This document shows positions 1 to 33,735 of a stretch of 33,735 nucleotides of DNA, piece by piece. The stretch comes from an uncultured Clostridia bacterium. Its GTDB lineage: Bacteria; Bacillota; Limnochordia; Darwinibacteriales; Darwinibacteriaceae. The notes under the pieces are model-generated. The model worked only from the letters and a program-made list of their open reading frames with translations. It had not been told where the DNA came from and ran no database searches. The stretch is taken from the NCBI GenBank assembly GCA_900018335.1, contig FIZK01000007.1:1-33735 (forward strand), given 5' to 3'. Made by a program: the position numbers and the translations under genes. Numbering within the stretch: the first letter of the stretch is position 1; every line of letters starts with the position of its first letter.

Positions 1-2
1 AT

Positions 3-422
3 AAGGCCCTCTGGACTTTGGTCATCGTCAGCGTCTGGCAGTATTCCGGCTACATGATGATCATCTTTATCGCCGGCCTTTCCAACATTCCCCGCGAGCT
101 TATAGAGGCAGCCACCATCGACGGCGCCACAGGCTTCCAGCGCCTGCGGACTATTGTGCTGCCCCTGATGGTCCCCGCCTTTATCGTTACTATCTTTCTG
201 ACCATCCAGCGCGGCTTTATGGTGTATGATGTAAACCTGGCCCTTACCAACGGGGGGCCCTTTAAAACCACCCAGCTGATCAGTATGTTTGTCTATGAAA
301 AGGCTTTCCTGGCGCAGCAGTATGGAGTGGGGCAGGCCCAGGCCTTCTTCCTGTTTGTCTTAGTGGCAGCCATCAGCCTGACCCAGGTGTACTTCACCAA
401 GAAGCTGGAGGTGGAGGTGTAA
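3..422 (+). CDS. Sugar ABC transporter permease, MalF/LacF type (5' end missing)
   Basis: This is the C-terminal part of an inner-membrane permease of a carbohydrate ABC importer. The reading frame is open to the left edge (it begins K-A-L-W-T before the first possible start), so the gene starts outside the window. The EAA loop that docks the ATPase is clear near residues 30-50 of the visible part (EAATIDGATGFQRLRTI), and hydrophobic segments lie on both sides. The stop codon overlaps the start of the next permease by one base (TAATG), so the two are translationally coupled and probably form the MalFG-like heterodimer. The GH32 enzyme and sugar kinase that follow suggest the substrate is sucrose or a fructo-oligosaccharide. 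The binding protein and ATPase are not visible. Confidence 0.9.
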   Translation, partial: KALWTLVIVSVWQYSGYMMIIFIAGLSNIPRELIEAATIDGATGFQRLRTIVLPLMVPAFIVTIFLTIQRGFMVYDVNLALTNGGPFKTTQLISMFVYEKAFLAQQYGVGQAQAFFLFVLVAAISLTQVYFTKKLEVEV

Positions 423-1252
423 TGCAAGCTCTCCGCCGTGTTTTCTCGCTTTTGCGCCATCTGGCCCTTTATGCACTTTTCGCGATCTATTTGTCCCCGT
501 TTTTCCTGGTGCTGATCAACGCCTTCAAGAGCAGGCGGGAGATTATCTCCAACCCCTTCGGGCTTCCACCCTCCTGGTCTTTGGACAACTTCATCACCGC
601 TTTCCAGCGCATGGGCTTTGTCTCCGCCTTCATGAACTCCTTAGTCATTACGGTGTTCAGCGTGATCGGCATCGCCGTGTTCGCCTCCATGACCGCCTAT
701 CTCTTTGTGCGTACGGATTGGCGGATCAATAAGGTGATGTTCTTTGGTATGGTGGCGTCCATGCTCATTCCTTTCCAGGCCATCATGATCCCTTTGGTCA
801 GGATCTATGGAGGTATGAACCTTTTGAACAGCCCTTGGAGTCTGATCTATATGTACCTGGGCTTCGGTTCGTCTTTCGCCGTTTTCCTTTACCACGGGTT
901 TATCAAATCCATTCCTAAAGAGCTGGAGGAAGCGGCCATGATCGACGGCTGCTCCAGGCTGCAGGTGTTCTTTAGGGTGGTCTTTCCCTTGCTCAAGTCC
1001 ACCACTTTGTCGTTGATCATCTTGAATGTGCTCTGGATCTGGAACGACTTCCTGCTGCCGTCTTTGGTGCTGATTTCAGCCAATAACCGCACTCTGCCCC
1101 TGACGACCTTTTACTTCCACGGCACCTATTCTTCAGACTACGGGCTGCTCATGGCCTCGCTCATGCTCACCATTCTGCCCGTGATCATCTTCTACGTGGC
1201 GCTGCAAAAGCACATCATCCGCGGGGTTATGGAAGGAGCCATTAAGGCATGA
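422..1252 (+). CDS. Sugar ABC transporter permease, MalG type
   Basis: This is the second membrane subunit of the carbohydrate importer, 276 aa, the usual length for MalG-like permeases. There is an N-terminal membrane segment near residues 15-35, further hydrophobic segments up to about 260, and the EAA loop at about 170-190 (EAAMIDGCSRLQ). The C-terminus is typical of the family (HIIRGVMEGAIKA). It overlaps the upstream permease by one base and the downstream GH32 gene by four (ATGA), so the genes form one tightly coupled operon. Substrate assignment to sucrose or fructan oligosaccharides is an inference from the neighbours only. Confidence 0.93.
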   Translation: MQALRRVFSLLRHLALYALFAIYLSPFFLVLINAFKSRREIISNPFGLPPSWSLDNFITAFQRMGFVSAFMNSLVITVFSVIGIAVFASMTAYLFVRTDWRINKVMFFGMVASMLIPFQAIMIPLVRIYGGMNLLNSPWSLIYMYLGFGSSFAVFLYHGFIKSIPKELEEAAMIDGCSRLQVFFRVVFPLLKSTTLSLIILNVLWIWNDFLLPSLVLISANNRTLPLTTFYFHGTYSSDYGLLMASLMLTILPVIIFYVALQKHIIRGVMEGAIKA

Positions 1253-2676
1253 GCCATGAACGGATGCTGCGCAGAGCAGACTTAAGGGTGGCGGAAGGGG
1301 CGGCCAAGGTCACGGACACCTTCCGCCTTCATTATCACTTGATGCCCCCGGCCCACTGGATGAACGATCCCAACGGCCTTGTCTACTTCCAGGGTTACTA
1401 CCATGTCTTCTACCAGCACCATCCTTACGGCCCCCAATGGGGGCCCATGCATTGGGGGCATGCCCGGACCAAGGATTTTATCACCTGGGAACATCTGCCC
1501 ATGGCCCTGGCCCCCAGTGAGGACTATGATGCCGGCGGCTGTTTTTCCGGCAGCGCGGTGGAGAAAGATGGAGTGCTCCATCTGTTTTACACAGGGGTGA
1601 GGGAGGAAGGCGGCAAGCTAATCCAGGTGCAGTGCCTGGCCACAAGCCGGGATGGCATCCGGTTCCGCAAAGATCACCGCAATCCCCTGATCACTAACTT
1701 CCCGCCGGAAGGGTCCGTTGATTTCCGGGATCCCAAGGTGTGGCAGCATGGGGGCAAGTGGTACATGGCCTTGGGATCTGGCAACGACGGACGGGGTAAG
1801 GTGCTGCTTTATCGATCAAACGACCTCAGCCAATGGGACTATATGGGGGTAGCTGCGAAAAGCGATGGAACCCAGGGGACCATCTGGGAATGCCCGGATC
1901 TTTTCCCCTTGGGGGATAAGCATGTTCTGCTGGTATCGCCCATGGGGACAGAGCCCCGCAGGGTACTCTATGCCGTGGGCGAAATGGACTACGAGGTGGG
2001 GAAGTTCCAGGCAGAAACCTGGGGCGAGCTGGACAAGGGGCCTGATTTCTATGCTCCCCAGACCTTCTTTGGCACCGACCGCCGCATCATGCTTGCGTGG
2101 ATGCAGTCGTGGGAAGGGGAGATCCCCAGCCAAAAGCACAACTGGGCAGGCGCCCTCACACTGCCTAGGGAGCTCATGCTGGATTCTGCTCGGCGGCTGC
2201 AGATCCGTCCCCTGCCCGAACTAAAGCGGCTGCGCGCCGATTTGGCCTTCGCCTCCGATCTTGTGCTGCAAGGCGAAACACGAATCCTTCCCAGCTGCAG
2301 CCTACAGGAAAGGGGCCTGGAGGCGGTCTTGCGTGTGGATTTGGCTGGGACAAGTGCTGCCCAGTTCGGTATAGCCTTCGGTGAAGGCATTAGAGTGGGA
2401 GTGGCGAAAGGGGATTGGCGGGTTTACCTGGACACGACCCGGGCTTCCCGGGGACACCGGGGCCGCTACTCCTGCAAACTATCATCGGGCCAGGAGAAGC
2501 TGGAGATCCGCATCTTCCTAGACCGATCGTCCGTTGAGCTCTTCGGTGCTGGGGAGGCTGCCTGCCTCACAGCCCGGGTTTACCCAAGCTCTCCAGAGCT
2601 GGTTCCTCAGGTGTTTGCCAGGGGCGGTGTGCTTAAGGCCAGCTTGGAGCTGTGGAGTCTGAGTAAAAGGGGTTGA
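1249..2676 (+). CDS. GH32 beta-fructosidase (sucrose/fructan hydrolase)
   Basis: This glycoside hydrolase family 32 enzyme hydrolyses beta-fructofuranosidic bonds in sucrose, sucrose-6-phosphate or fructo-oligosaccharides. It has 475 aa and no signal peptide, so it is cytoplasmic. All three catalytic motifs are visible: WMNDPNG with the nucleophile D40, RDP at 160-162 (transition-state stabiliser D161), and WECPDLF with the acid/base E214. The five-bladed propeller is followed by a C-terminal beta-sandwich from about residue 330; the RIFLDRSSVELF segment is typical of it. The start overlaps the stop of the permease gene. Since uptake here is by an ABC importer rather than a PTS, unphosphorylated sucrose or short fructans are the more likely substrates. 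Confidence 0.95.
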   Translation: MSHERMLRRADLRVAEGAAKVTDTFRLHYHLMPPAHWMNDPNGLVYFQGYYHVFYQHHPYGPQWGPMHWGHARTKDFITWEHLPMALAPSEDYDAGGCFSGSAVEKDGVLHLFYTGVREEGGKLIQVQCLATSRDGIRFRKDHRNPLITNFPPEGSVDFRDPKVWQHGGKWYMALGSGNDGRGKVLLYRSNDLSQWDYMGVAAKSDGTQGTIWECPDLFPLGDKHVLLVSPMGTEPRRVLYAVGEMDYEVGKFQAETWGELDKGPDFYAPQTFFGTDRRIMLAWMQSWEGEIPSQKHNWAGALTLPRELMLDSARRLQIRPLPELKRLRADLAFASDLVLQGETRILPSCSLQERGLEAVLRVDLAGTSAAQFGIAFGEGIRVGVAKGDWRVYLDTTRASRGHRGRYSCKLSSGQEKLEIRIFLDRSSVELFGAGEAACLTARVYPSSPELVPQVFARGGVLKASLELWSLSKRG

Positions 2677-2681
2677 GTGAG

Positions 2682-3650
2682 ATGTATGATGTGGTGGCGC
2701 TGGGCGAACTGCTCATCGATTTCACTCCCGCAGGGAAGTCTGAAAACGGCAATCCGCTCTTTGAATGCAATCCAGGCGGTGCCCCCGCCAACGTGCTGGC
2801 CTGCTTGGCTCAGCTGGGCAAAAAAACGGCCTTTGTGGGTAAAGTGGGCGATGATGAGTTCGGGCGCTTCTTGCGGGAGGTGCTGGTGGCCAGAGGCATT
2901 GCCACCCAGGGTCTAATCCTGGATGCAGAGGAGAGTACCACCCTGGCCTTTGTGCACCTGCACGCAGATGGGGACCGCTCCTTCAGTTTCTACAGGAAAC
3001 CTGGGGCCGACACTAGGCTGCGTCCTGAGGAAGTGGATAGAAGCCAGCTGGACGCTGCCATTTTCCACTTCGGCTCCTTGTCCCTAACCCACGAACCGGC
3101 CCGCAGTGCCACTTTGACTGCCCTGCGCTGGGCTAAGGAGAAGGGAATGCTGATCTCTTACGATCCAAACCTGAGGCCCCCGCTGTGGCCTAGTTTGGAG
3201 GAGGCTAAGCGCCAGATTCTGGCGGTGATGGATCAGGCCGACATTGTGAAGATCTCCCATGAGGAGCTGGAATTCCTCATGGGATCCGGTGACCTGGCAG
3301 GGGCAAGTGCGCAGCTCTGCCGCGAATTTGGCCTCACGCTGCTCCTGGTTACCCTGGGTAAGGACGGATGCTACTTCAGAGCAGGCGAGCTTGCAGGCCT
3401 TGTACCGGGGTTCAAGGTCCAGGCCGTTGACACCACCGGAGCCGGCGATGCCTTTTTAGGCGGGCTGCTCTTTGAGGTCTTGCGCCGAGACAAAGGGCCT
3501 AAGGAGTGGACTTCTGAGGAACTGGCGGAAAGCGTGCGCTTTGCCAACGCCGTGGGCGCCTTAGCCGTCACCCGCAAGGGCGGTATCCCGGCCATGCCCA
3601 GCTTGGCTCAGGTGGAAGAGTTTATGAGTAGAGCAAATATGGCTGAGTAA
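2682..3650 (+). CDS. PfkB-family carbohydrate kinase, probable fructokinase
   Basis: This ribokinase/PfkB-family kinase probably phosphorylates the fructose released by the upstream GH32 enzyme. Visible features are the N-terminal substrate-binding stretch with the GG pair (NPGGAPANV, residues 30-38), the family signature and the ATP-binding end motif DTTGAGDAF (250-258) with the catalytic base D256. The length, 322 aa, is normal. ATG 2682 is preferred over the TTG at 2673 because the GGGG ribosome binding site at 2669-2672 has proper spacing only for the ATG. It lies directly after the GH32 gene and is the last gene before a terminator. Fructokinase specificity is inferred from context; other hexoses cannot be excluded. 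Confidence 0.92.
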   Translation: MYDVVALGELLIDFTPAGKSENGNPLFECNPGGAPANVLACLAQLGKKTAFVGKVGDDEFGRFLREVLVARGIATQGLILDAEESTTLAFVHLHADGDRSFSFYRKPGADTRLRPEEVDRSQLDAAIFHFGSLSLTHEPARSATLTALRWAKEKGMLISYDPNLRPPLWPSLEEAKRQILAVMDQADIVKISHEELEFLMGSGDLAGASAQLCREFGLTLLLVTLGKDGCYFRAGELAGLVPGFKVQAVDTTGAGDAFLGGLLFEVLRRDKGPKEWTSEELAESVRFANAVGALAVTRKGGIPAMPSLAQVEEFMSRANMAE

Positions 3651-3666
3651 CTACAGTGAAAAGGAA

Positions 3667-3712
3667 ACCCCCGCAGCCTCACCTGGATAGTGAGGAGGCG
3701 GGGGTGCTTTTT
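3667..3712 (+). terminator. Rho-independent terminator after the fructose operon
   Basis: A hairpin starts ACCCCCGC and ends GCGGGGGT. Its arms are 16 bases with two mismatched positions and a 7-base loop, and it is followed by GCTTTTT. It begins 16 bases after the kinase stop codon and closes the permease-GH32-kinase operon. Confidence 0.9.
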
Positions 3713-3869
3713 CCTAGCTCTACCTTACGAGCTTCAGCAAGTGGGGCTAGTCTATGTTGTCTAAATAATCGTTTATCAGGGCAGGAAATTGGGAAAAGGA
3801 GGGGTATTAAAGCAAACATCGACAAAAATCGATGATGACTTGCTTGCCAGGGAAGGGGCGGTGATCGGT

Positions 3870-5465
3870 GTGTTGAAGAACCTGAGGATTTCCCAGAAGC
3901 TGTACGGGGTGATTATCCTGCTCATCATCTGTATCGCGGTCATGGGTGCCGTTTCAGGGCTCATGCTCCGACGGGTGGCTGACATTAACGACGAAGCCAA
4001 GGAAGCCTTAGCCCACGTCGCTATGCTGGATGAACTGGAGATCGCCCACCTGGATTGGGCGCTGCAGCTGTCCAACTCCTTGAACATGGAGCAGGCTTTC
4101 ACCGGGCAGTTGGATCACACCCAGTGCGCCCTGGGCAAATGGTATTACGACTTCGTAGACCCTGCAGAGTTTGCCAGGCTCCCCGCGCAGCTCCAGGCCG
4201 CTTACGCGGCTTTGGCTGAACCCCATGAGCAGCTCCACCGCTCAGCCGCGGACATGGCCAGCCTGCTGCAAAGCCAAGGCTATGCCGGGGCCGTGTGGGG
4301 GCAGGCTAGAAGTATGTACGAAGAGGTCACCGCGGTCCGTCTGCAGGCGGTGCGGGCCGCCCTGGACAGCATTGTAGATTTGGTGCGCGTGGAGGCGGCG
4401 GTTCTGGAAAACCAGGCCGATCAAGTGGCCCGGACCGCACAGACGATCACCTTAATCGTAATCGGCGTCGCCTTGCTTATCGCGGTTTTCCTGGGAGTGC
4501 TCACAGTGCGCTCAGTGTGCAAATCCCTACGCAGAACCGTGGCCCTAGTCCAGGAGCTGGGCAGGGGAGGAGGAGATCTCACCCAGCGCCTGCCGGTGCA
4601 CGGGCACGATGAAATGGCTAAACTGGCCGAAGGTATGAACAGCTTCATTGCCAAACTTCAGGAAATGATGATCAGCGTAACCCAGGCCTCGGCCCAGACC
4701 GCCACCGGCTCAGCACAGGTGGCCGCCGCGGTGGAGGAGACATCTGGGTCGGTGGCCAGCGTGTCCAGCACCACTAACGAGTTTGCCGCCTCAATCCAAA
4801 CCCTGAATGAACAGACCCAGGACATTGCCGACATGGCCAAGACTACGCTGGAAAGAACCTCTGAAGGCAGCCGGCAGATCGAGGAGACCCTAAATGTGAT
4901 GGGTGAAATCGACAGTGCCGTTTCCCAACTGAGGCAGGAAATCCGGGAGCTGGACGAGCAGTCCGATAAGATCCGCTCTATCGTGGGAATCATCACCGAT
5001 ATAGCCGAACAGACCAACCTGTTGGCCTTGAACGCCGCCATCGAAGCGGCCAGGGCTGGAGAACACGGACTGGGCTTTTCGGTGGTGTCGGAAGAGGTGC
5101 GCAAGCTGGCGGAAGAGTCTGCCCATGCCGCCAGTGAAATCACTGAGCTCATCGGACGCATGCAGAGGATCGTCCAGGAGACGGTGGAAAAGAGCGAGCG
5201 CAGTTCTCTGAAGGTTTCGGAGGGCAAGGAGACCGTCACCCAAAGCGGACGGATGTTCGCGGAAGTGCAGAATGTGATCACTGGGCTTTCCGACGCCATC
5301 GCCAAAGGCGCTGCTGCCATCGAGGATCTATCCGCGGCTGGCGAGGAGATTGCGGCAGGGAGTGAAGAGCAGTCGGCTTCCCTGGAGGAAATCGCCGCAT
5401 CCATGGATCAGATCGCCTCGGCAGCGGCTGAGCTGCAGAGGCTGGTGGAATATTTCCGTGTCTAG
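3870..5465 (+). CDS. Methyl-accepting chemotaxis protein with CZB-like sensor domain
   Basis: This is a membrane chemoreceptor that signals to the CheA/CheW array. In order: a short cytoplasmic start (KNLRISQKL), TM1, an extracytoplasmic region of about 170 residues, TM2 ([18 protein letters not shown]), a HAMP domain and a long coiled-coil signalling domain with the conserved hairpin tip ([20 protein letters not shown]). The sensor region carries Hx[11 protein letters not shown] and later His residues as in zinc-binding CZB domains. The start is uncertain. GTG 3870 gives the usual short tail before TM1, and a purine-rich AAGGGG lies at 3853-3858. An in-frame TTG at 3789 would add 27 unusual residues. 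It follows the fructose operon terminator, so it is probably transcribed alone. The ligand is unknown. Confidence 0.88.
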
Positions 5466-5548
5466 GAGATACTTGTCGACGAGGCTTTGAAATAAGGGCG
5501 GGCTGGAATCGCTAGGGCCGGTTTCAGTCGCCGCCATCCTGAGAAAGG

Positions 5549-5593
5549 AACTCCTCCGCGCGATGGGCACGGCCATCGTGGTGGAGGAGTTTT
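5549..5593 (+). terminator. Hairpin terminator after the chemoreceptor gene
   Basis: The arms AACTCCTCC and GGAGGAGTT enclose an inner GATGG/CCATC stem, and the hairpin is followed by TTTT. It lies about 85 bases after the chemoreceptor stop and before the end of the convergent rhodanese gene, so it may serve both strands. The T run is short. Confidence 0.65.
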
Positions 5594-5625
5594 GCTATCT
5601 GTCGGCACTGAAAGGCAGTCAGAAG

Positions 5626-6897
5626 TTAATCGCCTGTCATGACCCGCCAATTCTCCATGCCGCCTAGGTTGTAGGCGGAGGTGTAGCCCAGTTCCAGAGC
5701 GAACTCCACTGCCTGCTGGGATCTGCCGCCTCCGCTGCAGTAGAAGATCAGTGCAGTGTTGGGATCGGGTACTTCGGCGCTCAGTCTGCTTTGGATCTCA
5801 CCGATAGGGATGTGGAGGCTGTGGGGGATAAAGCCCTGTTTTCTCCGCTCCTCTTCGCTCCTCACATCGATGAGGACCGCAGACCACGCCAGCAGTTCCC
5901 GCGCTTCTTCAACTGAAAGAACGTGCTGCAGAGCCTCGCTGATAATCAGGTCGAAGTAGAAGTCGGCACCCACAACCAACTGCTTCCCTCCGCCGGAGGC
6001 AATGGCCGTGAGCTCTGCTTCGGCGATGTCAAAAAGCTGATGACAGGAAACACAGTCCGAGATCTTCAGCAGGCGCCCACCGCTGCAGATGGCCAGGATG
6101 TACAGAGAGTCGCAGCTTAGATCCCTGATCTCCAGTTGAAGGCTGGGATCGAAGGGCTCGCCGTTGATCATGATCAGGCCCCAGGGTATCCAGACATCTC
6201 CGTCCTCGGTGAAGAGGAGGACAGGTCCAGAGTCGCTGTCCCGTGCCCGGCCGACCACCAAGAACACTGAGCCCAAATTGAAGACTTGAGAAAAGGAGAG
6301 GGGGTCGTAGTAGCCTTCGTATTCGCTGTTGAAGTTCAGGTGCGTCCAGTTCCGGCCATCGGTGCTCGTAAAAACGTCCGTTTCTTTGGTAATCAAGATC
6401 TGGCGGTGCTCGCTCGCGGCGGCGGAAATGATGTCACCGTCGGTGGGCAGCTGCAGGGGGTTCCAGTGCAGCCCATCGGAGGAAGTGTAGATCATCCCCC
6501 GTTCAGACCCGGCGAGGTACAAGCCGTCGGTGGCCGCAGTGCAGAGAATATCTCCGGCGGCAGCAGTGCTGCAGGGCTCAAAACGCCTGCCATCGGTGCT
6601 GTACAAAAGTGCTCCATTGCGGCCGCCCACGAGGACCACATCTCCCTGGGTGCACACAGTGAGCAGGTCTTCTTGGGTGGACAGCGACAGAGCTTCCCGC
6701 TCCTTGTCCAGGGAGATGACATCGGCCCTGCCGCCGGTTCCAACGGCGATAAAAGCGCCGTTGTAGTAGGCAGCATCTAAGTATCCTGGGCAATCCGCCG
6801 CCTCGACAGCAGCGGAGAAGAGCAGGCTCATCAGGCCTGCTAGAATCACGACTATGGAGGGAAGATAACGCCGAAGCTGTTTAAAAGGCATCTTCAT
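5626..6897 (-). CDS. Secreted protein: propeller-like repeats plus C-terminal rhodanese domain
   Basis: This 423-aa exported protein has a clear signal peptide (positive MKMPFKQLRR, hydrophobic core to about residue 27, cleavage near AVEA-ADC at 33-34). Residues 35 to about 310 contain repeated strand patterns with Asp-box-like TS-DG-xW units (for example TSSDGLHW, TSTDGRNW), suggesting a BNR/sortilin-like beta-propeller. The last 100 residues are a rhodanese domain (LIDVRSEEE, then YCSGGGRS with the active-site Cys387, ending GGMENWR). Rhodaneses transfer sulfane sulfur or sense thiols; the role of this one outside the cytoplasm is unknown. A CxxCH motif occurs at residues 282-286. It lies downstream of the GH3 gene on the same strand. 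Confidence 0.85.
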   Translation of the reverse strand: MKMPFKQLRRYLPSIVVILAGLMSLLFSAAVEAADCPGYLDAAYYNGAFIAVGTGGRADVISLDKEREALSLSTQEDLLTVCTQGDVVLVGGRNGALLYSTDGRRFEPCSTAAAGDILCTAATDGLYLAGSERGMIYTSSDGLHWNPLQLPTDGDIISAAASEHRQILITKETDVFTSTDGRNWTHLNFNSEYEGYYDPLSFSQVFNLGSVFLVVGRARDSDSGPVLLFTEDGDVWIPWGLIMINGEPFDPSLQLEIRDLSCDSLYILAICSGGRLLKISDCVSCHQLFDIAEAELTAIASGGGKQLVVGADFYFDLIISEALQHVLSVEEARELLAWSAVLIDVRSEEERRKQGFIPHSLHIPIGEIQSRLSAEVPDPNTALIFYCSGGGRSQQAVEFALELGYTSAYNLGGMENWRVMTGD

Positions 6898-6924
6898 TCA
6901 CCCTAACGGTCTGTGGTGAAGGAG

Positions 6925-6953
6925 GGGAGCCGCTGGTGAGACCAGCAGCTCCC
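6925..6953 (-). other. Stem-loop between the GH3 and rhodanese genes
   Basis: The arms GGGAGCCGCTGGT and ACCAGCAGCTCCC form a 13-bp stem with one mismatch and a 3-base loop. It starts 8 bases after the GH3 stop on the minus strand. There is no T run after it in that direction, so it may be a processing or mRNA-stabilising hairpin or a weak terminator rather than a full one. Confidence 0.6.
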
Positions 6954-6961
6954 TTTGGTGG

Positions 6962-9691
6962 TTACCTGACGTAGATGACGAAATCGGCGGATTTGGTTAC
7001 GCCCTTGTAGGTTACATCCACCGAAATGGTGGCCACACCACTGCCTACGGTGCGGATCAGGTCGCCGTCCACTGCCACCACTTCCGGACGGTTGCTGCTG
7101 TAGCTAATCTGCATACCCTCGGGTAGGGGTTTGCTGCGGTTCCTGGCGATGTAGCCGTAGAGCGATTCATCGGTGAGGGCTACGGTGATGTTGGGAATAA
7201 CCACTGCATTCCTGTCAAAGATCACCCGCTTGGGAATGTCCTTGATAAAGTCTCCGTCCTGGGTGGGCTTCACGGTCACCACGGCCAGATTGGCTTCCAG
7301 CTCACCGGTGATCCAGACAAACTCCTGGAGCTTAATGTCCCGGTTGGCGCTGGAGCTGCCCACCTGGATGCCATACCTGCCGTTATCCACGACATACTTG
7401 CCCAGTTCTTCGTCGAAGAAGGCCAGATCGGGCACGGCCACCTTCAGGGTCACCGTCCTGGTTTCGCCGGGCTCCAGCTCCACCTTCTGGAAGGCTTTTA
7501 GCCGCTTAATGGGACGCTCCAGTTCAGCCGGGGCTTCGGGCGTGGTCACATAGAGCTGAGCGACCTCGGCGCCCTTGACCGTTCCGGTGTTGGTTACGTC
7601 AAAGGATACTTCGATGGTCTCATTGGCATCAAAGCCCTTCTGGTTAATCTGCAAGTTGGAGTACTCAAAGGTAGTGTAGGTTAAGCCGAAGCCGAAGGGA
7701 TAGTCCACTGGATCAGTGAAATACATGTAGGTACGTCCGGGCTGGGTCTCAGAGGGCCTGATGGCGTAATCGAAGAGATCCGGCAGCTGTTCTGTGGTTT
7801 TGTACCAGGTAAAGGGCAGGCGGCCGCTGGGTTGCTCCACACCGAGCAGGACATTGGCCAAGGCCCTGCCTTTGTGCTGGCCGTTGTAGCAGCTCCAGAG
7901 CATGGCAGCCACGTAGGGTTCGAACTCGCCCACTTCCACCATGCCGATGGTTTCCATATAGACGATGGTGTTGGGATTAGCCTTGCCCACCAGGGCCGCC
8001 AGTTCGCCTTGGGCACCTGGGAGCCTCAGGTCATCGCGATCCCTGCCTTCCGTGGCCACACTCCTGTCGGTACCCACATAGACGATGGCCACATCTGCTT
8101 CCTCGGCTATTTTGACAGCCTGGGGATCGATCTCCGTGAGGGAAGCGGCCTGGGAGAAGGCGCGCCTTTCATCTACAGCGGTGAAGCCGGGATGGAAGAT
8201 CACTTCCGCGTCGGGATTGATGGACAAAACGGCCCGTTTGATTCCTTCGTAGCCGTTGATCAAATCTGCAGATGGCCCCTGGTTGCTGGAGTAACCTCCC
8301 AGATAGAGAGAGGACGGGTTGGCTAGGTAGCCGATGACTGCTACTTTGAACTCTCCAGACTCGGGGATGCGCAGGGGTAGCAGCTTCCCTTCGTCGACTG
8401 CGGCATTCTTGAGCAGAACAAGGGCATCCGCGGCCACTTTGTAGGCCATTTCTACCCTTTCGGGAGTCTGAGTGATGGCCTGGTTGGCATCGCTGTTGTC
8501 CCACGTGTAGGGTGGAACATTTTGGCGTGCTTTCACTACCCAGGGCACCTTGTCTGGATCATCAAACTCGCCCAGCTGCATGCGGGCGGTGAACAGTCTG
8601 AGCAGAGCGGTATCCACATCGTTGATGGTGAACAGCCCTGTTTCAGTGGTGATGTTTTCCCGCAGGGTGCGGGGGAGAGTATTGGCGTAGTTGTAGTCAT
8701 CGCGGTATCCTCCGCTGCAGTTCAAATCCACACCAGAGGAGAGGGCAAAGGCCATCCTTTCAACCTGGGTTATGGGGCGATCCCATCCGGGAGGAATCCA
8801 CTTGTGGCTCTCACTGATATCCATGATGGAATCGCAGTCCGAAGTGACATAGCCGCTAAAGCCCCAGGTCTGCCTGAGTAGGTTGTCTATGAGATAAACG
8901 CTGGCAGTGGCGGGTACTCCGTTCACCCGGTTATACGCGGTCATGACGGACCTGACGTCCGTCTCCTTGACGATGTCGCGGAAGGCGGCGGTGTAGTATT
9001 CCCTCAAGGTGCGTTCATCCATATCCGAGGTGCCGAAACGGCGGTTGTTTTCACTGTTATTGGCGGCATAGTGCTTCAAGGTCGTGATGGACTTCAAATA
9101 TCCGCCGCCCACGGGAAGCAGATTGCCATCCATGTCTTTGCCTTCCATACCGTTAACAAACTGACCGGCGATTTTTGCAGTTAAGTAGGGGTCTTCGCTG
9201 TAGGCTTCATCGTTGCGGCCCCAGCGGGGGTCTCTGGCTAGGTTGATGGTGGGGGACCAAAAGCTCAAGCAGAGTCGATTGTCGGGCACCACTTCCCGTG
9301 CTTCATCGGAGATCATCACTGACATTTCATAGATCAGCTCTGGATCCCAGGTGGAAGCCATGCTGAGGGGAACAGGATACTGCGTGGTATTCCAGAGTAC
9401 GGTGGCATTTCCCGTGGGATTATACTGCAGGCGGGCAACTCCATGCAGGGCTTCGTTCCACCAGCCATAGGCTTCCACGCCCAGGCGGGGAATGGCCACG
9501 GCGCGGCTGCTGATCATCTGCGTAGCCTTTTCACTGTCAGACATGCGGGCGATGAGGTCTGCAGCTCTTTCTGCGAAGGAGTAGGAGTCATCGAGGTAGA
9601 CGGGGGTTTGACTTGCACAGGCAACCGCAGCAGACAGGGTTAGGCAGAGCGCTAAAACACACACTAACAGCACATTACGGGCGGTTCTCAT
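6962..9691 (-). CDS. Secreted GH3 glycosidase (beta-xylosidase/beta-glucosidase-like)
   Basis: This 909-aa exported glycoside hydrolase family 3 enzyme removes single sugars from non-reducing ends of beta-linked oligosaccharides. It has a signal peptide (cleavage near ACA-SQTP, residue 26-27), a GH3 N-terminal barrel (RDPRWGRNDEAYSEDP at about 154-168; KH at 206-207; nucleophile D285 in VTSDCDS), a GH3 C-terminal domain, a fibronectin-III-like domain (about 680-760) and a C-terminal bacterial Ig-like domain (about 790-909). The SDCDS form of the nucleophile motif is common in xylosidase/arabinofuranosidase-type GH3 proteins, so a xylan-type substrate is possible; glucosides cannot be excluded. 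The ribosome binding site GAGGAGG lies 13 bases before the ATG. It sits in a minus-strand block with a solute-binding protein and a DUF624 protein. Confidence 0.93.
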   Translation of the reverse strand: MRTARNVLLVCVLALCLTLSAAVACASQTPVYLDDSYSFAERAADLIARMSDSEKATQMISSRAVAIPRLGVEAYGWWNEALHGVARLQYNPTGNATVLWNTTQYPVPLSMASTWDPELIYEMSVMISDEAREVVPDNRLCLSFWSPTINLARDPRWGRNDEAYSEDPYLTAKIAGQFVNGMEGKDMDGNLLPVGGGYLKSITTLKHYAANNSENNRRFGTSDMDERTLREYYTAAFRDIVKETDVRSVMTAYNRVNGVPATASVYLIDNLLRQTWGFSGYVTSDCDSIMDISESHKWIPPGWDRPITQVERMAFALSSGVDLNCSGGYRDDYNYANTLPRTLRENITTETGLFTINDVDTALLRLFTARMQLGEFDDPDKVPWVVKARQNVPPYTWDNSDANQAITQTPERVEMAYKVAADALVLLKNAAVDEGKLLPLRIPESGEFKVAVIGYLANPSSLYLGGYSSNQGPSADLINGYEGIKRAVLSINPDAEVIFHPGFTAVDERRAFSQAASLTEIDPQAVKIAEEADVAIVYVGTDRSVATEGRDRDDLRLPGAQGELAALVGKANPNTIVYMETIGMVEVGEFEPYVAAMLWSCYNGQHKGRALANVLLGVEQPSGRLPFTWYKTTEQLPDLFDYAIRPSETQPGRTYMYFTDPVDYPFGFGLTYTTFEYSNLQINQKGFDANETIEVSFDVTNTGTVKGAEVAQLYVTTPEAPAELERPIKRLKAFQKVELEPGETRTVTLKVAVPDLAFFDEELGKYVVDNGRYGIQVGSSSANRDIKLQEFVWITGELEANLAVVTVKPTQDGDFIKDIPKRVIFDRNAVVIPNITVALTDESLYGYIARNRSKPLPEGMQISYSSNRPEVVAVDGDLIRTVGSGVATISVDVTYKGVTKSADFVIYVR

Positions 9692-9874
9692 TGCTATCGC
9701 TCATCCTCCTCGTAAATTGTACTCTCGTTTTGACTCCAGCCAACCAGAATGACCCCTAGGGTTTTCATCTCCACCAGCTCCCTCCTTCAGCGGCTTCCCG
9801 CGATAGTTACGAAAATACTAACATTCGCGCGTCTCTTGCTTGCAGATTCACATAAAATTTACCCATTTGTGTCC

Positions 9875-9902
9875 ATTGTAACATAGTTGCTGCAGGCGGC
9901 AA
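9875..9902 (-). promoter_or_regulatory. Probable promoter of the GH3 gene
   Basis: On the minus strand TTGCCG (9897-9902) and TACAAT (9875-9880) are separated by 16 bp, and TGT directly before the -10 makes it an extended -10. The implied 5' leader is about 180 bases. The rest of the 9692-10131 gap shows no convincing gene or repeat. Confidence 0.4.
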
Positions 9903-10131
9903 GTGCCGATATTACCTGGATCTCGTCGGATCTGAACCTGAGCTTGCCGTACGACACAATGTCCACCCTTTTCTTACTTAAACGGAGCGAAATGCGTTTT
10001 TCGCACAAGACTTCTCTGGGGCTGTTTGCGATTCCGAAACAAATCCTTGTCGAAACCCAGCATATTTCCTCCCTAAGCCAGTACTCACTGGCAGGACCTG
10101 CTGCTCGCAGGAGCAGAGGAGCGGGAGGTGC

Positions 10132-10170
10132 AAAAAGGGCTCCTGGCTGTGCGCCAAGAGCCCTTTTTTT
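10132..10170 (-). terminator. Terminator after the DUF3502 binding protein (bidirectional)
   Basis: The arms AAAAAGGGCTC and GAGCCCTTTTTTT close on a 15-base loop. Reading the minus strand, the stem ends in GAGCCCTTTTT, starting 17 bases after the binding-protein stop. The poly-T on both sides means it could stop transcription in either direction. Confidence 0.9.
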
Positions 10171-10186
10171 GATCGTGTTTACTTGC

Positions 10187-11653
10187 TTACTTGTTTGCTG
10201 CTGCCCATGCGTCGAGCTGTTTTTGCTTCTCTTCAATCACTCGATCGATGCCGTTGTCTTTCAGTGCCTTGAGGAAACGGGGCAGGACCGTATCGGGGTT
10301 GACTGCACCGGATTCCAGGGCATGCCTGTATTCCTTCAGTACCGATTCCAGAGCGGCAACTTCTGTCTTCACAGGTTCTTGGTTGAAGACGAAGCCCAGG
10401 GCGGCAGATGGGATAGTGCTGTTGTTGAACTCCAGCATCTGATCCCAGTAATCTGCGGGATAGGTCTCCCAAACGTGGGTGAGGAACTGATTGCCGAACA
10501 TCCAGCCTAGGTTGATGTTGTAGCCGGAGTTCTCTGCCGAGATGCCTTCAGGATAGCCGATGCGGCCATCAGGACGTACCTCGTAGTGCTTGCCTTCGAT
10601 TCCCCACGCGAACAGGTTCATGAGATCAGCGTTGGTGTACATGAGGTTCAGCATCTGCATGGCCTTTTCAGGATGCTTGCTGGTATAGGGAATGCACCAA
10701 GTTACGTGCTGGATGTTGTTGGTGTGTAGTGCAGGCTCGGAAAGCTCCACAACAACCATCTCTCTCTGGGCGTGCATGGACTCGTCAATTTCCACGCCGG
10801 CCTTGGTGCCGTTGAAGTAGGCGAAACCTTGGTCAGCAGGAATGAGCTCTTTGTAAGAGGATTGGCTGGTAGCAAAGTCCTCCAGGATGTAGCCCTCGAG
10901 ATACCATTCTCTCATCAACTTCACGAGGTTGGCATACTCTTCGGTCTCGAAGTAGTTGACTACCTTCAGCTCTTTGCCGCCATCCAGCAAAACGCCGAAC
11001 CAGTTGCCCAACATGTCCAGGTTCACCACGGTCTCGATGGGAGACACGCCGATCTGGAACGGAACCAGCAGGGGAGTGGTGGGGTACAGAGCCCTTACCT
11101 TGGCAAAGACATCGGTGAGATCGTACAGGCTCTTAATGCTGTCCAGGTCGATATTGGCAGCTTCCACCATGTCTTTTCTCATGAATACTCCCACGCCGCC
11201 GCCGAGGTCGCGGATGGTGGTGATTCCATAGAGATTACCGTTGACGGTGGTACCGGAGAGATAAACCGGGTCCACTACTTCCTTAATGCCTTGTCCGTAC
11301 TCTTCCAGCAGATCTTGCAGGGGCAGGAGGTAGTTCTTGTCTACCATGGAGTTGAACACGAAGGGCAGGAAGGGGACCATGAGGTCGAACTCCTCGCCGC
11401 TGGAGAGCATCAGGTTGTACTGCTGGATGAAATTACCCATGGTTAACGGAGTAATTTCCACCCTGGCGTTGATTTCCCTCAAGGTGATCTTGTTGATCTC
11501 TTCCTCAACCAGCTTGAGATCCCTCGGCAGAGGACCCAAGCAGACGAAAGTCATCTTCAAAGTGACAGGCTCTTCTGCCAGTGCCATCAAAGGACTGGAC
11601 GACAGTAAAACCAGGGCTAGCAGGATAGCCGCTATGTGTTGTTTCTTCAACAT
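10187..11653 (-). CDS. Extracellular solute-binding protein, LplA-like with DUF3502 C-terminus
   Basis: This is the substrate-binding component of a carbohydrate ABC importer, 488 aa. The N-terminus is a signal peptide with cleavage near ALA-EEP (residue 26-27). No lipobox cysteine is present, unlike most Gram-positive binding proteins. The family 1 binding-protein fold is followed by a C-terminal region (about 415-488, from NQEPVKTEVAALESV) that matches the DUF3502 type found in LplA relatives. Such proteins normally work with LplB/LplC-type permeases. None are adjacent, but a pair of exactly that type lies at 30249-32113, so they may be partners. The ribosome binding site GAGGAGG is 5-6 bases before the ATG. 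It has its own promoter and terminator. Confidence 0.9.
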   Translation of the reverse strand: MLKKQHIAAILLALVLLSSSPLMALAEEPVTLKMTFVCLGPLPRDLKLVEEEINKITLREINARVEITPLTMGNFIQQYNLMLSSGEEFDLMVPFLPFVFNSMVDKNYLLPLQDLLEEYGQGIKEVVDPVYLSGTTVNGNLYGITTIRDLGGGVGVFMRKDMVEAANIDLDSIKSLYDLTDVFAKVRALYPTTPLLVPFQIGVSPIETVVNLDMLGNWFGVLLDGGKELKVVNYFETEEYANLVKLMREWYLEGYILEDFATSQSSYKELIPADQGFAYFNGTKAGVEIDESMHAQREMVVVELSEPALHTNNIQHVTWCIPYTSKHPEKAMQMLNLMYTNADLMNLFAWGIEGKHYEVRPDGRIGYPEGISAENSGYNINLGWMFGNQFLTHVWETYPADYWDQMLEFNNSTIPSAALGFVFNQEPVKTEVAALESVLKEYRHALESGAVNPDTVLPRFLKALKDNGIDRVIEEKQKQLDAWAAANK

Positions 11654-11775
11654 TTCTGCCTCCTCTTGGTTTGGTCTAGAACGACGTACAACACAGGCTC
11701 AATAGCAAGGCCACTAGGCGCCTCTTATCACCTCGCTTTGCCATTTCTTTCTTACCATTAATGCGCGTGTGCTTT

Positions 11776-11797
11776 GTTATAATTAGGGTACTATAAC
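11776..11797. promoter_or_regulatory. Inverted repeat GTTATA-N10-TATAAC over the binding-protein promoter
   Basis: A 22-bp dyad with perfect 6-base arms overlaps the -10 box of the promoter for the 11653 gene. It is well placed for a repressor that blocks RNA polymerase, but the AT-rich arms could be chance. Confidence 0.35.
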
Positions 11798-11808
11798 GAT
11801 GCCGGCAA
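11780..11808 (-). promoter_or_regulatory. Probable promoter of the DUF3502 binding-protein gene
   Basis: On the minus strand TTGCCG (11803-11808) is followed after 17 bp by TAATTA (11780-11785). The predicted leader is about 120 bases. The -35 hexamer is the same as in the promoters at 12912 and 9897. Confidence 0.4.
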
Positions 11809-11934
11809 CAGCTATCACAATAGCGACTTTTTCTTAACATTAAAGCGACATCATTGACAGTAGTGCGCAACGCCGGCACCTGAATTAACAAAAGTGGAGT
11901 TAAGTTAATGGGCGAGCGAGGTTGTGAGAGACAC

Positions 11935-12543
11935 CTAGGTATACAGTGCAAACTTGCTTTTAGTTAGGTAAGCAATGAGGTAGGCGGCGCCCGCGGCACC
12001 GATGATGGCGAAGGCTAGGTTCCAGAGGATCAGGCGGTAAACGGCAAAGATGAGGACAAAGGCCGTAAGCGTAGTTAGGAAGTGGCGGTTGCCTATAAAC
12101 AAGGCCGTCCGCAGGCAGTCAAAAAGGCCCATTTGATAGCGGGCCAACAGGGGAAAGGCATAAAGGGACACCACTGCCAGCTCAGCAAGGACCACAAGCT
12201 GGAGTGCAGTCAAGTACTTCACCAGGGTGCTGGAAGCGAGCAGGTGCATATTCTCCAGGTTGAGTAGGACCAGCAAAACAGCGCCTAGTAGAAGCAGCCA
12301 GGCTGCCGTAGCCTGTTTGAGGTTCTGCCGGAAGCTTTTCCAAAAGGCTTTGCCGAGATCTATCCCGGAGATGTTCTTGTTGCTGATAAGTTTATCCAGG
12401 GCATAGAAAAGGGCAGTGGTGGAACTGCCTATGGTTAAGACGGGGAGGCTGCCCGCCACCCAGAGTAGGTTGAGGATTATTAACTGGTAAACTAATAAAC
12501 AGGCCTTATACAAAGGGCCATCTACTCCAAACAAACCCTGCAT
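11935..12543 (-). CDS. DUF624 family membrane protein (YesL-like)
   Basis: This 202-aa integral membrane protein has about five hydrophobic segments (roughly residues 15-40, 80-100, 110-135, 150-180 and 175-195). The N-terminal pattern (YQLIILNLLWVAGSLPVLTIGSSTTALFYAL) is typical of the DUF624/YesL family. Family members are usually encoded with LplABC-type oligosaccharide importers and YesMN two-component systems, but no biochemical role is established. Here it lies 281 bases upstream of the LplA-like binding protein on the same strand, consistent with that association. An AAAGGAG ribosome binding site lies about 8 bases before the ATG. No clear promoter was found before it. Confidence 0.85.
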   Translation of the reverse strand: MQGLFGVDGPLYKACLLVYQLIILNLLWVAGSLPVLTIGSSTTALFYALDKLISNKNISGIDLGKAFWKSFRQNLKQATAAWLLLLGAVLLVLLNLENMHLLASSTLVKYLTALQLVVLAELAVVSLYAFPLLARYQMGLFDCLRTALFIGNRHFLTTLTAFVLIFAVYRLILWNLAFAIIGAAGAAYLIAYLTKSKFALYT

Positions 12544-12740
12544 CGTATTTGCTCCTTTACCTAGATGGAATTTTGGCCGAACCAGGCCTTGAACTGGGGT
12601 TCTCTATGAAATGGTTTACAGTCGTATTTCTCTTTACAACAGTAAAACCCTTCTCCGTCACCCGGAGCACGACGCCCGACTCCTGGCGGGGGGGATAGTC
12701 TTGAAAACCGCATGCTTATTGAGGAAAGCGGTCTTCTTTA

Positions 12741-12776
12741 AGGCCAAGACAGCGCGAGGCTTTACTCCCTTGGCCT
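12741..12776 (+). other. Orphan stem-loop followed by a T-rich stretch
   Basis: The arms AGGCCAAG and CTTGGCCT (8 bp) are followed by GATTTTCTT. It lies in the 500-base region between divergent genes, where no coding sequence is visible. It could terminate a small RNA or be a chance structure. Confidence 0.3.
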
Positions 12777-12911
12777 GATTTTCTTAGTTAAGGCCTACTA
12801 AATTTCCTAAAACGGAACCAAAGGGCAGTTATTTTATGGGAAATCAGCAAAAGGCGCTTGTTGATTGACTTTCCGCCGGGTGTGGCGCCTTGAGAAAAAT
12901 GAAAATCGGGG

Positions 12912-12940
12912 TTGCCGGTGCAGGGGGGATGTGTTAATAT
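12912..12940 (+). promoter_or_regulatory. Promoter of the transporter/deglycosidase operon
   Basis: TTGCCG (12912-12917), a 17-bp spacer, then TAATAT (12935-12940) with TGT before it (extended -10). Transcription would start near 12947, just before the operator at 12951. The same arrangement recurs at 22444. Confidence 0.65.
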
Positions 12941-12950
12941 ATATACGCCA

Positions 12951-12964
12951 TGTGAACGATTACA
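12951..12964 (+). promoter_or_regulatory. LacI-family/cre-like operator
   Basis: TGTGAACGATTACA is a near-palindrome with the central CG typical of LacI/GalR and CcpA sites, matching the cre consensus at all but one position. It sits at the expected transcription start, so bound repressor would block the operon at 13044. It is the reverse complement of the site at 22478 with one difference. Confidence 0.65.
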
Positions 12965-13043
12965 TGAAAGCACTGTTTACACAAGTATAAGTGATTGGGT
13001 TCACGGGTTTGGCAGGCTAGAAGTCTATGTTAGGGGGTCCAAA

Positions 13044-14027
13044 ATGAAAGCGGTACAGTCAGCAGCGGTAGGTGGACGATTATTACAGAATAGAAGGTTG
13101 CGCGCTCAGCTGCTCCTCTTTTCTGGCATTATTTTGGTTTACCTAATTTTTAACGGCGTCTTGGACGGGAGGCTCTTAACGGCCACCAATCTGAGGATTA
13201 TCTTGTCGCACGCCGTGTTCCCCGCGCTGGTTGCCTGGGGTATGAGCTTCTTCTTTTCCACCGGTATTATCGATCTCTCAGTGGGTTCCAACATCATCTT
13301 GTCCGCCAACGTGGGCTGTTATCTGGCTACACGGCTTAACCTGGGCATGCCGGGACTGATTGTGGGGACGATCCTCACCTGCATGCTGCTCCAGCATCTC
13401 AATATTCGGGCCATCATTGATTTGGAAATACCTTCGTGGATCGCTGGTTTGGGCGCTGCACTGGTCTATGAGGCCATCACAGCCCAGTATATGTATACAC
13501 AAAACATCATGGCGCTGGATCTGCCCAACAAGTATCGGCCCCTAGGCAACATGCCTTACTTAGGGATCGTCTACTTCGCGGCCTTTGCTGTGGCTTATTT
13601 TCTATCTAACCGTACCACCGTCGGTCTGAACATCAAAGCTTTGGGCGGTAACCAGCAGGTGGCTGGCTCAATGGGTATTGACCGCAAGAAGACCGTAATT
13701 ATCGGGGCACTCATTGGGGCGGCTTTCATTGGTATGGGTGCCGTGATTCAAATATCCTATGCCGGCCGCGTTTACGCCACAACGGGGTTAGGCAGTCTCG
13801 CTTCGATTTTCCAGGCCCTGGCCTGTGTCCTGTTGTCGGGCTCCATAGCCAGTATTCTCTCGCCTCCGGTGGGCATTCTGGTATCCTCATTCTTTGTCGT
13901 AAGCATTTTCAACGTGCTGACGATGCTGGGAGTCCCCTCAGGCACAGGTCAGGACATTTTCTTAGGCGTCATTGTAGTTGTCTGCGGCATTCTGTCCCAC
14001 TTAAGACATAAGGGTGTGGTTAAATGA
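13044..14027 (+). CDS. Sugar ABC transporter permease, RbsC-like (first of two)
   Basis: This 327-aa multi-spanning permease belongs to the ribose/xylose-type ABC importers (the BPD_transp_2 type, without an EAA loop of the MalFG kind). About eight or more hydrophobic segments cover the protein; the stretch DLSVGSNIILSANVG near residues 78-92 corresponds to the family's conserved first half. ATG 13044 is chosen because GGGGG lies 6 bases before it and because longer frames would start inside the promoter and operator. It heads the operon. It is followed by the binding protein, the ATPase and a second, different permease, so the channel is probably a heterodimer. The intergenic gap after it carries a second copy of the operator. 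Confidence 0.9.
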   Translation: MKAVQSAAVGGRLLQNRRLRAQLLLFSGIILVYLIFNGVLDGRLLTATNLRIILSHAVFPALVAWGMSFFFSTGIIDLSVGSNIILSANVGCYLATRLNLGMPGLIVGTILTCMLLQHLNIRAIIDLEIPSWIAGLGAALVYEAITAQYMYTQNIMALDLPNKYRPLGNMPYLGIVYFAAFAVAYFLSNRTTVGLNIKALGGNQQVAGSMGIDRKKTVIIGALIGAAFIGMGAVIQISYAGRVYATTGLGSLASIFQALACVLLSGSIASILSPPVGILVSSFFVVSIFNVLTMLGVPSGTGQDIFLGVIVVVCGILSHLRHKGVVK

Positions 14028-14105
14028 TCAACGCTTGAAGCTGACCTGCCTCCAGCTCCATGCTGGCGGCGATTGAAGATTGCATGGACTGAAAGCGCCT
14101 TGGAT

Positions 14106-14119
14106 GGTAAACGATTCCA
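14106..14119 (+). promoter_or_regulatory. Second, weaker LacI-type operator copy
   Basis: GGTAAACGATTCCA matches the ideal 14-mer TGTAAACGATTACA at 12 of 14 positions. It lies between the first permease gene and the binding-protein gene, 33 bases before the latter's start. It could be an auxiliary site for looping or roadblock repression. Confidence 0.45.
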
Positions 14120-14152
14120 ACAAATCCTAATATTAGGAGGAGAAACTGAATT

Positions 14153-15280
14153 ATGCGACTGAAGAACACTGCATTGCTGCTGGTCCTCATTCTAAGCTTG
14201 GCCTTGTCTCCGACAGTCCTCGCCGCCGGACACAAAATTGGCTACAACTATTTCGGCAACGCGGGCGTGCTGATCACCCTGGCCAACAACTCCAAGTATG
14301 TTATCGAAGCCTTCGGCGGCACTGCCGTCTCCGTTGACAACCAGTTCAGCGTGGACAAGATCGTCACTGACCTGGAGAACCTCATTGCTTCCGGTGTGGA
14401 CGGACTGCTCGTATGGGCCCCCACTCCAACCCTCTATCCGGTCATCAGCCAAATGTGCCTGGAAGCCGGCGTGCCTTTTGTTCTCAACGACAAGGTTCCC
14501 ATGGAGCCCGAACTGAGGGCAATGCTCAGGATGAACCCCTACTTCGTCGGCGGCGTTGCTCCAACCAATGCTGATTACGGCCGTGCACTTGGTGAGTATG
14601 TGGTGGCCAAGGGCTACAAAACCTGTATCGTGAACACCTCTCAGCCTGGCGACCCCAGCGACGAGCCCAGACTGGCTGCATTTAGAGAAGTATACGAAGC
14701 TAACGGTGGAGTAATTCTGGATATCGTTCGCTCCTCTGGAACAGATGGCGGCAAATCCCAAGTTGAGAACTCCCTCATCGCTCACCAGAATCCTGATTTC
14801 ATCTACGGTGTAGGTCCCTCCTTTGCCATCGGTGCTATCCAGGCCCTGGAGAGGTACGACTATGATACAACTGTAGTTACCTCTGGTCTGGAAGAAGCTG
14901 TTTTGGACCTGCTCGCAGAAGGCAAGATCGAGGTTGCCAATGGCGACAACTGGATCTGCGGCACCCTGTCCGCACTGATGCTCCAGAGCTACCTGGACGG
15001 CAATCCGCTGCGTGATGAAAACGGTGAGGCCCCAATCATTGATACGGTTGGTTTCTACGAAGTAACCGCTGAGCAAGTTGAGCTGTACAAGCGCTTCTTC
15101 ATCGAGGAACATCCCTATTCCGTTGAAGAAATCCTGTCCTTTAGCGGCCCCGACTTTGACTTCGCCGCTTTCATGGAGCTGATCGAAAACTACACCCTCG
15201 AGAACAGAATGGCAGCCAAAGCCCGTGAGGGTAAGGTAACCATCGAAGAACTGAAAGCTGTAGGCATTAACGTCCAGTAG
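14153..15280 (+). CDS. Periplasmic sugar-binding protein, RbsB-like
   Basis: This 375-aa substrate-binding protein of the ribose-type ABC importer has a signal peptide (MRLKNTALL..., cleavage near VLA-AGH, residue 24-25) and no lipobox cysteine. The mature part follows the two-lobe periplasmic binding protein (type 1, Peripla_BP_4-like) pattern: an early strand (GHKIGYNYFG), the SGVDGLLVWAPTP turn at about 82-94, then DPSDEPRLAAF and the second lobe. The sugar is not predictable from sequence. An AGGAGGAG ribosome binding site precedes the ATG by about 10 bases. It is followed by a 179-base gap containing an operator-like site and a strong stem-loop, a common arrangement that leaves the binding protein more abundant than the rest of the transporter. 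Confidence 0.9.
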   Translation: MRLKNTALLLVLILSLALSPTVLAAGHKIGYNYFGNAGVLITLANNSKYVIEAFGGTAVSVDNQFSVDKIVTDLENLIASGVDGLLVWAPTPTLYPVISQMCLEAGVPFVLNDKVPMEPELRAMLRMNPYFVGGVAPTNADYGRALGEYVVAKGYKTCIVNTSQPGDPSDEPRLAAFREVYEANGGVILDIVRSSGTDGGKSQVENSLIAHQNPDFIYGVGPSFAIGAIQALERYDYDTTVVTSGLEEAVLDLLAEGKIEVANGDNWICGTLSALMLQSYLDGNPLRDENGEAPIIDTVGFYEVTAEQVELYKRFFIEEHPYSVEEILSFSGPDFDFAAFMELIENYTLENRMAAKAREGKVTIEELKAVGINVQ

Positions 15281-15329
15281 CCTGATCAGCTGGAGGGCTG
15301 TGCGTAAGTTAGGGAAGAAACTCTGAAGC

Positions 15330-15343
15330 GGTAATCGTTTGCC
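15330..15343 (+). promoter_or_regulatory. Third operator-like copy, before the ATPase gene
   Basis: GGTAATCGTTTGCC matches TGTAATCGTTTACA at 11 of 14 positions, including the whole central core GTAATCGTTT. It lies in the gap between the binding-protein and ATPase genes. Without the other copies it would not be called. Confidence 0.35.
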
Positions 15344-15372
15344 AAATTGCAGGTGCTTTCGTCTGCAGAGCG

Positions 15373-15434
15373 GCAATGGGCGGCCAGATTGCGGCGGTTG
15401 TCCTGAGGGCAGCTGCCGCAATCGAACCCATTGC
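15373..15434 (+). other. Two-tier stem-loop between binding-protein and ATPase genes
   Basis: The outer arms GCAATGGG/CCCATTGC (8 bp) and inner arms GATTGCGGC/GCCGCAATC (9 bp) are both perfect, separated by a small internal loop. It is followed by only three T residues. It probably protects the upstream binding-protein mRNA from 3' decay, or attenuates read-through into the ATPase gene. Confidence 0.75.
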
Positions 15435-15476
15435 TTTCCAAGTGTTTTGTGAAAGAAGATGTCGAGGGGTGACCAC

Positions 15477-16991
15477 ATGACGGACAGCAATCTATTCGTG
15501 GTAAAAAATGTGAGCAAAAGGTTCGGTGCCACGCTTGCCAACAACAATGTGAGCTTAACCATTAAAAAGGGCGAGATCCGTGGCTTGGCCGGCGAGAATG
15601 GTTCCGGTAAATCGACCCTGTGCTCGATTATCTGCGGAATACACCAGAAGGACGAAGGTTCCATGCACAAGTGGGGTCAACCATATGCGCCGACCTCGCC
15701 CATCGATGCCAACTCCAAAGGAGTGGCCATGGTTGTGCAGGAGTTGGGGATCATCGAAACCCTGTCGGTGGCGGAGAACATTTTCCTAGGTAAAACTGCC
15801 CAGTTTACCAAGCGCGGTCTGCTCAGTGTGGAACAGATGAACAAGGCAGCTGCCCAGGAACTGAAAAAATGGGGTCTGGATGACATAGATGCTCATACCA
15901 AAGCGGGCCAGCTCTCCATTGAGCAGAGGAAGCTGGTGGAGCTGGTGCGGGCCTTGTCTGTAAATCCCGAGGTTCTGATTCTAGACGAAATTTCTCAGGC
16001 CTTGTCCCATGACAAGCGTGAGCTGTTGTACCGCCTGATCGATAAATGTACTGACCTGGGCATGACTATCATTGTTGTCACCCACGACATCCATGAGATG
16101 CTCGAATTGACAGACTCCATCACAGTTTTGCGTGACGGCAGTGTTGTGGGCACAGTTGAGAGTAAGGATTTAACCGAGTCGGAACTCAAACGCATGATGG
16201 TAGGGCGAGAGCTGAGTGAGAGCCTGTATCGCAATGACGAACAAGAAAACCAGGGCGGAGAAGTGGTGCTGTCCGTCAGTCAGCTCAGCGATGCCAAATT
16301 GCGCGATATATCGTTTGAACTGCGTCGAGGAGAAATCCTGGCTGTGTGCGGCCTCAGTGATGGCGGCACCCATGAGCTGGGCGAAGCTATTTTTGGAATT
16401 AGGGAGAACAGAACCGGTTCTGTAGTTGCCAACGTATCTGGGAAACAGCTGAACAAGCCCATTGATGTGATCAAGAACAGGGGCGCTTATGTTCCCAAAG
16501 ACAGGGACGATCACGGCTTGATGCTCAATGCCAGTGTCCGGGATAACCTCCTGGTTCCCTCCGCAAGGCGTTTGGCGGCTTTGAAAAACGCCTTTGGTTT
16601 CATCGCTCCCAAGCGGGTCAGGGCGCTAACCAAAGAAGCGGTTGACACCATGTCCATCAAGACCCATGACGCCAACATTCAGAAAGTTGGCAGTCTCAGT
16701 GGCGGGAACAAACAGAAGGTCAGCTTGGCGAAATGGCTGGTGCAGAATCTGGATTTCCTCATCCTGGATTGCCCCACCCGCGGCGTGGATGTGGGCGTGA
16801 AGGGCTATATCTATGAAAAGATGCTGGAAGCGACAAAAGAAGGTCTGGCAATCCTCATGATCACTGAAGAACTGGCGGAAGCCATTGGCATGGCAGATCG
16901 CATCCTCGTGCTCAAAGACGGAGCGGCAGTCAGAACCTTCACCAGAAGTGAAGGCTTTACCGAAGAGAAGATAGTTGAGGTGATGATGTAG
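15477..16991 (+). CDS. Sugar ABC transporter ATP-binding protein, RbsA-like double ATPase
   Basis: This 504-aa cytoplasmic ATPase has two fused nucleotide-binding domains that power the ribose-type importer. Domain 1 has a full Walker A (GENGSGKST, 39-47), the signature QLSIEQRK and Walker B VLILDE. Domain 2 lacks a Walker A lysine (CGLSDGGTHE), as in other RbsA-like proteins, but keeps the signature LSGGNKQKV. Its Walker B reads LILDCPTRGVDVG, with Cys432 where a catalytic Glu is usual. ATG 15477 is preferred over ATG 15459, since GAGGGG lies 7 bases before it. The stop overlaps the start of the second permease by one base. One intact and one degenerate ATP site are expected. Confidence 0.93.
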   Translation: MTDSNLFVVKNVSKRFGATLANNNVSLTIKKGEIRGLAGENGSGKSTLCSIICGIHQKDEGSMHKWGQPYAPTSPIDANSKGVAMVVQELGIIETLSVAENIFLGKTAQFTKRGLLSVEQMNKAAAQELKKWGLDDIDAHTKAGQLSIEQRKLVELVRALSVNPEVLILDEISQALSHDKRELLYRLIDKCTDLGMTIIVVTHDIHEMLELTDSITVLRDGSVVGTVESKDLTESELKRMMVGRELSESLYRNDEQENQGGEVVLSVSQLSDAKLRDISFELRRGEILAVCGLSDGGTHELGEAIFGIRENRTGSVVANVSGKQLNKPIDVIKNRGAYVPKDRDDHGLMLNASVRDNLLVPSARRLAALKNAFGFIAPKRVRALTKEAVDTMSIKTHDANIQKVGSLSGGNKQKVSLAKWLVQNLDFLILDCPTRGVDVGVKGYIYEKMLEATKEGLAILMITEELAEAIGMADRILVLKDGAAVRTFTRSEGFTEEKIVEVMM

Positions 16992-17953
16992 TGTTGAGGA
17001 AAATCGACAAGAGTCTGCTCATGTCAGTGGTCATCCTGGTCCTAGTCCTCGTGGTATTTCAGATCACCACTAAAGGCAACTTGCTCACCAAGCGCAATCT
17101 GTTGAACATCATCAACCAATCCCTCACCACGGCCATTGCTGGCCTGGGCCTGATCTTTGTTGCGGCCATGGGGGGAACGAACATCACCGCCGGAGTTGTG
17201 GCTGCCACTGCGGGCGTGATTGCGGTAACAGTGGCCCGAACCGCCTTTGCCTTGACTTTTCCCGCGGCCATGGCCGTTGGTCTGCTCTTCGGTCTGTTCT
17301 TGGGATTTGTCAACGCAGTGTTCAAAGTCCCATCCTTCATGGCTTCTTTGGCCATCTTGATTGCAGGCAGGGCTGCCTTTGTCTGGTACGTGAGCAGCCG
17401 GATTATTTTTGCCCCCATGGATATTTTGGCCCTGAACAAACTGGAGTACAAAATACCCATCCTGGCGTTGTTGACAATACTCATTGGTTATATTCTGGAA
17501 TACACTCCCTTCGGAAACTACGTCAAGGCCATCGGTGAGAACGAGAATGCCGTTAAATTCATGGGCATCAACGTACGGCGCTACAAGATCTGGGCTTACG
17601 CCCTTTCAGGCATCATGTTTGGTATTGCCGGCATTTTCCTCATCGCGCGCAGCGGTGGAGCCAGCCATACCATGGGTACCGGAATGGAAATGCAGGTGAT
17701 GATGGCCCTGTTTATCGGCGGCGTTCCTGTACAGGGTGGTACTGGTACTAGAATCTTCAAGCTGCTCTTCGGCGCTCCCCTCATTGTCCTTCTGGAGAAC
17801 GGCCTTGTACTCAGCGGCACATCTGGCCCCATGACTCAGCTCGTCAAGGGCCTGGCCCTGCTGGCCATCGTCTACCTGTCTGTGCGCTTGAACAAAGTGG
17901 AGCGGCTGCGTGAACCAAAGGAGCAATTGGCAAGCAGCCCGGGGCTATCTTGA
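16991..17953 (+). CDS. Sugar ABC transporter permease, RbsC-like (second of two)
   Basis: This 320-aa membrane permease of the ribose-type ABC family has eight to ten hydrophobic segments. It carries the family's typical VPSFMASLAILIAGRA segment (about 107-122) and ends the transport half of the operon. GTG 16991 overlaps the ATPase stop (TAGTG), with GAGGTGATG as the ribosome binding site. Its sequence differs clearly from the first permease, so the two probably form a heterodimeric channel with the double ATPase. Only 12 bases separate it from the first DUF6379 gene, which ties the transporter to the downstream deglycosidase-like genes and suggests it imports their substrate. Confidence 0.92.
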   Translation: MLRKIDKSLLMSVVILVLVLVVFQITTKGNLLTKRNLLNIINQSLTTAIAGLGLIFVAAMGGTNITAGVVAATAGVIAVTVARTAFALTFPAAMAVGLLFGLFLGFVNAVFKVPSFMASLAILIAGRAAFVWYVSSRIIFAPMDILALNKLEYKIPILALLTILIGYILEYTPFGNYVKAIGENENAVKFMGINVRRYKIWAYALSGIMFGIAGIFLIARSGGASHTMGTGMEMQVMMALFIGGVPVQGGTGTRIFKLLFGAPLIVLLENGLVLSGTSGPMTQLVKGLALLAIVYLSVRLNKVERLREPKEQLASSPGLS

Positions 17954-17965
17954 AAGGGGAGTTAA

Positions 17966-18409
17966 ATGGCACAGTTTCAGTCCTATAACAAGATCCTGGT
18001 TTGCCAAGAGGATGGCATCAGCAACATTGTGGTTAATGGGCAGGTTGTGGCCTATGAACTGAAGTGCAGATACCCTTCCTACCGAGGAACGTATCTGAGC
18101 TGCATTGAAGCTCTGGAGCTCTACGTTGACGGCGCTAGGGTGGAGGATGAGCGCATTAGCCTCCACCTTAACGGCAAGATTTTCCCCATTTCTCAGCTGA
18201 AGGAACTCTTCAGTGAGTATTGGTTCATCCTGGACAAAGGTACTCTGCGAATCTGGCAGCCCGGCGGACTTGCAGAAGGGGAGCACACTGTGGAGATCAG
18301 GATGAGGCACCGCATCCCCTACACGGGCTATTTTGGAGAATATCTAGTTCTGGACAGCAGAGATGAGAAGCAGTTGGAAGTCTTAAGGGGGGTGGAGCTG
18401 GATGGCTAA
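17966..18409 (+). CDS. DUF6379-type protein, candidate C-glycoside deglycosidase beta subunit (pair 1)
   Basis: This small 147-aa cytoplasmic protein is predicted to be all beta. It shares with the other two small proteins here the motifs YRGTYLS, a VDG turn, LNGKIF and GGLAEGEHTVEI, plus a C-terminal R-x-PY stretch. This pattern fits DUF6379, the beta subunit of C-glycoside deglycosidases such as DfgB and CarB, which assembles with a TIM-barrel alpha subunit and helps shape the active site. GGGGAG precedes the ATG. The last 8 bases overlap the start of the TIM-barrel gene, the coupling expected for two subunits made in equal amounts. Family assignment is from recalled motifs, not a search. 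Confidence 0.75.
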   Translation: MAQFQSYNKILVCQEDGISNIVVNGQVVAYELKCRYPSYRGTYLSCIEALELYVDGARVEDERISLHLNGKIFPISQLKELFSEYWFILDKGTLRIWQPGGLAEGEHTVEIRMRHRIPYTGYFGEYLVLDSRDEKQLEVLRGVELDG

Positions 18410-19355
18410 AGCCTACAAACCTGCGATCACACTGTACAGTTTTTCCGCTGAGTACATCACTGGTAAGCTCAGTTTGGAGGATTGCCTGAGGGAAGCCAGG
18501 GACATGGGTTTTGAAGCCGTGGAACTTGTGGCTTCGCAAATGGTGCCCGAGTATCCTTATCCGAGCGACGCCTGGATTGAGCACTTCAAGGAACTGTTAG
18601 CCCGCTATGAGCTGGAGCCCCTGTGCTACAGCGCCTATATTGACATGGGTATCCGCAGCGATCGTGATCTCACGGAAGAAGAGATCTTCCACTCCACCCT
18701 CAACGACATGCTCTATGCCCGGCGGCTGGGCTTCAAGTTCGTCCGCAGCCAGCATGCCATTTCTCCTGCCATCTTCAAGCGCATGCAGCCCTACTGCGAG
18801 CAGTTGGGAGTGAAGCTGTCCATTGAAATGCATGCTCCCCATCACCCAGATGTTCCCGTCTGGCAGGAGTATCTGGCCATCATGGAGGAGAGCAACGGCC
18901 AGTTGGGTGTGGTTCCCGACTTTGGCATTTTCGCGGAGCGGCCCCACGAACTGCTGCTGCTCCAGGCCGTTGAGGATTTCGGCTGTCGCCGGGAGAAAGT
19001 AGACCTGATCGTGCAGCACTTCAGCGAAGGCTTGCCCCAAAGCGATCTGGACCGCTTTGAGCTGAGCACTGCCGAGCAGAATTTCGCCGAGGAAGTGTAC
19101 AAGAATCACGGCCCGGCCCAATTGGAGTGGCTGGATCGTCTGGTCCCCCATTCCTTCCACATGCATGGGAAGTTCTGGTATCTGAAAGATGATCAGGATG
19201 ATTCCGGCATTCCCTACAAGAAGCTCCTGCAGCGCCTCAGCGAACTGGGATACAGCGGCTACATTGCTTGCGAGTATGAGGGGCACCATTTTCGGGATGA
19301 TATAGATGTTAAGGACCAACTGCAGAAGTTTGTCCGCTTACTGAACAGCATTTAG
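18402..19355 (+). CDS. TIM-barrel sugar isomerase-like protein, candidate deglycosidase alpha subunit (pair 1)
   Basis: This 317-aa protein of the xylose isomerase-like TIM-barrel superfamily (AP endonuclease 2 fold) carries the likely divalent-metal ligands E142 (IEMHAP, with H144 two residues on), D173 (PDFG), H255 (HMHGKF) and E291 or E293 (EYEGH). Relatives in C-glycoside deglycosidases (DgpC, DfgA, CarC) use such a metal centre to cleave the C-C bond of a 3-keto-C-glycoside. The alternative is a 3-keto-sugar isomerase/epimerase. The start overlaps the upstream DUF6379 gene by 8 bases. The N-terminus (ITLYSFSAEY) is shared with the other barrels here and with the partial gene at 33350. 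Confidence 0.8.
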   Translation: MAKAYKPAITLYSFSAEYITGKLSLEDCLREARDMGFEAVELVASQMVPEYPYPSDAWIEHFKELLARYELEPLCYSAYIDMGIRSDRDLTEEEIFHSTLNDMLYARRLGFKFVRSQHAISPAIFKRMQPYCEQLGVKLSIEMHAPHHPDVPVWQEYLAIMEESNGQLGVVPDFGIFAERPHELLLLQAVEDFGCRREKVDLIVQHFSEGLPQSDLDRFELSTAEQNFAEEVYKNHGPAQLEWLDRLVPHSFHMHGKFWYLKDDQDDSGIPYKKLLQRLSELGYSGYIACEYEGHHFRDDIDVKDQLQKFVRLLNSI

Positions 19356-19398
19356 CCCCGGCCATCCCGGGCAACATAGATAGATAGGGAGTGAGCTT

Positions 19399-19836
19399 AT
19401 GGGTCTGCAGATGAGGATCCACCTCAGGGACATTCTACAGAAAAACTCGCTGAGGAACTACTACTTAAGGGGGCGCGTGGAAGGGTTTCAGTTCGACGTG
19501 CTGCTGGCCAATTACCGCGGGCACTTCTTGTCCACCATTGAGCAACTGGAGGTCAGCATCAACGATCAACCTGTACCCAAAAAGGACATTTTGTTCTGCC
19601 TGAACGGCAAGGAATTCATCGTGGATGACCTGAAGAACCAATCCAATGAGTTCTGGACTATTGCTACACCTGCCACCATTAAGGTGAGAAAGCCTGGCGG
19701 CCTGGAGAAGGGCTCCCACAAAGTTACTCTCACCTTGATACTGCGCAATCCCTACCTGCCCAAACCCGGCAGCACGCAGCCGCATGACTATATTCCGATT
19801 AACAGCTCGGATGAGCAGCACATGGAATTGTGCTGA
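19399..19836 (+). CDS. DUF6379-type protein, candidate deglycosidase beta subunit (pair 2)
   Basis: This 145-aa small protein is a diverged paralogue of the 17966 gene. It keeps NYRGHFLSTIEQLEVSI, LNGKEF and GGLEKGSHKVTL, and ends in RNPYLPKPGS. No signal peptide or membrane segment is seen. It lies 43 bases after the first barrel gene and 19 bases before the next, in the same operon. The role is inferred from the DUF6379 family and its position: non-catalytic or co-catalytic partner of the barrel encoded at 19856. Confidence 0.73.
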   Translation: MGLQMRIHLRDILQKNSLRNYYLRGRVEGFQFDVLLANYRGHFLSTIEQLEVSINDQPVPKKDILFCLNGKEFIVDDLKNQSNEFWTIATPATIKVRKPGGLEKGSHKVTLTLILRNPYLPKPGSTQPHDYIPINSSDEQHMELC

Positions 19837-19855
19837 CTAGATAGGGGGGAACGAC

Positions 19856-20863
19856 TTGGCAGATATTAAACTAGGTGTTACTCTATACAGCTTCACTTAC
19901 GAGTATGTGACCGGCAAATACAGCTTGGAAGACTGTGTCAGGAAGGCCGCCGAACTTGGCGTGGACGGCTACGAGATCGTGGCTACCCAGATGATACCTT
20001 CTTACCCGTATATCAGCGATGAGTTTTTGGCCAAGGTGTCGGAGTTTGAGTACAAGTACGGTATTCGGCCCGTGGCCTATGGCGCCAACACGGATCGCGG
20101 GAAGCTCCACGATCGGGATCTCAACGATGAAGAGCTGGTGAACGACACCATCCGCGACATTCAAAACGCACATAAGCTAGGCTGCAAGGTGGTGCGGGCC
20201 CAGTATCTCTTGTCGCCGGAGAACCTGGTGCGCATCGCGCCTTACGCCGAAGAGTATGACGTCAAGGTGGGCATTGAGATACATAACCCAGAGACGCCCA
20301 GCACTCCAGCGATGCAGCGTTACTTAGAAGCCATTGAAAAGAGCGGCTCCACCCACATCGGGTTTGTGCCTGATCTGGGCTGCTTTGCCACCAAACCCAA
20401 CATCAAGAACTACGATGGCGCCCTGAAAAAGGGAGCGAACAAGGAGATGCTGGACTACGCGGTTGAGCTCAAGCGCGCCGATGTACCCCTGCGCGAGGCT
20501 GAACAGCGGCTCAAGGACAAGGGAGCAGATCCCCACGTCATGTCTGCCTTTTACGACATGTACGGTTACCTCACGTTCTACAATGAGCCGGACCTGGACG
20601 GACTGCGCCGCATCATGCCTTACGTCTTCCATTTCCACGGCAAGTTCCACGCCATGAGAAATGGGGAAGAGACGAGTATCCCCTATCCTGAGGTCTTGGA
20701 AGCCATTTTCAACACTGACTTTTCCGGCTATATCGTCTCCGAGTATGAAGGCCATTCCTTGAGGGCTGACGGCCTAGTGGATTACGACGCCTTTGAGGCG
20801 GTCCGCCAGCATCTGGAAATGGAGCGCAGGATCCTAGCAGAGCTGGGGCAGAAGCAGAAGTAA
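19856..20863 (+). CDS. TIM-barrel sugar isomerase-like protein, candidate deglycosidase alpha subunit (pair 2)
   Basis: This 335-aa paralogue of the 18402 product keeps the metal-ligand set E141 (IEIHNP, with H143), D173 (PDLG), H261 (HFHGKF) and E296 or E298 (SEYEGH). It starts with TTG 19856, supported by AGGGGGGA five bases upstream and by alignment of its N-terminus (IKLGVTLYSF) with the other barrels. Of the three it most resembles pair 1, but it carries an extra charged segment (about 185-225) that may alter the substrate pocket. Predicted reaction: cleavage or isomerisation of a 3-keto-glycoside. Exact substrate unknown. Confidence 0.8.
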   Translation: MADIKLGVTLYSFTYEYVTGKYSLEDCVRKAAELGVDGYEIVATQMIPSYPYISDEFLAKVSEFEYKYGIRPVAYGANTDRGKLHDRDLNDEELVNDTIRDIQNAHKLGCKVVRAQYLLSPENLVRIAPYAEEYDVKVGIEIHNPETPSTPAMQRYLEAIEKSGSTHIGFVPDLGCFATKPNIKNYDGALKKGANKEMLDYAVELKRADVPLREAEQRLKDKGADPHVMSAFYDMYGYLTFYNEPDLDGLRRIMPYVFHFHGKFHAMRNGEETSIPYPEVLEAIFNTDFSGYIVSEYEGHSLRADGLVDYDAFEAVRQHLEMERRILAELGQKQK

Positions 20864-20877
20864 AGGGAGGAGATTCC

Positions 20878-21273
20878 ATGTATGATAAGCACATTCTAAC
20901 CGACGAAGGTGCGCGCAGCATTTGGGAAGATGGGAAAAAGGTGGGCTATTGCGTCAATCTGAAGATCAACTACTACCGCGGCCTGCCTCTCTGCTGCGTG
21001 GACGAGATTGCCCTCACCGTTGACGGTGAAGAGGTGGATCCGGCCACCATGTACGTACAGCACAACGGCAGAGAGTATCCTTACCTGGAGATTCTCTCCG
21101 ATGATTTCCCCACAGATTTCTACTGGTTGTTTGGGGAGAAACTCCGCGTCGTAGTAAAGAAAGACGGAGGAATCGAGCAGGGGCGGCATAAGGTCAAGGT
21201 AGTCCTGAAGACCCGCCGTTCCTATACACCGACCATGGTGGCGGAATGTGAGAAAGAACTCACCTTCGCGTAA
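20878..21273 (+). CDS. DUF6379-type protein, candidate deglycosidase beta subunit (pair 3)
   Basis: This 131-aa protein is the shortest and most diverged of the three small subunits. It retains YYRGLPL, LTVDGEEV, HNGREY, GGIEQGRHKVKV and a C-terminal RRSYTP stretch. These common positions across otherwise different sequences support one family. GGGAGGAG precedes the ATG. It is 14 bases after the second barrel gene and is followed by the third barrel gene, continuing the beta-alpha order. The function is inferred as for the other pairs. Confidence 0.73.
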   Translation: MYDKHILTDEGARSIWEDGKKVGYCVNLKINYYRGLPLCCVDEIALTVDGEEVDPATMYVQHNGREYPYLEILSDDFPTDFYWLFGEKLRVVVKKDGGIEQGRHKVKVVLKTRRSYTPTMVAECEKELTFA

Positions 21274-21293
21274 GGGTAGAAAGGGTGAAGAGC

Positions 21294-22346
21294 GTGACTA
21301 CAAAGAACTACGATATTAAGCTTGGGGTTTCCCTGTATAGCTATCAGGATAACTACTACTTCCACAAACACGACCTGGAGGGCTGTATAGCCGCGGCTGC
21401 CGGTTCCGGTGCACAGGGAATCGAAGTGTTTGCTGAGATGATGATGCCGGAGTGGCCGTACATATCCGATCGCTTCGTGGACTTGTGGAACGGTTGGATG
21501 CGGCGCTACGGTGTGGAGCCGGTCTGCTTCGATCACTTCTCGGATCGGGGCATGTGGAAGAATAAGCAGCTCACTGATGAGCAGATGGTCGAGCGTGGCA
21601 AGCTGTATATCCGCACGGCCGCCAAGTTGGGCTGCCCCATAGTGCGCGTCCTGCACAATGAACATATTGGGCCCGGCGTCAGCCCGTACCGCTTGACTGA
21701 CGTGAAAATCGTAGAGCAGCTCCTGCCGCTTTGTGCAGAACTGGACATCATGTTGGCTCTGGAGTTGCATGCACCCACCACGCTGGAGGATCCGGCCCAT
21801 CATCAGTACCTGGAAATGGCTGAACGGCTCGGCTTGCCTTACGTAGGCCTGATGGCGGACTTCAGCATGTACGAGTACTGCGCCAGCACCGCCGATGTGG
21901 GTCTGGCCATCCGCCAGGGCGCCACACCGGAGATACTCGAGTTCTACCGGAACAGCCAGAGGGAAGCCTATTTCCGCGGTGAGCCCTTCATCTATGAGGA
22001 AATCGCGGATCAGATTGAGAAACTGAACCCCAATGATGTGGACCGGCGCTTCATAGCCATGCAGAACCGCATGGTCGGTCAGGGGCCGGAGTCCTATGAA
22101 ACCCTCAAGCAGTACGCGTCCTCGCTGGTTTACTGCCACGCCAAGTTTTACGATCTGGATGAAGACGGCCAGGTGGACAACATCGACTACCCGAAGGTAA
22201 TCCAAGCTCTCAAGGACGGGGGCTACAAGGGCTATCTGAGCAGTGAGTTTGAGGGCAACAGGCGCATGAACGATGCCGGCTGGGTGGATGAGATTGAGTA
22301 TGTACGCCGCCATCAGAAGCTGATGCGGGAGTGCTTGGAAAAGTAG
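21294..22346 (+). CDS. TIM-barrel sugar isomerase-like protein, candidate deglycosidase alpha subunit (pair 3)
   Basis: This 350-aa third paralogue has likely metal ligands E157 (LELHAP, with H159), D189 (ADFSMY), H282 (YCHAKF) and E318 or E320 (SEFEGN). It differs from pairs 1 and 2 around three of these motifs: ADFS in place of PDxG, HAKF in place of HGKF, and EFEGN in place of EYEGH. Different stereochemistry or aglycone preference is therefore likely. GTG 21294 is chosen over GTG 21285 because the AAAGGG ribosome binding site has workable spacing only for the former. It is the last gene before the strong terminator at 22356. Confidence 0.8.
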   Translation: MTTKNYDIKLGVSLYSYQDNYYFHKHDLEGCIAAAAGSGAQGIEVFAEMMMPEWPYISDRFVDLWNGWMRRYGVEPVCFDHFSDRGMWKNKQLTDEQMVERGKLYIRTAAKLGCPIVRVLHNEHIGPGVSPYRLTDVKIVEQLLPLCAELDIMLALELHAPTTLEDPAHHQYLEMAERLGLPYVGLMADFSMYEYCASTADVGLAIRQGATPEILEFYRNSQREAYFRGEPFIYEEIADQIEKLNPNDVDRRFIAMQNRMVGQGPESYETLKQYASSLVYCHAKFYDLDEDGQVDNIDYPKVIQALKDGGYKGYLSSEFEGNRRMNDAGWVDEIEYVRRHQKLMRECLEK

Positions 22347-22355
22347 AGCTTGATT

Positions 22356-22402
22356 AAGGGGAGAACCAGCTGGGCTTTTCGGCCCAGCTGGGACACCCCT
22401 TT
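22356..22402 (+). terminator. Strong terminator closing the deglycosidase operon
   Basis: The perfect 10-bp arms CCAGCTGGGC and GCCCAGCTGG are flanked by AGGGG and CCCCTTT, which extend the stem. A T-rich stretch follows. It separates the long operon from the ROK-kinase operon. Confidence 0.88.
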
Positions 22403-22443
22403 CTTGGTCTGTGGGCTCAAGCCTCGGGCGCGGCCTAGAGGTA

Positions 22444-22472
22444 TTGCCTAAAAGTGGCTTTTATGTTATAAT
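22444..22472 (+). promoter_or_regulatory. Promoter of the ROK kinase/oxidoreductase operon
   Basis: TTGCCT (22444-22449), a 17-bp spacer and a consensus TATAAT (22467-22472) preceded by TGT (extended -10). The predicted transcription start falls at the first bases of the operator at 22478. Confidence 0.8.
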
Positions 22473-22477
22473 TTGAA

Positions 22478-22491
22478 TGTAATCGTTTACA
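22478..22491 (+). promoter_or_regulatory. LacI-family/cre-type operator, best copy
   Basis: TGTAATCGTTTACA fits the cre/LacI-type consensus TGWAANCGNTNWCA at every position. It overlaps the expected transcription start, so it should repress. It either belongs to a dedicated LacI-family repressor encoded elsewhere or to CcpA. Confidence 0.75.
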
Positions 22492-22517
22492 ACGAAAAAT
22501 GCGAGGTGTACTCATTC

Positions 22518-23426
22518 ATGGGATTTGTGGTAGGAGTGGACTTAGGTGGAACCGCGACCAAGATCGCGGTGTTTAACGAGCAAGGTGAAATCCGCGCATC
22601 CACTCAGATCAAGACGAGAACCGAGGATGGGGGCAAACACATCCTGGGGGACATCGCCAGTGCAGTAAGGGCCGTGTTGAACGAAGAGGCCATTGAACTG
22701 GATGAGCTAGTGGGCATCGGCGTCGGTGTACCCGGCCCGGTTATGGATGGACGCACTGTAACTAGCTGCGTCAACTTGGGCTGGGGTGAAACGGATGTGG
22801 CGAGTTTCCTAGAACGGGAACTGGGCTGCAAATGCCGGATTGGCAACGACGCTAACGTGGCGGCCTTGGGAGAGGCTTGGAAGGGAGCTTCCCGCGACAC
22901 CCATTCTTCAGTGATGATTACCATCGGTACTGGGGTGGGCGGCGGTGTAATCGTTAACGACAGGATCATTACCGGATTCCACGGCGGCGGCGGCGAAGTG
23001 GGTCATTTCCCCATTCACCCAGGGGTTCAAGGCAGGGTGTGCGGCTGCGGCAGCCCGTACTGCCTGGAGGCGTTCACGTCCGCCAACGGTGTGGTCGCGG
23101 ATTATTTAGTTGCCACGGGCAAGAATATGAGCTGTGAAGAGGTCTTTGACGCGGCGAAAAACGGTGAACCTGAGGCCCTGGCCGTGGTGGATAACATGCA
23201 GCGGCTCCTGGGTCAAGCCTGCGCCTTTATCGCCAGCGTTGTTGATCCGGAAGTCTTTGTGATCGGCGGCGGCGTGTCCAAGGCCGGCGAGTTCTTGGCG
23301 GAAGGGATCCGCAAGTATTACGATCACTATGTCTTCAGTTCCATTAAAGGATCGAAGATAGTGTTAGCCGAATTGGGTAATGAGGCTGGCGTATACGGCG
23401 CTGCCAAGCTAGTTTTATCTGATTAA
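22518..23426 (+). CDS. ROK-family sugar kinase (glucokinase-like)
   Basis: This 302-aa cytoplasmic kinase of the ROK family has the phosphate-binding DLGGT (D8-T12), the catalytic D111 in GNDAN, and the ROK zinc site with H163 (EVGH) and Cys175, Cys177 and Cys182 (VCGCGSPYC). No N-terminal DNA-binding domain is present, so it is an enzyme rather than a regulator. ATG 22518 is used, with GAGGTG nine bases upstream. A longer frame from TTG 22473 would be translated out of the operator and is rejected. It heads an operon with a barrel protein and two oxidoreductases, and could phosphorylate glucose or a sugar released by the deglycosidases. Confidence 0.92.
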   Translation: MGFVVGVDLGGTATKIAVFNEQGEIRASTQIKTRTEDGGKHILGDIASAVRAVLNEEAIELDELVGIGVGVPGPVMDGRTVTSCVNLGWGETDVASFLERELGCKCRIGNDANVAALGEAWKGASRDTHSSVMITIGTGVGGGVIVNDRIITGFHGGGGEVGHFPIHPGVQGRVCGCGSPYCLEAFTSANGVVADYLVATGKNMSCEEVFDAAKNGEPEALAVVDNMQRLLGQACAFIASVVDPEVFVIGGGVSKAGEFLAEGIRKYYDHYVFSSIKGSKIVLAELGNEAGVYGAAKLVLSD

Positions 23427-23451
23427 GTAAAGCGTAAAGGAGTTGATGCCA

Positions 23452-24366
23452 TTGAAACTGGGTTTTATCACAGCGATTCTGGACTTTATGAACTTCGAGC
23501 AGGTCATTGACACAGCAGCCAGTTTGGGTTACAGCTGTGTGGAACTGGCTTGCTGGCCGCAGGAGGCGGCGGCCCGGAGATACGCTGGGGTGAGCCATCT
23601 GAACGTGGCCGAGTTGGATGACGCCAAGGCCGCATATGTCAAGGACTACTGCCGGTCTAAAGGTGTGGAGATTTCTTCCCTCGCCTACTATCCCAACAAC
23701 CTCACCGAAGATTTGGAGCAGCGCAAGTATTTCCACGACCACCTGTATAAGGTGATCGAAGCGTCGGCCAAGCTCGGCGTGAATATGGTGACCACCTTTG
23801 TGGGCAGGATGCAGAGCAAGTCCATTGAGGAGAACTTGGAGGAGTTCGCCAAAGTGTGGCCGCCCATTATCAAGTTTGCTGAGGAGCGGGGAGTAAAGAT
23901 AGCCATTGAGAACTGCCCCATGCTCTTTACCCGCGACGAATGGCCGGGTGGACAGAACATCGCTTCCACGCCTGCCAACTGGCGCAAGCTGTTCGAGATC
24001 ATTGACAGCGACTACTTTGGACTCAACTACGATCCGTCCCATTTCATCTGGCTGCAGATGGACTATGTGAAGCCCATGTACGAGTTCAAAGATAAGATTT
24101 TCCACGTCCACTTCAAAGACCTGAAGATCGATTACGATCGTCTGGACGATGTGGGCGTCATGGCCTATCCGCTGGAGTACATGACTCCCAAGATTCCCGG
24201 CCATGGCGATGTGGATTGGGGCAGGTTTGCCTCCGCCCTTTATGACATCGGCTTCAACGGATATGCCTGCGTTGAGGTTGAGGATCGGGCCTTTGAAGGA
24301 AGTCAAGAAAGCGTCTTGAACAGCCTGAGACTGAGCAAGCGCTATCTGGAACAGTTTGTGATCTGA
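23452..24366 (+). CDS. TIM-barrel sugar phosphate isomerase/epimerase-like protein
   Basis: This 304-aa xylose isomerase-like barrel belongs to a different subgroup from the three paired ones and has no small partner gene. Likely metal ligands are E153 (AIENCP), D194 (YDPSH), H220 (HVHFKD) and E275 (VEVED). Proteins of this type beside Gfo/Idh/MocA enzymes often isomerise or epimerise keto-sugars or inositols. The start is uncertain: TTG 23452 has ideal spacing (nine bases) from GGAG, while ATG 23446 is closer. The gene lies 25 bases after the ROK kinase. It may process the keto-sugar formed by its neighbours; this is inference. Confidence 0.85.
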   Translation: MKLGFITAILDFMNFEQVIDTAASLGYSCVELACWPQEAAARRYAGVSHLNVAELDDAKAAYVKDYCRSKGVEISSLAYYPNNLTEDLEQRKYFHDHLYKVIEASAKLGVNMVTTFVGRMQSKSIEENLEEFAKVWPPIIKFAEERGVKIAIENCPMLFTRDEWPGGQNIASTPANWRKLFEIIDSDYFGLNYDPSHFIWLQMDYVKPMYEFKDKIFHVHFKDLKIDYDRLDDVGVMAYPLEYMTPKIPGHGDVDWGRFASALYDIGFNGYACVEVEDRAFEGSQESVLNSLRLSKRYLEQFVI

Positions 24367-24392
24367 AACTAGAACAGTTAGGGGTGAGAGAT

Positions 24393-25454
24393 ATGACAAT
24401 CAAGATGGGAATCCTCGGTTTCGGTTTTATGGGGCACGAGCTGGAGACTCTGCTCTCCACGTTCGAAGAGATTGAACTAGTGGCCCTCTGTGATATCGAA
24501 CCGGAACAGATGGCTGATGCCAAGACGCCCGGCATTGCCAAGTACGAACATATGGACGACTTCTTTGGGCACCCGGGGATGGATACGGTGATCATTGCCA
24601 TTCCCAACCACCTGCACAAAGACGCCGTGATCAAGGCAGCCCAAGCCGGCAAGCACATAATCTGTGAAAAACCGGTGGCCCTCAATTTGCAGGAACTGGA
24701 TGAGATGGAAAAGGCCGTCCAGGAAGCCGGCGTGAAATTTACAGTTCACCACCAGAGAAGGTTCGATCCCGACTATAGAACCGCCAAGGCCATCTTTGAC
24801 AGCCAGGAATTGGGAGACATCTACACCATTCAGAGCATGACCTACGGCTTTAACGGCAATATGCACGACTGGCATGTCTACAAGAAGTTTGGCGGCGGCA
24901 TGCTCTATGACTGGGGAGTACACCTGATCGACCAGGTGCTCTGGATGGTTCCCAGCCCAGTGAAAACAGTCTACGCGGATATCCGCAACGTGATCAACAA
25001 AGAAGTGGACGACTACTTCAAGATCATCCTCCGCTTTGAGAACAACATGGTGGCCGAAGTCGAACTGGGCACCTACTTCTTAGCCGATAAGCCCAAGTGG
25101 TTCGAGCGCCATTGGTTCCTGGGCGGCAACAAGGGCAGCGCCTATATCGACGGCTTCAAGCCCACTGGGAAGATCTGCACAACCTCCGCTCTGTTGGAGA
25201 ATGTGGGGGATAAGCGGACCATGACCGCAGCAGGTCCCACCAGGTCCTTTGGTCCGCCGCCACCGGGAAGGCTGATCACCAAGGATCTGCCCGAGGTGAA
25301 CACCAACCATCGCATGTACTTCGAGAACTTCGTCCGGGCCATGCAGGGGAAAGAAGACCTTCTGGTGACCATCCCCGAGGTGAGAACCACCCTCGCCGTG
25401 ATGGAAGCGGTCTTCAAATCGGGCGAAACCGGCCAAGTCATTACCCTGGGCTAG
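24393..25454 (+). CDS. Gfo/Idh/MocA-family NAD(P)-dependent oxidoreductase (first)
   Basis: This 353-aa sugar dehydrogenase has an N-terminal Rossmann fold (GFGFMG, residues 9-14), the conserved CEKP with K93, and the catalytic pattern D173-WGV-H177-LI-D180. In C-glycoside catabolism the relative DgpA oxidises the sugar at C3 before the deglycosidase acts, so this is a candidate for that step. ATG 24393 is preferred to GTG 24384 because AGGGG lies eight bases upstream of the ATG. It is the third gene of the operon and is followed by a second family member. Oxidation at C3 is inferred, not shown. Confidence 0.92.
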   Translation: MTIKMGILGFGFMGHELETLLSTFEEIELVALCDIEPEQMADAKTPGIAKYEHMDDFFGHPGMDTVIIAIPNHLHKDAVIKAAQAGKHIICEKPVALNLQELDEMEKAVQEAGVKFTVHHQRRFDPDYRTAKAIFDSQELGDIYTIQSMTYGFNGNMHDWHVYKKFGGGMLYDWGVHLIDQVLWMVPSPVKTVYADIRNVINKEVDDYFKIILRFENNMVAEVELGTYFLADKPKWFERHWFLGGNKGSAYIDGFKPTGKICTTSALLENVGDKRTMTAAGPTRSFGPPPPGRLITKDLPEVNTNHRMYFENFVRAMQGKEDLLVTIPEVRTTLAVMEAVFKSGETGQVITLG

Positions 25455-25528
25455 CTGCACTACTAGATGGAGAGTTTGGTCTTACCAAATTCAAGATAGA
25501 AACAGAGCTAAGTTAGGAGGATTTCGCG

Positions 25529-26626
25529 ATGAGCAAAAAAATCAAAATCGGAATTATCGGCTGTGGAGGAATTGCCAACCAAAAACACATGCCCGCCCTG
25601 CAAAAGCTGGCTGACGACTGCGAAATGGTAGCCTTCTGCGATATCATTGAGAGCCGCGCCGTGAAGGCAGCCCAAGAGTACGGTGTAGAGGGCGCCAGGG
25701 TGTACACAGACTACAGGGATCTGCTCAAGGAAGAGGAGATTGACGTTGTACACGTCCTCACCCCCAACGTGAGCCATAGTCCCATTACCGTAGCCGCTTT
25801 TGAGGCTGGTAAACATGTCATGTGCGAGAAACCCATGGCCCACAGCACCGAAGCTGCTCAGAAGATGATGGATGCCTGGCGGAAATCGGGCAAGAAGTTC
25901 ACCATCGGCTATCAGAACAGGTTCCGGAATGAAGTCCAGACTCTATATCACTCCTGCCGAAACGGTGAACTGGGCGACGTCTACTTTGCCAAAGCCCATG
26001 CCATCAGGCGCCGTGCCGTTCCCACCTGGGGCGTATTCCAGGACAAGGAAAAACAGGGCGGCGGACCCCTCATTGACATCGGTACCCACGCTCTGGATAT
26101 GACCCTGTGGATGATGGACAACTATGAGGTTGACTCCGTGACCGGTTCCGTCTTCTACAAGATGGGTGACCAGGTCGACGGCAACCTGTTTGGTCCCTGG
26201 GACCCCTCCACTTTCGAAGTAGAAGACTCGGCCTTCGGCTTCATCAAAATGAAAAACGGAGCCACCATCTTCCTGGAAGCATCTTGGGTGCTGAACGTAG
26301 TGGAATCCCGCGAAGCTTCAACCACCCTGTGCGGTACCAAAGCTGGCGCGGAAATCCGCTCCGGTATGAGCTATGCCAAGAATGAGCTTATCTACAACAG
26401 AGTCCTGCACGGCACACCAACTGAAGAACGCAATTCAGCCATGGGCGCAGTAGCCTACTTCGAAGGTTCCCAGGCTGCAGAGGGTATCGTAGAAGCCCGG
26501 CAGTGGATTAACGCTTTGAAGAACGACACTGAACCTCTGGTCAAACCTGAACAGGCGTTTGTAGTTACTCAGATTCTCGAGGCGATTTACCAGTCTCACG
26601 CCCAGGGCAAAGAGATTAAGTTCTAG
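25529..26626 (+). CDS. Gfo/Idh/MocA-family NAD(P)-dependent oxidoreductase (second)
   Basis: This 365-aa second oxidoreductase has the Rossmann motif GCGGIA (11-16), CEKP with K101 and D183-IGT-H187-AL-D190. It is only distantly similar to its neighbour, so the two probably act on different substrates, or one oxidises the glycoside and the other reduces the released keto-sugar. An AGGAGG ribosome binding site lies eight bases before the ATG. The 74-base gap before it shows no clear promoter. It is the last gene before the terminator at 26636. Confidence 0.92.
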   Translation: MSKKIKIGIIGCGGIANQKHMPALQKLADDCEMVAFCDIIESRAVKAAQEYGVEGARVYTDYRDLLKEEEIDVVHVLTPNVSHSPITVAAFEAGKHVMCEKPMAHSTEAAQKMMDAWRKSGKKFTIGYQNRFRNEVQTLYHSCRNGELGDVYFAKAHAIRRRAVPTWGVFQDKEKQGGGPLIDIGTHALDMTLWMMDNYEVDSVTGSVFYKMGDQVDGNLFGPWDPSTFEVEDSAFGFIKMKNGATIFLEASWVLNVVESREASTTLCGTKAGAEIRSGMSYAKNELIYNRVLHGTPTEERNSAMGAVAYFEGSQAAEGIVEARQWINALKNDTEPLVKPEQAFVVTQILEAIYQSHAQGKEIKF

Positions 26627-26635
26627 CGGAACAGC

Positions 26636-26663
26636 AGCCGCCGGCCTCGGTCCGGCGGCTTTT
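26636..26663 (+). terminator. Terminator after the second oxidoreductase gene
   Basis: Perfect 9-bp arms AGCCGCCGG and CCGGCGGCT with a 7-base loop lead straight into TTTTG. It begins 10 bases after the stop codon. Confidence 0.9.
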
Positions 26664-26710
26664 GTCTCATTGTGTGCGCGGCTAATGGATGCGGGGGAGG
26701 GATGGTGAAG

Positions 26711-28345
26711 ATGCTGAACCTGATCATTGTTGACGACGAGTATCATGCTTTGCAGGCCATCAAGACCGCGGTGGATTGGCAAGAACTAGGCATCTCCCAT
26801 GTGTTTGAGGCCGCAAACATCAAAGAGGCCAAGAACATCTTCCGCGCACACCCAGTGCATCTCATGCTGTGTGACATCGAAATGCCCCAAGGCAGTGGCT
26901 TGGATCTGTTGGCCTGGGTACGGGAGAGGTACCCTGCCGTGAGGTGCGTTTTCCTCACCTGTCATGCGGAGTTCGCCTACGCCCAAAGGGCCATTGAGCT
27001 GGGCAGCACAGAATACATCCTTAAGCCCGTTGCTGGGCAGCGGCTCAAGGAAGCAGTTCTCAAGGCCATGGGTGAGGTGAAGGCGGATCGGCTCGTGGAA
27101 CGGGGGCAGCTGTGGCTCAAGCAGCAACCCCTGTTTGTGGAGCACTTTTGGTTTGACGTGATCAAAGGGAGAATTCCGCCCAGCAAAGATGCGCTGCAGG
27201 AAGCAGCCCAGGCGCGGGGGATTACCTACGACCTGACGGGGAAGTTTGTGCCCGTCCTGCTCAGTTTGGAAGAGGTGGGCACCACCGAATCCCTGGAAGA
27301 ACTGCGGCGGAGTCTCTGGCAGCTGGCCCGGGAGATCATCGTGGGTACAAGTGTTGGGGGAAGCATGGTCCAGCTCAGCGGCGAGTTGGCCCTGGCCCTG
27401 GCGGAGCAGGATCCGAAAACGGTCAAGTCCCACTGCCACCTGTTCATTAAGGAGGCCCAAGAGCGGTTCCAAGCCCAGCTTTCCTGCTATGTGGGTGTGG
27501 AAACAGCCCCCCACAAACTGGCAGTGGCCGTTGGAGATCTCATCCGGATCAGGGAACACAGCGTGGCCCCGAAGGGTCAGGTGTTTCTGCTGGAGCGGGC
27601 GGTGAGGCAGGCTGATGGTCCGAAACCGCCAATTCACCTGCCAGATGCGGAGCTCTGGTTGACGCTGCTGGAACAGCGCGACCCGCAGCGCCTTGTCGCG
27701 GAAGCCCGCAAGTACCTGGAACACACCATGGAGACAACAGGCCTCGATACCCATGCCCTCTACGTTTTCCAGCAGGATTTCCTGCAGCTATTCTATTACG
27801 TGTTGAGAAACAAGGGGGTCCAGGCCCACCAGCTGTTCCAAGGTGAAGAAACGGTGGAACTCCAGAAACGGTCCACCCGCTCCCTGGACGATTTGCTCCA
27901 ATGGCTGGAGCACATTGTGGGCGAGTTCAAAAAGCAGTGCCAGGAGTCCATGTCCGTTGTGGAACAGGTGCGGCTTTATATTGCCCAGAACATCAACGAC
28001 GTGAACATCACTTGTAAGGAAATCGCCGATTACGTTGGTTACAACCCCGACTACCTGAACCGCATTTTCAGAGACAGGACCGGACTCACCATCGTGCAGT
28101 ACCTGGTGCAGGAGCGGATGGAAATGGCTAAGAAGTTGCTGGTGCGTACTGATATGCAGATCAGCAGCGTGGCCTCACAGGTTGGCTACACTAACTTCTC
28201 CTATTTCGCCAAGGTCTTCAAGGGCTACACAAACATGACTCCCAGTGAGTATCGCCGGGCGCTGCGGGCCAGCCTGGCGGGGAAACGGCTCATGGACGCC
28301 TTCTCCTCCCCTGGGGGAGGCGGAGGAATGAGCAGCGGTGCCTAG
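26711..28345 (+). CDS. Response regulator, YesN type (receiver plus AraC helix-turn-helix)
   Basis: This 544-aa transcription regulator has an N-terminal receiver domain with the acidic pair D8/D9, the phosphoacceptor D55 (CDIEMP), T83 and K105 (LKPV). A long middle region of unclear fold follows, then a C-terminal AraC/XylS double helix-turn-helix (from about residue 425; KEIADYVGYNPDYLNRIF and the end motif MTPSEYRR). ATG 26711 is chosen because GGAGG is nine bases upstream; ATG 26702 and GTG 26672 lie too close to the ribosome binding site or the terminator. It overlaps the kinase gene by 8 bases. Regulators of this family usually control the adjacent LplBC-type importer. Confidence 0.93.
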   Translation: MLNLIIVDDEYHALQAIKTAVDWQELGISHVFEAANIKEAKNIFRAHPVHLMLCDIEMPQGSGLDLLAWVRERYPAVRCVFLTCHAEFAYAQRAIELGSTEYILKPVAGQRLKEAVLKAMGEVKADRLVERGQLWLKQQPLFVEHFWFDVIKGRIPPSKDALQEAAQARGITYDLTGKFVPVLLSLEEVGTTESLEELRRSLWQLAREIIVGTSVGGSMVQLSGELALALAEQDPKTVKSHCHLFIKEAQERFQAQLSCYVGVETAPHKLAVAVGDLIRIREHSVAPKGQVFLLERAVRQADGPKPPIHLPDAELWLTLLEQRDPQRLVAEARKYLEHTMETTGLDTHALYVFQQDFLQLFYYVLRNKGVQAHQLFQGEETVELQKRSTRSLDDLLQWLEHIVGEFKKQCQESMSVVEQVRLYIAQNINDVNITCKEIADYVGYNPDYLNRIFRDRTGLTIVQYLVQERMEMAKKLLVRTDMQISSVASQVGYTNFSYFAKVFKGYTNMTPSEYRRALRASLAGKRLMDAFSSPGGGGGMSSGA

Positions 28346-30077
28346 GAAGACGCCATACAGATCCATTAAGTTTCAGCTGGCTGCAGCCATTTTGATTGTG
28401 ATGCTGCCCCTGATCAGCTTGATGTCGTACAATTATTACTACTCAGTCCGGGTGCTCTACGATCAGGTGGCCAAGTCCAACAAGAATGCCATCACCCTGT
28501 ACATGAACCAAATCGATCTGCAGCTGCAGGAAGCGGACAAGTATCTTTTGCGCAAGTTTTTGATCGATGATGCGTCTCTTAGTCTGTTAGAAGGCACGCT
28601 GTCACCTGAAGACAGGGTATTGGCCAGAATCCGTCTATTTGGAGAGTTGAGGGAAGATATCCTGGTCTACCCTCTGGTAGATTCTTTTTTTGTCTATTTG
28701 ACGGAGCCGGATGATCTGATCCAGGTTTTTGCCGGTTCTTTAGGCTATGGGGAAAAGAGCAGCCTGGGCTCCTATGTGCGGGCGGTGCTGCCCTTGAGTG
28801 GCAACGGCACCGCGGAAGCGCGCTGGTCGCTAACGCAAGTGGAGGAGATGTACTACCTGCTGCTCACCAGAAAGATCAGCTCCGGTTATGTGGGAGCCTG
28901 GATCAATGCTGAGAAGGTTTTGAGCCCCCTGCAGCTGGTGAACATGGATGGAAAGGGCACCTATCTCCTCGCGGGCTTAGACGGCCTGCTCACCGATGAC
29001 CATGTGGTGCAGGCCAAGGGGCTTGACCTCAGCCGCGGCTTTGCCGAGTATTATCTGTCCGGCAGAGAGGACGCCTATCTGGTTGTGGGCGCAGACTCAA
29101 CCGTGGGCGACTTTAGTTTGGTTGCGCTCATCCCGGATGAGAGCGTTTTAGCGGACATGCCCTATATCAAAAGGGTGCTTCTTTGGATCGTCTTCATGGC
29201 CCTTTTGACTCTGCCTGCGGGTTTGATCTGGCTGAACCGTTTCATCCTCAACCCCCTGAACAGGATCGTGGAGTTCATGAAGGGCATTGGCGCCGAGGGG
29301 TTGCCCCAGACCCGGCTGGCCAATGACGTGGCCACCAGCGAGTTTCAGTTGATCGTGTCCACCTTCAACCGCATGCTGGATCGGATCGAGAAGCTGAAGA
29401 TCGACGTCTATGAAGAGAAGCTCAGTAAGCAGAAGGCTGAACTGAAACATCTGCAGCTGCAGGTAAAACCGCACTTCTTCCTCAATGCCTTAAACATCAT
29501 CCACAGCTTGGCCCAGCTGGGAGATTGTGCCAAGATCCAGGAGATGATCCAGTACCTCACCAACTACTTCCGTTACGTTTTCCGGACCAACACTGATCTG
29601 GTCACGTTAGGGGAGGAACTGGAGTACGTGCGCAACTACATCGGTATTGAACAGCTGCGGTTTCCAGAGCGGCTGGACTGCAGGATTGAGGTGGAAAGTG
29701 GGCTCCTGGATGTGCCTATTCCGCCCTTGACCATCCAGAGCTTTGTGGAGAATTCCACCAAGTATGCAGTTTCCTTGGATCGCCCGCTGCTGGTGGAGAT
29801 AGGCGTAAGGCGGCAGGATGATCGGCCACACGTTGCGGAGATTACCATCAAGGACAATGGAGAGGGTTTTGCCGCGGAGATCTTGGACAAGCTCAGGCGC
29901 GGGGAGGACCTTTCCCGCCGCGGCTGGGGCATCGGCATCAGCAATGTGCGCCGCCGGCTGGAGCTCCTTTACGGACCGCGGGCGCAGATCAGCTTTTTCA
30001 ACCAGGATGGGGCCGTGGTGGTCATTTCCCTGGACACTAAAGGTATGGAAAGCGGCCCTGACGCAGCCCGTCTGTAA
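28338..30077 (+). CDS. Sensor histidine kinase, YesM type
   Basis: This 579-aa membrane histidine kinase has TM1 at about 12-32, an extracytoplasmic sensor region to about 278, TM2 at about 279-302, HAMP, and then the His_kinase domain with the phospho-accepting H379 in KPHFFLNALN. The ATP-binding domain follows (VENSTKYAV, DNGEGF, GWGIGISNVRRR). The GTG start overlaps the regulator gene, with GGAGG 11 bases before it. It pairs with the YesN-like protein. The extracellular domain probably senses an oligosaccharide directly or through a binding protein. A terminator follows, so the permease genes downstream are a separate unit, the likely target. Confidence 0.92.
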   Translation: MPRKTPYRSIKFQLAAAILIVMLPLISLMSYNYYYSVRVLYDQVAKSNKNAITLYMNQIDLQLQEADKYLLRKFLIDDASLSLLEGTLSPEDRVLARIRLFGELREDILVYPLVDSFFVYLTEPDDLIQVFAGSLGYGEKSSLGSYVRAVLPLSGNGTAEARWSLTQVEEMYYLLLTRKISSGYVGAWINAEKVLSPLQLVNMDGKGTYLLAGLDGLLTDDHVVQAKGLDLSRGFAEYYLSGREDAYLVVGADSTVGDFSLVALIPDESVLADMPYIKRVLLWIVFMALLTLPAGLIWLNRFILNPLNRIVEFMKGIGAEGLPQTRLANDVATSEFQLIVSTFNRMLDRIEKLKIDVYEEKLSKQKAELKHLQLQVKPHFFLNALNIIHSLAQLGDCAKIQEMIQYLTNYFRYVFRTNTDLVTLGEELEYVRNYIGIEQLRFPERLDCRIEVESGLLDVPIPPLTIQSFVENSTKYAVSLDRPLLVEIGVRRQDDRPHVAEITIKDNGEGFAAEILDKLRRGEDLSRRGWGIGISNVRRRLELLYGPRAQISFFNQDGAVVVISLDTKGMESGPDAARL

Positions 30078-30079
30078 CT

Positions 30080-30118
30080 AAGAACCGCCTTCTAGCCCTT
30101 AGAGGATCGCGGTTCTTT
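30080..30118 (+). terminator. Terminator after the histidine kinase gene
   Basis: The 9-bp arms AAGAACCGC and GCGGTTCTT enclose a 20-base loop; the distal arm runs into TTCTTT. It starts 3 bases after the kinase stop codon. Confidence 0.75.
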
Positions 30119-30138
30119 GCTTTCTGCCTTTATGTCGT

Positions 30139-30232
30139 AATAATGCTAACAAATAGTCGCCTAAATGGTAGTAAGCCCATAACCACGTATTATATTATTT
30201 AACCAAGCAGTATGCTGCACCAATAATGCTAA
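30139..30232 (+). promoter_or_regulatory. AT-rich regulatory region with direct repeat AATAATGCTAA
   Basis: The 11-base sequence AATAATGCTAA occurs at 30139-30149 and again at 30222-30232, 83 bp apart, either side of an AT-rich stretch that could hold a -10 box (TATATT, 30191-30196). No good -35 is seen, as expected for an activator-dependent promoter. The YesN-like regulator is the natural candidate to bind here. Confidence 0.4.
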
Positions 30233-30248
30233 ACGGAAGAGTGGTATT

Positions 30249-31187
30249 ATGATTGGCGCACAAGCTGGTTCTAGTCAGAGGATGAAAAGGGTGAAGAAGT
30301 ACTTCCCCTTGTTCTTGATGATGGTGCCGGGTTTCATCTACCTGCTGATCAACAACTACCTGCCCATGTTCGGCCTGGTTATCGCCTTTAAGGATATCGA
30401 CTTTACCAAGGGGATCCTGGCCAGCGGCTGGGCGGGCCTGAAGAACTTTAAGTATCTGTTCAGCACGGCAGATGCCTTTATCATCACCCGCAACACGATC
30501 CTTTACAACATTACCTTTATTACCCTCGACCTGATCGTCGCGGTGTTCCTGGCGATTCTGCTCCATGAAATCATGGAATCGTACTCGTCTAAGGTCTATC
30601 AAACCGTGCTGCTGCTGCCCTACATGATTTCCACCGTGATCGTGGGCTACCTGGTTTACGCCTTCCTCAATGTCCGCACGGGGTACGTGAACACGAAACT
30701 AGGTCCTCTGTTCGGGTTCCCCAAGATCAACTGGTATATGGAATCACAGTATTGGCCCTTTATCCTGCCCATTGTCAATCTGTGGAAAACCATAGGTTTT
30801 TCCGTGATGATCTATTTCTCAGCCATCATTGGCCTGGACCGGAGCTGCTATGAAGCGGCGGTAATCGACGGAGCCACCAAATGGCAGCAGATCAGGCATA
30901 TCACCCTGCCCCTGCTCAAGCCGGTGATGATTCTCCTGCTGCTGCTGCAAACGGGACGGATTTTCTACTCCGACTTCGGCATGTTCTATCAAGTGCCCAT
31001 GGACTCGGGGATGCTCTACAGTACCACCAACGTCATTGACACCTACGTGTACAGGGCTCTGCTCAGATTGGGTGACGTGGGCATGGCATCCGCCGCAGGT
31101 TTTTATCAGTCCATCGTCGGGTTCTTACTTGTAGTCACTACTAACCTGATCATTCGCAAGATCAGCCCAGAAGACGCTTTGTTCTAG
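30249..31187 (+). CDS. Oligosaccharide ABC transporter permease, LplB type
   Basis: This 312-aa inner-membrane permease belongs to the LplB/YtcP-associated carbohydrate family. It has a short basic N-terminus, TM1 near 20-40, the family segment NNYLPMFGLVIAFKDID, and an EAA loop (YEAAVIDGATKWQQ, about 197-210). It pairs with the permease at 31223. A DUF3502 binding protein that would normally accompany it is not adjacent; the one at 10187 could serve. ATPases of this family are often a shared MsmX-type protein encoded elsewhere, which fits the absence of one here. ATG 30249 is used; an internal ATG twelve codons on has poorer ribosome-binding-site spacing. Confidence 0.92.
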   Translation: MIGAQAGSSQRMKRVKKYFPLFLMMVPGFIYLLINNYLPMFGLVIAFKDIDFTKGILASGWAGLKNFKYLFSTADAFIITRNTILYNITFITLDLIVAVFLAILLHEIMESYSSKVYQTVLLLPYMISTVIVGYLVYAFLNVRTGYVNTKLGPLFGFPKINWYMESQYWPFILPIVNLWKTIGFSVMIYFSAIIGLDRSCYEAAVIDGATKWQQIRHITLPLLKPVMILLLLLQTGRIFYSDFGMFYQVPMDSGMLYSTTNVIDTYVYRALLRLGDVGMASAAGFYQSIVGFLLVVTTNLIIRKISPEDALF

Positions 31188-31222
31188 GCTGGTAATCAGG
31201 GATTGGGGAAGGAAGGTTCAGG

Positions 31223-32113
31223 ATGAGTAAACATCTCAAAAGCAAACCACTCATGTTTTTCAGTCATATCGTATTCATCGCCTTGTGTCTGGCGATCATT
31301 CTACCCTTTCTTTTGCTCATTTCCTCATCGGTCACATCGGAAGAAGCCCTAGTTGTGCATGGCTACAACTTCATCCCCAAGCAGTTCAGCCTGGAAGCCT
31401 ATGAGTATCTCTGGAGGCACTCCTCCCAGCTTTTCCGGGCCTACGGGATCACTCTGCTTGTGACCGGGGTGGGCACGTTAACCAGCCTGGTGATCACGTC
31501 CATGCTGGCCTATCCGCTGTCCCGTTACGATCTGCCCGGTAGAAGAGTTTTCACCTTCCTAATTGTGTTTACCATGCTCTTTAACGGCGGCCTGGTGCCC
31601 ACTTACCTGATTTATGTACGCCTCTTTGGCATCAAGAACACCCTGTGGGCGCTGATTGTGCCGGGCCTGCTCATGAACGGGTTCCATGTCATGCTCACCA
31701 GGACGTTCTTCCAGAAGAACATACCACCGGCGGTGATCGAATCGGCTCAATGCGATGGGGCTACCGAGTTTCAAATTTACCGCAAGATCATCCTGCCGCT
31801 GTCACTGCCCATCATGGCCACCATCGGCCTCATGACCGCCATTCGCTATTGGAACGACTGGTATAACGGGATGATCTACCTCAACGATCCCCAGCTGTAC
31901 AGCTTGCAGGTTATGCTGAACGAAATGCTCATGAACATCAGGTTCCTATCGGATACCAACTTAGGCGGCGCGGCCATGGGTGCGGTGCGCATTCCGGGCA
32001 CCTCGGTGCGCATGGCCATTGCTGTTGTCGGTGCCCTGCCCATCATTTCCATCTACCCGTTTTTCCAGAAGTACTTCGTACAAGGCATCACTCTGGGTTC
32101 GGTTAAGGAATAG
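31223..32113 (+). CDS. Oligosaccharide ABC transporter permease, LplC/YtcP type
   Basis: This 296-aa permease has six predicted membrane segments and the EAA-type loop IESAQCDGATEFQIYRK (about 172-188), where ESA replaces the usual EAA, as is common in this subfamily. The sequence from the N-terminus (LISSSVTSEEAL, GYNFIPKQFSLEAYEYL) is typical of YtcP/LplC proteins. It follows its partner permease by 35 bases, with GGAAGG before the ATG. With the YesMN pair upstream it forms the usual sensor-importer cassette for complex plant oligosaccharides. Confidence 0.93.
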   Translation: MSKHLKSKPLMFFSHIVFIALCLAIILPFLLLISSSVTSEEALVVHGYNFIPKQFSLEAYEYLWRHSSQLFRAYGITLLVTGVGTLTSLVITSMLAYPLSRYDLPGRRVFTFLIVFTMLFNGGLVPTYLIYVRLFGIKNTLWALIVPGLLMNGFHVMLTRTFFQKNIPPAVIESAQCDGATEFQIYRKIILPLSLPIMATIGLMTAIRYWNDWYNGMIYLNDPQLYSLQVMLNEMLMNIRFLSDTNLGGAAMGAVRIPGTSVRMAIAVVGALPIISIYPFFQKYFVQGITLGSVKE

Positions 32114-32158
32114 GCGGGCGGCGAGATGGATAATTGATACAGAAAGGACATACTCCAG

Positions 32159-33316
32159 ATGCAGAAAGGCTTGTCCAAGAACATCGTTCTTCTCCTGTTG
32201 AGTACCATGCTCTTCTTCGCATCATTCATCATGCTGTCGCCCACCTTTTCCCTCTACGTAAAAAGCATGGGAGGGAATGAGGGTATCGCCGGTTTGCTCA
32301 CGGGGCTTTTGACGCTGGCAGCGATTTTCCTCAGGACGTACTTTGCCAAGCTAGCAGACCAAAAGGGGCGCAAGTTCGTGCTCTACCTGGCGGGCATTGC
32401 GTCCATCACCGCGCCCCTGCTGTACATGGTGGATTTGGGTTTTTGGTTCGTGGCTCTGGTTAGGGTTTATCATTCCATCAGCGTTGCCGCCTATGTGGCC
32501 ACCAGCCAGACGCTGCTGGCCGATCTGGCCAGCCCCGAAACCCGCGGCTCCACAGTGGCTCTGTACGGGGTGGCGGCTGGAACCTCTTCCGCCATCGCGC
32601 CCTATGTGGCCTTCAGCATCATTGAGAGCAAAGGCTTTCCCACCTTGTTCATGCTCAGTGCCGGTATTGCGGTGCTCATGACCTTGGTAATAGCCCTGAT
32701 CAAGGAGCCTCCAGTGGTGGTTAGGGACAAAAAGGCGCCGTCCACCTCCCTGAAGGAGATTGTCTCCGATGCCTGGATTTTGGTGCCCAGCATAACCATC
32801 TTTTCCCTCATGTTTGCCCAGGGCGCTGTCAACGCTTTCCTGCCCCTGCATGGCGCCAAGGTGGGGCTGGAGAATGTGGGGATCTTTTTCAGCTTGTCTG
32901 CTGTCTTGTCCATCATCTACCGCCTGGGGACGGGTTACCTATCGGACAAGATTGGGGGCCGCCGCATCTTGATGCCCGCCTTGGCCTTGACGGTGGTGGG
33001 TATCCTCAGCCTCATAGGTCTGCCCCGGTATGCCATGTTGATCATGGCAGCGGTACTGACATCCTTTGGATTCTCGGCTGCACATACCGTGCTTTTGACC
33101 ATCATCGTGGACAAGACTCAGGTCCAGAAAAGGGCCCAGGCCGTAACCTTTTTTACCAACGCTTGGGACTTAGGCACATCCCTGGGAGCAATGGGCCTGG
33201 GGGCCCTAGCCCTGTATTCTTACTCTGCCCTGTGGTCCACTGTGGCCTTGGGGGTTTTGGCGGGATTCATCGTTACGGTGAGATTCCTGCCCAGATCTAC
33301 TGCCGGAAATGTTTAA
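32159..33316 (+). CDS. Major facilitator superfamily transporter
   Basis: This 385-aa protein has about twelve hydrophobic segments. The loop after the second one (LADQKGRKFVLYLAG, about 65-79) is the conserved MFS motif A region, and the internal repeat is seen at SDKIGGRRIL (about 263-272). The substrate is unknown; sugar or aglycone export, or sugar uptake, are all possible. AAAGGA lies 11 bases before the ATG. It follows the LplC-like gene by 45 bases and precedes another barrel gene by 33, so it is likely part of the same transcript. Export of aglycones released from glycosides would fit the surroundings but is speculative. Confidence 0.88.
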   Translation: MQKGLSKNIVLLLLSTMLFFASFIMLSPTFSLYVKSMGGNEGIAGLLTGLLTLAAIFLRTYFAKLADQKGRKFVLYLAGIASITAPLLYMVDLGFWFVALVRVYHSISVAAYVATSQTLLADLASPETRGSTVALYGVAAGTSSAIAPYVAFSIIESKGFPTLFMLSAGIAVLMTLVIALIKEPPVVVRDKKAPSTSLKEIVSDAWILVPSITIFSLMFAQGAVNAFLPLHGAKVGLENVGIFFSLSAVLSIIYRLGTGYLSDKIGGRRILMPALALTVVGILSLIGLPRYAMLIMAAVLTSFGFSAAHTVLLTIIVDKTQVQKRAQAVTFFTNAWDLGTSLGAMGLGALALYSYSALWSTVALGVLAGFIVTVRFLPRSTAGNV

Positions 33317-33349
33317 AACTATAAAATCCCAGAAAGAGGAGGAGTATTT

Positions 33350-33735
33350 GTGCGCATGGAAAGAAAAGGCGTGAAAAGAGGCGTATCTGTCTACAGCTAC
33401 GCCGGGGAGTACGGAGTAACAATGACGCTGGAGGACATTTTCGCTGACATCCACAGTATGGGTGCGCGGGGTCTGGAAATTCTGGGCAACTCCCATATCC
33501 CCGATTATCCCAATCCCAGCGAAGCTTGGATCGAGAGATGGTTCGAGCTCATGGAGAAGTACGACCTGGTTCCCGTGGAGTACGGCCATTGGGTTGACTC
33601 CCGGCTGTACCAGGGCAGGGAGCTGAGCACCGAAGAGTCCTTGGAGATGCTCATCCGGGACTTCAAAATCGCCAACAGGCTGGGCTTCCCCATCCTCCGC
33701 ACCAAGCTTGGTGTAATCGACGAAACCTTGACACC
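33350..33735 (+). CDS. TIM-barrel sugar isomerase-like protein, 3' end missing
   Basis: This open frame runs off the right edge and encodes at least 128 residues. It starts at GTG 33350, with GGAGG seven bases upstream; ATG 33356 is possible. The visible part (VSVYSYAGEYGVTMTLEDIF, then PDYPNPSEAWIERW) aligns along its length with the first barrel of the deglycosidase operon (TLYSFSAEY, PEYPYPSDAWIEHF), so it is another alpha-subunit-like paralogue. The metal-ligand motifs lie beyond the window. It follows the MFS gene and may be joined by its own DUF6379 partner further right; none precedes it here. Confidence 0.82.
   Translation, partial: MRMERKGVKRGVSVYSYAGEYGVTMTLEDIFADIHSMGARGLEILGNSHIPDYPNPSEAWIERWFELMEKYDLVPVEYGHWVDSRLYQGRELSTEESLEMLIRDFKIANRLGFPILRTKLGVIDETLT

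Follow-up and report, generated by a model that had tools for sequence, protein, structure and literature searches.

Operator-like palindromes and a predicted stem-loop flanking the binding-protein gene of a sugar-transporter operon in an uncultured Clostridia bacterium

Introduction

What would a repressor do between the genes of a sugar-transporter operon? The question is raised by a locus of an uncultured Clostridia bacterium, in which 14-nt palindromes resembling LacI-family operators are found next to two promoters and also in the two gaps on either side of the gene for the sugar-binding protein. A sequence-only reading of this DNA had described the two gap sites as extra operator copies and suggested DNA looping, internal promoters or roadblocks tuning the level of the binding protein. 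It proposed scoring them against shuffled sequence and comparing related genomes, and counted equally good matches in many coding regions against them. It mentioned neither the hairpin at 15368-15438 nor the promoter-linked operator at 22478.

Operator copies away from the promoter are familiar from other bacteria. The LacI site in lacZ, the GalR site OI in galE and the PurR site in purB of E. coli are described as likewise being copies of a promoter operator downstream of the start (PMC4052901; PMC4693257), although those sites lie within genes, whereas the candidates here are intercistronic, 1.2 and 2.4 kb downstream, and flank the binding-protein gene. The CcpA cre boxes of Bacillus subtilis (xyl, ara, gnt, sigL, acsA), according to the source, are CG-centred 14-bp sites which lie downstream and block elongation (PMC3463425). 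CcpA, however, is global, whereas the motif studied here is almost confined to one cluster at up to two mismatches, and the strong-cre consensus TGAAAGCGCTTTCA departs from ours, TGTAAWCGWTTACA, in the bases next to the CG as well as at positions 3 and 12. A limited open-access literature search, not a survey, found no title or abstract on this operon.

Results

The window, by which we mean the whole stretch of DNA analysed, is an entire 33.7-kb contig (C7) of a 91%-complete assembly of 1.79 Mb (1,786,211 bases). From 13044 the transporter genes run in the order permease, binding protein, ATPase, permease (Table 1). Gap 1 (14028-14152) separates permease and binding protein; gap 2, between binding protein and ATPase, covers 15281-15458 and would extend to 15476 with an ATPase start at 15477. 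The best NCBIfam models of the ATPase are xylose, arabinose and ribose ATPases, all below cut-off. Of its two in-frame ATGs, the one at 15477 is preceded by the better ribosome-binding site (AGGGGTGACCACATG), in a stretch that is the same in the relative introduced below. Located 3' of the transporter are three deglycosidase/TIM-barrel pairs, a ROK kinase (ATG 22518), another TIM barrel and two Gfo/Idh/MocA oxidoreductases. The three pairs follow one another at 17966-22346, each joining a C-glycoside deglycosidase beta subunit (PF19906) to a xylose-isomerase-like TIM barrel (PF01261), which suggests three paralogous deglycosidases within one operon. An inverted repeat, CCAGCTGGGC..GCCCAGCTGG, at 22360-22400, 5' of the ROK promoter, may mark where the upstream transcript ends; no terminator is listed at this place by the scan of the ROK upstream stretch, and the relative has a different inverted repeat in the same gap.

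Table 1. Coordinates of genes, promoters, operator-like sites and predicted hairpins in the window.
Feature	Position	Strand	Sequence or family	Remarks
Likely operon promoter	12912..12940	+	TTGCCG-17-TAATAT	By eye; 8/12 consensus bases
Main operator	12951..12964	+	TGTGAACGATTACA	1 mismatch; ten bases after -10 box
Sugar ABC permease 1	13044..14027	+	PF02653	4.5e-15 (scanned from 12912)
Auxiliary operator candidate 1	14106..14119	+	GGTAAACGATTCCA	34-47 nt upstream of binding-protein ATG
Sugar-binding protein gene	14153..15280	+	PF13407	8.1e-23; 82% identical ortholog in G013
Auxiliary operator candidate 2	15330..15343	+	GGTAATCGTTTGCC	116-129 nt upstream of ATG 15459
Small hairpin	15348..15367	+		Predicted; overlaps 17-nt identical block GGTGCTTTCGTCTGCAG (15352-15368)
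Large intercistronic hairpin	15368..15438	+		Predicted fold, 29 pairs; comparable one in relative
Sugar ABC ATPase	15459..16991	+	PF00005	Start 15459 or 15477
Sugar ABC permease 2	16991..17953	+	PF02653	1.8e-30
ROK kinase promoter	22444..22472	+	TTGCCT-17-TATAAT	10/12; 0.1 expected in shuffles of stretch
Operator at ROK promoter	22478..22491	+	TGTAATCGTTTACA	0 mismatches; five bases after -10 box

Orthologs of the binding protein were found in only two genomes of the samples searched (150 relatives, 72 class genomes and a sample of 398 phylum genomes; the samples overlap). The sole relative found to carry the operon is G013, on contig C33 (apparently DUPN01000087.1), and this is the genome from which its binding protein is given in Table 1. 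Viral contigs gave no further relative and genome contigs gave one. In four genomes of the same genus the binding protein is 34-36% identical and was not counted as an ortholog; one of these loci (L014) has a different gene layout around it, and the motif scan of the four found two sites with at most three mismatches in L014 and none in L015-L017.

The palindromes at 12951 and 22478 have, judged by their positions, the classical geometry of repressor operators. The likely operon promoter falls below the limit of the promoter scan and was not listed by it; at the homologous place the relative has TTGCCA-17-TAATAT, with TGTTAATATA as the conserved run. The main operator is identical in the relative at 14/14 positions, inside a 16-nt identical run. 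The site at 22478 is the sole perfect TGTAAWCGWTTACA match in the assembly, and its counterpart in the relative, TGTCACTGTTTAGA, is degenerate, with four mismatches. The consensus is the 22478 site with the two bases flanking the CG left open so that 12951 fits too, and since it was derived from these two sites they are not independent evidence for it. A second palindrome lies 40 bp 3' of the main operator (12991-13004 in the window, L018:363-376 in the relative); it is perfect in the relative (GTGAATCGATTCAC), the window copy (GTGATTGGGTTCAC) retains only the GTGA...TCAC arms, and it is possibly a second operator or the site of a different regulator.

With up to two mismatches the motif is found at six places in the 1,786,211 bases, five of them in the window, while the reversed pattern, a rough control only as it lacks the CG core, is found at two. 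The six places are 22478 (no mismatches), 12951 (one), and 12607, 14106, 22946 and C53:2688 (two each), and two of them (C53 and 22946) are coding. Allowing three mismatches gives 97 places in the whole assembly (54 for the reversed pattern); in the window alone seven are found against 1.85 expected, a number reached in one of 100 shuffles. Outside the window there are 89 three-mismatch sites, of which 42 were among the matches listed and 40 of these were checked; 35 of the 40 lie in reading frames, as expected by chance where most of the genome is coding. The caller used in this check was a crude longest-ORF one, which called 12951 coding from an upstream TTG start and assigned 22946 an antisense frame. 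The concern about coding matches points both ways, for only two of the six places are coding at up to two mismatches, but most of those checked are at three. Taking the rate outside the window, two sites with at most three mismatches in 303 bp of gap have a Poisson P of ~1e-4, and for three in the operon's 681 non-coding bases P is ~7e-6, the third being 22478, a source of the consensus. Across the G013 genome there is no clear enrichment of the motif, which is not confined to the cluster either: up to two mismatches it is present at 17 places, compared with 13 for the reversed pattern, and two of the 17 are on the operon contig.

Both gap sites are where the sequence-only reading had put them, in non-coding DNA, and agree with the 22478 site (TGTAAACGATTACA / TGTAATCGTTTACA, its two strands) at 12/14 positions for 14106 and 11/14 for 15330. 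The spacings, which it had given as about 1.2 kb, are 1155 bp from 12951 to 14106 and 1224 bp from 14106 to 15330. Each has the central CG; 14106 has two mismatches to the palindrome and keeps 4/7 dyad pairs, a weak symmetry, and 15330 has three mismatches and keeps 5/7. A central CG is described as typical of even palindromes of the LacI family, more than 75% of whose sites lie within -140 to -30 of the start codon (PMC4052901). All four sites here (12951, 14106, 15330 and 22478) are inside this zone or at its edge, with 15330 being 134-147 nt upstream if the alternative ATG 15477 is used.

In scoring against shuffled sequence, the score of 14106 was reached in 3/5000 shuffles of gap 1 and that of 15330 in 39/5000 shuffles of gap 2, and a weight matrix trained only on 12951, 22478 and their complements, without 14106 or 15330, ranks them 5th and 7th among the 33,722 positions of the window. 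A search of the window with the 15330 sequence as its own pattern shows no enrichment (three found against 2.3 expected; 40 of 100 shuffles reach three). Since matches with at most three mismatches occur at 97 places, and 35 of the 40 checked are coding, the score of 15330 proves little by itself. The same matrix places 22946, within a gene, and 12607, with no CG centre, above 14106. As an auxiliary operator 22946 (in the ROK gene) was rejected, its counterpart in the relative, TGTGATCATTAATG, having no CG, and it is probably a chance match in coding sequence. The site at 12607-12620 (TGAAATGGTTTACA, two mismatches, 5' of a divergent DUF624 gene) was discounted for want of a central CG, and its position is beyond the end of the relative's contig.

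Comparison with the relative separated the two candidates. The counterpart of 15330, AGTAATCGTTTACC, is 12/14 identical and with two mismatches is nearer the consensus, a score reached there in 1/5000 shuffles, whereas that of 14106, GGTAAATGAGTTCA, has the core CG changed to TG and a score which 948/5000 shuffles reach. Conservation thus favours 15330, though 14106 scores better in the window; a single relative is thin evidence for or against either site. From sequence, we regard 15330 as a candidate that the repressor probably binds, and 14106 as one whose binding is favoured by a smaller degree. The proposal of extra operator copies has in its favour the local enrichment and the conservation of 15330, and against it the lost core of 14106.

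Could one or both sites be chance matches, or decayed operators without function? The missing CG in the counterpart of 14106 would fit such an origin, as would the abundance of three-mismatch matches, mostly in reading frames where checked, and the equally good matches at 12607 and 22946. Against this, 14106 is among just six places of its quality in 1.79 Mb, two hits in 303 bp would be rare by chance, and 15330 is kept in the relative. We consider this explanation unlikely.

The candidate operator is only one of several conserved parts of gap 2, since four words are shared there and the ribosome-binding stretch at the ATPase start (from ~15454) is identical in the relative as well. The four exact words of at least 9 nt common to both species in 15281-15458 are the operator core GTAATCGTTT, the 17-nt block GGTGCTTTCGTCTGCAG, which in each species begins eight bases past the operator site, and, within the large hairpin, CCAGATTGC and CCCATTGCTT; the arms of this hairpin otherwise differ from the relative's. 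Aligning this gap gives two identical runs, to which word matching adds the two hairpin words misplaced by the alignment; the 41% identity of the remaining columns depends on the alignment and was not used. In 22 family genomes GGTGCTTTCGTCTGCAG, with up to one mismatch, occurs only in the window and at the homologous place in G013, and it is possibly part of an RNA structure. The small hairpin is predicted in both window folds and in the relative's shorter folds, while the relative's longer stretch (L018:2672-2800) pairs otherwise; prediction of the small hairpins, like that of an RNA hairpin at the palindrome, varies with the stretch folded.

The large hairpin has z scores of -4.3 (15330-15450) and -5.1 (relative, L018:2710-2800), and of -2.8 and -3.1 in longer stretches. 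Among 747 tiled 90-nt stretches of the window one alone folds as low, and it overlaps 15368-15438. The long GC-rich stem is followed by a U-poor tail with scattered U, and the terminator scan gave no canonical terminator for it. Rfam gave no family at gathering threshold in the whole window, and a lax run over 15250-15480 gave seven sub-threshold hits, five of them to microRNA families of animals or plants, one to a lncRNA and one to gabT, at 20.7 bits against a gathering threshold of 45. Stem-loops after binding-protein genes have been described in cellulolytic Clostridia as partial internal terminators that give an excess of binding protein; those of Ruminiclostridium cellulolyticum and other Clostridia likewise have a long GC-rich stem and a tail poor in U, and stand between the binding-protein gene and a translocator gene (PMC9045158). 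The predicted fold at 15368-15438 is likely a partial internal terminator or an mRNA 3'-end stabiliser of this kind. It differs in that an operator-like palindrome precedes it, and in that the binding-protein gene follows a permease gene and lies inside the cluster, whereas in the Clostridia described 99.5% are at cluster ends (PMC9045158). By this analogy the hairpin would be a simpler explanation of the binding-protein level than the operators, and the suggestion that the sites themselves tune that level gives way to it.

The site at 15330 has to be weighed also as a piece of a conserved RNA element between the binding-protein and ATPase genes and no DNA operator. The perfectly conserved block eight bases behind it is not operator-like, the relative also has two words of the large hairpin, the palindrome itself folds as a small RNA hairpin in shorter stretches, and hairpins after binding-protein genes govern stoichiometry in the Clostridia described (PMC9045158). 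However, the relative's site and 22478 share twelve contiguous bases (GTAATCGTTTAC). Of the changes between the two species, G12 to A retains the RNA pair and moves the site toward the operator consensus, and G1 to A breaks an RNA pair without bringing the site nearer to the consensus or farther from it. Nor is the palindrome the predicted hairpin in the longer folds of either species. An RNA element in place of an operator is in our opinion as unlikely as a chance origin.

Which protein might bind these sites? None of the window's 28 scanned proteins matches LacI. A LacI-family gene stands at the end of the relative's cluster (C33:15587-16612), with CytR and RbsR as best NCBIfam models, below cut-off, and with no site of at most three mismatches upstream. 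Its ortholog was not found in the 91%-complete assembly of the window, and may be in the missing part or really absent. This assembly (G000) has two LacI-family matches, compared with 14 in G013. Its two proteins are widespread, being present in 16/22 and 17/22 family genomes (E <= 1e-90, own included), whereas the binding-protein ortholog (82% or more) is in 2/22 of them; neither is favoured as the regulator, although either may be it. No CG-centred 14-mer with up to two mispairs was found within 430 nt 5' of the helix-turn-helix codons in a check covering these two genes, their G013 orthologs and the operon-linked LacI of G013. The two proteins score 211 and 161 bits with the ccpA model, whose cut-off is 442 bits; CcpA acting on cre is not our first choice, since hardly any copies of the motif lie outside the cluster in this genome (five of the six places with at most two mismatches are in the window). 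Elsewhere in G013, two LacI-type sites in tandem, TGTAATCGATTAAA and TTTAAACGATTAAA, spaced by 18 bp at C38:16704 and 16722 (L021 / L025), lie directly before a start codon, ~5 kb from a LacI gene on C38.

Discussion

The reading we prefer, tentatively and without calling it probable, is a combined one, in which the auxiliary operators hinder elongation, possibly with looping, and the hairpin separately sets the stoichiometry. The scheme that we infer, including LacI-family binding, the identity of the repressor, the elongation block and the termination or stabilisation by the hairpin, would run as follows. A LacI-family repressor would control the C-glycoside/sugar cluster from 12951 at the operon promoter and from 22478 at the kinase promoter. 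Without inducer it would occupy these two operators and, forming a further barrier, also 14106 and 15330, where it would hinder RNA polymerase that has leaked through, possibly aided by contact with repressor at 12951 through looping over 1.2 or 2.4 kb. All sites would be freed at once by inducer. How far binding protein exceeds the transporter would be set apart from the operators, by the hairpin at 15368-15438.

Precedents for such roadblocks are of unequal strength. Downstream CcpA sites are reported to act in this way at several B. subtilis operons (PMC3463425). The GalR roadblock at OI was described on a mutated template, and the native gal sequence overrides it (PMC4693257), so a bound repressor need not stop the polymerase. 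Because of this weaker GalR precedent and the additional conserved words in gap 2, our confidence in 15330 and in the combined mechanism is held lower.

Could the two sites be mainly looping partners of 12951, like the lac operator within lacZ, raising repressor occupancy at the main promoter? Two copies of the motif 3' of the main operator, without promoter-like matches, are what such a role would leave, and looping by LacI and GalR is described (PMC4693257). It requires, however, a repressor able to join two operators, the loops of 1.2 and 2.4 kb would be long, and looping is not expected to favour the conserved farther site, 15330, over the nearer 14106. Looping as the main role seems to us somewhat less likely than either a chance origin or an RNA element.

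Less likely again is that each site guards a weak internal promoter, so that binding protein and ATPase would be separate units under one repressor. In its favour, both sites precede a start codon by 34-147 nt, close to the zone usual for LacI-family sites, and the relative's gap 1 holds one weak match (TTCACT-18-TATCAT). But the promoter scan, which detects the 22478 promoter, gave nothing promoter-like in the two gaps of the window or in the relative's gap 2, and the internal promoters of the sequence-only reading are therefore disfavoured, with the reservation that the scan is imperfect: its threshold also misses the proposed main promoter, and it might miss a weak one.

Returning to the combined mechanism, its elements are all of known kinds and it fits a well-known tightening of gene control, not a new way of achieving it; the only unusual point is an operator followed by a hairpin resembling an internal terminator. 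It is conceivable, though we hold it more doubtful than any of the explanations above, that the 15330 operator and the hairpins directly behind it form a composite switch, in which bound repressor would stall the polymerase before the internal terminator. If that were true, the substrate level, acting via the repressor, would determine not just the total amount but also how much binding protein there is per translocator. If the sites are real, this operon would have repressor operators between its sugar-transporter genes, beside a hairpin that probably sets their stoichiometry.

Follow-up and report, generated by a model that had tools for sequence, protein, structure and literature searches.

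Three tandem candidate C-glycoside deglycosidase pairs behind a sugar importer in an uncultured Clostridia bacterium

Gene content of the locus

The window, by which we mean the whole 33,735-nt stretch of uncultured Clostridia DNA that was analysed, carries three CGDB-family beta-subunit genes alternating with three TIM-barrel alpha-subunit genes (17966-22346), here termed B1A1, B2A2 and B3A3 (Table 1). This alternation had been proposed in a preliminary description made from the sequence alone, and it was borne out: all six open reading frames are present, and the gaps from B1 through A3 measure -8, 43, 19, 14 and 11 bases, giving a spacing of at most 43 bases and an 8-base overlap of B1 and A1. 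The pairs had also been placed directly behind an ABC importer, which indeed ends 12 bases upstream of B1. Beyond A3 lies a second operon encoding a ROK sugar kinase, a hydratase-like barrel, and DgpA2-like and DgpA-orthologous 3-dehydrogenases. Fourteen genes form a block whose synteny extends to another genus of this family (locus L018), and each pair is under purifying selection, with dN/dS values of 0.025-0.13 across the block (versus L018) that are only approximate because dS exceeds 1 for every gene.

Table 1. Features of the two-operon locus, in window coordinates.
Feature	Position	Strand	Evidence
Operator-like palindrome TGTGAACGATTACA, leader of importer/CGD operon	12951..12964	.	Identical site, same position, in L018:323-336
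CUT2 ABC importer permease 1	13044..14027	+	BPD_transp_2; ORF open from 12912
CUT2 substrate-binding protein	14153..15280	+	Peripla_BP_4, 81.7 bits
CUT2 double ATPase	15459..16991	+	Two ABC_tran stretches
CUT2 permease 2	16991..17953	+	BPD_transp_2, 106 bits
B1, CGD beta subunit, pair 1	17966..18409	+	PF19906, 108.5 bits
A1, CGD alpha subunit, pair 1	18402..19355	+	Best solved relative DgpC (7xrf/7bvr), E 3e-63; 8-base overlap with B1
B2, CGD beta subunit, pair 2 (DgpB type)	19399..19836	+	PF19906, 119.7 bits; 47% to DgpB
A2, CGD alpha subunit, pair 2 (DgpC type)	19856..20863	+	W974-1 DgpC2 (9m3a), 369 bits; DgpC, 354 bits; 51-52% identical
B3, CGD beta subunit, pair 3	20878..21273	+	PF19906, 95.0 bits; AlphaFold pLDDT 92
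A3, CGD alpha subunit, pair 3; lid and long loop	21285..22346	+	37.6% to Deinococcus aerius CGD; pLDDT 88
Promoter-like TTGCCT-17-TATAAT ahead of second operon	22444..22472	+	Top score of scan, 10/12 matches; consensus match only
ROK sugar kinase	22473..23426	+	ROK, 243 bits; likely start ATG 22519
Operator-like palindrome TGTAATCGTTTACA, just past promoter-like site	22478..22491	.	LacI/CcpA-type consensus, exact match
Single-subunit TIM barrel, putative 2-hydroxy-3-keto-glucal hydratase	23443..24366	+	8ro4 hydratase, E 5e-6
Gfo/Idh/MocA 3-dehydrogenase, DgpA2 type	24384..25454	+	443 bits to P581a DgpA2 (9m37)
DgpA orthologue, C-glycoside 3-dehydrogenase	25529..26626	+	577.5 bits to DgpA (7xr9)

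With respect to the importer, its Peripla_BP_4 binding protein, fused double ATPase and two BPD_transp_2 permeases assign it to the CUT2 sugar type. Permease 1 most likely starts at the ATG at 13044 rather than at the TTG at 12912, because the resulting MKAVQSAA is conserved in L018. The binding protein is 51% identical to a protein adjoining CGD genes in Treponema (L070) and has no close match among characterised families, so that the importer substrate could be a released sugar or an O-glycoside. In the second operon, the ROK kinase reaches 235 bits against ROK_glcA, below the cut-off of 260, and is probably a glucokinase. The single-subunit barrel is a putative hydratase on the basis of its weak database match and its gene context; a close homologue adjoins dgpA in 40 of 80 named loci, as does a DgpA2-type homologue in 43 of the 80. 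The P581a DgpA2 structure was solved with isoorientin.

An operator-like motif precedes both operons, and the 1.79-Mb genome has only four near-matches to TGTAANCGNTTACA, including two within this locus. The site ahead of the ROK operon is absent at the corresponding place in L018, and no convincing site was found in four importer-linked loci (L116, L119, L092 and L034). A homologue of the LacI regulator of L018 was considered as the repressor and rejected, the best match in the bacterium's own genome being only 32% identical.

Subunit families, pairing and divergence

The small proteins had been proposed to be DUF6379 members, and a profile search assigned all three to CGDB (PF19906) at 95-120 bits, well past chance and the Pfam cut-off of 27.6 bits. 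PDB entries from this family carry the name DUF6379, on which a literature search found no paper. The YRG, NG[KR] and GG-x3-G-x-H-x-V motifs noted earlier are present in B1, B2 and B3, and the Tyr of YRG matches position 39 of DgpB. This residue, Tyr39-beta, belongs to the oxyanion pocket (PMC10628242) and is conserved in 76 of 78 beta subunits, the window's three included. Moreover, when an AlphaFold model of B3 was searched against the PDB, all 17 matches at E<=0.001 were C-glycoside deglycosidase (CGD) chains. The CGDB family itself was found in just 4 of 398 genomes sampled from the phylum.

The barrels likewise retain the expected E-x-H, D, H-x-KF and E-[YF]-E-G motifs. Specifically, the seven metal and catalytic residues defined previously (Mn ligands E, D, H, K and E; catalytic H and E; PMC8563793) are complete in A1, A2 and A3 as E,H,D,H,K,E,E, are the same in DgpC, DfgA and DaCGD, and recur almost throughout a set of 90 alpha subunits; AgCGD2 matches wherever it was compared. 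Grouping with ordinary epimerases had been named as one outcome that would count against the deglycosidase assignment. In sequence searches, however, strong E-values for A1-A3 go only to CGDs (best E 1e-109), whereas isomerase/epimerase-type chains match at 1e-4 or weaker, and in a fold search with A3 16 CGD chains rank ahead of the first such chain.

In terms of pairing, alpha and beta distances are correlated in a mirror-tree analysis (r=0.767; permuted maximum 0.145), a co-evolution signal that does not in itself prove a physical complex. Within the window, the adjacent B-A partner is the best match in every row and column, which supports B1A1, B2A2 and B3A3 as the cognate pairs. The three barrels are only about 26-36% identical to one another and fall into three separate clades (support: A1 100/100, A2 99.6/97, A3 100/100), which rules out recent tandem duplication of the pairs. 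By sequence, pair 2 belongs with DgpBC (C8-glucoside type), pair 1 falls in a clade with no characterised member and frequent importer linkage, and pair 3 in a class, likewise uncharacterised, in which a lid domain and a long loop occur together. A1 and A2 have a lid with a short loop; A3 has a lid with a loop of 27 residues, a combination seen in only 4 of 81 sampled alpha subunits, among which a long loop outside the A3 type occurs only in lidless enzymes. The three barrels also differ at residue 303, which is His in A2. All three features, the lid, the loop and residue 303, give the aglycone pocket its form in solved enzymes and have been invoked for C6 versus C8 preference (PMC8563793). 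Their differing states, together with the separate clades, lend indirect support to different substrate preferences of the three pairs.

The preliminary description knew of no operon with three pairs and its own importer, and this novelty survives only in part. Three pairs occur in each of three other loci, within fetched stretches of about 20 kb (L028, L043 and L044), and one genome (G446) has 14 CGDB genes; importer linkage recurs in seven loci (L029, L034, L070, L087, L092, L116 and L119). Neither feature is therefore unique. The unbroken B-A-B-A-B-A run was seen only in the window and L018 within our sample, L018 having a fourth pair of EuCGD type (358 bits). What appears new is the packaging, together with the importer linked to it and two enzyme branches that lack characterised members; the enzyme type is already known.

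Proposed pathway and alternatives

C-C glycosidic bonds withstand ordinary glycosidases, and what becomes of plant C-glycosides in gut and soil depends on the breakdown of these bonds. Overall, we read the two operons as serving the uptake and full use of aryl C-glucosides, and probably of some O-glucosides too (probability roughly 0.8). The gene content of the locus fits the published oxidation-elimination-hydration-reduction route. The analysis establishes which genes are present, the families they belong to, their catalytic residues, their synteny, the purifying selection on them and the co-evolutionary pairing; from these we infer the chemistry, the importer substrate, the division of labour among the pairs and regulation by a LacI-type repressor. 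Specifically, the CUT2 importer would take up the intact glycoside, and DgpA and the DgpA2-like enzyme would oxidise its sugar at C3. One of the three alpha-beta lyases, selected by aglycone and C6 or C8 linkage, would bind the 3-keto sugar at its Mn site (E/D/H/K/E), where the lyase His would abstract H-2 while Tyr39-beta helped to hold the phenolate; elimination would yield the aglycone and 2-hydroxy-3-keto-glucal. The single-subunit barrel would hydrate the glucal to 3-keto-glucose. DgpA-type enzymes would reduce this to glucose and in doing so regain the NAD+ that they carry, and the glucose would then be phosphorylated by the ROK kinase. For DgpA, 3-oxo-glucose has been described as the hydride acceptor (PMC11239390).

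More specifically, and tentatively, at slightly less than even odds, B3A3 may represent a third structural CGD class, in which a lid and a long mobile loop are combined and which regularly has as its neighbour a CUT2 importer reserved for intact C-glycosides. The importer, the oxidases and the three lyases, each a specialist, would then make up one full system that takes mixtures of C6- and C8-linked plant compounds from uptake to glucose. Unlikely, yet the strongest competitor, is a generalist 3-keto-glycoside lyase locus whose pairs mainly cut plant O-glucosides (or both O- and C-glucosides), with C-glycosides as minor substrates. PuCGE accepts 3-keto O- and C-glycosides, and plants are far richer in O-glycosides (PMC10628242); D3dgpA, moreover, oxidises both kinds (PMC11239390). 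However, the two-subunit CGD with Tyr39-beta is held to be an adaptation to C-C cleavage, O-glycosides needing only single-subunit eliminases (PMC10628242), and a two-subunit lyase is present in 59 of 80 sampled dgpA loci.

We give distinctly poorer odds to the pairs differing in the sugar they accept (glucoside, arabinoside or glucuronide) and not in the aglycone or its C6 or C8 linkage. Position 303 and the lid and loop do vary, and no feature here fixes the sugar, but these same elements form the aglycone pocket in solved enzymes (PMC8563793), and the ROK kinase is glucokinase-like. Improbable again is the view that the pairs are redundant copies acting on one substrate as a matter of gene dosage: they share a single operon and identical catalytic residues, yet recent duplicates would resemble each other far more closely than these barrels do, and lid, loop and residue 303 set the pairs apart, with selection maintaining each. 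That the barrels are ordinary sugar epimerases lying by chance beside DUF6379 genes, as their broad Pfam family (AP_endonuc_2) might allow, is highly improbable on the sequence and fold searches above.

The locus brings together three natural candidates with matched subunits for studying the determinants of substrate choice, a candidate for an importer dedicated to C-glycosides, and an enzyme class, so far uncharacterised, with both lid and long loop. One study further indicates that the reverse reaction of 3-keto-C-glycoside lyases is usable for C-glycoside synthesis (PMC13273386).

Comparison with known systems

The Agrobacterium tumefaciens AtOGE/AtHYD pathway for O-glycosides works through the four steps proposed here, using a hydratase barrel of one subunit and a Gfo reductase, whereas its lyase, an O-glycoside eliminase also of one subunit, has no sequence relationship and its oxidase is a flavoenzyme (PMC10628242). 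Like the window, Catenibacillus scindens and C. decagia carry several CGD pairs per genome (four and six), for which a wider substrate range has been proposed; in C. scindens dgpA is not adjacent to dgpBC, unlike the clustering seen here, and the portion of the description available contains no tandem three-pair run with an importer (PMC11170127).

Among solved enzymes, A3 is nearest to the Deinococcus aerius C-glucosyl deglycosidase (8qvc, 8umc), with 37.6% identity and a lid-sized segment in both; this enzyme lacks the 27-residue loop, and its grouping with A3 is weakly supported (81.5/84). EuCGD (DfgAB of Eubacterium cellulosolvens; 7bvs) is an alpha-beta lyase with a long active-site loop like that of A3 but no lid. 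The W974-1 DgpB2/C2 (9m3a) and P581a DgpB1/C1 and DgpA2 (9m3b, 9m37) enzymes include the nearest relatives of A2 (W974-1 DgpC2) and of the second dehydrogenase (P581a DgpA2), but offer no close counterpart to pairs 1 and 3; their numbering suggests several copies in these strains. Entries 9m3a and 9m3b were released in 2026-03, and a literature search on the 9m3x structures and the D. aerius enzyme found no paper.

Finally, the puerarin operon of the intestinal strain PUE (DgpA-DgpBC, PuCGD; 7bvr, 7exz, 7xrf) also fits oxidation, elimination, hydration and reduction (PMC10628242) and shares the window's catalytic residues, with 577 bits to the window's DgpA orthologue and 51% (alpha) and 47% (beta) identity to pair 2. 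Residue 303 of PuCGD is a Tyr that blocks C6-glucosides, whereas A2 has His, and the PUE operon is described with one pair where the window combines three pairs with a CUT2 importer and a ROK kinase.

Three predicted deglycosidase pairs and their probable cognate partners

The preliminary description placed three candidate C-glycoside deglycosidase (CGD) pairs, each a small beta protein (B1–B3) and a TIM-barrel alpha protein (A1–A3), just behind an importer, and its coordinates are right for all six ORFs, which are spaced by −8, 43, 19, 14 and 11 bases. The importer is a four-gene CUT2-type system ending 12 bases upstream of the pairs. A profile search, as that description had proposed, assigns the small proteins to PF19906, 'C-glycoside deglycosidase beta subunit' (108.5, 119.7 and 95.0 bits; cut-off 27.6), a family scarce in the phylum (4 of 398 genomes sampled), and every motif it listed is present in the proteins. 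The barrels belong to Pfam family AP_endonuc_2; rather than grouping with ordinary epimerases, A1, A2 and A3 match only CGDs at strong E-values when compared with solved structures. For the AlphaFold models of B3 (pLDDT 92) and A3 (pLDDT 88), all 17 fold matches at E ≤ 0.001 and the best 16 fold matches, respectively, are CGD chains.

With respect to catalysis, the alpha metal ligands E147, D179, H269, K271 and E305 matter for C–C cleavage, as do the catalytic H149 and E307 (AgCGD2 numbering; Mori et al. 2021, PMC8563793), and all seven residues of this EHDHKEE set align in each of A1, A2 and A3. Bitter et al. 2023 (PMC10628242) give the beta Tyr39 an oxyanion role. This residue is the tyrosine in the 'YRG' motif noticed earlier; B1, B2 and B3 all have it and are among the 76 of 78 beta subunits that do.

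Pairing was assessed among 80 named dgpA loci and their relatives, with the window counted among the 85 beta genes and excluded from the pairing. An alpha gene adjoins 79 of these beta genes, and unambiguous pairs run B-A (54) or A-B (23). In a mirror-tree analysis, alpha-tree and beta-tree distances correlate at r = 0.767 (highest of 2000 permutations, 0.145). Within the window, B1A1 (0.80), B2A2 (0.86) and B3A3 (0.45) each give the top correlation in their row and column, which supports the prediction of three cognate heteromers.

Second operon, conservation and possible regulation

Features of the window
Feature	Position	Remarks
GH32 and PfkB sugar-use genes, then chemoreceptor with CZB zinc-binding domain	1249-5465	
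423-residue protein	5626-6897 (-)	C-terminal rhodanese domain alone recognised; first about 320 residues without match in Pfam or NCBIfam
B1/A1	17966-19355	first operon
B2/A2	19399-20863	first operon
B3/A3	20878-22346	first operon
Promoter-like site	22444-22472	second operon
ROK kinase, glucokinase type		second operon
Single-subunit barrel, putative hydratase	23443-24366	second operon; distant match to 2-hydroxy-3-keto-glucal hydratase 8ro4, E 5e-6
DgpA2-type enzyme		second operon; 443 bits to P581a enzyme solved with isoorientin
DgpA orthologue		second operon; 577.5 bits to DgpA
AraC-output response regulator and histidine kinase, then two BPD_transp_1 permeases	26672-32113	no binding protein adjoining
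MFS transporter	32159-33316	after the two permeases

The predicted gene content of the second operon matches the oxidation–elimination–hydration–reduction scheme proposed for the PUE operon and others (Bitter et al., PMC10628242). Of the 80 dgpA loci, 40 have a homologue of the hydratase-like barrel beside dgpA, and 43 have one of the DgpA2-type enzyme there. As 3-oxo-glucose is a hydride acceptor for DgpA (PMC11239390), hydride transfer to it would close the redox loop, and the resulting glucose would be taken by the ROK kinase. The source genome also carries a paralogue of the putative hydratase, 81% identical (G000:C83:7190-8101).

Contig C33 of G013, from another genus of the family, keeps the same 14 genes in order at 75–92% protein identity. 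All 14 have dN/dS values of 0.025–0.13 between the two, which are rough because dS exceeds 1, yet clearly below 1. Beyond these genes, C33 adds a fourth, DfgAB-like pair in A-B order and then a LacI-family regulator (L018:13982-16612), where the window has its two-component system. Both genomes carry the palindrome TGTGAACGATTACA, letter for letter and in a similar position, ahead of the importer; only the window has a related exact palindrome just past the second-operon promoter. We infer a LacI- or CcpA-type repressor as a candidate for acting on the locus.

Importer linkage and occurrence of the arrangement

In the named set, seven loci have enzymes of clade 1, that of A1, and four of these carry a homologous CUT2 importer; among the 52 other loci with CGD genes, one does (Fisher p = 0.0004, only a guide since the comparison was devised after the overlap was noticed). 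One of the seven, L028, was dropped from the final tree for its aberrant alpha fragment. Both A3-type genes outside the syntenic loci stand directly after a homologous importer (L116, SBP-permease-ATPase-permease-DgpA2-B3-A3; L119, importer-B3-A3-DgpA); this gene order is the strongest argument for regarding the importer as part of the CGD system.

Other importers were also observed. Elsewhere in the source genome (G000:C19; L016:4480-13868), a further pair follows a DgpA-like Gfo enzyme (33%) and precedes a second CUT2-type importer; pair and Gfo gene are near-identical in G010 (L019). In Firmicutes bacterium UBA3914 (L023), dgpA (87% identical) and a hydratase homologue (80%) adjoin a different CUT2-type importer, with no CGD pair in the 14.5 kb examined. 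A short contig (G000:C56; L017:1046-2564) holds the fifth pair of the source genome.

The preliminary description knew of no operon with three pairs and an importer. Three B-A pairs in uninterrupted series, preceded by an importer of their own, indeed occur only in the window and the syntenic L018 within our sample, which was chosen via dgpA with 10-kb flanks only; three pairs per locus, however, also occur in L028, L043 and L044. Several pairs per genome are already reported in Catenibacillus (PMC11170127), and a Clostridiales MAG (G446; DUNO01), the richest of 39 genomes searched by locus, has 14 CGDB genes on contigs C14, C34, C43, C48, C52 and C55; roughly 34 kb of C48 contain six of these genes. 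The points that most deserve testing are the A3 class and the linkage to the importer.

Alpha clades, lid and loop

The three alpha subunits fall in separate clades (IQ-TREE; aLRT/UFBoot). A2 groups with DgpC and W974-1 DgpC2 (99.6/97; 51–52% identity). A1 lies in an eight-member clade (100/100; 33% identity to DgpC) that includes none of the solved enzymes in the tree and, to our knowledge, no characterised member. A3 forms a clade (100/100) with three homologues, drawn from the syntenic locus and from two further genomes; it shares 37.6% identity with the D. aerius enzyme, their tree grouping being weak.

A Tyr at position 303 blocks C6-glucosides in a docking model of PuCGD, the DgpBC of strain PUE (PMC8563793); A1 and A2 have His at the aligned site, and A3 has Asn. 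Since C8 selectivity is reported for the DgpBC type and C6 selectivity for EuCGD, the DfgAB of Eubacterium cellulosolvens (PMC8563793), it is plausible that the window pairs differ in substrate preference. The 81 alpha subunits surveyed divide into 63 with a lid and a short loop, 14 with a long loop and no lid (the EuCGD type), and the four A3-type proteins, the only ones to combine a lid (93–111 residues in that segment) with a long loop (27–33 residues). The AlphaFold model of A3 recalls features of PuCGD and of EuCGD: its lid segment is predicted to form four helices, like the four-helix lid of PuCGD, and its low-confidence loop at 126-136 resembles the disordered loop of EuCGD (PMC8563793).
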